This document shows positions 1 to 64,000 of a stretch of DNA of 64,000 nucleotides, piece by piece. Under the pieces are notes generated by a model that ran no database searches, was not told the DNA's origin, and saw only the letters and a program-made list of their open reading frames with translations. Every line of letters starts with the position of its first letter. Position 1 is the stretch's first letter. The stretch is from Oceanospirillaceae bacterium (GTDB lineage: Bacteria; Pseudomonadota; Gammaproteobacteria; Pseudomonadales; Litoribrevibacteraceae): positions 124,001-188,000 of the forward strand of contig JADFAD010000009.1 of NCBI GenBank assembly GCA_015665455.1, given 5' to 3'. The translations under genes were made by a program, and so were the position numbers.

Positions 1-201
1 TTGCTGCTCTTTTAAATCTTTCAAGTGGCTCGTAACAGCTCGTATTTCAGCACTCTTCTTAGCTGATGCGGTGAAATATGCTGTCGCCCAAGTTACTACG
101 ACAGAGACTGCAAGAGTTAAAAGGTAATACCAAAAATTATCTTTAAAAGACTGATCAATAATTGATTGAACAATTTCTTGGGTAAGGACTGGCTCTGCCA
201 T
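1..201 (-). CDS. Unknown single-pass membrane protein, N-terminal 67 residues only
   Basis: The reading frame is open from an ATG at 201 to the window edge, so the gene is partial. The start is supported by an AAGGAAG ribosome-binding sequence about 8 bases upstream. The visible 67 residues have an acidic N-terminus, one hydrophobic segment at about residues 24-45 (WYYLLTLAVSVVVTWATAYF) and then a charged, probably helical stretch with KDLKEQQ at the edge. This suggests a membrane-anchored coiled-coil protein. I do not recognise the family. It is divergent from dusA. Confidence 0.6.
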   Translation of the reverse strand, partial: MAEPVLTQEIVQSIIDQSFKDNFWYYLLTLAVSVVVTWATAYFTASAKKSAEIRAVTSHLKDLKEQQ

Positions 202-358
202 AAAAGTGCTTCCTTGCTGGTTCGGTCAGAAGATTTTATTCCAGAATCAGCGTTTATGCAGCTAAGAAGGGATATTAATTCGATGCCTTCGAATTGAAAA
301 AAGCCACATCACTCTGTCGGTTTCGTTTTGTAATCGAGGCAATACCCAAGCCACCCTG

Positions 359-367
359 TGTTATAAT
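359..367 (+). promoter_or_regulatory. Extended -10 promoter of dusA
   Basis: A perfect TATAAT at 362-367 is preceded by TG one base upstream (TGTTATAAT), the extended -10 layout that needs little -35 sequence. No good -35 hexamer is present at the usual distance. Transcription would begin near 374, leaving a leader of about 105 bases before dusA. Confidence 0.5.
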
Positions 368-383
368 GCAGCGCATTTTAGGT

Positions 384-411
384 GCGGGTGCGTTAATAAA
401 AACGCACTCGC
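384..411 (+). promoter_or_regulatory. Stem-loop in the dusA leader
   Basis: Arms 384-394 (GCGGGTGCGTT) and 401-411 (AACGCACTCGC) pair over 11 positions with one G-U, around a 6-base AT loop. The hairpin would lie at the extreme 5' end of the transcript predicted from the -10 at 362. There is no U-tract, so it is not an obvious terminator; it may stabilise the mRNA 5' end. A weaker 6-bp hairpin follows at 431-448. Confidence 0.4.
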
Positions 412-479
412 CGTATCAAAACCGACCTTATAAGCGCTAAACCGCTTAGAAAAGTGACAACGAACAAATAGGTAAGCAC

Positions 480-1499
480 TTGGAAAACAAAGCACCATCC
501 TCGATTATTTCCATTGAAGACTCTCGTAAACTGTCCATCGCACCGATGTTGGATTGGACTACTTCTCACTACAGAACGTTCATGAGAGAGCTTACCCAAC
601 ACACGTTACTCTACACTGAAATGGTCACAACGGGGGCGATTTTATTTGGCGATCAAGAGCGCCATTTAAAGTTCAATGAGGTTGAAGCCAATGTGGCTTT
701 GCAACTGGGGGGATCAGACCCAGAAGCATTGGCTAAATGCGCTAAGATCAGTGAAGATCGAGGCTACAACGAGATCAATCTCAACGTAGGCTGCCCAAGT
801 AATCGCGTTCAAAGCGGCAGTTTCGGTGCCTGCTTGATGGCAGAACCTAAGCTGGTTGGTGAGTGCATCAAAGCAATGCAGGACGTTGTCAGCATTCCTG
901 TCACAGTTAAATCTCGTATTGGTATTGACGATCAAGACAGCTATGAACAGTTTGAAGATTTCATAGGCACGGTAAACCAAGTCTCTGATTGCCAAACCTT
1001 CATTGTGCACGCACGAAAGGCTATCCTCAGCGGATTAAGCCCGAAAGAAAACCGAGAAATACCACCGCTAAAATACGACTTCGTTTACCGTTTAAAAGAA
1101 CAGTTTCCTGATTTCCACATTTCGCTTAACGGTGGAGTAAAGTCTCTTGAAGAAGCAGAAGAACACTTAACAAAAGTCGATGGGGTAATGATAGGACGAG
1201 AAGCCTACAACAACCCTTACCTTTTTGCTGAGGCCGATCAACGAATTTTTGGTGACACATCAGCGGAACCCGTTAGCCGCCATGAAGCCATCAAATCACT
1301 CTACCCTTATGTTGAGTCAGAACTGGCTAACGGCACATATTTAAATCATATTGCTCGTCATTTACTGGGTATGTTCCAAGCCGTACCTGGCGCTAGAAAG
1401 TTCCGACGTCACATTTCTGAAAATGCCACTAAGCCAGGCGCAGACCTGAACGTCTTAATTGATGCGCTGGATATGGTCGCAGATCAGTCACTTTCTTAA
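480..1499 (+). CDS. dusA: tRNA-dihydrouridine(20/20a) synthase DusA
   Basis: This FMN enzyme reduces uridines 20/20a in the tRNA D-loop using NADPH. The 339 residues fit the DusA length. Visible marks are APMLDWT at about residue 21 (start of the FMN-binding TIM barrel), LNVGCPS around residues 101-107, and the catalytic cysteine in FGACLM at about residue 118. TVKSRIGID and the GGVKSLEE/GVMIGREAYNNP phosphate-binding segments follow. The start is a TTG at 480 with a GGTAAG sequence just upstream; no ATG lies before the conserved domain, so TTG is the best choice. DusA genes are known integration sites for mobile elements in proteobacteria, but no integrase or attachment duplication is visible here. 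Confidence 0.93.
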   Translation: MENKAPSSIISIEDSRKLSIAPMLDWTTSHYRTFMRELTQHTLLYTEMVTTGAILFGDQERHLKFNEVEANVALQLGGSDPEALAKCAKISEDRGYNEINLNVGCPSNRVQSGSFGACLMAEPKLVGECIKAMQDVVSIPVTVKSRIGIDDQDSYEQFEDFIGTVNQVSDCQTFIVHARKAILSGLSPKENREIPPLKYDFVYRLKEQFPDFHISLNGGVKSLEEAEEHLTKVDGVMIGREAYNNPYLFAEADQRIFGDTSAEPVSRHEAIKSLYPYVESELANGTYLNHIARHLLGMFQAVPGARKFRRHISENATKPGADLNVLIDALDMVADQSLS

Positions 1500-1516
1500 G
1501 TTTTACTGATGCCCAG

Positions 1517-1615
1517 CAACTTCTTTGTATAAAGTTATTTGTCTCCCGCTTTACCTTTGTAAAGCTTTTGTAATATTGTATGGAGAGAATTACGATAAAT
1601 CATACAAAGAAGTTG
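1517..1615 (+). promoter_or_regulatory. 14-bp perfect inverted repeat spanning the tal upstream region
   Basis: CAACTTCTTTGTAT at 1517-1530 is exactly complementary to ATACAAAGAAGTTG at 1602-1615, 71 bases apart. The right arm ends four bases before the tal ATG and contains its only purine-rich ribosome-binding candidate (AAAGAAG). The interval also holds a smaller CTTTAC-N4-GTAAAG palindrome at 1549-1564. RNA initiated upstream of 1517 could hide the tal ribosome-binding site, whereas RNA initiated inside the interval could not. That consequence is inferred. Confidence 0.4.
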
Positions 1616-1619
1616 TGTT

Positions 1620-2570
1620 ATGGATAACAAGTTAAATCAATTAAAAGAAATGACTCAAGTTGTTGCTGATACTGGTGACATCGAAGCGATTAAATTATAC
1701 AAACCCGTCGATGCAACGACTAACCCTTCTCTTTTGCTTAAAGCCTCTGAACTTGCGCACTATCAGGATCTATTAAAAGAGTCTGTAAATTGGGCCAAAA
1801 CGCAGTCGAACGAATTGTCCGAACAGGTTTCTCTCGCTTGTGACAAATTTGGCGTTAACTTAGGCACCGAAATTACGCAAATCGTCCCCGGTTATATATC
1901 TACCGAGGTAGACGCAAGGTTCTCATTCGATACAGATGCAACTCTGACTAAAGCCCGTCAATTAATAAAAATGTATCAAGACAACGGGGTTTCGAAGGAT
2001 CGCGTATTAATTAAGATCGCTTCCACGTGGGAAGGCATCAAAGCAGCTGAAACGCTTCAAAAGGAAGGGATCAACTGCAACCTAACGCTTATCTTTGGTT
2101 TCGCGCAAGCGGTTGCTGCGGCTGAAGCAGGCGCGTTCTTAATTTCACCATTCGTCGGTCGAATTTTAGATTGGTACAAAGCCTCTACGGGTGAGACTTA
2201 TACCGCAGAGACAGACCCAGGCGTGCTTTCTGTTACTCAAATATATAACTATTTTAAGCAGTATGATTACAAGACAGTAGTTATGGGTGCCAGCTTCAGG
2301 AACACAGGCGAGATTGAACAATTGGCTGGATGTGATCGTTTGACGATCAGCCCTGCTCTGTTAGCGGAGCTTGAAGCCGATGAATCGCCTTTAGAACAAA
2401 AGCTTTATTCTGATAAGTTTGAGCCGCAAGAGAAAGTCACGTTCAATGAAGCGAGCTTCCGTTGGGCAATGAACGAAAATGCAATGGCAACAGAAAAGCT
2501 GTCCGAAGGGATTCGCAATTTCACAAAAGACCAAATAACATTAGAGAAGAAAATAGCATCGCTCATCTAA
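1620..2570 (+). CDS. tal: Transaldolase
   Basis: Transaldolase moves a dihydroxyacetone unit between sugar phosphates in the non-oxidative pentose phosphate pathway (sedoheptulose-7-P + glyceraldehyde-3-P to erythrose-4-P + fructose-6-P). The 316 residues match the TalA/TalB subfamily. The Schiff-base lysine sits in [12 protein letters not shown] at residue 132, the same number as in E. coli Tal[11 protein letters not shown] near the N-terminus, [19 protein letters not shown] and VVMGASFRN are all intact. The ATG start is unambiguous. The gene is monocistronic: it ends in a strong terminator and lies 120 bases from dusA. The inverted repeat at 1517-1615 may influence translation. Confidence 0.96.
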
Positions 2571-2585
2571 AATGCGATGACACAT

Positions 2586-2615
2586 AAAAAAAGGAGCTAA
2601 GCAGCTCCTTTTTTT
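2586..2615 (+). terminator. Rho-independent terminator of tal
   Basis: AAGGAGCT and AGCTCCTT form a stem around a 4-base loop, followed by a run of seven T. It lies 15 bases after the tal stop. An A-run on its left flank could let it also stop transcription from the minus-strand gene ending at 2647. Confidence 0.88.
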
Positions 2616-2646
2616 ATATAACAGGCCATTCAGTGAATTAAATCAC

Positions 2647-2931
2647 TTAAGCTGCCAATAACACCTCAAGATACTCTTCGCCCTGAGCGTGTTCTTTTAA
2701 CAATTGTTCCATTGTCTTGTCTTCTGGACCAACCGCATTTAGATCACGACCCGCTTCTTTAAAGAAGCCAACAAAGCGAGCAAAATCGTCTGCAACCATA
2801 TAACGGTATGCAATGTTTAATACGTAAAAATCAGCGTTTTCGTCACCATAAGGCGTGCGATCTAAGTACGCCTTAACATGATCATCACTCCACTCATCTT
2901 TAAATACTTTTTGTTTATCTTTTTTTAACAT
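2647..2931 (-). CDS. PA4642-like conserved small protein
   Basis: A 94-residue acidic, soluble protein beginning MLKKDKQKVF. The pattern (short basic start, a D-x-x-FYVLNIAYR-M block, DDFARFVGFF, then GEEYLEVL at the C-terminus) resembles what I recall of the small family represented by Pseudomonas PA4642, whose function is unknown. The ATG at 2931 was chosen over the upstream in-frame TTG because it matches the family N-terminus and follows a GAGG sequence. It is monocistronic and converges on tal. No catalytic motif is visible. Confidence 0.75.
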   Translation of the reverse strand: MLKKDKQKVFKDEWSDDHVKAYLDRTPYGDENADFYVLNIAYRYMVADDFARFVGFFKEAGRDLNAVGPEDKTMEQLLKEHAQGEEYLEVLLAA

Positions 2932-3153
2932 TTCTCGTGACCTCAAGTACAAACGTTACAGCGATCATTAGCTACAACGGAAAATAGACAGTTCTAATGG
3001 CGCGAATCATATCATAAACAAAACATATAATAAGGCGGCTTCTAACGAGAAAAATAGATATAGCAATGAAGAATTACTGATAAGGAAACATCAAAAGAAA
3101 AAATAAGAACCGACACTCCTTATTTTCATAAGAAGCATCAGGTGGTCGTACGA

Positions 3154-4548
3154 TTAAAAAATTCGATTCAGACCATTCAGTGCAGCTACGCGATAGGCTT
3201 CAGCCATCGTTGGGTAGTTAAATGTCGTATTAACGAAATACTTCAGAGTATTTAATTCACCAGGCTGATTCATAATCGCTTGACCAATATGAACAATCTC
3301 CGACGCTTGGTCACCAAAACAATGCACACCAAGAATTTCAAGCGTTTCCCTATGGAACAAAATCTTAAGCATGCCGATTTGCTCACCCGTAATTTGTGCT
3401 CGAGCGGTATGCTGGAATTGCGCCTGACCCACTTCATAAGGGACTTTCTTCGCCGTCAACTGCTGCTCAGTCAAACCAACCGAACTAATCTCAGGAATGG
3501 TATAAATACCGGTAGGCACATCAGAAACCATATGAAATTCAGGATCTTGAGCCATATCTTTGGAGGCTGCACGACCTTGATCATAGGAAGCACTTGCTAA
3601 GCTCGGCCAACCGATCACGTCACCTGCAGCATACACATGCTCAACTGCGGTTCTGTAATGCTCATCGACTTCGAGTTGACCACGCGAGTTGGATTCCAAA
3701 CCGATATTATCAAGATCCATCTGATCTGTATTACCAGAACGACCGTTACACCAAAGGAAAGCATCTGCTTTGAGCTTTTTCCCAGATTGAAGATTAAGAA
3801 TAACGCCCGTTTCAGTCGTTTCAAGAGAATCGAACTGCTCGTTATGTCGAATCATCACACCATTGTTTCGTAGGTGATAACCTAGGGCATCAGAAATCTC
3901 ACTGTCCAAAAATGACAGCAAAGTATCAGCAGGGTTAATCAAATCAACTTTAACACCTAAGCCAACAAAAATTGAGGCGTACTCACTGCCAATAACACCC
4001 GCACCATAAATAATTAACGTACGTGGCGTATGCTGTAATTCAAGTACGGAATCACTATCGTACACACGAGGATGATTAAAGTTCACACCCGGTGGATGCC
4101 AAGGGCGAGAACCAGTAGCAATCACAAAGTTCTTCGCATGCAAACGATCAGCGGTGTTCGAACCACCCGTGACAGTAATAGTATTCTGATCAACGAAACG
4201 CGCATGGCCAAAATGGATATCAATACGGTTTCTTGCGTAATGCTCAGTACGAAGCTTCACTTGCTTCTGCATCACTCGACCCGCGCCTTCAAGAACTTTG
4301 GGGAAAGAGAACCAACGAGGTTCACCAATGTCACGGAACATTGGGTTAGTGTTAAACGTAATAATTTGCTTAACCGCGTGACGAAGCGCCTTAGATGGAA
4401 TTGTGCCTTTATGAGTACAATTACCGCCCACTTGGGGCTGTTCCTCAACGACTGCAACTCTCTTACCTGCTTTCGCTGCATTTATCGCAGCACCTTCACC
4501 TGCAGGGCCAGAACCAATCACTACTACATCGTAGTATATATCTGCCAT
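3154..4548 (-). CDS. sthA: Soluble pyridine nucleotide transhydrogenase SthA
   Basis: This cytosolic FAD enzyme transfers hydride between NADPH and NAD+, usually draining excess NADPH. The 464 residues align end to end with E. coli SthA. There is an N-terminal FAD Rossmann motif ([12 protein letters not shown]), then [16 protein letters not shown], where the redox disulfide of the related lipoamide dehydrogenases is reduced to one cysteine as in SthA. A second Rossmann motif ([13 protein letters not shown]) and a C-terminal dimer domain ending [20 protein letters not shown] follow. The ATG at 4548 (MADIYYD) replaces a longer TTG-initiated frame because it has GGGA upstream and fits the family. 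It precedes nqrM/apbE/nqr, the order I recall from Pseudomonas. Confidence 0.95.
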
Positions 4549-4642
4549 CAATAATTCCCTATTTCCCCTAAGGCGTTGATCTTGCAATCCATCACCCTAT
4601 CAATTAATTAAAATTTTTATTCAGTTTAGTACGAAATTTCAA

Positions 4643-4879
4643 TTATTTAGCTGCATCGTAGAATTGGTTGCCTTTTGATACTGCTGCATTCTGTTGTTTT
4701 TGGTTTTCTTCTTCGCACTTCACAGGGTTGCCACCACATATGTCACAGGCGGTATCCATGCCAATCGCAGCCATGCCACCACAGGAACCTTTAATTGGTT
4801 CTCGACCCATGATTACACCAATAGCCATTCCAGCTACTAGCACCAACATAACAACAAACGTAACGAGTACTAATTCCAT
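4643..4879 (-). CDS. nqrM: Na+-NQR maturation factor NqrM
   Basis: A 78-residue membrane protein with one N-terminal transmembrane helix (about residues 3-25) and a short cysteine-rich tail: GSCGGM at about residue 31, then CDICGG and a further Cys in PVKCEE. NqrM (DUF539) is needed for assembly of the iron centre held by cysteines of NqrD and NqrE. The four tail cysteines fit a metal-delivery role. The ATG has AAAGGTGA upstream at good spacing. It follows apbE by 32 bases, so the two NQR maturation genes probably form one unit. Confidence 0.92.
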   Translation of the reverse strand: MELVLVTFVVMLVLVAGMAIGVIMGREPIKGSCGGMAAIGMDTACDICGGNPVKCEEENQKQQNAAVSKGNQFYDAAK

Positions 4880-4911
4880 CGTTAAATCACCTTTTAAGAT
4901 TTGTTTAAACG

Positions 4912-5943
4912 TTAATCCAACAAATATTGGTTAAATTCTTTCGTGCTTATAATGGAGAAGGTTTCACTGTTTTTAACAATCATATAGATTGCTAAGCCTT
5001 CTTTCTTTGCTAACGCTTGGGCTCGTTCCGCCCCCATCACACCGAAACCTGTTGCTATTGCATCAGCATACGCGACAGATTTATGTAAAACACTGATTGA
5101 AGCCAATGAATGCTCTATTGGCTTGCCTGTTGAAGGATCAACGGTATGTGAATATCGTTTACCATCAACTTCATAATAGTTTCTATAATCCCCAGAAGTG
5201 GCGATACCTAGATCTTTCAATTCAAGTACTTTATGAACTGAGTGACCAAGTTCATTATCAGGGTCTTCAACGGCCACCTTCCAATGGTCTTTATTCGGTT
5301 TAATCCCTTTTGCTTTAAGTTCGCCACCTATTTCTACCAGATAATCATGAATAGATAGTGAATCTAAGGCATTTGCAGCCAAATCAACCGCATACCCTTT
5401 CGCTATGGCAGATAAATCTACATAGATGGGTTTTAGCTTGCAAGCGGTATTATCACCCTTTAAAACAAGAGATTGATACCCTACTTTAGTCGACCTAATT
5501 TCATTTATTTCTTCGTCAGAAGGTACAACTTCAGGCTTATACGTCGGACCGAAACCCCATAAGTTTACCAATGGGCCTATTGTTACATCAAAGCTGCCCT
5601 CTGTGATTTCACTGATTTCCTGTGCCATTTCCAACACCTGGTACGTATCATCAGGAAACTCATAACAGCTATTTACAGGAAGTCGATTGAATTCCGACAG
5701 GTTTGATTCACTTTTATACGTGGACATTTGGTCATTAACCAATTCTATTGATTGATTAATAAGATTGTTTACATAAGCATCTTCATGCGATGACGTATTC
5801 ACATAAACAACACTGAAAGTCGTTCCCATCGTGGAGCCCGAATATGTGGTCTTAACGGGGGCATCAACTTTTTTTTGAAAGATTGCAGCAGCAAGAATAA
5901 GACTACAAAATATAAAAATGGAAACTATCTTTTTCTGAGACAA
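4912..5943 (-). CDS. apbE: FAD:protein FMN transferase ApbE
   Basis: ApbE splits FAD and attaches FMN covalently to threonines of NqrB and NqrC outside the inner membrane. Family marks are YSGSTMGTTFSVVY, SEFNR, FDVTIGPLVNLWGFGP, the VDLSAIAKGYAVD block, EIGGELKAKG, SGDYRNYYEVDGKRYSHT with VDPSTGKP, and DAIATGFGVMG with metal-binding aspartate. The 343 residues are the usual length. The N-terminus has a hydrophobic helix but no lipobox cysteine, so it looks membrane-anchored or cleaved rather than lipidated. The start is a TTG at 5943, with AAAGG upstream; the first in-frame ATG comes after the helix. It sits behind nqrF, across a terminator. Confidence 0.93.
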   Translation of the reverse strand: MSQKKIVSIFIFCSLILAAAIFQKKVDAPVKTTYSGSTMGTTFSVVYVNTSSHEDAYVNNLINQSIELVNDQMSTYKSESNLSEFNRLPVNSCYEFPDDTYQVLEMAQEISEITEGSFDVTIGPLVNLWGFGPTYKPEVVPSDEEINEIRSTKVGYQSLVLKGDNTACKLKPIYVDLSAIAKGYAVDLAANALDSLSIHDYLVEIGGELKAKGIKPNKDHWKVAVEDPDNELGHSVHKVLELKDLGIATSGDYRNYYEVDGKRYSHTVDPSTGKPIEHSLASISVLHKSVAYADAIATGFGVMGAERAQALAKKEGLAIYMIVKNSETFSIISTKEFNQYLLD

Positions 5944-5984
5944 ATATCTGAGCCTTTAGTTTTTACAATTTAGAAAATAAAATA

Positions 5985-6012
5985 CAAAAAAGGCCGCAGA
6001 AGCGGCCCTTTT
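5985..6012 (-). terminator. Terminator after nqrF
   Basis: GGCCGC (5992-5997) and GCGGCC (6002-6007) form a 6-bp GC stem with a 4-base loop. On the minus strand it is followed by TTTTTTG. It begins within a few bases of the nqrF stop, separating the nqr operon from apbE-nqrM. Confidence 0.85.
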
Positions 6013-6015
6013 CGA

Positions 6016-7245
6016 TTAACCACCAAAATCATCAAGTAAGATATTTTCAGGCTCAACACCTAAATTTTCCAACATGTTGATTACAGCAGCGTTCATCATT
6101 GGAGGCCCACACATGTAGAACTCACACTCTTCTGGTGCTGGGTGATCTTTTAGATATTCATCATAAAGTACATTATGAATGAATCCAGTCAAACCTTCCC
6201 AGTTATCTTCAGGTTGAGGATCAGACAGAGCAAGATGCCAGTCAAAATTCTCATTCTCAGAAGCCAGCATATCGTATTCTTCATTATAGAATGATTCACG
6301 CATTGAACGTGCACCATACCAGAAGCTTATCTTACGCTTACTGTTAAGACGCTTAAGCTGATCGAAGATGTGCGAACGCATTGGCGCCATACCTGCACCA
6401 CCACCAATAAAGACCATTTCGTTCTCAGTGTCTTTAGCAAAGAACTCACCGAACGGTCCATATACAGCAATCTTGTCGCCTGGCTTAAGGTTGAAGACGT
6501 AAGATGACATGATGCCCGGAGGATGATCTGTTCCCGGAGGTGGTGTAGCAATACGAATATTGAACTTAACCAACCCACGTTCTTCAGGATAGTTCGCCAT
6601 GGAGTAAGCACGAATCACATCTTCATTAACAATAGACTCATGCTTAAAGATGCCAAAGTGATCCCAGTCACCACGATATTCTTCAGGAATATCAAAGTCA
6701 GAGTACTTAACGTGGTGCGGAGGACATTCAAGCTGAACGTAACCACCTGCACGGAAATCTACATTTTCACCTTCAGGAAGACGAAGCGTAAGCTCCTTAA
6801 TGAAAGTTGCAACGTTCGGGTTAGACTCAACCGTACACTCCCACTTCTTCACACCAAAGACTTCGTCTTCAACTTCGATCTTCATGTCCTGCTTAACAGC
6901 CACCTGACATGCTAAACGCCAACCTTCCTGAGCTTCGCGTTTAGTAAAGTAAGACGCTTCTGTAGGTAGCATATCACCGCCACCTTCAAAAACTTTACAC
7001 TTACACTGCGCACATGTACCGCCACCACCACAAGCCGATGACAAAAATACATTGGAAGCCGCTAAGGTCTGTAGCAACTTACCACCCGCAGGTGTAACGA
7101 TGGATTTTTCTTCATCGTCATTAATCCCGATAGCGACATCACCTGAGTTCACAAGCTTGGCGCGAGCAGAAAGAATAACTGCTACCAGCGCCATAACGAT
7201 CACTGTGAACATCACTACGCCGAGAATTACTTCTGTTCCTAACAT
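6016..7245 (-). CDS. nqrF: Na+-NQR subunit F, NADH dehydrogenase module
   Basis: NqrF takes electrons from NADH through FAD to a 2Fe-2S centre and passes them into the sodium pump. The 409 residues have an N-terminal transmembrane helix (about 4-26) and a ferredoxin domain with [14 protein letters not shown] (cysteines near 71, 77, 80) plus a fourth in RLACQVA near 112. An FAD domain with RAYSMANYP and an NADH domain with [20 protein letters not shown] follow; the end is the conserved LLDDFGG. It is the last gene of nqrABCDEF, has GAGGG before its ATG, and is followed at once by a terminator. Confidence 0.97.
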
Positions 7246-7271
7246 TTATATACCCTCGTTATAGTGAGACA

Positions 7272-7886
7272 CTACAAAGAAATTCCGCCGAAAGACATAA
7301 AGCCTAGAGACATCAAACCTACAGTGATAAAGGTAATACCTAAACCACGTAACCCATGAGGAATGTCACTGTACTTTAATTTCTCACGAATCCCAGCCAA
7401 AGCAGTAATAGCAAGCGCCCAACCAACACCAGCACCAACGCCATAAACAACGCTTTCACCCAGCTGATAGTCACGCTCAACCATGAACAATGATGCACCC
7501 ATGATGGCACAGTTCACGGTAATCAACGGCAAGAATACACCCAGAGAGTTATAAAGTGACGGGATATACTTATCCAACACCATCTCAAGAATCTGAACCA
7601 TTGCTGCGATTACACCGATGTAGCTCAATAGACCTAGGAAACTAAGATCCACTGACGCATATTCAGGGCTAATCCAAGTTAATGCGCCTTCTTTAAGAAG
7701 GTAAGTATAAATCAGGTTATTTACTGGTACGGTAATGGCCAATACCACAATAACCGCAATACCAAGACCAAAAGACGTTTGGATCTTCTTAGAGATTGCA
7801 ATAAATGTACACATACCCAGGAAGAATGCCAAAGCCATATTTTCAATGAAAACAGCTTTAACAAAGAGACTTAAATAATGTTCCAT
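7272..7886 (-). CDS. nqrE: Na+-NQR subunit E
   Basis: A six-helix membrane subunit of 204 residues that, with NqrD, holds the intramembrane iron centre. [12 protein letters not shown] near residue 25 and [10 protein letters not shown] near residue 125 supply the conserved cysteines. [21 protein letters not shown] is a strong family signature. Its ATG shares one base with the stop of nqrD (TAATG), which implies translational coupling. NqrE and NqrD are homologous, inverted-topology proteins. Confidence 0.97.
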
Positions 7887-8545
7887 TAGTAAGCCTCCTT
7901 CGTTGTATTCGATGATATCTTAAAGTCCGGTGCTTCCACTTGGTCTTTTTTCCAGCTACGAACAGCCCAGATCAACAAGCCAATGATGAAGAAAGCACTT
8001 GGTGGTAGAAGCAATAAACCGTTAGCTTGATACCACCCACCTTCTGTTACCAAAGGTAGGATCTCATAACCCAGTAGCTTACCAGCACCAAATAACTCAC
8101 GGATGATACCAACAGCAATAAGAACAACACTGTATCCTAAGCCATTACCGATACCGTCAAGGAAACTCATTCCAGGACTGTTCTTCATTGCATAAGCTTC
8201 AGCACGCCCCATTACAATACAGTTAGTAATGATCAATCCAACAAAAACAGATAGCTGCTTACTGATGGAATAGGCATAAGCTTTCAACACCTGATCAACA
8301 ACAATTACCAACGATGCGATAATTGTCATCTGAACGATGATTCGAATGCTGTTAGGAATATTGCTACGAACCAAAGAAATCGTAAGGTTTGAACAGGCAG
8401 TAACAATCGTTACAGCCACAGACATCACCAAAGCAACTTTTAGACTTGTAGTTACCGCAAGCGCAGAACAAATACCCAAGATCTGAAGACCAATTGGGTT
8501 ATTTTGAAATAACGGTTCGGTCAATACCTGTTTAATCTCAGACAT
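7886..8545 (-). CDS. nqrD: Na+-NQR subunit D
   Basis: A 219-residue, six-helix subunit paired with NqrE. The conserved cysteines are in [11 protein letters not shown] near residue 26 and [11 protein letters not shown] near residue 110. [24 protein letters not shown] is the family signature. The start ATG has GGGGAGG upstream. The C-terminal hydrophilic tail ([10 protein letters not shown] onward) is typical in length. It lies four bases after nqrC in the same operon. Confidence 0.97.
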
Positions 8546-8548
8546 TGA

Positions 8549-9340
8549 TTAGGCCTCCCCTGCTTTATAATTTTTCAAGAAAGGTGCAAAACCATTCTCA
8601 CCCATCCAGAACTTAACCAGATTACTTACGCCATTACTCGTAAGAGTAGCACCAGACAATCCGTCAACCTGATGAAGTTTTTCAGCTTCAACAACTGGAT
8701 TGATTGGGCCTTTCTTCACTTTCGCTACAACAGTTCCCTGAGCGTCATAGATTGTTTTACCAACCCACATCTGCTTCCAGCGAGGATTATCAACCTCACC
8801 ACCAAGGCCTGGTGTTTCTGCGTGAGCATAGAAGCCCAAACCAGCAATCGTGTTCAGATCTGACTCAAGCGCTACGAAACCGTAAAGCGTTGACCACAAA
8901 CCATAGCCGCTTACAGGAAGAATAATTCGACCCGCATGCTCACCACCAACTACCTTATAGATAGTAGCTACGTTAGGTTTTCTCTTAAGAGAAGCTATGT
9001 CATCAGAAGCAGGAATTTTCTCAGAGTAAATTGGATCTTTCGTTGCTTTGTTTTGGTCATAATTTGGTAATGGTGCTTCAGTAAATTTACCTGTTTTGAA
9101 ATCGACATATTTAGTCTCGATTTGACCAAACATTTCTTCGACCTTTGACTTACCAAGGCTTTCACCTGGTGCAGTCAAACCACCAATAGAAAGAATATTT
9201 CGTTGCATATCAAGCGCTTTGTTAGCAATTTGCGAAGGTTTCAACAAAATTGCAGCACTTGAAACAATGACAGAACAAACAATACATAGCAGCAAGGCAA
9301 CCGTTATTGTTTTACCAATCGTATCGTTATTATTGGCCAC
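8549..9340 (-). CDS. nqrC: Na+-NQR subunit C, covalent FMN carrier
   Basis: NqrC carries an FMN bound by a phosphoester to threonine, made by ApbE. The acceptor motif [10 protein letters not shown] lies near residue 229, close to the C-terminus as expected. One N-terminal transmembrane helix (about residues 9-33) anchors a periplasmic domain. [18 protein letters not shown] is a conserved block. The start is GTG at 9340, preceded by AAGGAGG, and it overlaps the end of nqrB by 11 bases. Confidence 0.96.
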
Positions 9341-10523
9341 GCGCTAACCTCCTTTTGATGTTCGCTTGAAGAACAAAGTGATCAATCAATGGAGCAAATA
9401 AGTTAGCAAACAAAATCGCCAACATCATACCTTCAGGGAAAGCAGGATTTACTACTCGAATGAGAACAACCATGAAGCCAATCAGAGCACCGAAGTACCA
9501 CTTACCAGTATTGGTCATTGAAGCAGAAACCGGATCTGTTGCCATAAAGAACATACCTATAGCAAAGCCACCAATCACCAAATGCCAATGCCAAGGAAGA
9601 TCAAACATCGGGTTCGTTTCTGAACCTACACTGTTTAATAGCAATGTGGTAGCAACCATACCAATCATTACACCCGCGACGACACGCCAGGAAGCAATAC
9701 CAGTCATTAGTAATACACCACCACCCAGCAAAAGCATCAACGTAGATGTTTCACCAATTGAGCCTTGGATAGTTCCGTAGAATGCATCGGCCCAAGTAAT
9801 ACCGTTCGCCACAATCGCATCTACACCGCCAACAGCAGCAAGACTTAATGGTGTTGCACCACTAAAACCATCAACTGCAGTCCAAACAGCGTCACCTGAC
9901 ATTTGAGCAGGATAAGCAAAGAATAAGAATGCACGTCCAGTTAACGCAGGGTTAAGGAAGTTTTTGCCTGTACCACCAAAGACTTCTTTACCAATCACCA
10001 CACCAAAACTGATGCCCAAGGCTACCTGCCATAGAGGAACAGATGGAGGAAGAATCAAAGCAAAAAGAATTGACGTTACAAAGAAACCTTCATTTACTTC
10101 GTGGCCACGTACCATTGCAAACAGTACTTCCCAGAATCCACCAACGATAAAGACCGTTAAGTAAATAGGCAAGAAATACGCCGCACCAAACATGAAGTTA
10201 TCAATCAGGCTTGCAGGGTCATGACCTGTGAATAGCATTGCATGCCAATCAGAAGGTGCAGCCATACCGCCAGCAATTGCAGTATTCGCCTGTAAACCAA
10301 TGTTCCACATACCGTAGAACATAGCAGGCCATAAGCAGAACCAAACAGTAATCATCATGCGCTTAAGGTCTATGCCATCACGAACATGAGCTGTCGATTT
10401 AGTTGTGCTTGAAGGTGAGTAGAAAATAGTATCAGCAGCTTCGTAAAGCGCGTACCACTTCTCGTATTTGCCCCCTTTATGGAACTGAGGCTCGATTTTG
10501 TCCAGGAATCCTCTAAGACTCAC
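9330..10523 (-). CDS. nqrB: Na+-NQR subunit B, riboflavin/FMN membrane subunit
   Basis: NqrB is the largest membrane subunit (397 residues, about ten helices). It carries covalent FMN and, in characterised enzymes, riboflavin and the sodium channel. The FMN acceptor motif [10 protein letters not shown] lies near residue 222. [21 protein letters not shown] and [17 protein letters not shown] are conserved membrane segments. The start is GTG at 10523, preceded by AAGGAGGG formed by the end of nqrA, so nqrA and nqrB are translationally linked. Confidence 0.97.
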
Positions 10524-10526
10524 GAA

Positions 10527-11870
10527 TTATCCCTCCTTCTCAATGCGGGTCAAATTATCACGTAAGATTGGGCCGTACTCATATTTACCAGGGCAAACAA
10601 AAGTACAAAGCGCTAAATCTTCTTCATCCAACTCAAGCGCACCCAACAATTGAGCTTGCTCTGTATCACCCACGATTAATGCGCGGAGTAAATAAGTTGG
10701 AAGAATATCCAAAGGCATAACTTTCTCATATAAACCAACAGGAACCATGGCTCTTTCACTACCGTTAGTGTTGGTAGTGAAATTAAATAGGCGACTTGGC
10801 GACAATTTAGAAAGGTATATATTCAACAACGAGAATCGCTGAGTTCCTGGAGATAACCACCCCATGAAATCACGAGTATCGCCTTCTACAAGCACAGAAA
10901 CCTGTGTGTGGTAACGTCCTAAATAGCTGACAGGACCACGGACCGAGCGACCACCAAAAACTGAGCCGGAAATAATACGGTTATTATCGCCGATCAACTC
11001 ACCTTCAGTTAACTCAACTAGGTTAGCGCCCACGCGGGTACGAACTAAGCCTGGAGTTTTAACCTGAGAACCACCTAAAGCAACAACTCGGGAGACATCC
11101 AATCGACCAGAAGTAAACAAGTTCGCAATAGCGATTACATCTTGATAGTTAACAGTCCAAACGGTTTTGTTTGCGCTTACAGGATCCAAATTATGAATAT
11201 GCGTACCAGGTAAACCAGCAGGATGAGGGCCCCCAAAAGTAGCCAACTCAATATTTGCATCAGTTGAGACTGGTGTATTAGCACCGCTCGCCTGGCAAAC
11301 AAACACTTTACCATCAGTCAGCTTAGCTAAAAGCTGAAGACCCTGCTTAAAAGCAGCTTCTTTTTCCTGAATGATTATCTGCGGATCACCTGCCAATGGA
11401 TTTGTATCAATTGCCTGTACAAATATTGACGATGGTACAGACTTTATCTCTGGTACCTTACTGAACGGTCTAGTACGCAAAGCAATCCACATGCCTGAAT
11501 TAACAAGATTATCTTGTACATCTTCACGGCTTAAGCCAGCGATATCAGATTCGCTGGTCTTTGGAAATTCTATAGCGTCGTCACCACTAATTTCGATAAC
11601 AACGGACTGTAGAACTCGTTTCTCCCCACGGTTGATTTCAACCACAGTTCCGGATGCAGGTGCTGTATAAAGCACGCCTGGCGTCTTCTTATCGTTAAAC
11701 AATTCCTGCCCACACTTAACCTTATCACCTACAGCTACAGCCATAGTCGGTTTCATACCGTTGTAGTCAAAACCTACAACAGCAACAGTGCGCACTGGTT
11801 TGCCTTCACGAACAGATTGGTCAGGGCTTCCGGAGATGGGAAGATCAAGGCCACGTTTAAGCTTTATCAT
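10527..11870 (-). CDS. nqrA: Na+-NQR subunit A
   Basis: NqrA is the cytoplasmic subunit that contacts NqrB and binds ubiquinone. It has no cofactor. The protein starts [16 protein letters not shown], the standard NqrA N-terminus, so the ATG at 11870 is preferred over an in-frame GTG ten codons upstream. AGG lies nine bases before it. Typical blocks are [36 protein letters not shown] and FPGGHPAGL-like [14 protein letters not shown] context near residue 215 (read here as [14 protein letters not shown]). At 447 residues it is full length. It is the first gene of the operon, about 200 bases from the gap terminator. Confidence 0.96.
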
Positions 11871-11902
11871 TCGTTTGCCTAGTCTCTCATCAAAGCTCAC
11901 TA

Positions 11903-11924
11903 ATACCCATTCTCATGTGGGTAT
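11903..11924 (-). promoter_or_regulatory. Hairpin in the nqr operon leader
   Basis: ATACCCAT (11903-11910) and GTGGGTAT (11917-11924) can form an 8-bp stem with one G-U pair and a 6-base loop, about 33-54 bases upstream of the nqrA ATG. There is no U-tract. The whole 11871-12067 interval must hold the operon promoter, but I could not assign -35/-10 elements with confidence. Confidence 0.3.
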
Positions 11925-12067
11925 GTAGCATGCTAATAAACTTTCAGGGGTTTCCCCCACCCAAAAATCCGCATGATTATAGCCAATGAAACACGGCTAT
12001 TACTACCATTGATATCAATAAAATTCGTTAAAAAATAAGACTATAGTGCAGATTTCATACAATCACT

Positions 12068-12106
12068 AAAAAAAAGACCACATACCGTTAAAGTACGTGG
12101 CCTTTT
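12068..12106 (-). terminator. Terminator of the GAPDH gene
   Basis: GGCCACGTAC and GTATGTGGTC (plus-strand 12093-12102 and 12076-12085) pair over ten positions with G-U wobbles. On the minus strand the stem is followed by a run of eight T. It lies about 60 bases beyond the gap stop. Confidence 0.85.
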
Positions 12107-12164
12107 ATAGCGTAGCAGAAGTATTTTTTTGGATTAAAATTTAACCCAAACTTCTTAACAACAC

Positions 12165-13610
12165 TTACTTAATTGCTAATGGATACTCTGGGAACTTACA
12201 ACCAGCAACCTGCTCAAGGATACGAACAACCTGGCAGCTATAACCAAATTCATTATCATACCAAACGTAAAGAACAGCTTTATCACCATCAATAATGGTT
12301 GCCTTACCGTCCACAATACCTGCTTTACGAGAACCAACAAAATCAGAAGATACAACCTCAGGTGAATCAACGTAATCAATTTGCTGCTGTAATTCAGAGT
12401 ACAATGCAGTACGACGAAGATAAGCATTAACTTCTTCAGCCGTTGTTTCCGACTTTAATGACAAGTTCAAGATTGCCATAGAAACGTTTGGCGTAGGAAC
12501 ACGAATCGCGTTGCCTGTTAACTTTCCTGCCATTTCTGGTAGAGCTTTAGATACGGCTTTCGCTGCACCAGTCTCTGTAATTACCATGTTTAATGGCGCA
12601 GAACGACCACGACGATCAGCACTGTGATAGTTATCAATCAAGTTCTGGTCATTAGTATATGAATGAACAGTTTCAACGTGACCGTGATTAATACCAAACT
12701 CATCATTGATTGCTTTCAATACAGGCGTAATAGCGTTTGTAGTACAAGACGCTGCTGAGATCAGCTTATCTGACTCTTCGATGTCATCACTGTTGATGCC
12801 ATAAACGATATTCTTCATATCGCCTTTGCCTGGTGCAGTCAGGATTGCTTTTGCAGCACCCTTAGCTTCCAGATGCAAAGAAAGACCATCAACATCACGC
12901 CAAATACCCGTATTATCAACAACGATTGCGTTGTTTATACCGAATTCAGTGTAATCAACTGCGTCAGGAGAGCTAGAGTAGATAACCTTAATGAAGTGAC
13001 CGTTTGCAATAATGCCACAATTTTCTTCATCAACCGTGATTGTACCTTGGAAAGAACCATGAACAGAATCACGACGAAGCAAGCTTGCACGTTTCTCTAG
13101 ATCTTTACCTTTGCCTTTACGAACAACAATAGCTCGTAAACGAGTATTTTCACCACTGCCCGCTTTCTCGATTAAGATACGAGCAACTAGACGACCGATA
13201 CGACCAAAGCCGTATAAAACAACATCGCGACCTTCCTGCTTAGTATCCGCAGAATTCAAACCAGCCAATTCAGAAGTAACAAATGTAAGAGCGTCTGTAC
13301 CTTCTGGCTGCTTGCTTAGAAGATAGCCCAACTTACCAATATCAATACGTGCATTACGAACACCAAGTTCAAGCAATGCTTCAACAACCTTAAGACTATC
13401 AACAACGGATAGTTCTGAGCCTTCAATACGGCGAGCAGCACGATGTGATTTTAAAATATGAATAACAGAACGATTCAACAAAGAGCGACCGTAAACTGTT
13501 GCGATCACATTACGATCACGGCTTAGTTTACCAACCAAAGGAATCATGGTTTCAGCTACTTCTTCACGCTTTTTCCAATCAGAAAAAATTGTTTCTGCAA
13601 TATCAGTCAC
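12165..13610 (-). CDS. gap: Long-form glyceraldehyde-3-phosphate dehydrogenase
   Basis: A GAPDH that oxidises glyceraldehyde-3-P to 1,3-bisphosphoglycerate. The catalytic cysteine is in SAASCTTNAITP near residue 287 and the paired histidine in VETVHSYTNDQNL. YGFGRIGRLVAR is the NAD Rossmann motif, YVWYDNEFGYS the C-terminal helix. The protein is 481 residues, about 130 longer than ordinary GAPDH; the extra length is an N-terminal helical domain, as in Pseudomonas PA3001. The longest frame begins at a TTG, but GTG at 13610 (MTDIAET) has AAAGG eight bases upstream and fits better. It is divergent from mfd. Confidence 0.9.
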   Translation of the reverse strand: MTDIAETIFSDWKKREEVAETMIPLVGKLSRDRNVIATVYGRSLLNRSVIHILKSHRAARRIEGSELSVVDSLKVVEALLELGVRNARIDIGKLGYLLSKQPEGTDALTFVTSELAGLNSADTKQEGRDVVLYGFGRIGRLVARILIEKAGSGENTRLRAIVVRKGKGKDLEKRASLLRRDSVHGSFQGTITVDEENCGIIANGHFIKVIYSSSPDAVDYTEFGINNAIVVDNTGIWRDVDGLSLHLEAKGAAKAILTAPGKGDMKNIVYGINSDDIEESDKLISAASCTTNAITPVLKAINDEFGINHGHVETVHSYTNDQNLIDNYHSADRRGRSAPLNMVITETGAAKAVSKALPEMAGKLTGNAIRVPTPNVSMAILNLSLKSETTAEEVNAYLRRTALYSELQQQIDYVDSPEVVSSDFVGSRKAGIVDGKATIIDGDKAVLYVWYDNEFGYSCQVVRILEQVAGCKFPEYPLAIK

Positions 13611-13901
13611 AAGGGCACCTTTAAACAAACACGTTCAACACTATGTCAAACTCAAGTGAATACTGATTGAAGACTCATGTAATATCATCCATGACTCACT
13701 TAAACCAATCAGCATGAAAAAATCGCGCATATTATCTTGTGTATGTACCTAAAACGCAACTTTGTTGGCGCGAAATGCCTCATAAAGTTAACGAAAGGTC
13801 AGTTTCTGTTAATCGAACACTAGATCAGCAAACTCAATCAGGTAGAATGCGGACGCAATATTCAATTTTATTTTCAGGTAAATGCAGGACGCGCGCGCAT
13901 T

Positions 13902-16900
13902 ATGCTATTCAGCTCCAATACTTTAGTTCAATCCATCAAGCCCGGCGACCATAAACGATACGGTCAAGTAATTGGTTCAGCCAAAGCTCTGCTCATCGCG
14001 CAACACATGAAAAAGCACCAATGCATCGGCCTAGTTATCACTGAAAACAACAGTCAGGCCGACCTACTGACACAAGAACTCAGTTTTTTTGGTGGCACCG
14101 ACACGCCTGTTTTTAATTTTCCTGATTGGGAAACGCTTCCTTACGACAGCTTTTCACCCCATCAAGACATTATCTCTGACAGACTCAAAACGCTTGAACT
14201 CTTAGCGAAAAGTAAAAAGGGCCTCTTAGTCATATCCGCTCAAACATTGATGCAAAAGGTGCCGCCTCAATCATTCATCGGCCAATATGTATTCTCAATT
14301 CAGAATGGCTCAAACCTAAACATCGATAAGTTAAGACAACGGTTAGCACACGCAGGCTACCAGAATGTTGACACTGTATACGAGCACGGTGAATATTCGA
14401 TTCGAGGCTCCATCATCGACCTATTTCCTATGGGGCATGACACACCTTACCGAATAGAACTGTTCGATAACGAAATAGAAAGCTTAAGAAGCTTTGATCC
14501 TGAGAACCAAAGATCCATTGAAAAGCACGACGAGATCAGTCTTCTTCCTGCACGTGAATTTCCGTGCGACCAAGACAGCCTAAAAAGCTTTCGAGCAGTA
14601 TGGCGTGATAAATTTGATCAATCTCACAAAGCCCCAATCCTCAAAGACCTTCAAAACAATCTAATTCCAGCAGGCATTGAATACTACCAACCGCTGTTTT
14701 TTGATGGGATGAGTACATTGCTCGACTACCTTCCCGAAGAAGCCATGATCTTTTCTTTTGAAGACATCAATTCCAGCTTTGAAAAGTTCTGGGGAGACAT
14801 AGAACAACGTCACGAAAGTCTACGTCACGACATTGAAAGACCCATCGTAGAACCGCTTGAGCTTTATTCACGACCGACGAGTCTTCTATCCCGACTAAAA
14901 GACTTCCAAAGAATTACGTTAGCTGAAGGCTCTCTAAAGGAACAAGAAGGCAGAATAAATCTACCGACTCAGAAAGCACCTGACATGAGCGTAGATCATC
15001 GATTGGCCGAACCTTACAGCAGAATTGTTCAATTCAGCAAAGATTTTGAAGGCTCGATCACCTTAATTCCAGACTCCCCCGGTCGCAGAGAAACACTTTC
15101 AGATTCACTGAAAGCTGCGGGAGTAACTGTAAAGTCAATCAATCATTGGCACGAGCTTGAAGAAGCAAATAGCAATTGCGTCCAACTGTTAATTGCCCCT
15201 CTTTCTCAAGGCGTCATATTTCAGGAACAATCGCTCGCATTAATTACAGAGCAAGAACTGTTTGGTCACAGTGTCAGTCAAAAACGAAGAACCACCAAAA
15301 TAGACGACAACAGCGATCAGGTAGTTAAAAACCTCACTGAATTGAAAATTGATTCACCAGTCGTTCATTTAGATCACGGTGTAGGCCGCTATCGAGGCCT
15401 AGAAACCATTGAATTAGAAGGCCAAGCCAATGAATTTCTAATTCTCGAATACGCCGATGACGCCAAGCTTTACGTGCCAGTAAATAACTTACATATGATT
15501 GCGCGCTATTCCGGTTCCAGCGATGAGAATGCGCCCATCAATAAGCTAGGCTCAGAAAGATGGAGCCAAGCCAAAAGAAAGGCCGCAGAAAAAGCACGAG
15601 ATGCAGCCGCTCAATTGCTTGATATTTACGCCCGAAGAGCAGCCAAAAAAGGCTTTAAGTTTGATTTACCTGACAGCTCATACCGTCAATTTGCAGGAAA
15701 CTTCCCGTTCGAAGAAACACCTGATCAAGCTCAAGCCATTAACGCCGTATTACAAGACATGCATAAAGCAACACCCATGGACCGACTCGTCTGCGGTGAT
15801 GTTGGTTTCGGTAAAACAGAAGTAGCGATGCGCGCTGCATTCATGGCCGTTCAATCCGGCAAACAAGTTGCGGCATTAGTACCAACCACGTTACTTGCTC
15901 AGCAACATTACGAGAGCTTTCGCGACCGATTCGCTGACTGGCCAGTAAAGGTCGAAGTGCTTTCTCGATTCAAAACAACGAAAGAACAAAACACAGCCAT
16001 CCAGCTTCTTGAAGAAGGTAAAATCGACATCCTAGTGGGCACCCACAAGATCATTCACGGCAGCGTTAAATTCAAAGACCTCGGTTTACTCATCATTGAT
16101 GAAGAACACAGATTCGGAGTTCAACAGAAAGAAAAACTAAAATCACTTCGTTCAGACGTAGACATTCTCACACTGACGGCTACCCCGATTCCTCGCACAC
16201 TCAACATGTCCATGTCTGGTATCCGCGACCTTTCGATCATTGCTACGCCTCCTGCAAAAAGACTGTCCGTAAAAACATTTGTTCGCCAGCGTGACGATGT
16301 AACCGTTCGTGAAGCTCTCCTACGAGAAGTATTACGAGGCGGCCAAGTTTATTTCCTTCACAACGAAGTAAAAACCATCGAAAAGGTGGCCCAAGATTTA
16401 CGTGAATTAATGCCAGAAGCGCGCATTGAGTTTGCGCACGGACAAATGAGAGAATCTGAACTTGAACGAATCATGTCAGACTTCTACCACCGAAGATTCA
16501 ACATCCTAGTTTGCACAACCATTATCGAGACGGGGATTGATGTCCCCAATGCAAATACAATCGTCATCGAACGAGCAGATAAGTTCGGTCTAGCGCAACT
16601 GCATCAATTAAGAGGACGCGTAGGTCGATCGCACCATCAAGCCTACGCATATCTTATGACCCCTCCTCCTCGTAGCCTTACCAAAGACGCAGTAAAAAGA
16701 CTTGAAGCCATCAGCGCAGCTGACACGCTAGGCGCAGGCTTTACTCTTGCAACGCACGATTTAGAAATACGAGGCGCTGGCGAGTTACTTGGAGACGATC
16801 AAAGCGGCCAGATTGAAGGCGTCGGATTTACACTTTATATGGAGCTACTCGAAGACGCAGTAAAAGCCATCAAAGAAGGCAAAGAGCCTAATCTCGACAA

Positions 16901-17354
16901 ACCATTACAACAATCAACAGACATCAACCTCAAGCTACCAGCCTTAATTCCCAATGAATACCTACCTGATATTCACGAACGCTTGATCATTTACAAACGA
17001 ATATCTAACGCTAAAAACAAACAAGCCCTACACGACCTCAAGGTCGAAATGATTGACCGTTTCGGGTTATTACCCGAAGCCACGAAGAATTTATTTAAAG
17101 TGACAGAACTGCGATTTAAAGCAGAGAAGTTAGGCGTATGCAAAATTGAAGCAGGGCAAAATTCAGGGAAAATGGTCTTTGCTTCAGACACATCCGTTGA
17201 TACATTCACCATTGTCACCATGATGCAGTCACAACCGCAGAAGTATAAACTTCAAGGCGGAAACCAGCTTCAATTTACAATTGACATGAACAAGTCTGAG
17301 CGTCGTTTTCAAGTAGTAGACACCCTGCTTAACGACCTAACACCTAAGGAATAG
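13902..17354 (+). CDS. mfd: Transcription-repair coupling factor Mfd
   Basis: Mfd pushes or removes RNA polymerase stalled at DNA lesions and recruits UvrA. The 1150 residues are full length. The N-terminal UvrB-like module begins with the first 300 residues (FNFPDWETLPYDSFSPHQD). The RNA-polymerase-interacting domain shows PVVHLDHGVGRYRGLE near residue 485. The RecG-like motor has Walker A GDVGFGKTE near residue 632, DEEH near 732, TATPIPRTL, and TTIIETGIDVPNANT with QLRGRVGRS. A D7 inhibitory domain ends the protein. The ATG at 13902 has a GGAC sequence upstream but no strong SD. csiV follows after two bases. Confidence 0.97.
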   Translation: MLFSSNTLVQSIKPGDHKRYGQVIGSAKALLIAQHMKKHQCIGLVITENNSQADLLTQELSFFGGTDTPVFNFPDWETLPYDSFSPHQDIISDRLKTLELLAKSKKGLLVISAQTLMQKVPPQSFIGQYVFSIQNGSNLNIDKLRQRLAHAGYQNVDTVYEHGEYSIRGSIIDLFPMGHDTPYRIELFDNEIESLRSFDPENQRSIEKHDEISLLPAREFPCDQDSLKSFRAVWRDKFDQSHKAPILKDLQNNLIPAGIEYYQPLFFDGMSTLLDYLPEEAMIFSFEDINSSFEKFWGDIEQRHESLRHDIERPIVEPLELYSRPTSLLSRLKDFQRITLAEGSLKEQEGRINLPTQKAPDMSVDHRLAEPYSRIVQFSKDFEGSITLIPDSPGRRETLSDSLKAAGVTVKSINHWHELEEANSNCVQLLIAPLSQGVIFQEQSLALITEQELFGHSVSQKRRTTKIDDNSDQVVKNLTELKIDSPVVHLDHGVGRYRGLETIELEGQANEFLILEYADDAKLYVPVNNLHMIARYSGSSDENAPINKLGSERWSQAKRKAAEKARDAAAQLLDIYARRAAKKGFKFDLPDSSYRQFAGNFPFEETPDQAQAINAVLQDMHKATPMDRLVCGDVGFGKTEVAMRAAFMAVQSGKQVAALVPTTLLAQQHYESFRDRFADWPVKVEVLSRFKTTKEQNTAIQLLEEGKIDILVGTHKIIHGSVKFKDLGLLIIDEEHRFGVQQKEKLKSLRSDVDILTLTATPIPRTLNMSMSGIRDLSIIATPPAKRLSVKTFVRQRDDVTVREALLREVLRGGQVYFLHNEVKTIEKVAQDLRELMPEARIEFAHGQMRESELERIMSDFYHRRFNILVCTTIIETGIDVPNANTIVIERADKFGLAQLHQLRGRVGRSHHQAYAYLMTPPPRSLTKDAVKRLEAISAADTLGAGFTLATHDLEIRGAGELLGDDQSGQIEGVGFTLYMELLEDAVKAIKEGKEPNLDKPLQQSTDINLKLPALIPNEYLPDIHERLIIYKRISNAKNKQALHDLKVEMIDRFGLLPEATKNLFKVTELRFKAEKLGVCKIEAGQNSGKMVFASDTSVDTFTIVTMMQSQPQKYKLQGGNQLQFTIDMNKSERRFQVVDTLLNDLTPKE

Positions 17355-17356
17355 CA

Positions 17357-18400
17357 TTGAACAAGTTCTTTTATCCTATCGCACTTATTCTATCTGTAAC
17401 GGCAATGGCTGTACCGCTCAGCCATGCCGAGAATGACATTAACGCACTTGAGCTCTCTCAAGATTTGCAAAAGAACCCATCCAATCTCAATGGCAACCCC
17501 TTAACGAAGACCACAAACGGCTTAGACGCTGAAAATAACAAGAATCTAAACGTCAGTAATACCAACCAAGAGCTTTGGTTCAAGGTTGAAGTTATTATTT
17601 TTAAGTATGCAAATACAGATGTAACAGAGGTATTCCCTGCCCACGTGAATTTTGAAGCACCCAGTAACTTAATCCAACTGAAAGGCTTCGATTATCCATC
17701 TAACTTTCAAGAAATGGTAACAACTAAGGGGCTCACCTATTCATCGACCACAAATGACAGCTCCGTCACCCCACAAGCTAATCAGACTTCAAATGGGACA
17801 CAAGCCTCGACCACACCGCAAACACAGACCAACTTAACTCTGCCAGGTCTCAGCTATCAAACAGAGCCTTTAGAGCTCTTACAAAGCGCATTTAAAAGAA
17901 TTAAAAACAGCCAAAACCACGAAATATTAATCAGTACAGCATGGAAGCAGCCACTAAAAGACAAAGCTGAAGCTCCAACAATTCATCTGGTCGCAGGCGA
18001 CTGGTTTGACAACGAGCCAGAATTTGAAGGCTTCCTAAAAATCAGTAAGCAACGCTACATACACGCCTATGCGGATCTATTCTTACATCGCTACAGCCTT
18101 CAAACCGAGCTTAACTTCGAACAAACCAAAGACTTCTTTGACGAAAACAACCTAGACTCAACGCACCAAGGAATACAGCATCACCACATTCAATTATTTG
18201 ACTTAGCGACCGTAATCAACGACGACATAATAGAACAAGAAAACGAACAATCTTCTCGTTACATATCAACGGAAGTATTCACGATCTCAGAAGATAGAAT
18301 CATGAAACACTCAAAAGACTACTACTATCTAGACCATCCAAGACTTGGCGCACTTATCAAAGTAACACCCGTTGAAAAACTGGCTAAAGAAGCGGAATAA
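17357..18400 (+). CDS. csiV: CsiV-like peptidoglycan-binding periplasmic protein
   Basis: A 347-residue exported protein with a signal peptide (positive start, hydrophobic residues 6-20, cut near SHA-EN). A low-complexity Asn/Thr/Gln linker follows, and conserved blocks WFKVEVIIFKYAN near residue 73, YIHAYADLFLHR and DHPRLGALIKVTPVE at the end match the CsiV family. In Vibrio, CsiV binds peptidoglycan and modulates the response to D-amino acids. The TTG start at 17357 is supported by AAGGA eight bases upstream, located at the mfd stop, so the two genes are coupled. A csiV-like gene after mfd is the arrangement I recall from Pseudomonas. Confidence 0.85.
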   Translation: MNKFFYPIALILSVTAMAVPLSHAENDINALELSQDLQKNPSNLNGNPLTKTTNGLDAENNKNLNVSNTNQELWFKVEVIIFKYANTDVTEVFPAHVNFEAPSNLIQLKGFDYPSNFQEMVTTKGLTYSSTTNDSSVTPQANQTSNGTQASTTPQTQTNLTLPGLSYQTEPLELLQSAFKRIKNSQNHEILISTAWKQPLKDKAEAPTIHLVAGDWFDNEPEFEGFLKISKQRYIHAYADLFLHRYSLQTELNFEQTKDFFDENNLDSTHQGIQHHHIQLFDLATVINDDIIEQENEQSSRYISTEVFTISEDRIMKHSKDYYYLDHPRLGALIKVTPVEKLAKEAE

Positions 18401-18413
18401 GAGCTTATTCCGC
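18392..18413 (+). repeat. Perfect 10-bp inverted repeat over the csiV stop codon
   Basis: GCGGAATAAG (18392-18401) and CTTATTCCGC (18404-18413) are exact complements with a 2-base spacer, and the left arm contains the csiV TAA stop. Neither strand has a T-run immediately after the stem, so this is not a standard intrinsic terminator. It sits between the convergent csiV and dsbD and may mark or protect the 3' ends. Confidence 0.45.
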
Positions 18414-18447
18414 ATAATAAAAAAAGAATCAAACACCAAACAAGAAT

Positions 18448-20343
18448 TTAAAGAACCAAATCGTTAAAGTACGCTTTAAATTCTTGTTTATTGACTTCAC
18501 CAACAATACGCCCAACCTGATCACCCTTTGCATCATAAAACAAAAATGCAGGAGGACCGAATAACTGTTGCGCCTTCAAGAAAGCTGCATTTTCAGGGGT
18601 CACATCAGTTATATCCACTTTGATCAGTTCAACAGCGGACATCATGGATATAACATCCGGCCGCTTCAGAATCTCCTCTTCCATTACAAAACAAGAGACA
18701 CACCAATCAGCCAAAACATCCAGCATCACCGGCTTACCTGCTGCCTTCGCACTTTCTAGAGCAAGAGACAAGTCTTGACCCGTAGATACCGTAATGGCAT
18801 TCAACTCCACCGACTGATTTTCAACCGAACCAGAAGTAGAAGCAAAGAACCCCAAAGGCTCAAAGAAGCTTGCCCTGCCTGAAAAGCCTGATGCCAACAA
18901 CGACATCGAATACATAAGCACAACCAAAACAACACCACGATAAAGCCCGTTCGTAGCTGAGCTTAATGCTCCTGCCCAAACCGCGTAAACGAAAAGAATT
19001 GCACCTGCTATTAATGCCAAAACCTCAACAGAAAGAAGGTGTTTTACGAGATATAACGCCATTAATAACAGCATCACGCCAAACAGCGCCTTAACCTGCT
19101 CCATCCAAGCACCCGCTTTAGGTAACGCATTTCTGCCGCCTAACACAATAGCAACGAGCGGCAATCCCATCCCTAACGCCATTGAAAATAATGCAGCACC
19201 ACCTAAAAACATATCCTGCGTTGTACTTATGTAAATCAAAACGCCCGCTAAAGGGCCTGAAACGCAAGGAGATACGACCAGGGCTGAAATCACGCCCAGC
19301 ACCAAACAGCCAATTAAGCCATGATTTCTCGATCCATCCCCTACACCCAGCAAACGATTGCGAAGCACCTCAGGCAATTGAAGCTCATACAACCCAAACA
19401 TAGACAACGCCAGCGCAACGAATATTGCGGCAAACACACCAACCACGACAGGTTGCTGCAACCAAGCCTGCATCTGCACAGCGTCACCCAGCCCAGCCAT
19501 CGCCACACCAAGAGCACTGTAAGTTATCGCCATACCAAGCACATAAACCAAAGCCGCGATTGCAGGAGACCCTTTACTTTCGCCTTGATGATTCACAACG
19601 ACAGAACTGAGAATCGGCAGCATAGGCAGCACACACGGAGTGAAAGCCAAACCTAAACCGATACCAAAAAACAGCAGCAACGTCCAAAACAAGCCATCCT
19701 GCCCTAATGTAGATACGCCATTGCCAGATGCGCCAGAAGCTAACGCTTTAACTTCTTTGGATAAAACAGCATCTTTTGATAAGGAAGAACTTTCTGATAA
19801 TAGAGCAACATCCTGAGGCTTATCACTGCCAACTGGAGACTCACCAAACGATGATGCCGCTTTCCCATCCCAATAAGCATCACGAGTGGTTGGCGGATAA
19901 CACAGCCCTGCATCAGCACACCCCTGATAACGGACTTTTAAATCCCCTGCCTTTTCCGGGCTAACAGTAACGGCCCAGCCATCATAGAAGACTTCAACCA
20001 AACCAAAAGCAGGGTCATCCTTAGTCACAGAACGACCTTCAGATGTTACAAATGGCAGTGTATTGCCATTTGAGTCTTTGACTGACAACCTATTTTGATA
20101 AAGGTAGTATCCATCGGTCACTTTCCAGCGCAGGGTCAATTCGTCACGCCCAGTCACCTCAGACTGAAACACAAACGCCTCATCCACAGGCAAGAACTCG
20201 GGTTCAGAAGACTCGAAAAGGTTTAAACCTCCGCTTTTTCCTCCCCACAAACTGCCCTGCTCTGCATTCACAGCACCAGCAAAAAACACAAACACCAAGG
20301 AAAATAACGCCAAATATACTTTACCAAACCGCACTGCAATCAT
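18448..20343 (-). CDS. dsbD: Thiol:disulfide interchange protein DsbD
   Basis: DsbD carries electrons from cytoplasmic thioredoxin across the inner membrane to periplasmic disulfide isomerases and cytochrome c maturation. The 631 residues show a signal peptide (about 1-27), an N-terminal alpha domain with the cysteine pair in QGCADAGLCYPP, and an eight-helix CcdA-like core with cysteines in FTPCVLPMLP and SPCVSGPLAG. The C-terminal thioredoxin domain has WCVSC near residue 548. All six redox cysteines are present. The ATG start has only a weak purine stretch upstream. It converges on csiV. Confidence 0.95.
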   Translation of the reverse strand: MIAVRFGKVYLALFSLVFVFFAGAVNAEQGSLWGGKSGGLNLFESSEPEFLPVDEAFVFQSEVTGRDELTLRWKVTDGYYLYQNRLSVKDSNGNTLPFVTSEGRSVTKDDPAFGLVEVFYDGWAVTVSPEKAGDLKVRYQGCADAGLCYPPTTRDAYWDGKAASSFGESPVGSDKPQDVALLSESSSLSKDAVLSKEVKALASGASGNGVSTLGQDGLFWTLLLFFGIGLGLAFTPCVLPMLPILSSVVVNHQGESKGSPAIAALVYVLGMAITYSALGVAMAGLGDAVQMQAWLQQPVVVGVFAAIFVALALSMFGLYELQLPEVLRNRLLGVGDGSRNHGLIGCLVLGVISALVVSPCVSGPLAGVLIYISTTQDMFLGGAALFSMALGMGLPLVAIVLGGRNALPKAGAWMEQVKALFGVMLLLMALYLVKHLLSVEVLALIAGAILFVYAVWAGALSSATNGLYRGVVLVVLMYSMSLLASGFSGRASFFEPLGFFASTSGSVENQSVELNAITVSTGQDLSLALESAKAAGKPVMLDVLADWCVSCFVMEEEILKRPDVISMMSAVELIKVDITDVTPENAAFLKAQQLFGPPAFLFYDAKGDQVGRIVGEVNKQEFKAYFNDLVL

Positions 20344-20407
20344 AACCAGTTAATTCTCAGTCGCTTATACACATATTGAGTGGACTTAAGAGCCTTCATT
20401 AAGTTCC

Positions 20408-21526
20408 CTATTCCTGAACACCTTTCAATGCCCCCTCAGGGAAGTGTAATGTGTGCGTTGGAAAAGCCATGTCCGCACCATGCTTATGAACGACATCCAT
20501 AATCTGCAATAAAACTTTCTCTTTCACTTTGTGATACTCAACCCAATCCGTTGTTTTAGTGAAGGTATAAACGAAAAAGTCTAAAGAATGTGCTCCAAAC
20601 GCATTAAAATTCACAATCAGAGTTTGGTTAGTGTCAATATCAGGATGATTCTTAAGTAACGATCGAACTTCTTCAACGATGACAGGGACAGACTTAGCGT
20701 CATCATATCTCAAACCGATCGTTTCATAGATTCGTCTATTGAGCATACGAGACGGGTTTTCAACGGAGATACTTGCGAACGTAGAATTCGGCACATACAA
20801 AGGGCGTTTATCAAACGTACGAATGCGTGTTAAACGCCACCCGATATCCTCTACGGTCCCTTCAATGTTTTTATCTGGTGAACGAACCCAATCCCCTACT
20901 TTAAAAGGACGATCAAGATAGATCATCAAACCACCAAAAAAGTTAGCCAGAAGATCCTTAGCTGCGAAACCAACGGCAATACCACCGATACCACCAAAAG
21001 CTAGAATCCCAGAAACAGACACACCTATGGTTTGCAACACAACAAGACACGCAACAATATAAACAGCAGCTTTGAAGGCTTTCCCTAAGGCATGAACTGT
21101 CGTTAGATCCATTGGCTTTTTAAGTCGAGAAGGATCAATAAGCACTTTCTCTGCTTGCTTAATAAAGCGTAATGAAAACCAACACAAGATCAAAACCACA
21201 AATAAGGTATAGCGTTCAGGCTGTATATAATCGATAACAGAGGAGACCGCATTCTGCTTTGAATTTTGCTCAACAACATCAAAAGACATAATCGCTGCAA
21301 TAATCCAGACAGACGCTTTAGCAGGTTTCCTGATGGCGTATATTAACGAATCATCCCAGAGTGTTTGAGTCTTTACTGTCTGCGATTCAGCAACATTCAG
21401 CATTTGATTAATGATGAAACTGGCAATTCCAGCGACCATAAAAATTGCTAATACAATCCAAATCCAGCTAAAACCAGCTGACCAACTCAACCAAGCTTGG
21501 CCAAGAATCCAATCTTCCATGGTCAT
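20408..21526 (-). CDS. MscS-family mechanosensitive channel
   Basis: A 372-residue membrane protein with four or five helices. The pore-lining segment AFGGIGGIAVGFAAKDLLANFFGG and the following beta-domain entry DRPFKVGDWVRSP are classic MscS signatures. A soluble C-terminal domain follows. It probably opens under membrane tension to release osmolytes. The ATG at 21526 (MTMEDWIL) has AGGAG eight bases upstream and replaces a longer TTG frame. The N-terminal helices are more numerous than in E. coli MscS, closer to YnaI/YbdG-type paralogues; which one cannot be told from this. It is monocistronic or follows the upstream kinase-like gene. Confidence 0.9.
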   Translation of the reverse strand: MTMEDWILGQAWLSWSAGFSWIWIVLAIFMVAGIASFIINQMLNVAESQTVKTQTLWDDSLIYAIRKPAKASVWIIAAIMSFDVVEQNSKQNAVSSVIDYIQPERYTLFVVLILCWFSLRFIKQAEKVLIDPSRLKKPMDLTTVHALGKAFKAAVYIVACLVVLQTIGVSVSGILAFGGIGGIAVGFAAKDLLANFFGGLMIYLDRPFKVGDWVRSPDKNIEGTVEDIGWRLTRIRTFDKRPLYVPNSTFASISVENPSRMLNRRIYETIGLRYDDAKSVPVIVEEVRSLLKNHPDIDTNQTLIVNFNAFGAHSLDFFVYTFTKTTDWVEYHKVKEKVLLQIMDVVHKHGADMAFPTHTLHFPEGALKGVQE

Positions 21527-21614
21527 AAAGTAATCTCCTAGCAAATAACGTCATTACAATTAACTTTCACGCTATCATCCACATTCACCGACAAATTGCA
21601 AAATCGGTCTAACG

Positions 21615-22457
21615 TCACGTCAGCTTTCTAACCCTTGACCACATTTTTTCTAGCAATCGATTGGCTTCACAGGCAACCCCTAGAGATTTGGTGAACACCT
21701 CTTTCGGTAGGACTTTAAAACGAGGTAATGCATAAACTGAATCCACTGAAGCGCCAAATTTAATCACCAAGGAGGCAGCGTCACTCCACGGATTACCAAT
21801 ACCGCTATATTCCCAATCAATAAGGGTTAAACTCTCACCCTCTTTAACCACATTCCCAGGATGAAAATCATGATGAGCAAGACAACTGCCTACATCTGGC
21901 AGCTCACACCACAGGCGATCTAAATGATGAACATATTCTATGTATTGTTGATCATTATGTTTTTGGAACGCGGATAAGTATTTTAAAAGTAATGCTTCGT
22001 AGCTAAAGCTCGGGCCATCCGTTATCTGTTGCATCTCAGCAACCACAGACAAAACATCCCCCATATTTATTTCTGAAGGCGCCAACTCAGGCTGCCCATG
22101 ATAACTCATAAGCAACCACCCTTTACGAGGATTATTATGAATGACCAGCGGAGACCAAGAGTAACTGCGGATAGACTTTAAAACTTGACCTTCCATTTCT
22201 CTAGACGCACCAAACGCCACTTTTTTTGATATATTGACTCTTAGAATCAGTTGATCTGACACCAAGTCTCGAGAGTAATCAGAAAGTCCAAGCGTGCTCA
22301 TGTATTGCTTAACCGCTTTAAACGACAAACTACTGCACTGAGCTCTATAAATTCGATTAGACCCTAAGACCTCATCATTGGAGCACTCACTTAATTGCGC
22401 CCACTCAAAATCAGCGTTCACTAAATCGCTAACCTGCTCAAAAATAACATAATTCAT
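21615..22457 (-). CDS. Choline/aminoglycoside kinase-like phosphotransferase
   Basis: A 280-residue cytosolic protein of the APH/choline-kinase fold. The catalytic loop is CLAHHDFHPGNVV near residue 193 (catalytic Asp and Asn present), followed by LTLIDWEYSGIGNPWSDAA, which carries the metal-binding aspartate. LRVNISKK is a weak N-terminal nucleotide-binding region. The D-F-H-P-G-N and IDWEYSG pattern is closest to the LicA/choline kinase branch, but the substrate cannot be assigned. The ATG start has AAGG six bases upstream. The same-strand channel gene lies about 90 bases downstream, so cotranscription is possible. Confidence 0.8.
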   Translation of the reverse strand: MNYVIFEQVSDLVNADFEWAQLSECSNDEVLGSNRIYRAQCSSLSFKAVKQYMSTLGLSDYSRDLVSDQLILRVNISKKVAFGASREMEGQVLKSIRSYSWSPLVIHNNPRKGWLLMSYHGQPELAPSEINMGDVLSVVAEMQQITDGPSFSYEALLLKYLSAFQKHNDQQYIEYVHHLDRLWCELPDVGSCLAHHDFHPGNVVKEGESLTLIDWEYSGIGNPWSDAASLVIKFGASVDSVYALPRFKVLPKEVFTKSLGVACEANRLLEKMWSRVRKLT

Positions 22458-23011
22458 AATCAGCCTTCACAACCAGTCACTGCTCTGTGTTTACTCCATT
22501 TAATAAACAGAATAGACGCAATGCAGAATAACAAACGCCATGAATACAAAAGGTGATGTAAATCAGAAGCCAATCAATTCAAAATGAGTAAACGCACCCC
22601 AAGAATCGTTTCCAAACAAACACTCAACGAGTGACCTTTACGGAAAGTAAACCTGAAATAAAGAACAGAGATATTCAAGGTAAGCCTAACTTAAGAATCA
22701 AATAGAAATCACACTAGCGGAGATAAGAATGAGCGCTGCAACACCCAATAATAAGTGACAAACGTCGCAAGATTTTCTAAGGGTTTTGATATTCAAAAAA
22801 CAAACTCCATACAACAAAATTCATGCACACTAAATTACTCCACCCAACCTTTATTCCAATGCGTCATCTCCCACAAACCTTGTGAGACATTCTTAATATT
22901 TCATCAACCCAAGCGGTTTGATTTTCAATCAAACAAGATTCCAACTGCTACAATTATTACGAAGAGCCCTTTACGCTCATCCTCTTTTAGAATCATTGGG
23001 AGAACACGATT
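22458..23011. other. 554-base intergenic region, no gene seen
   Basis: AT-rich sequence between the divergent kinase-like and YbaK-like genes, so it should hold both promoters. I see no plausible reading frame with a ribosome-binding site, no tRNA cloverleaf and no strong hairpin. Open frames here lack any family resemblance and one overlaps the YbaK-like gene out of frame. Confidence 0.5.
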
Positions 23012-23539
23012 ATGTCCATTGCTCATAATCTGGCCACCTACCTCGATGACCAGGCAATACAGTATTCAACAATCCATCACCCAGAAAGCAGCACATCTCA
23101 AGACAGCGCACGATCAGCCAACATCCCCATGCACCAAATGGTAAAAGCGATACTTTTAAGGCACAACAATAACTACATTGTGGCTTTGATCCCCTCCGAT
23201 CATCGACTAGACCTATCTGAAATAAATCATCAACTGCACTCCCATTGGTCCATGGCAAACCAACAAGAGCTACTGAAAATGTTTCAAGATTGCCAACCAG
23301 GTTCCGTTCCTGCGGTACCTGCTGCATACCACCTATCTGCCATATGGGATTCATCCTTAGCTGAAAATGACCACATATACATGGAATCAGGTGATAATGA
23401 AGAGCTTATATCCATGTCCAACAGGCAATTTATGTCACTTGTTTCTATTCAGGACAAAGGCATTTTCAGTCACCCTGCAGGAGGCTACCCCCCTGCAAGC
23501 GCCCAATTCGACGCAGAAGACAATGGCGCAGAGTTTTAA
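23012..23539 (+). CDS. YbaK/ProX-type aminoacyl-tRNA deacylase domain protein
   Basis: A 175-residue protein of the YbaK/EbsC fold, whose members hydrolyse mischarged tRNAs in trans. Family features are the early IQYSTIHHPES strand, the lysine in QMVKAILLRHNN (the catalytic lysine position), ALIPSDHRLDLSEIN, and the CQPGSVPAVP loop that replaces the G-x-x-P loop. The tail (about 35 residues ending DAEDNGAEF) is acidic. The ATG has GGGAG upstream. Which tRNA is edited is unknown. It is followed by an 11-bp hairpin. Confidence 0.82.
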   Translation: MSIAHNLATYLDDQAIQYSTIHHPESSTSQDSARSANIPMHQMVKAILLRHNNNYIVALIPSDHRLDLSEINHQLHSHWSMANQQELLKMFQDCQPGSVPAVPAAYHLSAIWDSSLAENDHIYMESGDNEELISMSNRQFMSLVSIQDKGIFSHPAGGYPPASAQFDAEDNGAEF

Positions 23540-23552
23540 CTCCCTTTCTTTC

Positions 23553-23579
23553 CACTGAGACCCTCCATGGGTCTCAGTG
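23553..23579 (+). terminator. Hairpin after the YbaK-like gene
   Basis: CACTGAGACCC and GGGTCTCAGTG pair perfectly over 11 bp with a 5-base loop, 14 bases after the stop codon. A T-run is missing, so termination is probable rather than certain. Confidence 0.5.
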
Positions 23580-23671
23580 AAACACGCCCCCAACATAAAA
23601 ATAATTTAAACATTCATTTGAATTTTTCTTAATTTAAGAGTACAACTGTAAGCTGAATTAAGGAGATAGAT

Positions 23672-24832
23672 ATGAATACCTCATTAAAACTCGATAAAAA
23701 AGATATTAATCATAAGCTTAAAGACAAAGCCATTAAAAACCTGAACCTTTCTTTAGTGAACAACAGTTCGCTTAAATCTTATTTCGAGCCTCTAATTCAG
23801 CCATTCGCACCTAAGTGGAGTACCTCCCTTTTCAGAGCAAAAGTAACTAAGGTTTCTCGACTAACAAACAATGTAATATCGATTCGACTAAAAACGTCAA
23901 AACAATGGACTGGATTTAAACCAGGACAGTACATCGAGCTGACCACTGAAATTGAAGGCGCTGCCGTTACTCGGTGCTTCAGCATCTCTTCCAGTAAAGA
24001 CGTCTGGAAAAGCAAACGACGCATTGAATTAACCATAAGAGAACAAGACCAAGGCCGAGTTACACCTTGGCTAATTTCAGGGATCAAAGAAAAAACTTAC
24101 GTTCAAATATCTAAAGCACAAGGTGAGTTCACATTAGGAAACGCCCCAGCAAATAAGTTGTTCATTGCGGCTGGAACAGGAATCACGCCTATTATCAGTA
24201 TGCTATCGAGCAAAGTGGTACGTTCAGATATTAAGAACATTGATTTAATTTACTTTGCTCGCAGCGAACACATCTTTAAAGACCGATTGGTAAGCCTTGC
24301 AAACTTAAGAAAAAAACAAAACCTCCCTCCGATCAACCTACACTTCATTGACACAAATGAAGACGGTCGCATATCGCTTAATTTACTGAAAAATGCGTGT
24401 TCGGATTTCCAAGACAGAGAAGCGTACCTGTGTGGCCCAGGTGGAATGATCAACGAAACCCGAGACCTTTTAGAATCTCAAGGCGTTTCTCAACACCAAA
24501 TACATCACGAATACTTTGGCCCCACTCAAAACCATAAAATGCTTGAGACTTTATCCAAAGCGAATGTCGAACCGCGTGAAGTTGCTTTCCACTCGAAGCA
24601 AAGCACAACCCAAGTCACCTCTAACTCAAACGCAACACTGCTTGAGCTGGCAGAAACGGCTGAATTAAATCCAAGCTATGGATGCCGAATGGGGGTATGC
24701 CATCAATGCAAATGCACCAAAAAGAGCGGCGTAGTTATTAACTCTTTAACAGGCAGACCTTCCGACACAGGGGAAGAAGAAATACAGATGTGTATTTCAA
24801 TCCCTGCTGGCAACGTACAAATCGAAATTTAG
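23672..24832 (+). CDS. Ferredoxin/flavodoxin reductase with C-terminal 2Fe-2S domain, desaturase partner
   Basis: A 386-residue electron-transfer protein. After a basic N-terminal stretch of about 50 residues comes an FNR-type FAD domain (GFKPGQYIELTTEIEG, RCFSISSS), an NAD(P) domain (AAGTGITPIISML, YLCGPGGMI) and a plant-type ferredoxin domain with GCRMGVCHQCKC and a final cysteine in IQMCISIP. It should pass electrons from NAD(P)H to the desaturase encoded 20 bases downstream. This pairing is known for Pseudomonas DesB/PA4889-type and mycobacterial DesA3 systems. The start ATG has AAGGAGATAG just upstream. No TetR regulator of the DesT kind is next to it. Confidence 0.9.
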   Translation: MNTSLKLDKKDINHKLKDKAIKNLNLSLVNNSSLKSYFEPLIQPFAPKWSTSLFRAKVTKVSRLTNNVISIRLKTSKQWTGFKPGQYIELTTEIEGAAVTRCFSISSSKDVWKSKRRIELTIREQDQGRVTPWLISGIKEKTYVQISKAQGEFTLGNAPANKLFIAAGTGITPIISMLSSKVVRSDIKNIDLIYFARSEHIFKDRLVSLANLRKKQNLPPINLHFIDTNEDGRISLNLLKNACSDFQDREAYLCGPGGMINETRDLLESQGVSQHQIHHEYFGPTQNHKMLETLSKANVEPREVAFHSKQSTTQVTSNSNATLLELAETAELNPSYGCRMGVCHQCKCTKKSGVVINSLTGRPSDTGEEEIQMCISIPAGNVQIEI

Positions 24833-24852
24833 ACAGGTATCAGACAATCACG

Positions 24853-25977
24853 ATGAACAACACACAATTCAATCAAACAACAGATTTAATCTCACCCGAG
24901 AAAAGTAAATCACTGGAAAAAGATTTAACTGAACTCAGAGAGCGAACAATGAGTAAAGTCGGCCAAGTTGATGCAAACTATATTCGTCGCATGGTTAGGA
25001 TTGATCGCTGGAGTGGGATAGTCGGTCGTATTTCAATGGTTCTGGGCTTTATCCATCCTTTATTTTGGGTTCTGGGCGTGGCTTTGCTTGCGCTGTCTAA
25101 GATACTAAATAACATGGAAGTTGGGCATAATGTCATGCATGGTCAGTATGACTTCATGAACGACCCACATATAAATTCCCGAACGTTTGACTGGGACAAC
25201 GCCGGCGATTCAGACTCATGGCGCCATTATCACAACTACGAGCACCATACTTACACAAATATTATCGGCAAGGATCGGGACTTTGGTTATGGCCTTCTAC
25301 GTCTAAGTAATGACCTACCTTGGCGACTTAAAAACACGTTTCAATTTGGAGTATACATGCTGCTGAGCATTCTCTTTGAATGGGGTGTCGCTTATCATGA
25401 ACTGGCAGGTGATAGAGTTTTCAGTAAAAAGAAAAACTCACGAAAAAAGCGTCTATCAGCAGAAGATCTAAAACGTGCATTTTTCAGTAAAGCAGGCCGT
25501 CAAATCTTTAAAGATTATGTATTTTTTCCACTGATTGCTGGCCCGATGTTCCTCCCCGTATTACTGGGTAACTTATTAGCGAACATCATTAGGAACTTAT
25601 GGACATCAACCATTATTTTTTGCGGACATTTCACAGAAGACGTTCATACATTCACACAGGAACAATGTGAAAATGAAACAAAAGGTCAATGGTATCATCG
25701 CCAAATGCTGGGCTCTTCAAACATTGAAGGCAAGCGCTGGTTCCATATCCTAACAGGTCATTTGAGCTGCCAAATTGAGCATCATTTATTCCCTGATGTA
25801 CCAGCACATCGATACGTTGACATGTCGAAAGAAGTTCAAGAAATTGCCAAAAAACACGGCATCCCATACAACACAGGTGGTTTTGCCAAACAATACGCTA
25901 CCGTTCTAAAACGTGTCATTAAGTACTCTTTCCCTCAGAAACCTGATAATACAAATGGAATGACAGCGGCCAATTAA
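24853..25977 (+). CDS. Membrane fatty acid (acyl-CoA/acyl-lipid) desaturase, QIEHH type
   Basis: A 374-residue di-iron membrane desaturase. The three histidine boxes are GHNVMH near residue 91, HNYEHH near 125 and QIEHH near 305. Hydrophobic hairpins lie at about 55-85, 165-185 and 235-265. The glutamine in the last box (QxxHH) is typical of the linoleoyl-CoA/delta-6 and DesA3 group, but does not by itself fix the position of the double bond. The ATG at 24853 was chosen over an upstream frame that overlaps the reductase. The transcript ends in a good terminator. Confidence 0.88.
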   Translation: MNNTQFNQTTDLISPEKSKSLEKDLTELRERTMSKVGQVDANYIRRMVRIDRWSGIVGRISMVLGFIHPLFWVLGVALLALSKILNNMEVGHNVMHGQYDFMNDPHINSRTFDWDNAGDSDSWRHYHNYEHHTYTNIIGKDRDFGYGLLRLSNDLPWRLKNTFQFGVYMLLSILFEWGVAYHELAGDRVFSKKKNSRKKRLSAEDLKRAFFSKAGRQIFKDYVFFPLIAGPMFLPVLLGNLLANIIRNLWTSTIIFCGHFTEDVHTFTQEQCENETKGQWYHRQMLGSSNIEGKRWFHILTGHLSCQIEHHLFPDVPAHRYVDMSKEVQEIAKKHGIPYNTGGFAKQYATVLKRVIKYSFPQKPDNTNGMTAAN

Positions 25978-25987
25978 GAAGCCCCAC

Positions 25988-26018
25988 AAGTAGGATTGGG
26001 AATATCTCAGTCCTACTT
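25988..26018 (+). terminator. Terminator after the desaturase
   Basis: Arms 25988-26001 and 26005-26018 pair over 14 positions with two G-U wobbles around a 3-base loop, followed by CTTATATT. It starts ten bases after the desaturase stop. Confidence 0.75.
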
Positions 26019-26161
26019 CTTATATTACTTTGTGAGTGCCATCGCCACTTACTTTTCGTTACCATATGTCGTCAATGAACATCCAATCCGTTGGCTAAAA
26101 GTCCCCCTCTAACATACACTTTAATGAGTGTTTGATTCGAAATTGGGACGGCTATTTTTCA

Positions 26162-27841
26162 ATGAAGAAGAATTTGTTATTTTGGCCCTGTATTGGGCTA
26201 CTATTACTGGCGTTAGTATCAGGAATCCTCATGGAACGAGCATTCCAAAGTTGGTTTTTAAAACATACCGACGAACAACTGTCCAACCTAGTTCAAGCCA
26301 CTAAAGTCATGCTGGGCAAAACCTATCACGACAATCAAATTCCACGTCTTGATCGAATCACCGATGAACTTAACGAAATACGTCCTGACTACAGAATAAT
26401 GCTCCTTAAAGTGGATGGCACGGTCGTTGGTGACTCTAAACTCACGCCCTCGGAAATACTCCACGTAGAGAACCATGCCCAGCGCAGCGAAATACAACAA
26501 GCCACAAAACAAGGAAGCGGTAAAAGTCAGCGTTTCAACAAAGCCATGGACGACACCCTAATTTTCTATGCCGAAGCGTTTCAAGATGAAAACTTTAACG
26601 GCGTTATTCGTGTGTCCACATCAACAGAAAATATGACGTCTGCATTATGGGCACTACGATCTCTATTAGCGCTCATATTTCTTGCCGCTTCTGTTCTTCT
26701 AGCCGTACTCATGGTCATGTCACAACGATCTTTAAACCAACACATTGCTCAAGAACGAGAAGTGCTTGAGGAGCGTGTGGCGGAACGGACGCGAGAAGTA
26801 GAGTTACTGCATCGTCTAGCGAATATGCTTGCTGCGTGTAATACCATGACGGAAGCTCAACAAGTGGTTGGAGATATCGTTCCTCGTTTACTAGGGGACA
26901 TAAACGGCGCCATCGCATTAATTCGTACCTCACGTAATCAGCTTGAAATTAAGCTGGATTGGGGCGGAACCTGGCCAGGAGAAAAAACCTATTCACCCGA
27001 AGAATGCTGGGCCCTTCGCAAAGGCAAGTTCCACTTAGCAAACGACGACCACACAACGCTACCTTGTAAGCACATGTCTACGGTGGGTGGCGACCAAACA
27101 CTCTGCATCCCTCTTATTGCACACGGAAACACCATAGGTATTCTTCACCTGTATCTCAAAGACATCGAACTGTGTCACGATAAACAGCAAGTCGCGTTTA
27201 CCATCGGCGAGCATTTAGGCCTTGCACTGGCGAACCTGAACTTACAAGATAAACTCCGTGAACAAGCCATACGAGATCCATTGACCGGTCTATACAACCG
27301 TCGCTTCTTGGAAGAAAGCCTTGAACATGAAATCATGCGTGCGCAGCGCCGTAAGCAGTGCCTATCCATTCTTATGCTCGACGTGGATCACTTCAAACGA
27401 TTTAATGATACCTTCGGTCACGATGCTGGTGATTACGTTTTAAAATCATTAGGAAGCTTACTTACAGAGGGGACTCGCGGGGAAGACGTAGTCTGTCGTG
27501 TCGGTGGTGAAGAACTCGCTATTGTGTTGCCAGAAACAGGGCCCGAGGGTGCAGCAACGCTTGCAGCCAAACTGTGCGAGACAGTGCGCGAAATGCACTT
27601 AAACTTTCATGCTCAATCACTGGGTCAATTGACCGTCTCTATCGGGATTTCCACTTACCCTCATCAAGGTGATAAAGGCGATATATTACTTAAAGCTGCG
27701 GACGTTGCCCTCTATGAAGCAAAAGAATCGGGCCGTGATCGCTTTTGCCAATCTAATGAAGTATTCGAACCAATGCTGGCAAACACCAAGTCTTTGGTCG
27801 ATAAAATCATGGACAACGCCATAGACACTGATCCTACATAA
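26162..27841 (+). CDS. Membrane diguanylate cyclase with periplasmic sensor, GAF and GGDEF domains
   Basis: Makes cyclic di-GMP from two GTP. From the ATG at 26162 (559 residues): transmembrane helix at about 6-25, a periplasmic PAS-like sensor of about 135 residues resembling PhoR-type sensors (LLKVDGTVVGDS), a second helix near 165-190, a coiled coil, a GAF domain around 215-370, and a GGDEF domain. The active-site motif is GGEEL near 447, which is catalytically competent, and an RGED at the RxxD inhibitory-site position sits five residues before it. An in-frame TTG ten codons upstream is the alternative start; GGGACGG precedes the ATG. Confidence 0.9.
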   Translation: MKKNLLFWPCIGLLLLALVSGILMERAFQSWFLKHTDEQLSNLVQATKVMLGKTYHDNQIPRLDRITDELNEIRPDYRIMLLKVDGTVVGDSKLTPSEILHVENHAQRSEIQQATKQGSGKSQRFNKAMDDTLIFYAEAFQDENFNGVIRVSTSTENMTSALWALRSLLALIFLAASVLLAVLMVMSQRSLNQHIAQEREVLEERVAERTREVELLHRLANMLAACNTMTEAQQVVGDIVPRLLGDINGAIALIRTSRNQLEIKLDWGGTWPGEKTYSPEECWALRKGKFHLANDDHTTLPCKHMSTVGGDQTLCIPLIAHGNTIGILHLYLKDIELCHDKQQVAFTIGEHLGLALANLNLQDKLREQAIRDPLTGLYNRRFLEESLEHEIMRAQRRKQCLSILMLDVDHFKRFNDTFGHDAGDYVLKSLGSLLTEGTRGEDVVCRVGGEELAIVLPETGPEGAATLAAKLCETVREMHLNFHAQSLGQLTVSIGISTYPHQGDKGDILLKAADVALYEAKESGRDRFCQSNEVFEPMLANTKSLVDKIMDNAIDTDPT

Positions 27842-27854
27842 CCGTTTGTAAAGC

Positions 27855-27874
27855 AACCGACGTTATTGTCGGTT
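27855..27874 (+). terminator. Small hairpin between convergent genes
   Basis: AACCGAC and GTCGGTT form a 7-bp stem with a 6-base loop. The right arm overlaps the last codons of the minus-strand small membrane-protein gene. No long T-run follows, so it is a weak terminator candidate. Confidence 0.35.
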
Positions 27875-28224
27875 CTGCCAACGCCATTTCGGATACATCA
27901 TCACCGCCAATCTTAGTGCGATCGAAGCAGGTAAAGAAAAGAGAATCACGATAATACCCAGCAAGCCCCTTAGTACGTCACTGCCCTGCTGGAAGCGCTC
28001 GTCTTTATCCTCTTCAAACGATTCGCGGCAATGATTTGGGCCATCCACGGGCAAAAACGCAAAATCGATCATTTTCCCAACCCCTGCCAATACCACCGAA
28101 TTGATTTCGGAGCTTTCAAAGCAAAGTAACCCCCCCGAGCTGAAACCGTCGCATCAGGATTACCACCAGCAATTGCGTTACCCAATTGATCTACAGCGAC
28201 CAAAACGGCATTCGGCCATGCCAT
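27863..28224 (-). pseudogene. Small membrane protein gene split by a -1 frame change (frameshifted, or recoded)
   Basis: Two overlapping frames together give one protein. The first (from ATG 28224, MAWPNAVLVAVDQLGNAIAG, then GNPDATVSARGGYF) ends IRWYWQGLGK and stops at 28069. The second continues MIDFAFLPVDGPNHCRESFE, with a C-terminal transmembrane segment (GLLGIIVILFSLPASIALRLAVMM). The combination N-P-D-x-T-x-S-A-R plus IDF-x-F-x-P-x-DG-x-x-HC is, as I recall, a small uncharacterised gammaproteobacterial membrane family, which implies that the halves belong together. The junction is a G GGA AAA heptamer immediately before the TGA, the X XXY YYZ form used in programmed -1 frameshifting; a one-base sequencing or mutational indel in the G/A runs is the simpler alternative. 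SD AAGGA lies well upstream of the ATG. Confidence 0.65.
28072..28078 (-). promoter_or_regulatory. Slippery heptamer G GGA AAA
   Basis: In the frame of the upstream half the codons are TTG GGA AAA TGA. Slipping back one base at GGA AAA re-pairs both tRNAs (GGG AAA) and continues ATG ATC GAT in the frame of the downstream half with no lost or added residue. I did not find a convincing downstream stem-loop or upstream SD-like stimulator. Confidence 0.35.
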
Positions 28225-28425
28225 TGCTTTGTTATTAGCGATTATTTTATCCTTCTGATCTTGACGGTGTAACAACACATTAGATAGTAGTTAAACCACA
28301 AACAAGTGAACATTTAATAATGAATTTGAATCATAATTAATTTGAATGACAGCCATTTGATTTTACGATGGTGCTTTACCTTAATATGGGGTTCAATGTC
28401 TTCAGCGAGAATAAGGAGAGAGACT

Positions 28426-29334
28426 GTGGAATTGAACCAACTAAAAGCGTTTATTACCGTTGCCGAAGAAGGTCATCTGACCAGAGCAGCAGACAGATTG
28501 TTCACCAGCCAGCCAGCAATAAGCGCCAAACTGAAAGCGCTTGAAGAAACATTAGGTATTTCCTTATTTACACGATCATCAAAAGGCATGACCTTAACAC
28601 CTGCGGGTGAGCGTCTGCTTGAGCAAGCTCGTTCGATCCTTGAAGCCTCCAATCAAATGTTAGCCGATGCGACGTCCATTCAAGGTGCCATTATTGGCCG
28701 ACTTTCGATTGGTATAAACTCCGACCTTTCCTTTCTGAAACTTCCCGAGCTATTAGCTGACTCAGCAAAGCACTACCCAGACCTTCAACTCTCATTTATC
28801 AACGGGATGTCCGGTGATAACTTAATTGATGTTCGTAAAGGTAAGCTAGATACGGGGTTTTTCTTTGGCCCATGCACAACCTTAGATGTTCATACTTTTC
28901 ATCTTGCTGACATTGAAACCTCGCTGCTAGCGCCAAAGAAGTGGGCAGATAAAGTAAGTTATGCATCGCTAGAAGACTTGGCTAATATGCCATGGATTTA
29001 CACCACCGATCGCTGCCCATTCTACAAACTGAAAGAAGCACTTTTTAAAGACTCAAATTTAGAACCCAGTAAAACGGTTTTTGTGGACAGTGAAGACGCC
29101 ATCCGTGAACTGGTAAAAGCAGAAGCAGGTATCGCCCTACTTCGGAAATCAGACGCAGAAAAGGCGGAGGCAGACGGCTGGGGAGTACAATGGAAAGGGA
29201 GAACACCTAAGATCTCACTCGGCGTTGCGGTTTCACCACAGAGACTTCAAGACCCTCTAATCAATGCTTGGATCAAAGAGCTCGATAAATTCTGGCCAAT
29301 GGAAAAAGAAACTGACGCATCGAATGTAGGTTAA
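28426..29334 (+). CDS. LysR-family transcriptional regulator
   Basis: A 302-residue DNA-binding regulator. The N-terminal winged helix-turn-helix is standard: LNQLKAFITVAEEGHLTRAADRLFTSQPAISAKLKALEE spans residues 3-41 (given in parts: QPAISAKLK is the recognition helix). The C-terminal periplasmic-binding-like domain (from about residue 90) binds an unknown ligand. The start is GTG at 28426 with AAGGAG eight bases upstream; longer upstream frames would add a non-conserved extension. Upstream is the split small membrane gene in the opposite direction, and the most likely autoregulated partner is not evident. The target is unknown. Confidence 0.9.
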   Translation: MELNQLKAFITVAEEGHLTRAADRLFTSQPAISAKLKALEETLGISLFTRSSKGMTLTPAGERLLEQARSILEASNQMLADATSIQGAIIGRLSIGINSDLSFLKLPELLADSAKHYPDLQLSFINGMSGDNLIDVRKGKLDTGFFFGPCTTLDVHTFHLADIETSLLAPKKWADKVSYASLEDLANMPWIYTTDRCPFYKLKEALFKDSNLEPSKTVFVDSEDAIRELVKAEAGIALLRKSDAEKAEADGWGVQWKGRTPKISLGVAVSPQRLQDPLINAWIKELDKFWPMEKETDASNVG

Positions 29335-29439
29335 CGACCCGCCTGCATTACTGTATTTTTATTATCAATCTTCTTTCCAGATCTGCACCGTTTCCCATAC
29401 AATCCAAGCCTATTAAATTAGGTGCCCGTCATTTTTGCT

Positions 29440-31893
29440 ATGCCAGACTTTGAGACACATCGCCAACACGGTTTTCTGTTAACTCGACATGCTCAGGATG
29501 TACGCCGAAGAAACAACCTAAGCATCTCGGGCTCAGTGGAACTCATTGCTCAAACGCAAACCGCTCTGTGGGGGTGGACGTCTAATGGCACCGTAAAACT
29601 TACGTTCGAAGATCAGAAACCTCTTTTCTTTGCGCATCAAAACCACCAAGACAAAGCCAGTCGCAGACTCAAGACGTTAGCGATCCGTCATGAATGCAAG
29701 CCACTGACACATCTCAGCTTTGAAAACAAACCCGTCACCGCGTTTTACTTTTCAACCATTGATGATCACTTCAAAGCGAAACAAGCCCTATCTCATATTG
29801 ACATTGAAACCTTTGAACATGATTTAAGGCTTCAAGATAAATTTCTGTTCGAAAGAAACATCCATGGGAGTTTTGAGTTCATTGGAAAGCCAACGGAAAG
29901 AATGGGTTACACTGAATACACTGACGTAAAAATCAAACCATCAACAATCAAGCCCGAGTTCAGTGTCATTTCTTTGGATATTGAGTGTTCTATGGAGGGT
30001 GAGCTCTACTCCATAGGGCTTTACGGACACGCCCCCTCTCCAAATAAAGACCTAACAGCTCAAACTCTTGCCCGAAAAGTCATCATGATCGGAGATGAAG
30101 AGCCGCTCAGTCAATCTGATTTGGACATCCTTTGGGTTCAAGACGAGTATCAATTATTGATGTGTTTGGAAGACCAGATCCAACAACTCAACCCCGACAT
30201 CATCATAGGCTGGAACGTCATTAACTTTGATTTTCAGCTACTGCACAAACGCGCTAAAAAACTAAATTTAACCCTCAGGTTGGGCCGAGGACTCACGGCC
30301 ATGAACTGGCGAGATTCACGAACAGAAACGAACCAAGGCTTTGTAACGCTCCCTGGTCGTGTGGTGATGGATGGCATCGATGCACTAAAATCAGCAACTT
30401 ATTACTTTGAAAGTTTCAGCTTAGAATATGTGGCGCAACACCTATTAAATCGAGGAAAAAAAACAGAGGATGTGGACAACCGAGTAGAGCACATCACCTA
30501 CGATTTTATTCATAACAAACAAAAGTTGGCAGCCTACAACTTAGAAGACTGTAAGTTAGTGTGGGATATTTTTGAACACACAGACATCATGGATTTCATG
30601 ATTCTACGAAGCCAACTGACCGGGTTGGAGCTGGATAAATTCGGCGGATCAGTCGCAGCATTCACCAACTTATATCTCCCCAAATTACATAGAGCGGGTT
30701 ACATTTCACCAAACTTGCCTCCTGATGGTGGACTGGCATCACCAGGCGGGTATGTAATGAACTCCCTCCCGGGCTTTTATAAGAACGTCCTTGTTTTGGA
30801 CTTTAAGAGTCTATACCCGTCTATTATTCGAACCTTCAAAATTGATCCAATGGGATTAGTAGAAGGCCTGAAACACCCAGAGGATGCGATTCCCGGTTTT
30901 AAGGGCGCCATGTTCTCCCGTAACCAACACTTTCTGCCGGACATCATTACTGAGCTTTGGGCGCAAAGAGACCAAGCAAAGAAAGATAAAGATGCACCTC
31001 GGTCGCAAGCCATCAAAATCATTATGAATTCATTTTACGGTGTGCTTGGTTCAGGGGGATGTCGATTTTACGATACGCGACTCGCAAGCTCGATCACAAT
31101 GCGAGGGCATCAGATCATGCAAAAGACCGCACTGCAGATCGAACAAGCCGGCTATCAGGTCATCTATGGCGATACAGACTCAACGTTTGTTCTTCTGGAT
31201 CCTGATGTGAGCAGTGAACAAGCTAATAACATTGGTAAAAAACTTGCTAACAACATCAATGTTTATTGGATCAGAGAACTTAAAGAGCAATACAACCTAG
31301 AATGTCACCTTGAGTTGGAATTTGAAACACACTATCACCGTTTCTTAATGCCGACCATCCGTGGCTCAGAAGCAGGCTCCAAAAAGCGTTATGCGGGTCT
31401 TACCAATGTGAACGGCGTCCCCAAAATGGTCTTTAAAGGCTTAGAAACGGTTCGTACCGATTGGACCGATCTTGCAAGGGAGTTTCAAAACGACTTATAC
31501 CGCATCGTATTTGATGACCAAGACCCAACCGACTTCATTAAGCAAACCGTGCAAGAAACGCTCAATGGTAGTAACGACCATAAGCTTACCTACCGTAAAC
31601 GATTAAGACGCCCACTACGTGAATACGTGAAAAACGTCCCCCCTCATGCACGCTCGGCCAAAATTGCAGACGAGAAGAATAAAGCGCTCGGCAAACCATT
31701 GCAGTATCAAAATAAAGGATGGATCAGTTACATCATTACATTAAATGGACCAGAACCGATCGAATATCAAGTAAGCGGTCTCGACTATCAACATTACCTA
31801 GAAAAACAGCTCAAACCCATCGCAGATGGAATTTTACCATTTATAGGAATGGACTTTGACCGCCTAACGGATAATCAAATGGACTTATTCTAA
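29440..31893 (+). CDS. polB: DNA polymerase II (family B)
   Basis: A proofreading family B polymerase used in replication restart and lesion tolerance. The 3'-5' exonuclease acidic motif is ISLDIECSMEGELYSIGL-like near residue 177 (DIE present), with IIGWNVINFDF as ExoII. Polymerase motif A is DFKSLYPSII near 453, motif B KIIMNSFYGVLG, and motif C YGDTDST near 573; KKRYAGL and the end PFIGMDF...MDLF also match E. coli PolB. At 817 residues it is somewhat longer than PolB (783). The GTG at 29422 is an alternative start; the ATG at 29440 fits the family N-terminus better, though the SD is weak. No LexA box was found upstream. Confidence 0.95.
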   Translation: MPDFETHRQHGFLLTRHAQDVRRRNNLSISGSVELIAQTQTALWGWTSNGTVKLTFEDQKPLFFAHQNHQDKASRRLKTLAIRHECKPLTHLSFENKPVTAFYFSTIDDHFKAKQALSHIDIETFEHDLRLQDKFLFERNIHGSFEFIGKPTERMGYTEYTDVKIKPSTIKPEFSVISLDIECSMEGELYSIGLYGHAPSPNKDLTAQTLARKVIMIGDEEPLSQSDLDILWVQDEYQLLMCLEDQIQQLNPDIIIGWNVINFDFQLLHKRAKKLNLTLRLGRGLTAMNWRDSRTETNQGFVTLPGRVVMDGIDALKSATYYFESFSLEYVAQHLLNRGKKTEDVDNRVEHITYDFIHNKQKLAAYNLEDCKLVWDIFEHTDIMDFMILRSQLTGLELDKFGGSVAAFTNLYLPKLHRAGYISPNLPPDGGLASPGGYVMNSLPGFYKNVLVLDFKSLYPSIIRTFKIDPMGLVEGLKHPEDAIPGFKGAMFSRNQHFLPDIITELWAQRDQAKKDKDAPRSQAIKIIMNSFYGVLGSGGCRFYDTRLASSITMRGHQIMQKTALQIEQAGYQVIYGDTDSTFVLLDPDVSSEQANNIGKKLANNINVYWIRELKEQYNLECHLELEFETHYHRFLMPTIRGSEAGSKKRYAGLTNVNGVPKMVFKGLETVRTDWTDLAREFQNDLYRIVFDDQDPTDFIKQTVQETLNGSNDHKLTYRKRLRRPLREYVKNVPPHARSAKIADEKNKALGKPLQYQNKGWISYIITLNGPEPIEYQVSGLDYQHYLEKQLKPIADGILPFIGMDFDRLTDNQMDLF

Positions 31894-31935
31894 CCACGGC
31901 AACCCAAATCAAATAAACCCAAACACCTCCCCCAT

Positions 31936-32790
31936 TTAAGATTTGGACATTCCGAGCGAGGTAAAAATCTCAACGAGCAGTTCTTCCGCGAAATAAGAAT
32001 TCCCTTCAATAACACGCATGAACTCTTGTTGGCTGGAATAACGAACCTCATTATATTGGTACCCGCCATTTTCATTGGTGACCACGCCTGCTGCGACCCC
32101 AGCACAAATAATATCAAGAGGAGCACTTAAACCGTGCTTTGAATGAATCACGAGTTCAGCCTGACTAACTTCATCTTGATCCGGAGAGGATACAGAAACA
32201 TTCAAACGAAACTCATCTTCATCAATCACTGACTTATTAACGACTAATTCCTTATCTGCAGGAAAAGATAAAATACTGGATCGGCCTGAATCGGTACTAG
32301 GGATTTGGCTACGGTTGATAAGCAAACAACCACATTCTGACTGCGTTAACGCCTTCCTGAATTGAGCTAACGCTTCACATACCCTGTCTTTATAGGCTGC
32401 ATAATCTGAATCGCTTTTTTCAGATTCATCCTTTTGAAACAATAGAAATGAAGTATCGATAACCACTAAAGAAAGACGCTTCGATTCGATAAGCTTATTG
32501 ACTGTCTTTAAGGATGCTTCCACTGGATCAGCGTCAATAACAGAGAGCTGTTCTAAATCGACACCCATAACTTCCGACCAAATCTCGTCCACCCCTTCTT
32601 TAGGCTGAACATAAGCACAAAGACCACCCAGCTTTTGTACCGATGCGATGGAAAGAAATGCGACTGTAGATTTACCCGAGTCGTAATCACCGAGAATCTC
32701 ATTGATGTGACCGCCAATAAAGCCTCTCGCGCCCAAGGCAATATCTAACGACACACAGCCAGAGCTATAACTTCTTTTATCTTTGAGCAT
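31936..32790 (-). CDS. Divergent, shortened RecA paralogue
   Basis: A 284-residue RecA-fold ATPase. SSGCVSLDIALGARGF at residues 9-24 copies RecA's STGSLSLDIALGAGG. Walker A is GDYDSGKST (34-42) and Walker B LSLVVID ends at Asp112. It lacks RecA's N-terminal polymerisation helix (starts about 35 residues short) and C-terminal domain. By my alignment the catalytic glutamate of RecA (E96) is Lys64 and the allosteric glutamine in FINQIR is replaced (LINRSQ). It therefore looks like a regulatory or scaffold RecA-like protein, in the broad class of ImuA/SulA2, but no imuB or dnaE2 is nearby. The start ATG has GGAG at seven bases. It converges tail to tail with polB. Confidence 0.75.
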   Translation of the reverse strand: MLKDKRSYSSGCVSLDIALGARGFIGGHINEILGDYDSGKSTVAFLSIASVQKLGGLCAYVQPKEGVDEIWSEVMGVDLEQLSVIDADPVEASLKTVNKLIESKRLSLVVIDTSFLLFQKDESEKSDSDYAAYKDRVCEALAQFRKALTQSECGCLLINRSQIPSTDSGRSSILSFPADKELVVNKSVIDEDEFRLNVSVSSPDQDEVSQAELVIHSKHGLSAPLDIICAGVAAGVVTNENGGYQYNEVRYSSQQEFMRVIEGNSYFAEELLVEIFTSLGMSKS

Positions 32791-32935
32791 TCATCAACTC
32801 CATAATCACTAGCTATACCTCTAGATAACGTCAGTCAATCATCTGAAGAAAACTCTAATGGCAACACTCACTTCAATACTAATAACAACACCAGCAACAG
32901 TTTTAAAGACCTAGGCACCATCATCTACATTATAG

Positions 32936-34807
32936 CTAAAACACGTGCTCCGTAGTGGTTTCCTCCCGCAACGTTTTCACCGGAATATGGAGACAAAACA
33001 CCGTTCCTTTTCCAACTTCCGAGCTGACTTTTATAGAGCCTCCATGTCGAGTTAAAATGTCGCTGGAAATACTGAGCCCAAGACCGGTTCCCTTCTCTTC
33101 TAGCTTGGTACTAAAAAAAGGTTCAAAGATACGAGACATAACTGCTTCCGTCATGCCTTTACCATTATCTTCGAAGTACACTAATATTTCTTCATCCACC
33201 AGCATTGTTCGGACAATGACCTTACCTTTTGCACTCATCGCTTGAGAAGCATTAATGAGCAAGTTAATAAAGACTTGATTTAATTTACTAGGAAAACAAA
33301 ACACGCTTGGTATCTCACCCAACTCAAGTTCAAGTTCACACTTATATTTCAATTCATTCCAAACAAGCCGTACTGTATTTTTAATTTCATCATTAATGTT
33401 CGCCATTTCCATTCGATCACTGTCAGGCCTAGCAAACTTTTTCATGCTATTAACAATGTCTTGAATTCGATTCATCCCCTCCAACGACTCATCAAACAAA
33501 GGCACAATATCAGACATGATGTACTCTATTTCACAGGCGTCTACCTGTTTAAGTAGAGGCTTAATCTCTTCCCAGTTCGGAACCTTATCATAATCATCTT
33601 GAGTTAATGCTTTTAGCACTAGACAAGGAATGATTGCTTGTTGAAGCTTTTGAAAATAGTCTGACAGAACCTCAATATTACTTTTCACAAACCCTGCAGG
33701 GTTGTTGATTTCATGGGCGACACCCGCAGACAAAAAGCCCAAACTGGCCATTTTTTCACTTTGCACTAATTGAGACTGGTTCTCTCTCAGCTGCTGATAG
33801 GCAAATTCAATGGCTTTAGTGCGTTTATGAATCTGACGGGACATGTTCGTCGAGTTTTTTGCAAGATCATTTAGCTCTTTGATATTACTAGGAATTTCTG
33901 AAAACTCCCTGATTTTTCCATCGGCCAACAAGTTCGTTTGATCTCTCAACGCTAAAATAGGCGCGACAAAATACTTTCTCCCCAAATAAAAGCTGATCAG
34001 AGCAAACAAGAGTAATGCAACGGTCAAGACCATCAGCACCAAACCAAGAATTTGCCGCTCATGCGCTAATTGAGAAGACACATCCGCAATGTATTCAATA
34101 TTCAACCCCAGTTCAGGCCATTTCGCGGTTCTAATCTCACCCGATAGATTGCGCCCGATAGAAGCAACAATTTGTTTGCCTTGTTTAATGTTGATCCGTT
34201 CATCTATCAACCGGCTTTTTAGCTCCAGATAATTACTGATCGCAATGAATGGAATTTCTGTAATCAATGCACCTTCCGTATTTTCTAGGTAAAGTACAGG
34301 AACGGAAATCCGCCAAAAAAATTGATTTGTCACTGAATCAAAATTAACACTGAAACCACTGGTCACCTGACTGGATAGCACACCTTTAACATCATTTGCG
34401 TTTGTGTAATCGAAAGAAGGTGAAAGAGTTCTCTGATATATAGATTCGCCCTGGAAGTCCACTAGAACCTGCTGAGGCTGGCCTCCAATTAAATATATCT
34501 GATTAAAGAAGTCGCTAATGATTTCTTTGTACTGAACGGGTTGCATTACTGCTTGTCGAATCACCGAGAAACGTGTTTGATCGACTAAAGCAGCTTCGTA
34601 ATTTCGGATAAAGCCTTCGAACTCAATTTTCAAACTTGCAATACGCTCATTGATGTATTGATCACGAAGCGTTTGATTACTTTGCTTTAATTGACCATAA
34701 ACAATGCTCAATAAAGCCACAGCAAGAATGACATAACTGATCAGCATGAAAATACTGAATGCATTAGCTATGCGAATACCCTCTGATTTTAATGCTCGAT
34801 CGGCCAT
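32936..34807 (-). CDS. Membrane sensor histidine kinase (EPS-flanking, left)
   Basis: A 623-residue kinase. Transmembrane helices at about 15-37 and 250-272 bracket a periplasmic sensor of roughly 210 residues of no family I recognise. A HAMP-like segment (PILALRDQTNLLADGKI) and coiled coil lead to the phosphoacceptor H in AGVAHEINNPAGFV, then an ATPase domain with NQVFINLLINASQAM, VYFEDNGKGM-type N and GTGLGLSIS. The Asn after the His (HEINNP) is typical of the HPK4 group. No receiver domain is fused. The ATG has AGGAG upstream. It lies 24 bases downstream of the solute-binding protein gene, so the two are cotranscribed. Confidence 0.92.
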   Translation of the reverse strand: MADRALKSEGIRIANAFSIFMLISYVILAVALLSIVYGQLKQSNQTLRDQYINERIASLKIEFEGFIRNYEAALVDQTRFSVIRQAVMQPVQYKEIISDFFNQIYLIGGQPQQVLVDFQGESIYQRTLSPSFDYTNANDVKGVLSSQVTSGFSVNFDSVTNQFFWRISVPVLYLENTEGALITEIPFIAISNYLELKSRLIDERINIKQGKQIVASIGRNLSGEIRTAKWPELGLNIEYIADVSSQLAHERQILGLVLMVLTVALLLFALISFYLGRKYFVAPILALRDQTNLLADGKIREFSEIPSNIKELNDLAKNSTNMSRQIHKRTKAIEFAYQQLRENQSQLVQSEKMASLGFLSAGVAHEINNPAGFVKSNIEVLSDYFQKLQQAIIPCLVLKALTQDDYDKVPNWEEIKPLLKQVDACEIEYIMSDIVPLFDESLEGMNRIQDIVNSMKKFARPDSDRMEMANINDEIKNTVRLVWNELKYKCELELELGEIPSVFCFPSKLNQVFINLLINASQAMSAKGKVIVRTMLVDEEILVYFEDNGKGMTEAVMSRIFEPFFSTKLEEKGTGLGLSISSDILTRHGGSIKVSSEVGKGTVFCLHIPVKTLREETTTEHVF

Positions 34808-34831
34808 AATATCTCCTGTGAGTAATAATGA

Positions 34832-36100
34832 TTACATCTCAGTATTTAAATGGATTACACCGTTCTTATCGTAGAATCCCATGGCATAGTGCTTAGGGCT
34901 TAACGCTTCATGAGCATTCGTATTATTATGATCGTAGGTCGAAAACGGCTTTTTATATTCACCGATGAGTCCTTTAACAGGATGAGGTAAATCCTCAAGC
35001 ATCCTCTTCAGATCCTTACGAATGTCTCGAATGGATTGCTCCGTATTCACCTGCTCTAACGTTGAGATCAATAACTTCGTTAAATCGTAGGCATGAATAA
35101 ACCCAGTGGGTGCATGAATGTCTTCTGCGGCGTGAATCTCATCTGGGAATAACTGGCGTGCCCTGTTTACAACCTCATGACCAATCCCATTGTCGGAGTT
35201 AGATAAAAACGAAAAATCCGTCTGAATAAATTCTAAATTCATCACTGAACGAGAATATCGGCTCAAAGACGAATAAAAAGAACCACCCGTTATCCCCCAG
35301 TGGCTACGAATAGGAATGCCCCTCGTTTTTTCAGAGCCCATAAGCGCTTCAATGATGATTTTCCCCTCTGGCGCGTTACCAACAAAGAAAACAACATCCG
35401 CGCCTGAGTTCTCAAGCGATTTAGCAATCAGTTTGGCTTCATGGACGCCTAAATTCCAATTAAACCAATGTTTACCAGCCGGAGACACACCCAACTCCTC
35501 CAACGTATTCATCATGGTTTTTAAGTTAGATTTGCCCCAACCCGTTTGCTCTAAGATAAGAAACGGTTTTTTGAACCCTTCTTTATTAACGGCTCTTTCA
35601 GAAATGAACGCACCGGCTCTTGAATCATCAATTGATAACCGGAACACCCAGTTTTCAGACGGTGTCGATCGAGTAATAGGGCCAGCGGCAGCCCAAGGAA
35701 CTAGCGTAAGCACCTCATTCGCGTTTATATAATCTTTATTGGCCAGTAACGGAGGGGAATGTAGACCACCAAACATCAATAAGCCTTGATCATCCGAAAG
35801 GAACTCTTCAATGTGCTTCTTACTTCTCGGCGTACTCCCACGGTGGTCTTTCCTTACGATTTCTAATGTCACATCACCAACCTTAAAATCTACTTCAGAG
35901 AGTGCAACACTGATTCCTTGCTCAATAGCATGCCCCGCGACTGCAGCGCCACCAGAGAGATCCGCATCTAAATAAATTTTTAGATGATTCGATCGATGTT
36001 GTTCGTTGTCCGGAAAGACATTTTCACCAACCACGTTGACTGAAAAAACAGCGCCAACCAAAAGAACAATACACCAATGTATGATTCCCTGTTTAACCAT
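34832..36100 (-). CDS. Periplasmic solute-binding protein, branched-chain amino acid (Peripla_BP_6) type
   Basis: A 422-residue exported protein with a signal peptide (hydrophobic residues about 7-25, cut near VVG-EN) and the type I periplasmic-binding fold seen in LivJ-like proteins: LKIYLDADLSGGAA, LLMFGGLHSPPLLA, NWVFRLSIDDSRAGAF and GADVVFFVGNAPEGKI are in register with that family. No permease or ATPase is encoded nearby, and the next gene is a sensor kinase, so a sensing role is likely. The ATG at 36100 follows AAGGAGG and is preferred over a codon five residues earlier. It is about 130 bases from the upstream response regulator. Confidence 0.85.
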   Translation of the reverse strand: MVKQGIIHWCIVLLVGAVFSVNVVGENVFPDNEQHRSNHLKIYLDADLSGGAAVAGHAIEQGISVALSEVDFKVGDVTLEIVRKDHRGSTPRSKKHIEEFLSDDQGLLMFGGLHSPPLLANKDYINANEVLTLVPWAAAGPITRSTPSENWVFRLSIDDSRAGAFISERAVNKEGFKKPFLILEQTGWGKSNLKTMMNTLEELGVSPAGKHWFNWNLGVHEAKLIAKSLENSGADVVFFVGNAPEGKIIIEALMGSEKTRGIPIRSHWGITGGSFYSSLSRYSRSVMNLEFIQTDFSFLSNSDNGIGHEVVNRARQLFPDEIHAAEDIHAPTGFIHAYDLTKLLISTLEQVNTEQSIRDIRKDLKRMLEDLPHPVKGLIGEYKKPFSTYDHNNTNAHEALSPKHYAMGFYDKNGVIHLNTEM

Positions 36101-36231
36101 ATTGCCTCCTTGCATATCAACATACTAAGATTAGCCAAGTTATTGAAAATCGTATGAGTTTCTTACCAATTTATTTTCAAATATAGGTGAACCTTCACTC
36201 TAAACAAACGTAAGAGTGAACTCACATTTGG

Positions 36232-37494
36232 TCAACAAATAAATAGCGTCACCACTTCATCGCAAGAAGTCTCAATGAATAGCAATCGATCAATCATTCT
36301 TTGAGTCAATACGGTGTCTACCGGCAAGAGAATTTGGCCTTTTGGCGTAATCAATGGTTGTGCTAATTTCATACCCGGCGTCAGTCCTCGGGGGCTCACA
36401 CTTCGAGTTGCACCGGAAATAACACCATCATCGCAGCGATCCATCATCAACAAAAAGTTGTCAACCAACTCAGGGTCGAATACCACTCCAGATTTCTCTT
36501 TTAATAACGTCCTTGCGCATCTAGGGGCTTCAGGCTTTTTATGAAATTGTCCTGAGATAAGTTTGTCATAATAGATAACAATCGAGTTAATTCGTGTTTC
36601 CAGTCTGTCTTGATCGGTATAGTTCGTTTGTTTGAGTTGTTGAATGGCGTTCACCACACCTTTTAATTGAGAATCAAGACCAATCAACGCTTTCCCGAGC
36701 TCAAAATGTTCCATCACTTGTTGTTGCTCTGCTTTTGAGTATTGATACTCACACTTTTTATTTAAGTCATCAGACAGCATTAACTTACCAATGGAATAAA
36801 ACCGCCCTATTAAATAACACTGGGTTTGCATACTTGTGGGTAAATTCAGGTACTTAGCAAACAAGCGTGCACTTTCAGCGACCCGTTTCGAATGTGACCA
36901 CTGCTCAGGTAAGCGCTGCTGCATCGATTGCATTAACATCAATAAAACACCACGACCGCGACTTGATATGCCTTCGGTCATATCCTTGTTGCCGTTCATA
37001 AGATCATGAGGTTCTTGAACTAAATCCGCTTGCAGCGTTTCAACTACAGGTTCTTTGGACGGTTTATCAGGCATGGTTTGTTTGGCATTTAATTCAGACA
37101 ACGCCGCTTTGACTTTGGAAACCAGTTGTTTGTTATTCCATGGCTTCTCAATAAATCCATGTACTCGCCCATCATTGATCGCCTTAATCATCAAGTCGTG
37201 GTCTGTGTAACCGGAAATCAGCATACGCACTGACTCAGGATAAAAATCATAGGCTCGATTCAAAACCTCAGCGCCATCAACATCGGGCATCCTCATGTCG
37301 GATAACACAAGGTCATAGTGATTCTTCTCAAGCATTTCAATGGCGGCCTTACCACCTAATGCCGTATGAAGAACAATAGGCTGGCCATGAAAAGTTCTCG
37401 ACAAGGATCTAAGAATGGCTGGTTCATCATCAACAACCAAAACAAGTTGTTTACGCTCACAGCCATAGTTAATTGCAGAACTTTGCGTATTCAT
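36232..37494 (-). CDS. Response regulator with degenerate HD-type output domain
   Basis: A 420-residue protein. The receiver domain (about 15-130) has the DD pair in VVDDEPAILR, the phosphoacceptor Asp in VLSDMRMPDVDGAE, and the conserved Lys in GFIEKPW. It is strikingly like the receiver of the sigma-54 regulator at 40946 (shared AINDGR and KPW blocks). The remainder resembles the RpfG/HD-GYP fold, beginning HSKRVAESARLFAKYLNL, but the HD metal pair is lost (IGRFYSIGKL where LLHDIGK is expected), so cyclic di-GMP hydrolysis is not expected. The ATG overlaps the flippase stop (ATGA) and has AAGGAGG upstream, so it is the last gene of the EPS left operon. Confidence 0.85.
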   Translation of the reverse strand: MNTQSSAINYGCERKQLVLVVDDEPAILRSLSRTFHGQPIVLHTALGGKAAIEMLEKNHYDLVLSDMRMPDVDGAEVLNRAYDFYPESVRMLISGYTDHDLMIKAINDGRVHGFIEKPWNNKQLVSKVKAALSELNAKQTMPDKPSKEPVVETLQADLVQEPHDLMNGNKDMTEGISSRGRGVLLMLMQSMQQRLPEQWSHSKRVAESARLFAKYLNLPTSMQTQCYLIGRFYSIGKLMLSDDLNKKCEYQYSKAEQQQVMEHFELGKALIGLDSQLKGVVNAIQQLKQTNYTDQDRLETRINSIVIYYDKLISGQFHKKPEAPRCARTLLKEKSGVVFDPELVDNFLLMMDRCDDGVISGATRSVSPRGLTPGMKLAQPLITPKGQILLPVDTVLTQRMIDRLLFIETSCDEVVTLFIC

Positions 37495-38780
37495 AAAACG
37501 ACCTCCTTGCGGCCATTAGAATGTGATTGATTCACTAAGATTACAAAGCCAATAATGGGTAACCATAGAAAACTAATTAATGTAGTAAGCAGCGCAAGAT
37601 CCATAGATAGAACAGGTCTTACACAAATTAAAATTACAGCCATAAGCAATACACAATAAAGAGACTGATAGAGTTCCCAAACCACCATTCCCTGGACCCT
37701 GAGTACGGTATTTGAGATATCCAACATCAACATCCCTATGGCACTAAAGCAAAGAACCGTAACCAAGGGAATTGCATCTTCCCATTGACCGCCAAACAAC
37801 AAATTAATGTAAATAGGCGCTATGACGGCTTGAATAACAAACGCGATGGACAGAACAGCGCCACCACCAAAGGCATATCGAATCACAGAGGACAGTTTGC
37901 CTTTCCTACGAGATTCGCTGAGGTATGGATACAAACTTGCGATGAAACCACTGCTCAATGACTGACTCAACCCTACACCACTGCTTTTAGCAAAACTGTA
38001 AAGCCCGAAAAGCTCTGGAGATAACAGACGACCAGCAAACAAAACATCCAACTGTAAACGTAAAACTTTAAGCATTTCACTTCCCAATACCTTACTTGAA
38101 AAGCTCAACAGCAAAGGCATATAAAAAGAACAGAACGCGGGCTTAAAAGTTTCAACTTTGGCCGTTATAAATATGGCGACCCAAACCCCTGCGGCTAACA
38201 ACTTGGCATAGGCAACGGACAGTAAGCCGAAGTCCAATAATAGAAGCAGTGCACCGCTTAAATTATCAACAACAATTGAAATCCCTGATGCAATCCCAAA
38301 AAAACGCATATTTCTAACTCGCTGAACCAGAAATACCTTCACAGTTACGATGGGGTAAAGTAAATGGCTGAAAGACATTATGATTAATAGAAGTGTCAGC
38401 TCTTCATTGTCGTAGAATCGTGCAATAACCCCCGATACAGCAACCTGAAAAATAAGCAAAGCTATACACACCAACCACTGCAGCGTGATGGCATTACTCG
38501 CATAACCTTTCAAGTCTGAAGCATCGCACTGAATAATCTTTGCACCAATGCCCAGCCGAGAAAAAACACGGATCAACTCGTGGCAAACCAACGCCAGCAT
38601 CACTGTGCCGTATTCAACAGGAGTAAAGTAAGCTGCAAACACGATCAGCGTCACGATTCTAGATGCTCTAGCCATTACTTCAGACACCATCATCCACGAT
38701 GTCCCTTTAATGAGACCCGATGTTCTCTCACATATCATCGCAACGTCATTTTTGAGTTTATGTAAACAAGGGAGACTCAT
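37491..38780 (-). CDS. Wzx-like polysaccharide flippase (MATE/PST family)
   Basis: A 429-residue protein with 12-14 hydrophobic helices and no soluble domain. GTSWMMVSEVMARASRIVTLIVFAAYF near residue 26, then EYGTVMLALVCHELI, are typical of lipid-linked oligosaccharide flippases (Polysacc_synt). LSPELFGLYSFAKSSG is another family block. It would move undecaprenyl-linked repeat units to the periplasm for the Wzy-like protein at 47575. The ATG overlaps the preceding gene's TGA by four bases (ATGA), supporting the start. The next gene overlaps again, so this run is translationally coupled. Confidence 0.85.
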   Translation of the reverse strand: MSLPCLHKLKNDVAMICERTSGLIKGTSWMMVSEVMARASRIVTLIVFAAYFTPVEYGTVMLALVCHELIRVFSRLGIGAKIIQCDASDLKGYASNAITLQWLVCIALLIFQVAVSGVIARFYDNEELTLLLIIMSFSHLLYPIVTVKVFLVQRVRNMRFFGIASGISIVVDNLSGALLLLLDFGLLSVAYAKLLAAGVWVAIFITAKVETFKPAFCSFYMPLLLSFSSKVLGSEMLKVLRLQLDVLFAGRLLSPELFGLYSFAKSSGVGLSQSLSSGFIASLYPYLSESRRKGKLSSVIRYAFGGGAVLSIAFVIQAVIAPIYINLLFGGQWEDAIPLVTVLCFSAIGMLMLDISNTVLRVQGMVVWELYQSLYCVLLMAVILICVRPVLSMDLALLTTLISFLWLPIIGFVILVNQSHSNGRKEVVL

Positions 38781-39703
38781 AAAGAAACACCCATTCTTGC
38801 ACGAATAGAATTATAGAAACGCTTCAATTGGTTACGAGCTGTCAAAGGCACTTTTACTACACGCTTTTTCTTAGATGTTGACTCATCTAAAAACAATTCA
38901 TCATTTCTGACTAACACATCACTTTTTGTTATTGCTGAGTCTCTTAAGCGTCGCATAGTTGAAAACACAGGGTAAGATTTAAGAGATTGATCCAGCAACG
39001 CCCATAGCTTTTCATAAAAGTCTTCTTGACGATCAAATAACCACCAAGTGCTGCGGACTGCCGTAGTAAGTTTGTGATGTACTATATAGAGCGAATAATC
39101 CAACAAGTTCGGTTTATACAAATCATGAAGCGGCCCCTGACTGTAATGACGAATGTAATCATCTAACTCAACGTCCGAATTATTGTTCCAACGTGAATCA
39201 ATGGTTTTGATGAACGGTTTGCCGTGAGCCAAATGAATTAAGTGCCCGTTTTCTCCCCATCCGACCTGATCGGTTTCTGGAATTACAGTACAAGCGGATA
39301 AAAGCAAGGTATTGAAAAACTGTCTCACGTCCGGGCAATTTCGAACAATAATCACTCCTGAATTAAAGCGACCGCTGTATCCGTTGGCGAGATAAAGTGA
39401 TTTCCCTTCTTCACTTAGACTTTCAATATCAGGCGTACAATCACGAACTTGAGTGTCTGCGTCTAAACAAACAACCCATTGATGACCAACATTAAGAGCT
39501 TCTTGTATGAGTGCTATTTTCAACCAAACGGACTCTTTTCCTAAGGACGTTACTCCAGAACGAGTTACTCTTTGATAGCAATAACCACGATCATCACAAT
39601 ATTTCTGATGACTGTCGAGGTTCTTACGGTACAGCCATTGATAGCCATTAAAGGCGAGAGAAAAAACCAATAAGCCGTCGTTGTTAACATCCTTATTTAA
39701 CAT
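38777..39703 (-). CDS. GT34-like (GMA12/MNN10) glycosyltransferase
   Basis: A 308-residue GT-A-fold enzyme. KYCDDRGYCYQRVTRS, then SVWLKIALIQEALNVGHQWVVCLDADT, carries the donor-binding DxD (DADT near residue 104). FNSGVIIVRNCPDVRQFF and the QVGWGENGHL segment match the galactosyl/mannosyl transferase GMA12/MNN10 family, uncommon in bacterial EPS loci but known. The basic C-terminus (RNQLKRFYNSIRARMG) may lie on the membrane. The donor sugar cannot be told. The start ATG has GAGGG upstream; it lies four bases after the GT2 gene. Confidence 0.75.
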   Translation of the reverse strand: MLNKDVNNDGLLVFSLAFNGYQWLYRKNLDSHQKYCDDRGYCYQRVTRSGVTSLGKESVWLKIALIQEALNVGHQWVVCLDADTQVRDCTPDIESLSEEGKSLYLANGYSGRFNSGVIIVRNCPDVRQFFNTLLLSACTVIPETDQVGWGENGHLIHLAHGKPFIKTIDSRWNNNSDVELDDYIRHYSQGPLHDLYKPNLLDYSLYIVHHKLTTAVRSTWWLFDRQEDFYEKLWALLDQSLKSYPVFSTMRRLRDSAITKSDVLVRNDELFLDESTSKKKRVVKVPLTARNQLKRFYNSIRARMGVSL

Positions 39704-39706
39704 GGT

Positions 39707-40738
39707 TTAGGCCCTCTTCTTTTGAGTTACCGACCGATTTACCAGAGTTAGACCACCTATAGCCATCATGGCAAATTTCTCAATCGGGGCATAAATAACT
39801 TTAGGTAGGAGCGATAAATAAGCACACATATAACTGCCGTATGTTCTTACTGGCTCATCACATAAAATCTTAGGGTTTGTAAAGATCGCGCCATGAATAA
39901 GTACGATCGCTTTCAAACCATCACCGGAGTGAACCGCCCTGCGAGCTAGATATCGTTTCTGATACGCTTCTGCAAGACTGTGCCACTTTTTAAAGAAGAC
40001 AGGGAATCTTGGTGTCATTTTTAAAGAAATATAACGCCAAGACTTCAACTGTTTTTCTACATCCGAGGACAAACCGCCCTCATTCACCCGATAGCACGTC
40101 AGTGCTTGAGGAATACCTTCAAACACAGCCCCTTCTTTTAAGGCACAACGTAACCAAAACTCCACATCCTCAGATTGACGCATGGTTTCATCAAAGTACT
40201 GATAATGCATATGGTTATGATAATAAACACGCTCTGACACTCTCTGTAATAACGAACGTCTGATCACAGGTGCAGATCCATTACCTACAGGGTTACGGCA
40301 ATATATATGCTCAGGTGTGATACCTTCGAGTTTCGGGTATTGACCAATACCAAGTTGCTCATTCTGTTCGTTCACAAACAACGAAGGTGAATAGCTGACA
40401 TCAATTTTTGGGTTGTGCTGAAAATGCGCATAATGTCGAACTAGCTTCTCTGGTAACCAGTAATCGTCTGCATCCAATAAAGCAATAAAGACGCCTCGGG
40501 CGGCATTAATACCAGAATTCCTGGCTGCAGCTAGCCCTTGATTATCTTGATTAACAATACGAATACGATAATCACAATAGCTTTGAAGAATGGATAAAGA
40601 GCTGTCCGTGGAACCATCGTTCACACAAATAATTTCGAAATTTTGAAAGGTCTGAGCAAGTACAGAATCAATGCAGGTATTTAGGTATTTTTCTACGTTA
40701 TATACTGGAATGACCACAGAAAAAATAGGAAGACTCAT
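39707..40738 (-). CDS. Family 2 glycosyltransferase, first gene of the left EPS operon
   Basis: A 343-residue GT2 enzyme. It shows FSVVIPVYNVEKYLNTCIDSVLAQT at the start, the nucleotide-binding ICVNDGSTDSS near residue 36, the DxD in IALLDADDYWLPEKL near 90, and SEDVEFWLRCAL, the likely acceptor-side ED. The C-terminal 100 residues contain hydrophobic helices. The ATG has GGAG at eight bases. A sigma-54-type promoter lies at 40775-40790, about 26 bases from the start of translation if +1 is 11-12 bases past the -12 box. The donor sugar is unknown. Confidence 0.9.
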   Translation of the reverse strand: MSLPIFSVVIPVYNVEKYLNTCIDSVLAQTFQNFEIICVNDGSTDSSLSILQSYCDYRIRIVNQDNQGLAAARNSGINAARGVFIALLDADDYWLPEKLVRHYAHFQHNPKIDVSYSPSLFVNEQNEQLGIGQYPKLEGITPEHIYCRNPVGNGSAPVIRRSLLQRVSERVYYHNHMHYQYFDETMRQSEDVEFWLRCALKEGAVFEGIPQALTCYRVNEGGLSSDVEKQLKSWRYISLKMTPRFPVFFKKWHSLAEAYQKRYLARRAVHSGDGLKAIVLIHGAIFTNPKILCDEPVRTYGSYMCAYLSLLPKVIYAPIEKFAMMAIGGLTLVNRSVTQKKRA

Positions 40739-40774
40739 AGGTTTTGCTCCATAAATAAATATATTTATAAACAG

Positions 40775-40791
40775 AGCAAAGCGAATGCCAA
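40775..40791 (-). promoter_or_regulatory. Sigma-54 promoter of the left EPS operon
   Basis: On the minus strand TTGGCAT-N5-TTGCT gives GG-N10-GC exactly, the -24/-12 layout. It precedes the GT2 gene by about 35 bases and lies downstream of the sigma-54-dependent regulator on the same strand. Only the last base of the TGGCAC box differs from consensus. Confidence 0.75.
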
Positions 40792-40945
40792 CGGCAGAGA
40801 GAGCATCTAACCGATTGTTTTATATAACCTTATAATAAAGCTAATGAATAAAGTCTCTTATTTTTTTCTTAAATTAAAAATTTTTTTGCAAAATCAAAGT
40901 CAACGTGAAAAATACAGTTAATACAACAAACCAACAATAGCCAAT

Positions 40946-42496
40946 TTAATCTTTCCAGCTTTGAATCTTTCTATACAGAGTTGAAGGACTGACCTCAAGT
41001 AAACTGGCCGCCTTCACAACATTCCCTTCACAGGACTTCACTGCATTTTCGATCGTAATTCGCTCAACCTCATGCAAAGGCGTCACACATGCAGAGATCT
41101 CACCGACGGCAGCTGAAGCGCTGGCTACATCATTTAAGGATGAACCCGTTAAGGACGACTGATTCAGTGAGGACGCGAGCGATTCATCCAACATAGAACC
41201 AGAATTAGTGGATCGATTTATCTCTGACGAGCTGTTCGAGTTCACCTGTTGAAGTCCAACGGTCGATGCATTGCTGTTGTCTCCGCCCGAAAAGCCCAAA
41301 GCGATTTTAATGTCCTGCTCTGCCACTAGCGGCCCTTCTGACATAACCACGGCACTGTAAATGGCATTTTCCAATTGCCTTACATTCCCCGGCCACCTAT
41401 ACCCTTCAATAAAGCGTTCTGCTTCTTGAGAAAAGCCCACTAGGATTTTATCTTCTTTCTCAGTAAAGCTTTGAAGGAAATGCTGAGCCAGTAAAATCGC
41501 ATCACTGTCTCGATCAATCAATGAAGGCAAGTTAATAGAAATCACGTTTAACCGATAATATAAATCCTCTCGTAACTTGTTATCGGCGATCGCCACCAAA
41601 GGGTCTCGGTTGGTCGCACACACAAAACGTATATCAACCTTTTCTACTCTATTACTTCCCACTTTCTGGAACTCACCCGTCTGAATGAATCTTAATAGCT
41701 TGGCCTGTAAACCGATGTCCATTTCAGACAACTCATCCAAAAACAGTGTTCCGCCATCCGCCAAACTTGCGGCACCATCTCGATGATTAATCGCGCCTGA
41801 GAACGCCCCCTTTAAATGACCGAATATCTCAGACTCCATTAACTCACCTGGTATGGCTGCGCAGTTAATTGCAATGAAAGGCATAGAACTGCGCTTACTA
41901 ATGCTATGAATTGCTTGTGCGGCGACTTCCTTACCCGTACCACTTTCACCAGTAATGAATACGGAGGCACTGCTCGGCGCTGCGCGTTCGAGTGAATTGT
42001 AAATAAACTGCATTGCTACAGAAGAACCGACAAACCCCTCAAACTCTTCTTTCATGATGCTTTGGTATTGAGATAAAGAACGACGAAGAAGGGCTCGCTC
42101 AGCCACCACCTGCTGCGTATTAATTGCGTGTTCAATGGTTTGAACCAATTGGGCCGCATCCCAAGGCTTATTGATGTATCCCCAGATACGGCCGTCATTA
42201 ATGGCCGACATTACAGAGTCATTATCACTGTAACCGGAGAGAATGATGCGAACCGTCTCTGGGTAACGATCAGCAATAATGGCCAACAACTCAGCGCCAT
42301 CCATCTCTGGCATTTTCATGTCTGAAATTACAACATCAACAGGCGATTCTTCAAAGATCTCCAGCGCTTCCTGAGCACTGCTCGCGAACAAGCATTCTGC
42401 TTGAATGTTCCTCATCACACGGCGCAATGCCTGAAGTATCGATATCTCATCATCAACGAACATGATTCGAGCTTTATTAATCAAAGGTGAATCCAT
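40946..42496 (-). CDS. Sigma-54-dependent response regulator (NtrC family)
   Basis: A 516-residue activator. The receiver (about 1-130) has DDE, phosphoacceptor Asp in VVISDMKMPEMDGAE and Lys in GYINKPW. The AAA+ domain has Walker A GESGTGKE near 185, the sigma-54-contact loop GAFSGA near 229 (consensus GAFTGA), Walker B GGTLFLDELSEM, and an R-finger region. A Ser-rich linker (about 430-470) leads to a Fis-type helix-turn-helix ending ASLLEVSPSTLYRKI. The ATG has GGAG at seven bases. It stands between two divergent EPS units, all four of which carry sigma-54 promoters, so it is the obvious regulator. Confidence 0.93.
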   Translation of the reverse strand: MDSPLINKARIMFVDDEISILQALRRVMRNIQAECLFASSAQEALEIFEESPVDVVISDMKMPEMDGAELLAIIADRYPETVRIILSGYSDNDSVMSAINDGRIWGYINKPWDAAQLVQTIEHAINTQQVVAERALLRRSLSQYQSIMKEEFEGFVGSSVAMQFIYNSLERAAPSSASVFITGESGTGKEVAAQAIHSISKRSSMPFIAINCAAIPGELMESEIFGHLKGAFSGAINHRDGAASLADGGTLFLDELSEMDIGLQAKLLRFIQTGEFQKVGSNRVEKVDIRFVCATNRDPLVAIADNKLREDLYYRLNVISINLPSLIDRDSDAILLAQHFLQSFTEKEDKILVGFSQEAERFIEGYRWPGNVRQLENAIYSAVVMSEGPLVAEQDIKIALGFSGGDNSNASTVGLQQVNSNSSSEINRSTNSGSMLDESLASSLNQSSLTGSSLNDVASASAAVGEISACVTPLHEVERITIENAVKSCEGNVVKAASLLEVSPSTLYRKIQSWKD

Positions 42497-42610
42497 TCCG
42501 AGCTCCGCAACTTATTCCTAAGAAAGACCTATTTCTAGTTTAGCTGGAGATACGTCAATCACCAGACAGACGGTCATAAACACCTAATCAATTTCAAAAT
42601 TCATTTTTAT

Positions 42611-42625
42611 TTTGATTTTCAAAAT
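42611..42625. repeat. AT-rich inverted repeat, candidate enhancer site
   Basis: TTTGATTTTCAAAAT contains the palindrome ATTTTCAAAAT. It lies about 92 bases upstream of the sigma-54 promoter at 42717. A related palindrome occurs at 50899. Low complexity makes chance possible. Confidence 0.25.
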
Positions 42626-42715
42626 GAGAAACCCCAAATAAACAAACCTCAAAAAACACAAAAAAAGAATCAGAAATATCTATATTTTTCAGTTAGTTAC
42701 AAAAACAGAAAAGCA

Positions 42716-42732
42716 TTGGCACACCCTTTGAA
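42716..42732 (+). promoter_or_regulatory. Sigma-54 promoter of the PGT/WecG unit
   Basis: TTGGCAC-N5-TTGAA: a perfect -24 box, with GG-N10-GA in place of GC at -12. Transcription would start near 42743, after the ATG at 42733, which forces the translation start to the GTG at 42769. Confidence 0.6.
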
Positions 42733-42768
42733 ATGGTTTCCTTAAACCTAACCAGAAAGGATGTCATC

Positions 42769-44016
42769 GTGAGAACCGAAAACTTGATGCCATATTTGGC
42801 AAGTTCCAGAAAGCCCATTGACCGCTTTGATCGGGCTTTGGCACTCATTCTTCTAATTTTATGCATTCCCATCGGCGCCTTAAACACGGTGCTCGCGGTG
42901 TTACAGGGAAAGTCCATATTCAAGTATTCAACTAAGTTTGATATTACTGGCCATCCCGTACATTTGAAGCGATTCAATTGCGGGTGGTCAGTACACAGCA
43001 TAAGGCTATGGGATGTGTTGAAAGGACGTTTCGCGTTCTGTGGCCTTCCACTCTTTGATGAAAGATTGGAAATCCCGTTACTTTCTCATAAACGATCTTC
43101 TGAGATGAAAACCGGGCTCATCAGTTTGTACGGTATTCATCAGCAAATCGGTCTAATGGAAGCAGATACGGAACAACTGCTCGAAGAACAGTTGAAATGC
43201 AATCAAGTTAAGGCGCACCTTAGATTGCTGCTAAAAGGAACCTTATGCAACTTACTGTATAAGAGAAACTTACCATCGCCCGATCATTTTTATCTCTTTG
43301 GTATAAAGATCAATAACCAAACAAAAGCCAAAGCCATTCAATGGATCACTCAGCCACGAAAGAAACACTGCAACATCGGTGTATTCGTTAATGCGCATTC
43401 AATGAACTTGGCCGTATCAGACCCTACATTTCAGGAAAATGTAAACAAGGCCGACCAAATATTTGCCGATGGTTCCGGAGTGAGACTGGCAGCAAACCAT
43501 CTAGGTATATCGTTAAAAGACAACATTAATGGCACAGACCTGTTACCTCATTTGTGTAAATCAGCAATTAAAAAGCATCTATCGATTTATTTACTCGGTG
43601 CAGAACCCGGTGTCGCGAAACAAGCCAGTAAAAATTTAACTAAACGCTTCCCTAAACTGCATATTGCAGGTACGCATCACGGTTTCTTTGAGGCAAATGA
43701 GACAGAAGATGTTATTAAGAAAATTAACGCCAGCCAATGCAATATTTTATTAGTCGCTCTAGGCTCTCCGATTCAAGAAAAGTGGCTGTTGGATAACAGA
43801 GATGCATTGCACTGCAGAAATGCCTTAGCCGTCGGAGGCCTTCTAGACTTTTACGCAGAAAAGATATCCCGTGCGCCTCGATGGATGCGAGAAATCGGGA
43901 TGGAATGGGTATGGCGATTGATTCAAGAACCGGGCAATAAGTGGAAACGCTATGTACTTGGTAATCCATTGTTTCTATTAAGAATGTACTTCCATAAAAA
44001 GGAGAGTCACCTATGA
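42769..44016 (+). CDS. WecG/TagA (GT26) glycosyltransferase fused to a degenerate phosphoglycosyl transferase domain
   Basis: A 415-residue protein. Residues about 172-410 are a GT26 domain: VFVNAHSMNLAVSDP, FADGSGVRLAANHLGI with the catalytic-type Asp, INGTDLLPHLC, YLLGAEPGVA and LLVALGSPIQEKWL. Residues 15-165 copy the shape of a monotopic phosphoglycosyl transferase: PIDRFDRALALILLILCIP membrane hairpin, LWDVLKG (compare INVLKG), ending KTGLISLYG (compare SGLTGLWQ). The catalytic Asp-Glu dyad is absent; Val75-His76 stand there by alignment. The GTG at 42769 has AAAGGA upstream and is the first start after the expected +1. Its stop overlaps the next ATG. Confidence 0.8.
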   Translation: MRTENLMPYLASSRKPIDRFDRALALILLILCIPIGALNTVLAVLQGKSIFKYSTKFDITGHPVHLKRFNCGWSVHSIRLWDVLKGRFAFCGLPLFDERLEIPLLSHKRSSEMKTGLISLYGIHQQIGLMEADTEQLLEEQLKCNQVKAHLRLLLKGTLCNLLYKRNLPSPDHFYLFGIKINNQTKAKAIQWITQPRKKHCNIGVFVNAHSMNLAVSDPTFQENVNKADQIFADGSGVRLAANHLGISLKDNINGTDLLPHLCKSAIKKHLSIYLLGAEPGVAKQASKNLTKRFPKLHIAGTHHGFFEANETEDVIKKINASQCNILLVALGSPIQEKWLLDNRDALHCRNALAVGGLLDFYAEKISRAPRWMREIGMEWVWRLIQEPGNKWKRYVLGNPLFLLRMYFHKKESHL

Positions 44017-44627
44017 ACCTTAAAAACTATGCAGGTCTGCCTGAAGCGGCACAACGGATTCTCGCATTGATTGCACTGATACTGTTAAGTCCAGTACTGT
44101 TGATTACCATTGTATTAATCAAAGCAGAAAGCAAGGGACCTATACTGTTCAGCCAGGTAAGGGTTGGCGAACAAGGCAGACGCTTTTTAATGTATAAGTT
44201 CAGATCCATGTATCAAATGGACGATCCAAAATACATTGACCCAGCCACGATGAAAAGTGACCGAGACGGCGTTTGCAATAAGTACTATAACGACCCTCGT
44301 ATCACAAAGGTCGGTCGAGTCATTAGAAAGTTATCGATTGATGAATTGCCTCAACTGATTAACGTACTCAAAGGTGACATGGTTTTGATAGGCCCTCGCC
44401 CAGCCCTGCCTCAAGAAACAGAGCGATATCAGTGGTATATGCTTGAACGATTCAATGCAAAGTCTGGGCTTACAGGTTTATGGCAAGTATCAGGCCGCGC
44501 AGACACAACGTTTGAACAACAGATTGAACTTGATATTCAGTACGTCAGAGAGCGTTCTCTTTGGCTGGATCTAAAAATCATCTTAATTACCGTTCCTACC
44601 GTTCTATTAGGGAAAGGCGCTTATTAA
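44013..44627 (+). CDS. Monotopic phosphoglycosyl transferase (bacterial sugar transferase), EPS initiation
   Basis: A 204-residue enzyme that puts the first sugar-phosphate on undecaprenyl phosphate. A re-entrant membrane helix covers about residues 14-35 (ALIALILLSPVLLITIVLI), followed by KGPILFSQVRVGEQGRRFLMYKFRSM. The catalytic dyad is Asp110-Glu111 in SIDELPQLINVLKGDM, and GPRPALPQE and SGLTGLWQVSGR are intact. At this length it is the minimal PglC/WcaJ C-terminal type. The ATG overlaps the preceding stop, so it is translated with the degenerate homologue. The sugar is unknown. Confidence 0.92.
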   Translation: MNLKNYAGLPEAAQRILALIALILLSPVLLITIVLIKAESKGPILFSQVRVGEQGRRFLMYKFRSMYQMDDPKYIDPATMKSDRDGVCNKYYNDPRITKVGRVIRKLSIDELPQLINVLKGDMVLIGPRPALPQETERYQWYMLERFNAKSGLTGLWQVSGRADTTFEQQIELDIQYVRERSLWLDLKIILITVPTVLLGKGAY

Positions 44628-44759
44628 AATCAAAATCGAGAATAAAAAACTAACATTGTGTACCACCATTCAAGCCGCCAGTAACCACATTCACATCGTT
44701 ACTGGCGACTTGCGTGTTACTTATTCCAAACACTTTAGAGCCTGATTTTAGATCCTTCC

Positions 44760-44773
44760 TCGTTTTAAAACGA
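44760..44773. repeat. Perfect 14-bp palindrome, candidate regulator site
   Basis: TCGTTTTAAAACGA reads the same on both strands and lies about 111 bases upstream of the GG of the -24 box at 44885, a usual distance for an enhancer-binding protein. Assignment to the regulator at 40946 is inferred. Confidence 0.35.
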
Positions 44774-44883
44774 TTCGCAATATAACCACTTCTCACTTTG
44801 CAACCTGCAAAACCAAAGCTAAAAAGAAGAAAAGTAAAATAATTTATTCATATATTTCAACAACTAACAATAAAAAATAAAAC

Positions 44884-44899
44884 TGGCACATCCATTGCA
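44884..44899 (+). promoter_or_regulatory. Sigma-54 promoter of the export/polymerisation operon
   Basis: TGGCAC-N5-TTGCA matches the consensus exactly, with GG-N10-GC. It is about 40 bases before the ATG of the Wza-like gene, leaving a leader near 28 bases. It is the best sigma-54 site in the window. Confidence 0.85.
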
Positions 44900-44937
44900 A
44901 AATCTAGATATAACTTTTACATATTTATGGAATCAAT

Positions 44938-46212
44938 ATGCAAAACTGGATGAACAACATAGCATTGGTTATTGCCGTCAGCCTCCTATCATGTGGCTGT
45001 ACGCAGCATCATGCAGTTGTTTCTCCTGAAAACCCAAGTCAAAAATTATATGGAACACCTGGAGCCGCAGGCGATCAGTTCAGACACGGTGAAGCACCCA
45101 CTCATGTGTACGCAACGGATATTGATTGCTCAGTGTTTGCTGACGTAGGTGCACCGGTTAATTACTTAGCCGATATGCCAACCAACAGCTACAAAGGCAA
45201 CTTCGCAAAACACCTTAGTCGTCAATTAACACCGACCAACCCAGCCGATTCAATCGGTTTACCTTTAAGCCCTGGTGACCTAGTCGAATTAGTGATTGAG
45301 AATGGTGAAGGTTTTAATGGCAAGTACGTCGTCGACTCAAACGGCAACCTAAACATACCTTACATTCCACCAGTGAGAGCTATCGGCGAACCCCTTCATA
45401 AGGTGTCTCAGAAGATTGAGCTAAGCCTAACTAGAAATAGAATATTTCAACCGGCTTACAACTTAGTAAACCTACGTGTTTTGCAGTGGTCTGAAATCGA
45501 AGTATCGGTTGCAGGGGCCGTATTCGAGCCCGGTCGTGTTCGCATCAATACAAAGATATCAGAACAGATTCTTGATCAGCGCATCAATGCGCCAGGAGAC
45601 CACTCTTCAACTCGTATGATTTCTGAAGCAATACGAGCTGCATCTGGCATCAGACCGGACGCTAAGTTAGACCAAGTTATGTTGATTCGCGATGGCTGGC
45701 ATGTAGAGGTTGACCTGATGGGGATATTTACGGGCGAAAGCGTAAGAGACATCCCCCTAGTTGCAGGTGATCGCGTAATCGTTCCAAGTACTGGGTGCTT
45801 CCAACAGTATTTAGTTCGTCCTTCTCAGATCACACCAAAAGGATTCCGAGTGTTCTTATCAAATTTGATTGAGCCTGCAAGCAACAACAGCAGCGCTGCA
45901 ATCGGCCGTTTCAGCAGCAACTTACCTTATGGTTCACGCCTGCTTCACGCAGCGGTATCAGCCAACTGCGTAGGAGGGACTCAATTGACCGACGCACCAA
46001 GAAAGATTGTTCTTGCAAGTCGAAACCCAATCACGGGTGAGACCCAAGTCGTCGAGCAATCGATTGAACTGTTAATTCGTCAAGCACATCTGGATCAAAT
46101 CAATCCGTATTTGATGCCTAACGATGCCATCGCGTGTTACGACTCGGACGTCACCAATGTTCGTGAAGTAGCAAAATCCATCACTGAAATTCTACTTCCA
46201 TTCAACATTTAG
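44938..46212 (+). CDS. Wza-like outer-membrane polysaccharide export lipoprotein
   Basis: A 424-residue lipoprotein of the OPX (Poly_export/SLBB) family that forms the outer-membrane exit for EPS. The lipobox is LLSC, giving lipidated Cys19. The polysaccharide export domain starts LSPGDLVELVIENGEGFNG-like near residue 100 and DSNGNLNIPYIPPV follows. SLBB-type segments include VSVAGAVFEPGRVRIN and VEVDLMGIFTGE...LVAGDRVIVPS. Its length is closer to Wza than to short OPX. The ATG has GGAA upstream. It is the first gene of a five-gene run. Confidence 0.9.
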   Translation: MQNWMNNIALVIAVSLLSCGCTQHHAVVSPENPSQKLYGTPGAAGDQFRHGEAPTHVYATDIDCSVFADVGAPVNYLADMPTNSYKGNFAKHLSRQLTPTNPADSIGLPLSPGDLVELVIENGEGFNGKYVVDSNGNLNIPYIPPVRAIGEPLHKVSQKIELSLTRNRIFQPAYNLVNLRVLQWSEIEVSVAGAVFEPGRVRINTKISEQILDQRINAPGDHSSTRMISEAIRAASGIRPDAKLDQVMLIRDGWHVEVDLMGIFTGESVRDIPLVAGDRVIVPSTGCFQQYLVRPSQITPKGFRVFLSNLIEPASNNSSAAIGRFSSNLPYGSRLLHAAVSANCVGGTQLTDAPRKIVLASRNPITGETQVVEQSIELLIRQAHLDQINPYLMPNDAIACYDSDVTNVREVAKSITEILLPFNI

Positions 46213-46222
46213 GGGTGATGAG

Positions 46223-47620
46223 ATGAGAAGCACAATTAAACCCGGCCACTTTCTTAAAGAATTCGATCCTAAGGATGCATGGCGCGCTCACTCAAAATCA
46301 AAGTACATCTGGGCAATGATTTTATGCTACCTACTGTTGGCGTTAATTGTATTTCTTTATCTTAAACAACAGCCAATATTTAGCAGTAACTTCTCGCTTG
46401 TTTTACCCGGGACAGGGCATTCAAGCAACTTTAATCTTGATGATGTCGGTCAGGCAAATTCGCAAACCAAATCGGCTTATGGCGGTTCTGGTTTTAGCCC
46501 AAGAGTGAACTACAAAGAAATACTTCGCAGTAAAGAAGTTGTCAACCAAGCGGCTTTTCTAGTTGGCATTGATGGCAAACAATTCAAAGTCCCAAAAGTT
46601 AAGCTAATTCAACAAACTTCCATCATTGAAATTGATGTCTTGGGTGAAACATCTGAGTACGCACAAAGCAAAGCAGCTGCACTGTATGACGCATTTCAAG
46701 ACAGACTGTCCCAACTTAGGCAAGATGAAACTCAACGCCACTACGAAAGCGTTGCAGAAGTACTTGATCATTATCGCATTCGTTTAGCTCGCGCAAGACA
46801 AGGTGTCATTGAATTTCAAGAACGTTCATTGCTTGTCTCTCGTGATCAGTGGGAGCAATTAACCTCACAGTTGACTGATCTTCAGCAAAAGCAAATGTAT
46901 GTCGCGGCCGATGCGAAAAGCAAAGAAGATTATGTACGCCAATTAAGCCTCGACTTGCGTATCTCGCCTTCCCTTGCAGGCCAAGCCTTCGCACTTCAAA
47001 GCGATACCTTATTTCAAAGTTACATGCGTGAATTGGATACCAGCGGCAGTCGCTTAAGTGAATACCGTTCACGTTGGGGTGAAAAACACCCAAAGGTTCA
47101 GTCTGAGCAAGGCCGCTTCCAAAAAGCAAAAAATATGTTAATGCAACGCAGCGTTAACATCGTAGGGCAGCAATCCGCTGAGGCTTTGTATGAGATGAGT
47201 TTACAAATCAGCCCCCACAGAGCTCAGCTTTTCTCAGACCTGGTGGAAAACTTTGCAACTCTGCAAGGCAAGTTAGCGGAAATCTCTGAACTGGCTCAAG
47301 CAGAACATAAACTGGACAGCACACTTAAAATCTACGCTCGTGAAATGGTTGAACTGGAGCGCTTAGAACGAGAAGTCCAATTGGCGGAAGCCGTCTATAC
47401 CTCGGCTGCCGCAAAGCTTGATGCATCTAAATCAGACATCTTCGCGTCTTACCCGATTGTTCAGTTGCTTTCACCCCCGTCTTACCCAAGAAAGCAGAAA
47501 AGTCCAAAACTTATACTTGCCATTGTTATTGGTCTTGGCGGGTTCATTATCATAACTATAGGATTCTTAGTGATATGGCAGCGCGACTACCTTATCAAAC
47601 GACTGCTGAAGAAAAGCTAG
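46223..47620 (+). CDS. Wzz-like polysaccharide co-polymerase without kinase domain
   Basis: A 465-residue inner-membrane protein controlling chain length and linking to the exporter. Transmembrane helices at about 28-48 and 430-452 bracket a long periplasmic coiled-coil domain. The Wzz entry (SSNFSLVLPGTG) and the C-terminal YPIVQLLSPPSYPRKQKSPK, the proline-rich motif before TM2, are typical of PCP-2 family members. The cytoplasmic tail is only about ten residues, so the BY-kinase domain of Wzc is missing, and no separate kinase or phosphatase gene is in the locus. The ATG has AGGGGTGATGAG. It overlaps the Wzy gene. Confidence 0.85.
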   Translation: MRSTIKPGHFLKEFDPKDAWRAHSKSKYIWAMILCYLLLALIVFLYLKQQPIFSSNFSLVLPGTGHSSNFNLDDVGQANSQTKSAYGGSGFSPRVNYKEILRSKEVVNQAAFLVGIDGKQFKVPKVKLIQQTSIIEIDVLGETSEYAQSKAAALYDAFQDRLSQLRQDETQRHYESVAEVLDHYRIRLARARQGVIEFQERSLLVSRDQWEQLTSQLTDLQQKQMYVAADAKSKEDYVRQLSLDLRISPSLAGQAFALQSDTLFQSYMRELDTSGSRLSEYRSRWGEKHPKVQSEQGRFQKAKNMLMQRSVNIVGQQSAEALYEMSLQISPHRAQLFSDLVENFATLQGKLAEISELAQAEHKLDSTLKIYAREMVELERLEREVQLAEAVYTSAAAKLDASKSDIFASYPIVQLLSPPSYPRKQKSPKLILAIVIGLGGFIIITIGFLVIWQRDYLIKRLLKKS

Positions 47621-48867
47621 TCTGGTTCAGTTTGATCCTGACTTATGTCTTCTTCACTATCGGCAGCACCTACGTTGTAGGCTGTGTTGTAGGCTGGATG
47701 ATCTTTGGCATCTGCATGCTTCGCACCTTCATTCATGGGAAGCCAGCTAACGGACAGATACCAATCATCATCTGGTGTTGGATACTCTCAATGTTCGTTA
47801 TGTTGATCGCGCTTCTTATGGCACATGCAGAGCAAGATTTGGGCTTAGGTAAAACCATTAAGTCCAGCATCGGTTGGGCAAAAGGTTGGGCCTTATTAGC
47901 ATTATTTCCAATGCTGGGTGCCTTTTGCAATATCCGCCCTCAATTGATCATCAGAGCCTGCTGTGTTGTCAGTACGCATTCATTACTGTTCCTTTTCATT
48001 GGTCTGGCGCTTTCTATAGTCGGCTTTTCAGGCCACCTATTCATCTCACCAATTAAAGCCATCGGCGGCCCAGGCGCAGACTTCTTTACTGTTAGCTTTT
48101 ATGCACTTAACCCAGAAACAGGTGCACCACGCTGGCGTTTCTTTGGTCCATGGGCGCCGGCTGCCGGCCTATTGAGCTGCGTTTATTTAGTCTTGTGTTC
48201 CCTTGAAACGGATAAGTTCTGGCGCAGAATGGGCATCGCCGGTGCCGTCGCTATCTGCCTATTTTGTCAGTCTCGTGCGGGCTGGGTTATTTTCTGCATG
48301 TTGATTCCTCTGTTAATACTGGATAAGCAACTGACCAACCCAAAACTTTGGATCTTTTCTGCACTGGTCATTTGTGCTGTTGGTTTATTAGGCGAAGCCG
48401 TGATCGAAGGGATTCTAAACACCTATGAAGAGATCAAACAAAGCCGACCAAAATCCACTCAGGTAAGAGCGGCACTTGAAGAAATCGCTCTACAACGCTG
48501 GGAATCTGAAGCACCGATATGGGGTCACGGTATTGTAGAGCCTGGGCCAAAAAGCGTTGAATTCATGCCCATAGGTAGCCACCACAGTTGGTTTGGCCTT
48601 CTGTTTGTAAAGGGACTGGTCGGTTTCGTCGCGTTAGCCGTGCCTATGGCCCTTACTGCCGCGTACCTAATAATGGAATCGTTCTACAGCAAAACGGCTC
48701 GTATTGCGTTCTTATTGCTGATCATTTTGTTTTGTTACAGCTTCACCGAAAACCTTGAAATTCTTACCTATATATTCTGGCCTGCACTGATTTGGCTAGG
48801 TATAGCGTTGAACCCACAGAAAAGGCATTTACTTGAAAGTAAGGATCACAACTATGAATATATCTGA
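47575..48867 (+). CDS. Wzy/O-antigen ligase-like membrane protein
   Basis: A 430-residue protein with about 11-12 helices and a large periplasmic loop near residues 275-340 (YEEIKQSRPKSTQVRAA, then WGHGIVEPGPKS... SHHSWFGLLFVKG), the standard layout of Wzy_C/O-antigen ligase proteins. GHG and HHSWF are commonly conserved in this loop. Here it most likely polymerises EPS repeat units, since no lipid A core genes are nearby. It begins 46 bases inside the co-polymerase gene in another frame; AGGA lies 11 bases before its ATG. Confidence 0.82.
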   Translation: MAARLPYQTTAEEKLVWFSLILTYVFFTIGSTYVVGCVVGWMIFGICMLRTFIHGKPANGQIPIIIWCWILSMFVMLIALLMAHAEQDLGLGKTIKSSIGWAKGWALLALFPMLGAFCNIRPQLIIRACCVVSTHSLLFLFIGLALSIVGFSGHLFISPIKAIGGPGADFFTVSFYALNPETGAPRWRFFGPWAPAAGLLSCVYLVLCSLETDKFWRRMGIAGAVAICLFCQSRAGWVIFCMLIPLLILDKQLTNPKLWIFSALVICAVGLLGEAVIEGILNTYEEIKQSRPKSTQVRAALEEIALQRWESEAPIWGHGIVEPGPKSVEFMPIGSHHSWFGLLFVKGLVGFVALAVPMALTAAYLIMESFYSKTARIAFLLLIILFCYSFTENLEILTYIFWPALIWLGIALNPQKRHLLESKDHNYEYI

Positions 48868-49939
48868 TGCATATTTGGTTGGTTATTATGGGATGAAAAA
48901 CAGTGGCGATGACGCGCTGTTGGCGGCCACCATCTGGGGAGCAAAAAACTTCCAAAATACAAAACATGTAAAAGCCAGTACGCCCATTCCGTTACTGTTA
49001 CGAGACACTGACCCATTTGAAGCTCTCATCAAAAATAAACAAAGTTTTCGCGGTCAGAATCGTCTTCTTAATTACAGAGAAGCGTTCAGTGCAGACAGAA
49101 TCATATTCGGTGGCGGTTCGGTGTTACATACCGCACAAGACATTAATATAAAACGCCACATGATGTCTCTTTCACAAAGCGACAACAACATAGCGGTGGG
49201 TGTAAGCATCGGACCGTTTAAAGATACGGAAGCAGAACAGGCTTGCATCAAGTTTCTCAATCAATGCGATTATGTGGCCGTACGTGACTTACACAGCTAC
49301 AAATTAGGTCGAGACATCGCGCCCAATGCAAAAATAAAATTGAGCTTTGATTTAGCACCTCTTCTTCTAAAGCATGACAGCTTCGAATTTAAGCCGATGA
49401 CTCGCCGAGGCATCGCTGTTTGTTTATGCCCAAAAGAACACGCCAAAAACCAGCCCGATTTAGAACATCAACGACTGGTTGAAATCAGCGAAGCGTTACT
49501 TGAAGTCTATAAACAAACGGGCGAGCCAATTCACCTAATAAACATCAACGGCCACTCAGAATTTGGTGATGACAAGGTTCATCAAGAATTGAAAGCAATG
49601 ATCGGTCAACAAGTGCCTTGCACCGTCGTGCCTTACGATCCAAATCCGTTTCGCTTACTTCAAAGACTGGCCAGTTATAAAGCCATAATAAGCATGCGAT
49701 TGCATGGCAGCATTCTTGGTTTCTTAGCCGATACCCCCGTGTTATCGCTTAATTATCACGAGAAATGCATTGGCTGGTGCGATCAAATTGGTATGCCACA
49801 GTCATTATCCATTGATGCAGAAGATGTAAATCATGAATCCATGGCTTTAAGTCTATTAAAAGGGTTGGAGCACGGTTTCGAAAAGCCACGCCTAACCGTT
49901 GAAGAATCCATTCAGAGATCGCTAATCAACTGGAAATAA
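48854..49939 (+). CDS. Polysaccharide pyruvyl transferase family protein
   Basis: A 361-residue enzyme of the WcaK/CsaB/AmsJ family that adds ketal pyruvate from PEP to a sugar of the EPS. Signatures are YLVGYYGMKNSGDDALLAA at the N-terminus, IFGGGSVLH near residue 85, and the C-terminal ISMRLHGSILGFLADTPVLS with LNYHEKCIGWCDQIG. The ATG at 48854 has AAGGATC eight bases upstream; a TTG seven codons earlier is less likely. Start lies within the end of the Wzy gene. Pyruvylation would give the polymer a negative charge. Confidence 0.9.
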   Translation: MNISDAYLVGYYGMKNSGDDALLAATIWGAKNFQNTKHVKASTPIPLLLRDTDPFEALIKNKQSFRGQNRLLNYREAFSADRIIFGGGSVLHTAQDINIKRHMMSLSQSDNNIAVGVSIGPFKDTEAEQACIKFLNQCDYVAVRDLHSYKLGRDIAPNAKIKLSFDLAPLLLKHDSFEFKPMTRRGIAVCLCPKEHAKNQPDLEHQRLVEISEALLEVYKQTGEPIHLININGHSEFGDDKVHQELKAMIGQQVPCTVVPYDPNPFRLLQRLASYKAIISMRLHGSILGFLADTPVLSLNYHEKCIGWCDQIGMPQSLSIDAEDVNHESMALSLLKGLEHGFEKPRLTVEESIQRSLINWK

Positions 49940-49972
49940 ACACTTAAAACGAATTTATGTTGGAGAAAAACA

Positions 49973-50923
49973 ATGATGAATCAAGACATGAACCCAATTA
50001 TTTCTGTCGTTATTCCGCTGTACAACAAAGCGGCGCACATTTTAGATGCCATTGAATCCATTGAAGCTCAAACACTTCCTGCGTTCGAAATCGTCATCGT
50101 AGATGATGGTTCAACCGACAACGGCGCGGATCTAGTACTGCAACAAGCCAACAAAAAAGTTCGATTATTTAAGCAAGCCAATGCGGGCGTTTCAGCCGCA
50201 AGAAATAAAGGAATTAACGAATCAAACGGTGACTTCATCGCCTTCCTTGATGCGGATGATGTTTGGTTGCCTCATTTTTTAGAAGAAATGGGTCACTTGA
50301 TTCAAAGTCAAAAAACAGCCTCCGTTTATGCCTCTTCATATCAAATGCGATACAACTTTACTCGATATGAAAATCCTAAGATCAACTTTAAGAAACCCAT
50401 GGCCGAAGCCGGTTTACTTAAAAATTATTTTGAGGTTGGCGCAAGCGGCGCACTGCCATTCTTCATGTCTTCCGTTGTGTTCTCTAAGCAACTTATTCAA
50501 CAAATTGGAGGGTTTCCTGAAGGTGAACCGATGGGAGAAGATCAGGATTTATTCTGCCGTGCCGCGTTAAACTGCGATATCGCGTACAGCCCAAAGGTAT
50601 TAGCCATTTATGAAATGGACAGTGAGAATCGAGCATGTAAACGAAATATCCCTGCTGAAGAATGCCCATTCAGTAGAAGGTTAAAGCAGATAAACCCAAG
50701 CCAAGTCCCTATCCAGACTTACAACCATATTATGGATTACACCGCAGCTCATATCCTTCACTTGGCCAAACTCAATGTTGAAGCAGGTAACTTATCTGCA
50801 GCGAAAGGCCTGCTCGAAGACCCTAGATGCGCTCGTAAGCCACTCAAGCGATTCGTAAACCAAACTCGTTATGCAATAAAAAAGTTCGCAGCTCAATTCA
50901 TTTTCAAAATGCAATTCGAATAA
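49973..50923 (+). CDS. Family 2 glycosyltransferase, last gene of the right export operon
   Basis: A 316-residue GT2 enzyme. ISVVIPLYNKAAHILDAIESIEAQT opens the nucleotide-binding domain; IVIVDDGSTDNG near residue 42 and FIAFLDADDVWLPHFLEEM near 90 carry the Asp residues of the donor site. GEPMGEDQDLFCRAAL contains the ED motif. NKKVRLFKQANAGVSAARNKGI is also typical. The N-terminal duplication MMNQDM gives two possible ATGs. GGAG is upstream. It ends close to an AT-rich palindrome (50899-50911) used as a candidate regulator site for the next unit. Confidence 0.92.
   Translation: MMNQDMNPIISVVIPLYNKAAHILDAIESIEAQTLPAFEIVIVDDGSTDNGADLVLQQANKKVRLFKQANAGVSAARNKGINESNGDFIAFLDADDVWLPHFLEEMGHLIQSQKTASVYASSYQMRYNFTRYENPKINFKKPMAEAGLLKNYFEVGASGALPFFMSSVVFSKQLIQQIGGFPEGEPMGEDQDLFCRAALNCDIAYSPKVLAIYEMDSENRACKRNIPAEECPFSRRLKQINPSQVPIQTYNHIMDYTAAHILHLAKLNVEAGNLSAAKGLLEDPRCARKPLKRFVNQTRYAIKKFAAQFIFKMQFE
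50899..50911. repeat. 13-bp palindrome CATTTTCAAAATG, candidate enhancer site
   Basis: A perfect inverted repeat around a central C that overlaps the last codons of the GT2 gene. It lies about 122 bases upstream of the sigma-54 promoter at 51033, and shares ATTTTCAAAAT with 42615-42625. Confidence 0.3.
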
Positions 50924-51032
50924 TCAAAATGCAACGCAACTTTAGATTATTTAGAAATAGATGGTAAAAAACCAAACAAAAAAAAACAAGCAAACCACTG
51001 ATAATAAAAGACTTTTAAAAACCAGAAGGAAC

Positions 51033-51048
51033 TGGCACAAAAGCCGCA
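51033..51048 (+). promoter_or_regulatory. Sigma-54-type promoter of the LruC-protein unit
   Basis: TGGCAC-N5-CCGCA has a perfect -24 box and GG-N10-GC spacing; the -12 box is CCGC rather than TTGC. It lies about 36 bases before the ATG at 51084. The shared perfect -24 and spacing argue for a real promoter, although the -12 is weaker. Confidence 0.55.
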
Positions 51049-51083
51049 ATAAATAGAATACCTATTACTCGGAGCATCAAATA

Positions 51084-52706
51084 ATGAAGAAGAATAAAGT
51101 ATCTATGAAACAAACAGTGACGATTTGCTCACTGTTGGCTTGTGCACCCGCCATGGCAACCAGCATTCTTGACGGAGATTACACATGGACCTTTCTATCA
51201 GGCAGTGATTGGCCAATAGGCTACAATCAAAACACAGGTAAACCCGATAACCTTGTATGGGGCTATAACGATTACTCTGCAGATTTTTTTAACCGCATTA
51301 ATAATGCCCTACCAGAAAGAGAAGTGAATGAAGCCTTCTTAACCGATGATGCAGGCGCGAACATTCATCTAACGGAAGAAGCAGAAGTGTTTATCACGTT
51401 TGTACACGAAGGTGCTGGCTATAAAAACTCATTCGGATATTTCACATACGACGCAAGCAATCCACCAACAACGGCATCTGAAGTCAGTGAAACCATTATT
51501 TTTCCTAATTTGTCCTTTCCGCATCTAACTAACGGCCATCGTCTAAGCATTGGCACCTTCCCTGCTGGTACGTCCATTGGCTTTTTTATCGCTGCCAACG
51601 GGTTCTGGTACGACACTGGCGTTAAACCGTTCGCTGTACCTTATTACTATTCTCTAAAAGATTTAAACCCAGATCCAACCGACGAACTTCGCCAACATAA
51701 CGTACTACTGTTCGATGAGGAAGTAGACGAAGTCATTATTGGTTTTGAAGACTTACCTAGATCTTGGGGTGACAATGACTTTAATGACGCCGTTTTCACA
51801 GTAAGAGCCTCTCCTGGGTCTGCAATTGATACAACCGCTCTAACCACCATGCCTGATGCCGATGACGACGACGCTGATGGCGTCATCAACAGCGAAGACG
51901 AATTCCCGAACGACTATAACCGAGCAAGCAGTGCGTATTATCCATCCAGCGAAGATTACGTCACCTTAGCTTATGAAGATAACTGGCCTAATTTAGGCGA
52001 TTACGACATGAACGACTTAGTCATTCGTGAGCGACTTCAAACGGCCTTTAATGCTGACGGTGATATTACTGGATTCATTATTCACGGTTACATTGATGCT
52101 CGTGGCGCTGCCCACCATAACGGTTTTGCGTTACGCCTAATGGATCTCGCAGCCGCAGACGTTGATTCAGCGACATTAACGATCGACGGAGAAGAATACA
52201 ACAAGACGCCCGAAGAATTTCAAACCAATCCCGTGATCGTGCTCTGGACGGACAGCCATGAGTTCACAGAGACAAACGAAGGCGGAAGCTGCCAGCACTT
52301 CAACACGCGTAAAGATTGTACCGAATTTTCTCCAGTGCCGTTCACTTTAGACGTTACATTTGAGAACTATCAAACCACCTTAAATCATTCTGATATTGAT
52401 TACTTCATATTCAGAACGAACAACCGCGCTCGTGAAATCCATTTTGCCGACTATCCACCGACGGATTTGTTTGATCATAACCAGTTCGGCCGATTTGATG
52501 ATGATTCAGATCCAGAAACATCGCGTTATTTCAGGAATGATCAAAACTTACCTTGGGCATTGCAGATTAATACCGACTGGCGTCATCCACAGGAGTACAT
52601 AGATATCATTTGGGCATATCCAGATTATGAAGATTGGGTAGAGAGTTCTGGAGAGACAAACCAAGACTGGTTCGAAACCAGTGACTTGGATACACACTAT
52701 TACTAA
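51084..52706 (+). CDS. Secreted DUF4114/LruC-domain protein, EPS-associated
   Basis: A 540-residue exported acidic protein with a signal peptide cleaved after AMA (about residue 26). Its first half resembles DUF4114: a beta-rich domain ending in EDLPRSWGDNDFNDAVF near residue 226. A calcium-type acidic spacer DADDDDADGVINSEDEFP near 260 follows, then an LruC domain (YEDNWPNLGDYDMNDLVI near 302). Such repeated G-D-x-D-x-N-D turns suggest calcium binding. No sortase or PEP-CTERM tail is visible. Under its own sigma-54 promoter beside the EPS genes, it could be a matrix or surface protein; that is inferred. Confidence 0.8.
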   Translation: MKKNKVSMKQTVTICSLLACAPAMATSILDGDYTWTFLSGSDWPIGYNQNTGKPDNLVWGYNDYSADFFNRINNALPEREVNEAFLTDDAGANIHLTEEAEVFITFVHEGAGYKNSFGYFTYDASNPPTTASEVSETIIFPNLSFPHLTNGHRLSIGTFPAGTSIGFFIAANGFWYDTGVKPFAVPYYYSLKDLNPDPTDELRQHNVLLFDEEVDEVIIGFEDLPRSWGDNDFNDAVFTVRASPGSAIDTTALTTMPDADDDDADGVINSEDEFPNDYNRASSAYYPSSEDYVTLAYEDNWPNLGDYDMNDLVIRERLQTAFNADGDITGFIIHGYIDARGAAHHNGFALRLMDLAAADVDSATLTIDGEEYNKTPEEFQTNPVIVLWTDSHEFTETNEGGSCQHFNTRKDCTEFSPVPFTLDVTFENYQTTLNHSDIDYFIFRTNNRAREIHFADYPPTDLFDHNQFGRFDDDSDPETSRYFRNDQNLPWALQINTDWRHPQEYIDIIWAYPDYEDWVESSGETNQDWFETSDLDTHYY

Positions 52707-52771
52707 TAGTGCTGCCATAGACAGAACAATCACAAAAGAACACTATACTTGTAGGAATTGAGGATTTTACG

Positions 52772-53305
52772 ATGACGAACCCTATAGAAATCACAAAAAA
52801 AACACCGTCTCTGCTACTTATTCTGACGATGTTTACCCTCGCCCTCACCGCATGTGGTGGTGGAGGTGGTGGCGGCTCAAGTGACAGTACATCTGCCAGC
52901 CCGACGCAGACCACAACATCAACGTCGGAAGAAACTGAGACAGAAGCAGTAAACGGCCCAGCAGAAACATCACTGGATCTACAAGCAAAAAGTACATTCA
53001 CGTTTACCGATCGCCAATCCGTCGAGTTTTCTATCGATGCTCAAGATCCAAATGGGAATGTTCTTCCGAACAAATTGGTCTCCATTTATAAAGTGTCTGA
53101 TGAAGTAGAAGAATGGACCGATGAGCACCTCGATAAAGCAGAACTCATCCTACGAGGAAAAAGTGATGATTTAGGCCACTTCGGACGCCAACTGGAACTG
53201 CCTGGTCGAGTCAGCCAAGTATTACTCGCCCTTTCCCACATAGGCATTGAAAACAAGGTACTTGTTCCCATCGAAGACGGTGAAGTCACCTACTTATTTA
53301 AATAA
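52772..53305 (+). CDS. Poly-glycine-linked lipoprotein of unknown function
   Basis: A 177-residue lipoprotein. The lipobox is LTAC, with lipidated Cys28, followed directly by seven glycines and a Ser/Thr-rich linker. The remaining domain (about 75-177) is beta-rich and looks like a small carboxypeptidase-regulatory or Ig-like fold (DLQAKSTFTFTDRQSVEFS, NGNVLPNKLVSIYK, GHFGRQLELPGRVS). No enzyme motif is visible. It lies 65 bases after the LruC protein gene on the same strand with GAGG before its ATG, so it is probably cotranscribed and may work with it at the surface. Confidence 0.75.
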   Translation: MTNPIEITKKTPSLLLILTMFTLALTACGGGGGGGSSDSTSASPTQTTTSTSEETETEAVNGPAETSLDLQAKSTFTFTDRQSVEFSIDAQDPNGNVLPNKLVSIYKVSDEVEEWTDEHLDKAELILRGKSDDLGHFGRQLELPGRVSQVLLALSHIGIENKVLVPIEDGEVTYLFK

Positions 53306-53312
53306 TCCCAAA

Positions 53313-53346
53313 GAGGTACTGCGCGTGAACAAAAGCGCAGTACTTC
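53313..53346 (+). terminator. Hairpin after the lipoprotein gene
   Basis: GAGGTACTGCGC (53313-53324) and GCGCAGTACTTC (53335-53346) pair over 12 positions with one G-U, around a 10-base loop, seven bases after the stop codon. It is followed by C-rich sequence instead of T, so intrinsic termination would be weak. Confidence 0.5.
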
Positions 53347-53503
53347 CCTCCCCCTGAAGCAGAATTAAATTCTCTTCTTATGCGTAAACCTCGAATTATG
53401 TCCTAAAATTCCTTTAGGCATCTTCAGCTCGTAAAGAACTGACGTAACGGTTGAAGCGCTATCACAAGTTAAAATCTGCATACATTTTTGGAGTAATTGC
53501 GGC

Positions 53504-55132
53504 TTGTTTAATTTTAAACGTGCAATCCCATCACAGCTAGGCCGAAGGCTATTATTCACCATCGTCGCCATGAGCAGCGCTGTCACTGTAATAACAACCA
53601 TGATCATTCTTCTACTGGATTACAAACAAGATCTCTCCGTACTGGAAGATCATCAAGCCCGGATCAAAAGTGTCTACCTCAAACAACTGAGTTTGGATTT
53701 ATGGGAATTTGATTGGCCCAAAGTAGAGTTAAAACTGGAAGGTTTATTGAACTACCCTGAAAACGAATACGCTTACATTGTTCTGAAAGGCGGTGAAAAG
53801 AAATCGCGGGGCATGTCTGTAGACAGCAAATACACAGAACTCAAAGAATACTCGCTGACCTATCAAGAAAAAGAAATAGGCACCCTCTATTTGCAAGTTA
53901 ATTACGGCTACGTTTACGACAGACTGATCGACAAAGCCATCAACATATTAATGACGCAATTCGTAAAGACCTTCATTGTATCCCTGTTCATTTTAGCCAT
54001 TGTCCATCGAATGGTGACACGACACTTATACCGCCTTGCAAACTTTGCTAAAAACCTGTCATTTGATTCATTGGAAAACAACTTAGAACTGGCCAGAGAA
54101 AAACAAAACGACGAACTTCAAGTGGTCACAGATTCACTCAACCAAATGCGATCAAACTTAGCTTCTGAACTTGAACACAAAGAAAAAATAGAACAGGAAC
54201 TCGAAGTTGAGAGAGGCCAATTAGCGAATTTAAATTTAGAACTCGAAGACAAAGTAGAACAACGAACGCAAGAATTAAGAAAGACCAACACAGAACTTTC
54301 TGTTGCCCTTGATAACGTGAATTCTATGATTGAGCAACTTCAAGAAACTCAAAAGCAACTCATTATCCGTGAAAAAATGCTTGCCACTGGAGGCATGGTG
54401 ATCGGTCTAGCTCACGAATTAAATACACCTCTTGGCGTATGTAAAACCTCGATCAGTGCCATCGCCGATTTCACAAGAACCCTACAATCCGATGTTGATA
54501 ATAATTGTTTAAGTAAACAAGGGTTTGCTGATTCATTACAGAATATCGATTCACTGTCTGAAATGTGTGAAGAGAGTATTGACCGTATCACTGGGTTGGT
54601 AACCACTTTCAAAAAACTGTCTGTGAAAGAAGAATACGAAACCCTCTCCCAAGTCCAATTGATTACATTCATGAAAGACTTTATCGCATGGACAGACACA
54701 ACACTCAGAAACAACATCAAACTCACGGTTAATTGTTCTGAGAATATAATGATAGAAACCTTTTTCATCTCTTTACATAAAGTACTTCAGGCCTTGGTAG
54801 AGAACGCTGCAACTCATGCGTTTCCTGATGAAGCATCAGGCAATATCAACGTCGACATCACGAAAATCCCAGATCAAGATAACATAGTATTCAGTGTTTC
54901 CGATGATGGCATCGGAGTTAAAGAAAGCGAACGACAACGCATTTTCGAGCCCTTCTATACAACCCGAAGAACGAAAGGCGAAATTGGTTTAGGCCTTAAC
55001 ATTACCTACAACTTAGTCACCCAAGCGTTGGGTGGAAGCATTGAATATATGGATTCAGAAGGCGGTGGCGCGTGCTTCAATGTCACGTTACCTTTGACGC
55101 TAAGGAATAAAGAAACAAAACATTATGAATGA
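53504..55132 (+). CDS. Membrane sensor histidine kinase (EPS-flanking, right)
   Basis: A 542-residue kinase. Transmembrane helices at about 14-38 and 155-175 bracket a periplasmic domain of about 115 residues. A coiled coil (residues 195-285) leads to the phosphoacceptor His in GLAHELNTPLGVC near residue 305. The ATPase domain has LHKVLQALVENAATHAF, VSDDGIGVKESERQRIFEPFYTT and GLGLNITYNLV. No receiver is fused. The start is TTG at 53504, GGAG about 11 bases upstream. The solute-binding protein gene follows 52 bases later, the mirror of the left pair. Confidence 0.9.
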   Translation: MFNFKRAIPSQLGRRLLFTIVAMSSAVTVITTMIILLLDYKQDLSVLEDHQARIKSVYLKQLSLDLWEFDWPKVELKLEGLLNYPENEYAYIVLKGGEKKSRGMSVDSKYTELKEYSLTYQEKEIGTLYLQVNYGYVYDRLIDKAINILMTQFVKTFIVSLFILAIVHRMVTRHLYRLANFAKNLSFDSLENNLELAREKQNDELQVVTDSLNQMRSNLASELEHKEKIEQELEVERGQLANLNLELEDKVEQRTQELRKTNTELSVALDNVNSMIEQLQETQKQLIIREKMLATGGMVIGLAHELNTPLGVCKTSISAIADFTRTLQSDVDNNCLSKQGFADSLQNIDSLSEMCEESIDRITGLVTTFKKLSVKEEYETLSQVQLITFMKDFIAWTDTTLRNNIKLTVNCSENIMIETFFISLHKVLQALVENAATHAFPDEASGNINVDITKIPDQDNIVFSVSDDGIGVKESERQRIFEPFYTTRRTKGEIGLGLNITYNLVTQALGGSIEYMDSEGGGACFNVTLPLTLRNKETKHYE

Positions 55133-55184
55133 ACAATAAAGCAATAGTAATGACCTGCGTTATTGATTCATGAAGGTAAGCACC

Positions 55185-55940
55185 ATGAAAGCGTATTTTC
55201 AAACATGGGCATTTGCCCTGATGTATTTGCTGCCAACGCTGGCTCAAGCAGAAGATATATTGATCGTACGAGGCAACGAAAACTACCCTCCCCACGAGTT
55301 TATTCAAGACGGAGAACTCATTGGTTTTCACATTGAACTGGTGACCTTGGTCGCTCAATCAATCAATATCGAAACTCGGTTTGAAAGCTACCCATGGAAA
55401 CGCGCTATTTCAATGATAAAACGAGGCGAAGCGGACGCAATCACCTACGCATCCGCAACAGAAGAACGTAAAAAATTTGCATATTTCATAAAAGGAAATA
55501 TCATTTCTGAGTCAGCAAGTGGTTTCATTAGCCTAGCATCAAGGGCGAATCTCATTAACTTTGATGGACAATTGAAATCCATCAAAGACTACACCATTGG
55601 TGTGCAACTCGGTTACGCCTACGGCAATGAATTTGATAATGCTAACAATTTAAATAAGGTCAATATAAAGTCTATCCCGCAGATGTTTCAAACCTTACGC
55701 AAAGGAAGAATTGACCTAGGAATGTTTTCACTGGCTGAATACAAACAATATAAAAAAGAAGGCATCATCGAAGACATCGTATTTATCAAACCCTACGTGA
55801 GCGAGTTTAGGAATTACATTGCCTTTTCAAAGCCGCGAAATCGATTAGAAACAGCCCAACGATTTGCAAAGGCCATGGAAACATTTAAAACTACTGAGAG
55901 GTACTTGAGCTTGGCTAAAAAATACGGCGTAAGTCGATAA
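55185..55940 (+). CDS. Periplasmic solute-binding protein, family 3 type
   Basis: A 251-residue exported protein with a signal peptide (about residues 1-22, cut near AQA-ED). Family marks are the SBP_bac_3 N-terminus ILIVRGNENYPPHEFIQDGELIGFHIELV and the later segment YTIGVQLGYAYGNEF. RFESYPWKRAISMIKRGEADA is typical of YfiR-like/amino acid-binding proteins in signalling systems. No permease or ATPase genes are close. The ATG at 55185 has GAAGGTAAGCACC; an earlier ATG at 55170 overlaps the SD. It likely supplies a ligand to the kinase encoded upstream. Confidence 0.85.
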   Translation: MKAYFQTWAFALMYLLPTLAQAEDILIVRGNENYPPHEFIQDGELIGFHIELVTLVAQSINIETRFESYPWKRAISMIKRGEADAITYASATEERKKFAYFIKGNIISESASGFISLASRANLINFDGQLKSIKDYTIGVQLGYAYGNEFDNANNLNKVNIKSIPQMFQTLRKGRIDLGMFSLAEYKQYKKEGIIEDIVFIKPYVSEFRNYIAFSKPRNRLETAQRFAKAMETFKTTERYLSLAKKYGVSR

Positions 55941-55983
55941 AGCCCGCATTTAACCTGTTACCTCGTCCTCTTATCCAACTATC

Positions 55984-56880
55984 TTATCCAGCCATCGACT
56001 TGGGCGTTGCATTAAAGTGACGTTTGAACTCCCGACTGAACTGGGAAGGACTGGTATACCCAACCATCAAGGCAGCATCATTCGCTCGCTTACCTTCGGA
56101 TGTGATCAACTCTTTGGCTTTATTCAGACGTACTTTTTTCAAATACTGCAGTGGCGTTTCAGTGGTCACTTGTCTAAAAGCCCTATGAAAGCCCGACAAA
56201 CTCATGTTCGCCTGTTCGGCCAAGCTCTCAACGGTAATTTGACCGGCATAGTCCTGATGCAAACGATTGAGAACTTTGGCAATACGAGCATAATGACCAT
56301 CGTGTTTTGCCAAATCAAATAACACATGCCCATTAGCACCCGTCAAAACACGAAAAACGATCTCTTCAACAAGGGACGGACCTAATATTTTTGCTTCGGC
56401 ATCGTTGTGTAATGTTTTCAATAACCGTTTAAAGGTGTCGTCCAACGCATCATCAACACACGTTGATTTTAAACCGAGGTCCAAACATGCCTTATCATTA
56501 GAATAACTGCAGTCCTTCTGAAAAGGTTCGCTCGAAAGTTGATTCACTAGGTTATGCAAGGTTTTAGAATTCACATTAATGGACACCCCCAACAGAGGCA
56601 ATCCATGTTCAGTAAAGGCCTCACATTCAAGCGGCATAGGAACACCAACAACTAAATAATCACCTGCACCATAGCGAACACTGTCATCACCTAAGTAGAT
56701 ACGCTTGTAGCCTTGGCCCATGACAATAATGCCCGATTGGTACAGCAACGGTTGTCGATTATTACCTTTACTGGTGCGATAAAAGCACACACCAGGTATA
56801 TTCGTTGAACGTACCCCATCAAGGTCATTCAGCGATTTTAAGTCTGCATACGACTGCATAAGATCAGCTAAACTTTGCAT
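55984..56880 (-). CDS. AraC-family regulator divergent from a YqhD-like dehydrogenase
   Basis: A 298-residue regulator with an N-terminal AraC_N-type ligand domain (LLYQSGIIVMGQGYKRIYLGD, YLVVGVPMPLECEA) and a C-terminal double helix-turn-helix (YAGQITVESLAEQANMSLSGFHRAFRQVT, then NDAALMVGYTSPSQFSREFKRHF). This is the domain pattern of E. coli YqhC, activator of yqhD. It is divergent from an alcohol dehydrogenase gene across 190 bases, matching that pairing. The ATG at 56880 has GAGG immediately upstream at short spacing; ATG 56859 and a GTG at 56916 are alternatives. Confidence 0.88.
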   Translation of the reverse strand: MQSLADLMQSYADLKSLNDLDGVRSTNIPGVCFYRTSKGNNRQPLLYQSGIIVMGQGYKRIYLGDDSVRYGAGDYLVVGVPMPLECEAFTEHGLPLLGVSINVNSKTLHNLVNQLSSEPFQKDCSYSNDKACLDLGLKSTCVDDALDDTFKRLLKTLHNDAEAKILGPSLVEEIVFRVLTGANGHVLFDLAKHDGHYARIAKVLNRLHQDYAGQITVESLAEQANMSLSGFHRAFRQVTTETPLQYLKKVRLNKAKELITSEGKRANDAALMVGYTSPSQFSREFKRHFNATPKSMAG

Positions 56881-57071
56881 AAACCTCGGCCAAATAAGAA
56901 ACACTACAAAAAACACAAAATATATTCATTTACAGGAATAGGCAAATATATTCTTTAAATTAGCCTTTTTAATATCAATCAACCACACTAATATGCAACC
57001 CATAGATTAAAAAATAAATTAATCAAAGAACACATAATATTTCGATATAAAAAGTTTGATGAGGCGTTACT

Positions 57072-58220
57072 ATGGAATTCTCTTATGTTAATCCAACCCA
57101 AATTTATTTTGGCAAAGGTCAGATTGCGAGTATCACTAAAAGCATTCCCACAGACCAAAAGGTTTTAGTCATTTATGGTGGCGGCTCCATTAAAAAGAAC
57201 GGTGTCTATGACCAAGTCACCGAAGCGCTGAAAGAACATAAGTGGTTAGAGTTCTCAGGTGTTGAACCCAATCCTACAATGGAAACACTGGATAAAGCAG
57301 TGAAAGTCGTGAAAGACGAGCGCGTTGATTACATTTTAGCCGTTGGTGGGGGTTCAGTAATTGATGGTTCAAAGTACGTCGCAGCAACAGCGCTTTATGA
57401 AGGTGAAGGCTGGGATATTTTGATCGGCAAGCATTCAGCTAAAAGAGCCGTTGCTCTGGGTGCTGTATTAACGTTACCTGCGACCGGTTCTGAATCCAAC
57501 GCTGGCGCAGTGATCACACGAGCTTCAACGAAAGATAAACTACCGTTCTTCTCTCCTGCCGTGCAACCCAAGTTTGCAGTCATGGACCCGGACGTAATGA
57601 AAACATTGCCTGAACGCCAACTGGTGAATGGCCTGGTTGATGCTTGGGTACACACGTGCGAGCAATACTTAACATTCCCAACGGGCGCCATGGTTCAAGA
57701 CGGTTACTCTGAAACCTTGCTTAAAACGCTCTATCAATTGGGCAGCCAATTCGAAGATCGTGATAATGATCAATGGCGAGAAAACCTAATGTGGTCCGCT
57801 AACCAAGCCCTGAACGGGTTAATTGGATCAGGCGTTCCACAAGATTGGGCTACTCATATGATCGGTCATGAACTGACCGCGCTGTTTGGTGTTGATCACG
57901 CACGTTCATTGGCCATTGTTCAACCATCGTTGTTGAGAAATCAACTTCCGGTCAAGAAAGCTAAGCTGGAGCAAATGGGAAAAAACGTCTTTGGTTTTGA
58001 TCAAAGTGATGACTTGGCGGAAAAAACAATTTCAGCCATCGAAGCCTTCTATCACAGCCTTGACGTTGCAACTCAACTGACTGAGCATACAACGGATAAA
58101 ACAACGGCCATTGATAGCATCATAACGCAATTAGAAAATCATAGAATGGTTAAGTTGGGTGAAAGCCAAGCCATCACACTAAAAGAAAGTCGTGAGATTT
58201 TAGAAATGGCAGTCGCCTAA
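57072..58220 (+). CDS. Iron-type NADPH-dependent alcohol dehydrogenase (YqhD-like)
   Basis: A 382-residue group III alcohol/aldehyde reductase. Nucleotide motifs are IYGGGSIKKNGVYDQV and AVGGGSVIDGSKYVAA; LPATGSESNAGAVITR is conserved. The metal site is built from Asp and His in NGLVDAWVHTCEQY and the two His in MIGHELTALFGVDHARS. Alignment to E. coli YqhD is close over the whole length. YqhD reduces toxic short aldehydes such as methylglyoxal and acrolein with NADPH. TGAGG lies ten bases before the ATG. An AraC regulator is divergent, as with yqhC/yqhD, so aldehyde-responsive control is a fair guess. Confidence 0.92.
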   Translation: MEFSYVNPTQIYFGKGQIASITKSIPTDQKVLVIYGGGSIKKNGVYDQVTEALKEHKWLEFSGVEPNPTMETLDKAVKVVKDERVDYILAVGGGSVIDGSKYVAATALYEGEGWDILIGKHSAKRAVALGAVLTLPATGSESNAGAVITRASTKDKLPFFSPAVQPKFAVMDPDVMKTLPERQLVNGLVDAWVHTCEQYLTFPTGAMVQDGYSETLLKTLYQLGSQFEDRDNDQWRENLMWSANQALNGLIGSGVPQDWATHMIGHELTALFGVDHARSLAIVQPSLLRNQLPVKKAKLEQMGKNVFGFDQSDDLAEKTISAIEAFYHSLDVATQLTEHTTDKTTAIDSIITQLENHRMVKLGESQAITLKESREILEMAVA

Positions 58221-58235
58221 TTTAAGTTGATAAAA

Positions 58236-58272
58236 GAAACCATAAAACAAACTGTGTGAGTTTTATGGTTTC
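58236..58272. terminator. Bidirectional terminator between converging genes
   Basis: GAAACCATAAAAC (58236-58248) and GTTTTATGGTTTC (58260-58272) are perfect 13-bp complements around an 11-base loop, placed between the dehydrogenase stop and the stop of the DUF4242 gene. Confidence 0.7.
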
Positions 58273-58289
58273 TCTACTGATCAACCCAA

Positions 58290-58562
58290 TCACTCTGCAG
58301 TGATAGGGTCAATAATTGCCTTCACTTCCGCTATCGAATCCACCGGGAAACCACCTAGCTCGCCATGCCTTTTTACGGACTCTTCGTCCGGTGCAATAAA
58401 AATACAATAGACTTTATTTCCCGTCACATAACTGTTCACCCATTGCACCATAGGAACTGAACCTTCAATGACACCGCATGACGTTTGAGATATTTTCTTA
58501 AGTTCTGAAGGCGAAAGGCTGCCCGCATCAAGAATGTTTCTTTCAATAACGTACTTAGGCAT
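58290..58562 (-). CDS. DUF4242 (SCO4226-type, nickel-binding-like) small protein
   Basis: A 90-residue cytosolic protein, a ferredoxin-like fold of the DUF4242 family: MPKYVIERNILDAGSLSPSELKKISQ, then VQWVNSYVTGNKVYCIFIAPDEESVKRHGELGGFP. The conserved VNSY and C-x-F-x-APDE-x-x-x-x-H-x-x-x-GGFP pattern carries the residues used for nickel by the Streptomyces member. The ATG at 58562 has AGGGGAG upstream and removes seven unlikely residues. Function here is unknown; it may be a small-ligand or metal sensor. It converges on the dehydrogenase gene. Confidence 0.85.
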   Translation of the reverse strand: MPKYVIERNILDAGSLSPSELKKISQTSCGVIEGSVPMVQWVNSYVTGNKVYCIFIAPDEESVKRHGELGGFPVDSIAEVKAIIDPITAE

Positions 58563-58757
58563 TTCAACTCCCCTTATACTCACCAGAAAAATTCAATCCC
58601 GTTAAACCGGATGAACGCTGTCAGTAAATATAGTGATTTCTAAAGTTTAGTACAGAGAGGTGATCTTAAAACTGCATTACTGAATTAAATTGAAACCAAG
58701 AATAGCCTGATAAATAAGTTTTTCCTAAGGGCTTAATCAAAACACAAAAGCAGAGTT

Positions 58758-60944
58758 CTACAAGTACTCAGCAACCTTGCTCAAAAGCACATCTTTGGTC
58801 ACCGGTTTACACAAATAATCCGCCATGCCTTGCTGCATCGCTTGAGAAATGTCTTCTGCTCTTACGTGCGCGGATATCCCAACAATTGGAGGCGCAGCAT
58901 CGTTAAGATCCGCTTGAATACGGCGGGTGACTTCCAGACCATCCATGCCCGGCATTTGAACATCCATTAGCACGAGATCATAGCGCTTAGCTTTGCACGA
59001 TCCGATTGCTTCAGGCCCATTGGTCACAAGATCCACATTCAGCCCAGTGCTCTTCAACTGATCGCCCGTTGCTTTCAAGTTCGATGTATTATCGTCCACG
59101 AGCAATACGTTACCCGATAAACTGATCGATTTTGAAATCACACTCGACGCATCAAGGTTATACAACGACGAAATACTTCTTCGTGTAATCGGCTTATTCA
59201 GAACGTCTACTTTTCCGGAAAGATGCTCTGGCAGCTTTTGGCCTAACCACGCAAGCCATACCAGTTTCTGGCGCGCCAAATCCGCTGAATCGCAAATGGC
59301 TTCGAGCGCATTTTCTCCAATGCTTGAATCTATTAACACCAAATCGGCGTACTTCATTTCTGGCAATGCGTCAGCCAATGACGCTTTAGAATTAAACTCT
59401 ACGGAGTTGGCCAAAAAGACTTCCGTTAACCATTCTTCCAAGGCAGCTGAATTTGTTACTGCCAACACACCAGTATTCTCTGGAAACGCCATCGCATCGA
59501 TCGAAGCCTTAGAGTACGCCGGAGCATTCACAGAGAAAACAAAGGTAGAACCTTTCTGACTGGAACAATGCAGTTCTAAATCACCTTCCATCACGCGGCA
59601 AATTTGTTGAGATATAGGTAACCCCAGACCTGTGCCGCAATAATGACGAGTTGAAGAGTTATCAACTTGCTGAAAGGTCTCAAATACGGATTTACGAGAA
59701 GCCAAAGGAATCCCTATACCTGTATCCACAACCCGACCAAATAGCATGCCGCCTTTCCAAGATAGCGTTACGTGAATGCCACCTTCATAAGTAAATTTGA
59801 TGGCATTTGAAATCAAATTAGAAAGCACTTGCCTTAATCGAACAGGATCAATCGAGATTTGTTTAGGAAGTTCAGGCGAAATCAGTAGCGTTAGATTCAA
59901 TCGCTTCTCATCAATCTGAGAAGAAAACATTTGAATGATCTCTTCAAAGTACTCGGTAGTTGCAACCGTTTCAGGTTTGATCACCAAGCCGCCCCCTTCT
60001 AATGCGGCTTGATCGAGTATCTGATTAACCGTATCTAGCAAAACCTTAGCGCTTTGATTCGTAAGGCGAGCATATTCTCGTTGTTCAGCAGACAAGTCCA
60101 TATCCAATAGCAGCTGATTCATACCTAGAACACCGTTGATGGGTGTTCGAAGCTCATGGCTCATGTTTGCAAGAAACTGGCTCTTAACAAGGTTCGCTTT
60201 ATTCGCTTTTTGAGTGGCTTCTTTTAATTCAGCTTCAAGTTTCATTGCTTGATTAATATCGTCTTGCAGCTGGCTATTCAATGTCAATAACTTACCACTC
60301 ATTTCTGAATAAGTACGTCGATACGCAAGTACAAGAGGAACAGCCAATAATAAGAGTATAAGACTGATACCGACCACATGAAACACACGTCGATATAGAG
60401 ACGATTTGATCACCGTAATATCCATATCTGCCGCAGCCACATAAGGCTGACCACCCGGTGATTTAAGAGGAATCAGGATGGTTCTGAACAGCCCCCAGCG
60501 ATCACCCGCCGTGACATACACCGGTTCATCGGCCGTCATTGCTTCGAAGTACTCTTTAGAACCTTCAGGGTAATCCGTCCAATAGGTGACAACTTGATCT
60601 TTTTCAATGTCTTCTTGCGTGTAATTACAGGAAGTAAAAAAGATCTCACCATCAACCATCACATAACTATACAAATAGGTAAGATCGCCACTGCGAGTAT
60701 GTTGTGACATTAACTCTAAATTATATCGATCTTGCTCTTTCGAAATCGCATCAGGGGTTCTAGCTATATCATGGTAGTTTTCAGGCAAAATGGAAGGAAT
60801 ATTACTTGCTGCAGCAAGCAAACGAGCATCAATGTCGTCCATATAACGCTGCTCTTCAAGTAAATAACTTGCAATAGCGATGAGTACGACACCGAACACA
60901 TAAACTAAAATAGCGCCGACAAATCGATGAGATCTAACCTTCAA
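58758..60944 (-). CDS. Hybrid sensor histidine kinase/response regulator
   Basis: A 728-residue membrane kinase. Transmembrane helices lie at about 8-25 and 188-208, with a periplasmic region of about 160 residues, and a coiled coil follows. HisKA has the phospho-His in MSHELRTPINGVLG near residue 263; the ATPase domain has RLRQVLSNLISNAIKFT, VVDTGIGIP and GTGLGLPIS. A degenerate receiver-like stretch (about 490-590) precedes a full receiver: VLLVDDNTSNL, phosphoacceptor in VLMDVQMPGMDG, KP near the end. The TTG start at 60944 has AAGGTG seven bases upstream. No output regulator is next to it. Confidence 0.92.
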   Translation of the reverse strand: MKVRSHRFVGAILVYVFGVVLIAIASYLLEEQRYMDDIDARLLAAASNIPSILPENYHDIARTPDAISKEQDRYNLELMSQHTRSGDLTYLYSYVMVDGEIFFTSCNYTQEDIEKDQVVTYWTDYPEGSKEYFEAMTADEPVYVTAGDRWGLFRTILIPLKSPGGQPYVAAADMDITVIKSSLYRRVFHVVGISLILLLLAVPLVLAYRRTYSEMSGKLLTLNSQLQDDINQAMKLEAELKEATQKANKANLVKSQFLANMSHELRTPINGVLGMNQLLLDMDLSAEQREYARLTNQSAKVLLDTVNQILDQAALEGGGLVIKPETVATTEYFEEIIQMFSSQIDEKRLNLTLLISPELPKQISIDPVRLRQVLSNLISNAIKFTYEGGIHVTLSWKGGMLFGRVVDTGIGIPLASRKSVFETFQQVDNSSTRHYCGTGLGLPISQQICRVMEGDLELHCSSQKGSTFVFSVNAPAYSKASIDAMAFPENTGVLAVTNSAALEEWLTEVFLANSVEFNSKASLADALPEMKYADLVLIDSSIGENALEAICDSADLARQKLVWLAWLGQKLPEHLSGKVDVLNKPITRRSISSLYNLDASSVISKSISLSGNVLLVDDNTSNLKATGDQLKSTGLNVDLVTNGPEAIGSCKAKRYDLVLMDVQMPGMDGLEVTRRIQADLNDAAPPIVGISAHVRAEDISQAMQQGMADYLCKPVTKDVLLSKVAEYL

Positions 60945-61267
60945 GCGTTCACCTTATATTGGACTTAACATGGATAATGCGTTTTTTAATAACTGAGTAG
61001 AATAAAGGATCGACCGCTAATATCAATAGAACGCATTTGTCAGACATCTACACGACTAAATATTCAGACAAACGGACAATACAGCCAAATTATTACATAA
61101 GAATAAGTCATATTAATAAAAGGTAAAGAACTTACGTCAACATGTTCTGTCTAAATATCGATCAATTAGTTTGCATTTTTTAGGTACTTTAGATAAATCG
61201 AACGTTTAGGTTCTTCAAGTTTTTAAATTGTCTAATATTTACAGCACAGACATGTAAAGGTCTCAAG
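60945..61267. other. 323-base intergenic region, no gene seen
   Basis: AT-rich region between divergently transcribed genes, holding the promoters of the hybrid kinase and the DUF3179 gene. I saw no tRNA or reading frame with an SD, and no strong stem-loop. Confidence 0.5.
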
Positions 61268-62251
61268 ATGAAACACCAGCAAAACCATCTACCAAACCCT
61301 AAGAAATATCGCTGGCTGATTTACTCGATATTTATGATTGCGCTTCACCCAGTGACCAGCACTCCCGCCATTGCACAAGTCGAGCTGAATGGGTTTACGA
61401 TTGATGATCCTTTAGTGCCTGAAAGCGAAATATTAAGAGGAGGCCCTCCTCGTGATGGTATCCCTTCCATAGATCACCCTAACTTCATTTCTTCACAAGC
61501 AGCCGAGTTAGATTCAACGGATAAGGTCTTAGGGGTTCATTTAAACGAAGTAAGTAAAGCTTACCCAATTAACATTTTAAATTACCACGAACTGGTTAAT
61601 GACCAATTTAACGGACAGGCTGTTGCCATAAGCTTTTGCCCGCTTTGCGGCACAGGCATTGCCTTCAACGCTCAACTGCCCAACGGTGAATCACGTTCGT
61701 TTGGTGTTTCAGGGCTACTCTATAACAGCGATTTATTGATGTACGACAGGGAATCACAATCCCTCTGGTCACAGATTGAAGGTAAGGCCATTAACGGTCC
61801 TGAAAAAGGAACCATCCTAGAGCGCTTGCCTTTAGATCATACAATCTGGTCCGAATGGAAAAAGAACAACCCAAAGACTTTGGTACTCTCCGAGCAAACG
61901 GGTGTATGGCGAAACTACGACCGCTCCCCCTACCCTAATTACAATCAAAGTGAACGCACTTACTTCCCTGTTTCGAGTTCGAACGATCGGTATCATCCAA
62001 AAACATGGGTTGTCGGCATTGAAGTCAATGAAGTTACTAAAGCCTATCCATTTCCTGAGTTAGCCAAAACCTCAGGAAAGATCACCGATTCTTTCGGAGG
62101 AGAAACCTTTACGATCACTTACAACCACACCGCAAACAGTGTTCAAGTGACAAACTCAAACGGCAAGAAAGTCCCTGTTATTACCGCATTTTGGTTTGCT
62201 TGGATGGCATTTCATCCAGAATCAGATGTGTTCCAAGCTCAAGATAAATAA
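61268..62251 (+). CDS. DUF3179-domain exported protein
   Basis: A 327-residue protein of the DUF3179 family. A long N-terminus with hydrophobic residues about 15-35 and AIA-QV is a signal peptide. The family blocks are RGGPPRDGIPSIDHP, KAYPINILNYHELVND, and the cysteine motif SFCPLCGTGIAF near residue 127, then RSFGVSGLLYNSDLLMYDRESQSLWSQ and VPVITAFWFAWMAFHP at the end. The Cys-x-x-Cys is invariant in the family and could bind metal; function is unknown. AAAGG lies seven bases before the ATG, and a strong terminator follows. Confidence 0.9.
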   Translation: MKHQQNHLPNPKKYRWLIYSIFMIALHPVTSTPAIAQVELNGFTIDDPLVPESEILRGGPPRDGIPSIDHPNFISSQAAELDSTDKVLGVHLNEVSKAYPINILNYHELVNDQFNGQAVAISFCPLCGTGIAFNAQLPNGESRSFGVSGLLYNSDLLMYDRESQSLWSQIEGKAINGPEKGTILERLPLDHTIWSEWKKNNPKTLVLSEQTGVWRNYDRSPYPNYNQSERTYFPVSSSNDRYHPKTWVVGIEVNEVTKAYPFPELAKTSGKITDSFGGETFTITYNHTANSVQVTNSNGKKVPVITAFWFAWMAFHPESDVFQAQDK

Positions 62252-62280
62252 TCAAGTTATTAATGATGGAACATAAAAAA

Positions 62281-62304
62281 GGGGAACTTCGATTGAAGTT
62301 CCCC
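62281..62304. terminator. Bidirectional terminator
   Basis: GGGGAACTTC and GAAGTTCCCC pair perfectly over 10 bp with a 4-base loop, flanked by an A-run on the left and TTTCC on the right. It serves the DUF3179 gene and the minus-strand RND gene that ends at 62325. Confidence 0.85.
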
Positions 62305-62324
62305 TTTCCTCTAGCTAGAGCGCA

Positions 62325-64000
62325 TTATTGAGCGGTCTTCGTTTTATTTTTACGCATTAAATAATAAAACACGGGTGTTAGAACCAAACCAAAGAAGGTC
62401 ACTCCTATCATCCCTGAGAATACAGCAACCCCCATCGCTTGCCTCATCTCAGCACCTGCACCTGTTGAAAAGACCATAGGCACCACGCCCATGATGAATG
62501 CAAAAGAAGTCATCAGGATGGGACGTAAACGCAATCGGCCTGCTTCTTTAATGGCCTTCATCGTCGACATTCCTTTATCTTCAAGTTCCTTCGCAAACTC
62601 AACAATCAAAATCGCATTCTTGGTCGCCAACCCGACCAGTACAATGAACCCGATTTGAGTAAAGATGTTGTTATCGCCACCAAATAAGATAACCCCAGTC
62701 ATCGCGGACAATAACGTCATCGGCACAATCAAGATGATCGCCAAAGGCAAGCTTAAGCTTTCATACTGAGCGGCTAAAACCAAGAACACCAACAAAACAA
62801 CCAAAGGAAAGACAAACAAAGACGCATTACCCGCTAAGATCTGCTGATACGTTAACTCTGTCCATTCGTACGTCATGCCAAGCGGTAGTGTTTCATCAAG
62901 AATACGTTCAATAGCCGCTCTTGCTTGACCTGAGCTGTACCCTGGCGCTGGTGCACCATTAACTTCTGCCGTCGTAAAGCCATTGTAATGCATTACACGA
63001 TCTGGCCCTGCACTGTGACTGACATTAATGAACGAACCTAATGGGATCATGTCACCATTTTGATTACGCACTTTCAATTGATTAATCTGTTCCGGTTCTT
63101 GTCGGAAAATATCATCCGCCTGAACATTCACTTGATAGGTGCGGCCAAACTGGTTGAAGTCATTGACGTAAATGGAGCCCAAATACGCTTGCATGGTTTG
63201 GAACGCTTCGTCCACCTGAACCCCTTGGCTTTTGGCTTTCGTCCGGTCTAAATCCACCTCCAGCTGCGGCACATTAACTTGGAAACTCGTAAAGTTACCC
63301 GTCAACTCCGGTGCAGCCCATGCTTTTTGTACGACTTGTTGAGTTACCTTATAAAGTTCTTCGTACCCCAAGTTGCCTCGATCTTCAATTTGCAACCGAA
63401 AACCACCGATCGTACCTAAGCCTGACACCGGCGGAGGTGGAAAGATAGCAATGAAAGCATCTTGAATTGTACCGAATTGGCCGTTCAACTGACCTGCAAT
63501 ACTGTAGGCCGTTAAGTCTGACGTGGTACGCTCACTGAAGGGTTTTAACGTCACAAAAACAATGCCGCTGTTAGGGCTATTGGTGAAGCCGTTAATGCTC
63601 AGGCCAGGGAAAGCCACTGCAGATTCAACACCAGGATGGTCCAACGCGATTTGAGACATGTCTCGAATGACTTTTTCCGTTCGATCCAATGAAGCGGCAT
63701 CAGGCAGTTGAGCAAACGAAACCAAATACATCTTATCCTGACCCGGTACGTACCCTGTTGGGGTTGAACTGAACTGATGATAGGTAAGCGCCATTAAACC
63801 CGCGTACAACACCAATACCACGCCACTCAACCGGATCAACTTATGAATGCCGACGGTATAAGCCTTAGCACCACGATCAAATAAACGGTTAAACGGTTTA
63901 AATAACCAACGACCAAACAATACATCGATTAATCGAGTTAATTTATCCTTCGGGGCATCTTCGCCTTTCAACAACAGCGCAGATAACGCAGGACTCAATG
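62325..64000 (-). CDS. RND (HAE1-type) multidrug efflux transporter, C-terminal half
   Basis: The visible 558 residues match AcrB-family pumps from the end of TM6 to the C-terminus. SPALSALLLKG near the window edge corresponds to AcrB TLTPALCATML. Porter-domain blocks AYLGSIYVNDFNQFGRTYQV and APGYSSGQARAAIERI, TM segments AAQYESLSLPLAIILIVP, and TKNAILIVEFAKELEDKG with RLRPILMTSFAFIMGVVPMV are intact. The proton-relay aspartates in TM4 and the gene start lie beyond the window. The trimeric pump would use a periplasmic adaptor upstream. The stop lies 20 bases from the bidirectional terminator. Confidence 0.93.
   Translation of the reverse strand, partial: LSPALSALLLKGEDAPKDKLTRLIDVLFGRWLFKPFNRLFDRGAKAYTVGIHKLIRLSGVVLVLYAGLMALTYHQFSSTPTGYVPGQDKMYLVSFAQLPDAASLDRTEKVIRDMSQIALDHPGVESAVAFPGLSINGFTNSPNSGIVFVTLKPFSERTTSDLTAYSIAGQLNGQFGTIQDAFIAIFPPPPVSGLGTIGGFRLQIEDRGNLGYEELYKVTQQVVQKAWAAPELTGNFTSFQVNVPQLEVDLDRTKAKSQGVQVDEAFQTMQAYLGSIYVNDFNQFGRTYQVNVQADDIFRQEPEQINQLKVRNQNGDMIPLGSFINVSHSAGPDRVMHYNGFTTAEVNGAPAPGYSSGQARAAIERILDETLPLGMTYEWTELTYQQILAGNASLFVFPLVVLLVFLVLAAQYESLSLPLAIILIVPMTLLSAMTGVILFGGDNNIFTQIGFIVLVGLATKNAILIVEFAKELEDKGMSTMKAIKEAGRLRLRPILMTSFAFIMGVVPMVFSTGAGAEMRQAMGVAVFSGMIGVTFFGLVLTPVFYYLMRKNKTKTAQ

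Follow-up and report, generated by a model that had tools for sequence, protein, structure and literature searches.

A degenerate phosphoglycosyl transferase domain fused to a GT26 glycosyltransferase and its association with an intact phosphoglycosyl transferase

Introduction

Monotopic phosphoglycosyl transferases (PGTs) act through a nucleophilic Asp that forms a covalent phosphosugar-Asp intermediate. The locus described here raises the question of why a glycosyltransferase of the GT26 (WecG/TagA/CpsF) family should carry at its N-terminus a PGT domain that has lost this residue, directly upstream of a gene for a PGT that has kept it. The question bears on how soluble glycosyltransferases reach the rare, membrane-bound Und-PP-sugar and on the physical coupling of the first two steps of polysaccharide assembly. 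The gene lies in a 64,000-nucleotide stretch of DNA from an Oceanospirillaceae bacterium (contig JADFAD010000009.1, positions 124,001 to 188,000), hereafter the window, and its reading as a dead PGT joined to a GT26 enzyme beside an intact PGT comes from an original prediction made from the sequence.

The fusion gene and its locus

The open reading frame, both of its domains and the downstream PGT with D110-E111 are all present as originally described. The fusion protein has 415 aa when read from GTG 42769 and 427 aa when read from ATG 42733. By eye, AGAAAGGA was identified at 42754-42761, 7 nt 5' of the GTG, and the ATG is without a comparable upstream site, so the GTG looks the better start; residues of the fusion protein are nevertheless numbered with Met1 at 42733. 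The features of the fusion gene and of the intact PGT gene are as follows:

42769..44016, + strand: gene of the dead PGT-GT26 fusion, read from the preferred GTG (the longer version begins at ATG 42733)
42820..43272, + strand: degenerate monotopic PGT domain, about residues 30-180 (hhalign with controls; PDB profile search)
42838..42900, + strand: predicted re-entrant membrane hairpin with helix-breaking Pro46 (hydropathy and Pro column; AF2 helix 28-58, low confidence)
42991..42996, + strand: V87-H88, approximate site of the lost Asp-Glu beside a 39-41 residue deletion (alignment)
43282..44013, + strand: GT26 (WecG/TagA/CpsF) domain (PF03808, 200 bits; TagA 7mpk, E 5.8e-44)
43468..43470, + strand: D246, equivalent of the TagA catalytic base Asp65 (7mpk alignment)
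44013..44627, + strand: intact small monotopic PGT (PF02397, 213.6 bits)
44340..44345, + strand: D110-E111 catalytic dyad of the intact PGT (dyad in 20/20 aligned intact PGTs)

The intact PGT gene and the fusion gene overlap by ATGA, and AGGAG lies upstream of the former at 44000-44004 (by eye). Judged by its gene content, the locus around the fusion gene is a Wzx/Wzy-type exopolysaccharide locus, and includes the following:

37491..38780, - strand: Wzx-like flippase, upstream (PF13440/PF01943)
38777 and 39707, - strand: glycosyltransferase-like genes, upstream (by eye)
44938..46212, + strand: Wza-type polysaccharide export protein (PF02563)
46223..47620, + strand: Wzz-like chain-length protein, a weak assignment (PF02706 under cut-off)
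47575..48867, + strand: Wzy/O-antigen-ligase-like polymerase (PF04932)
48833..49939, + strand: polysaccharide pyruvyl transferase (PF04230)
start 49973, + strand: GT2-like gene (by eye)

Just past the polysaccharide genes, 51084-52706 encodes a protein with DUF4114 and DUF4842 (208 bits). Directly upstream of the polysaccharide locus, the stretch 32936-42496 holds, by eye, two-component regulators at 40946, 36232 and 32936 and a periplasmic-binding-like protein at 34832; these regulators may control the locus. Searches of the 4.85 Mb host genome identified one GT26 gene and three PF02397 genes above the cut-off, all three with the DELPQ dyad, and a search with the profile of fused domains described below (A6) found no second dead PGT domain in that genome.

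A PGT domain without its catalytic segment

The PGT similarity originally claimed for the N-terminal region is nearly invisible from a single sequence. PF02397 gave no match to the full fusion ORF at E up to 10 and reached 14.4 bits (E 0.029, under the gathering cut-off of 27) against the N-domain alone, and an NCBIfam search of the fusion protein identified no PGT match in the N-domain. BLASTP of the window N-domain against the downstream PGT was likewise unconvincing (E 0.038), and profiles were therefore needed. A profile of 17 N-domains (A3) matched a profile built from 14 intact downstream PGTs (A2) at 98.1%, E 1.2e-13, and a profile of 24 domains (A6) matched A2 in hhalign at 99.2%, E 2.1e-19, while none of 100 intact profiles with shuffled columns exceeded 18.9 and a reversed profile reached 20.1, against a true score of 124.5. 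Searched against PDB sequences, A3 returned seven WbaP/PglC chains at 1e-8 to 2e-7 with the next match at E 0.9, the best stretches being those after the hairpin; when the hairpin was removed, the later parts alone still matched the intact PGTs (98.7%, E 4.1e-16). PF02397 itself matched 13 of the 17 members at E up to 1 (best 3.5e-14), and identity to the window domain across lineages was 13-34%. The homology of the N-domain to PGTs, weak when judged from one sequence, is accordingly firm when judged from profiles with their controls.

To define what has been lost, 20 intact PGTs, 24 GT26-fused domains (the window domain and 23 relatives) and four domains fused to nucleotidyltransferase-like (NTase-like) proteins, described below, were aligned. 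Lys62, Arg64, Arg96, Arg105, Asp110, Glu111 and the GPRP block were present in 20/20 intact PGTs. None of the 24 fused domains has an Asp at nucleophile column 110, Lys62 (of the KFR block) and Arg64 are each missing from 23 of them, and in every one 39-41 of the columns that hold residues 63-110 of the intact enzymes are gaps. The GPRP block decays stepwise, its Arg remaining in 10/24 domains. At column 111 there is a Glu in two domains and an Asp in another two (L055 and L057), the latter being a single Asp, displaced by one column from the nucleophile and not followed by Glu. A DE dipeptide occurs in six of the 24 (the window domain, L007, L009, L010, L018 and L051), never at the place of the dyad, and its own place is common to relatives in two pairs among the six; nor did inspection of L145 and L146, which are outside the 24-row table, identify a DE at the dyad place. 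The loss of the dyad thus extends to the homologues, none of which keeps it elsewhere.

The manner of the loss was revised by this alignment. The original prediction had the dyad aligned with Val75-His76, and this pair, V87-H88 when counted from the ATG, does lie at or beside the dyad columns, with its exact column left uncertain by the shortening of the region; what separates the domain from intact PGTs there is, however, mostly a deletion of 39-41 residues. As aligned, the N-domain has lost the Asp nucleophile, the KFR block and the approximately 40 residues between them, and catalysis was most likely lost through excision of this segment rather than through the V-H substitution alone. An N-domain still active as a PGT through some other nucleophile is scarcely credible: there is nothing strong to put forward for it beyond D109-E110 of the window protein, which is not common to the other domains, and the lone Asp of L055 and L057, and it has to contend with the missing KFR Lys in 23/24, the missing nucleophile Asp in 24/24 and the deletion itself.

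Other parts of the domain have been retained. A hydrophobic hairpin is present in 24/24 fused domains (best 21-residue hydropathy at least 1.62), the hairpin Pro in 21/24 and two Gly in 24/24, and the PG-x-x-SLY block has survived along with the Gly positions of the core. In PglC the hairpin Pro is one determinant of topology and its replacement by Ala leaves the enzyme inactive; the authors of that study suggest that it takes part in polyprenol interaction (PMC6133551).

In an AF2 model of the window protein (11 rows) the GT26 domain was good, the N-domain was mostly at pLDDT <50 and the hairpin was at 58-66. A relative, L020, in which dead PGT, GT26 and intact PGT form a single chain, was modeled from 19 rows with a mean of 77 and a pTM of 0.52, blocks of its dead domain reaching 70-90 over residues 11-160; its alignment (A8) had the hairpins of the PGT rows trimmed, since alignment A7 split PGT rows onto the dead hairpin. 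The modeled dead domain consists of the hairpin helix, two strands, a helix, a strand, a helix, a strand and three helices, which is nearly the order of the chain's own intact PGT; it has one short helix less and is missing the section covering the catalytic region (H513-525, H542-549). The GT26 part of the model matched TagA 7mpk (Z 27.2, rmsd 1.4, 198 aligned) and the intact PGT domain matched PglC 8e37 (Z 20.2); all PDB matches from Foldseek/VIA fell on these two domains and none on the dead domain alone.

The GT26 domain retains the catalytic Asp and the Gln-Glu pair. D246, Q348, E349, R395 and R406 are present in 26/26 fused proteins and correspond in the 7mpk alignment to TagA Asp65, Gln167-Glu168, Arg214 and Arg224, the roles of the TagA residues being taken from PMC6493773; the Asp65 equivalent is also present in 65/65 plain GT26 proteins. 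Three further TagA positions are changed. The Thr37 column has Phe in 26/26 fused proteins (F218 in the window) and Thr in 14/65 plain ones. The column of Arg83, a residue placed close to the acceptor diphosphate (PMC6493773), has Asn in 26/26 fused proteins (window N264) and Arg in 44/65 plain ones. The Arg221 column has Arg in 13/26 fused versus 59/65 plain proteins, and in the other 13 fused proteins the Arg is missing and there is a Lys one position on (window N402-K403, 43936-43941). The fused clade has the signature FxN...N...NxNGTD (F218-D269 in the window, 43384-43539), of which NxNGTD is present in 26/26 fused proteins. Asn264 was considered as a marker of the fusion and dropped, as it is also found in five plain GT26 proteins (L084, L102, L114, L132 and L139) that the tree places together with the fused rows (a group of 31 rows, support 92/98); it marks the clade, not the fusion, and perhaps a different acceptor. 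The changes in the fused clade as a whole suggest a different acceptor or donor. The GT26 domain is probably active, an activity that we only infer given the changed Thr37 and Arg221 positions, and the changes at Thr37, Arg221 and Arg83 led us to lower slightly our confidence in the docking-plus-anchoring role discussed below.

Association with an intact PGT

At least 26 distinct fusions of a dead PGT to GT26 were identified, of which 25 belong to the window's class and one to an actinomycete, a fusion being counted only if the ORF also holds GT26, so that weak cases may be missed. They came from the window (1), a sample of relatives (6), a related-loci search (10), a class sample (at least 7) and a phylum sample (at least 2). 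In the sample of relatives the fusion was present in 7/194 genomes, including that of the window, and the related-loci search contributed six Colwellia, one Alteromonadaceae, one Austwickia sp. (Actinomycetota), one Chromatiales bin and one gammaproteobacterial bin. Searches with the dead-domain profile return mainly intact PGTs (in at least 136/369 genomes at E 1e-3 and at least 104/398 at E 1e-10); L058, a candidate for a lone dead PGT, was rejected on finding its DE dyad. The Austwickia fusion (L018:7932-9431) is nested among gammaproteobacterial sequences in the tree, and horizontal transfer is its likely origin; it adjoins what reads by eye as an ATP-synthase operon.

An intact PGT gene lies directly downstream of 16/26 fusions, and in another six (L019, L020, L053, L054, L145 and L146) the dead PGT, GT26 and PGT form a single chain whose third domain is a PGT with the dyad. 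An intact PGT is therefore directly downstream or fused in 22/26, and the arrangement first proposed for the window, a pseudoenzyme PGT fused to GT26 beside an intact PGT, is both real and conserved. There is no adjacent PGT at the remaining four loci (L018, L052, L059 and L060): in L059 and L060 a PGT lies 8-9 kb away on the opposite strand, and no PGT gene was identified in the 17 kb examined of L018 or the 20 kb examined of L052/L148.

In order to compare this with GT26 genes in general, we used a sample of 369 class genomes, of which 68 have GT26, and analyzed 71 GT26 regions together with seven fused regions and the window. Three short or sub-cut-off matches (G376:C1:1913464, G268:C366 and G277:C53) were left out and L140, L143 and L144 gave no row under the GT26 profile; there were 78 rows, 8 fused and 70 plain, the latter reduced to 65 by dropping five fragments. 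An intact PGT was scored as adjacent if it was within 200 bp downstream on the same strand, or fused. By this measure 7/8 fused versus 1/65 plain GT26 proteins have an intact PGT (Fisher p 3.9e-8, an optimistic value since related loci were treated as independent); at least 800 bp of downstream sequence was present for 63 of the 65 plain GT26 and <800 bp for two. Any monotopic PGT in the region was identified for 7/8 fused versus 13/65 plain GT26. In the GT26 tree the fused rows cluster, and five plain rows fall within or next to the cluster. One row among the fused ones, L084:3900-5390(-), joins GT26 to a live PGT and lacks the dead N-domain, possibly representing an ancestral or a reduced form. 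On a Sulfitobacter plasmid (H1), a single tblastn match piece spans both parts of a GT26-PGT chain.

The adjacency of 7/8 versus 1/65 and the six single chains support, at the level of gene arrangement, a coupling of the fusion to an intact PGT, and with the ATGA overlap they favor a role for the dead PGT as a membrane platform beside the live enzyme; the four loci without an adjacent PGT count against it. Those four loci would fit better if the dead PGT were a membrane anchor and nothing else, replacing a generic amphipathic anchor without recognizing the live PGT, the adjacency being a matter of operon logic. The hydrophobic hairpin in 24/24 domains agrees with such an anchor, as does the proposal that membrane contact is necessary for TagA activity (PMC6493773). 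We nonetheless consider an anchor alone rather unlikely, as the sections after the hairpin are kept (98.7%, E 4.1e-16), which goes beyond an anchor's needs, and a monotopic PGT directly downstream, or in the same chain, accompanies just 1/65 plain GT26.

Selection on the dead domain was estimated from six Colwellia loci (15 pairs, with dS near saturation in many of them). The dN/dS of the dead domain was 0.08-0.19 in the 13/15 pairs with finite dS; it was 0.08-0.13 for GT26 and 0.03-0.09 for the intact PGT without its hairpin; for the L145-L146 pair the values were 0.11 and 0.06. The dN of the dead domain exceeded that of GT26 in 15/15 Colwellia pairs. The dead domain is under purifying selection, evolving faster than GT26 yet constrained. 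The higher dN in 15/15 pairs, like the low identity (13-34%) that domains of other lineages have to the window domain, is what would be expected of a decaying relic, without a present role, of an ancestral PGT-GT26 enzyme that the downstream gene has replaced. Such a relic is very improbable, however, in view of the dN/dS values far below 1, the retention of the domain across many families of the class as well as by an actinomycete, and the same-size deletion in every aligned copy. Purifying selection, together with the hairpin Pro in 21/24 domains, instead favors the membrane platform.

A second type of dead PGT fusion

Six of the fusion loci also encode, downstream, an ORF of 450-495 aa that is NTase-like with a left-handed helix and has a C-terminal dead PGT (Pfam domain assignment for 4/6):

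L019, 9550-11025
L020, 9836-11266
L052, 5836-7320
L145, 6323-7681
L051, 1376-2836, - strand
L146, 3773-5131, - strand

The ORF directly follows the intact PGT in 5/6 loci; in L052 it is 1.2 kb past the fusion gene. Profile searches found no such protein in the 71 other GT26 regions or in the host genome. PF02397 matched the NTase-fused domain above the cut-off in L051 (38.3 bits) and L052 (27.1) and below it in L019 and L020. As a group, the four aligned domains matched intact PGTs at 95.4%, E 1.9e-8, and the dead domains fused to GT26 at 97.8%, E 7.6e-13, with shuffles reaching at most 23.3 versus 58.2, and the nucleophile Asp is present in 0/4. Nucleotidyltransferases have signature positions GxGTR and PK; by eye, both are changed in the NTase-like part of the L020 protein relative to solved nucleotidyltransferases, and the whole of this protein may be non-catalytic. 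Among its PDB matches are eIF2B subunits.

The NTase-fused copy is the strongest hint that dead PGTs are parts for assembling complexes. The PGT fold minus its catalytic segment might be a reusable, non-catalytic adaptor with which initiation complexes are built at the inner membrane, in GT26 and NTase-like versions, a generalization that we put forward tentatively and to which we give somewhat less than even weight. If it is true, the live PGT would be surrounded by its own dead copies.

Discussion

We regard it as fairly probable that the dead PGT is a membrane platform that holds GT26 beside the live PGT, so that Und-PP-sugar is passed on, combining docking with anchoring. The dead PGT would sit in the inner membrane as the live PGT does and would hold GT26 on the inner leaflet, in the live PGT's geometry and next to it; the live PGT would make Und-PP-sugar 1, and GT26 would add sugar 2 before this product diffuses off, within one assembly, whereby scarce Und-P would be committed to this exopolysaccharide. 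The least certain element is whether dead and live PGT would touch directly, as a pseudo-dimer, or share only membrane and lipid. Plain GT26 enzymes bind membranes without a dead PGT, which we counted against the platform. A built-in anchor would make sense because activation of TagA by membrane contact has been proposed (PMC6493773), and by analogy a fixed anchor could also keep GT26 active.

Pseudoenzymes are often allosteric partners of live enzymes, and the dead PGT might likewise form a pseudo-heterodimer with the live PGT that activates it or sets its sugar specificity. The single-chain fusions, which join dead and live PGT, agree with this general behavior of pseudoenzymes; small PGTs such as PglC are, however, active by themselves, and we consider an allosteric role improbable. 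The platform remains the reading that we prefer, and the natural dead-PGT fusions, some with a live PGT in the same chain, are ready-made test constructs for it.

In searches of open-licence papers, none of the titles and abstracts listed concerned a catalytically dead monotopic PGT domain, and no pseudoenzyme branch of the monotopic PGT superfamily emerged from them. An earlier mention is possible in the superfamily network paper of O'Toole et al. (PNAS 2021).

Among known systems, the GT26 step following a PGT has a parallel in HfsJ/PrmH of Alphaproteobacteria, in which GT26 acts on Und-PP-hexose after a PGT in holdfast/exopolysaccharide synthesis; HfsJ differs in that it runs as a 33 kDa tagged protein, and the available parts of both papers mention no fused PGT (PMC3900383, PMC11340318). 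With the GT26 enzymes WecG/TagA/CpsF the fusion shares the family profile, the fold, the catalytic Asp, the Gln-Glu and two C-terminal Arg, and differs from them in its N-terminal dead PGT, in Phe for Thr37 and Asn for Arg83, and in the loss of the Arg221 column in half of the fusions. With small monotopic PGTs (PglC; PF02397) the dead domain shares the hydrophobic hairpin with its helix-breaking Pro, a nearly matching order of secondary elements in the L020 model, the G-loop and the PG-x-x-SLY/PGLTGLWQ block, whereas the Asp-Glu segment, the KFR block and about 40 residues are gone. Bi-PGTs, in which functional domains are attached to the catalytic domain of a monotopic PGT (PMC10942596), resemble the fusion, as does the GT26-PGT chain of L084, in that a PGT-family domain shares one polypeptide with a second enzyme. 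Their PGT is catalytic; in the fusion described here that domain is dead, and a separate gene or a third domain supplies the live PGT. The window fusion, being without a catalytic PGT, consequently falls outside the Bi-PGT definition, and its six three-domain relatives do carry one.
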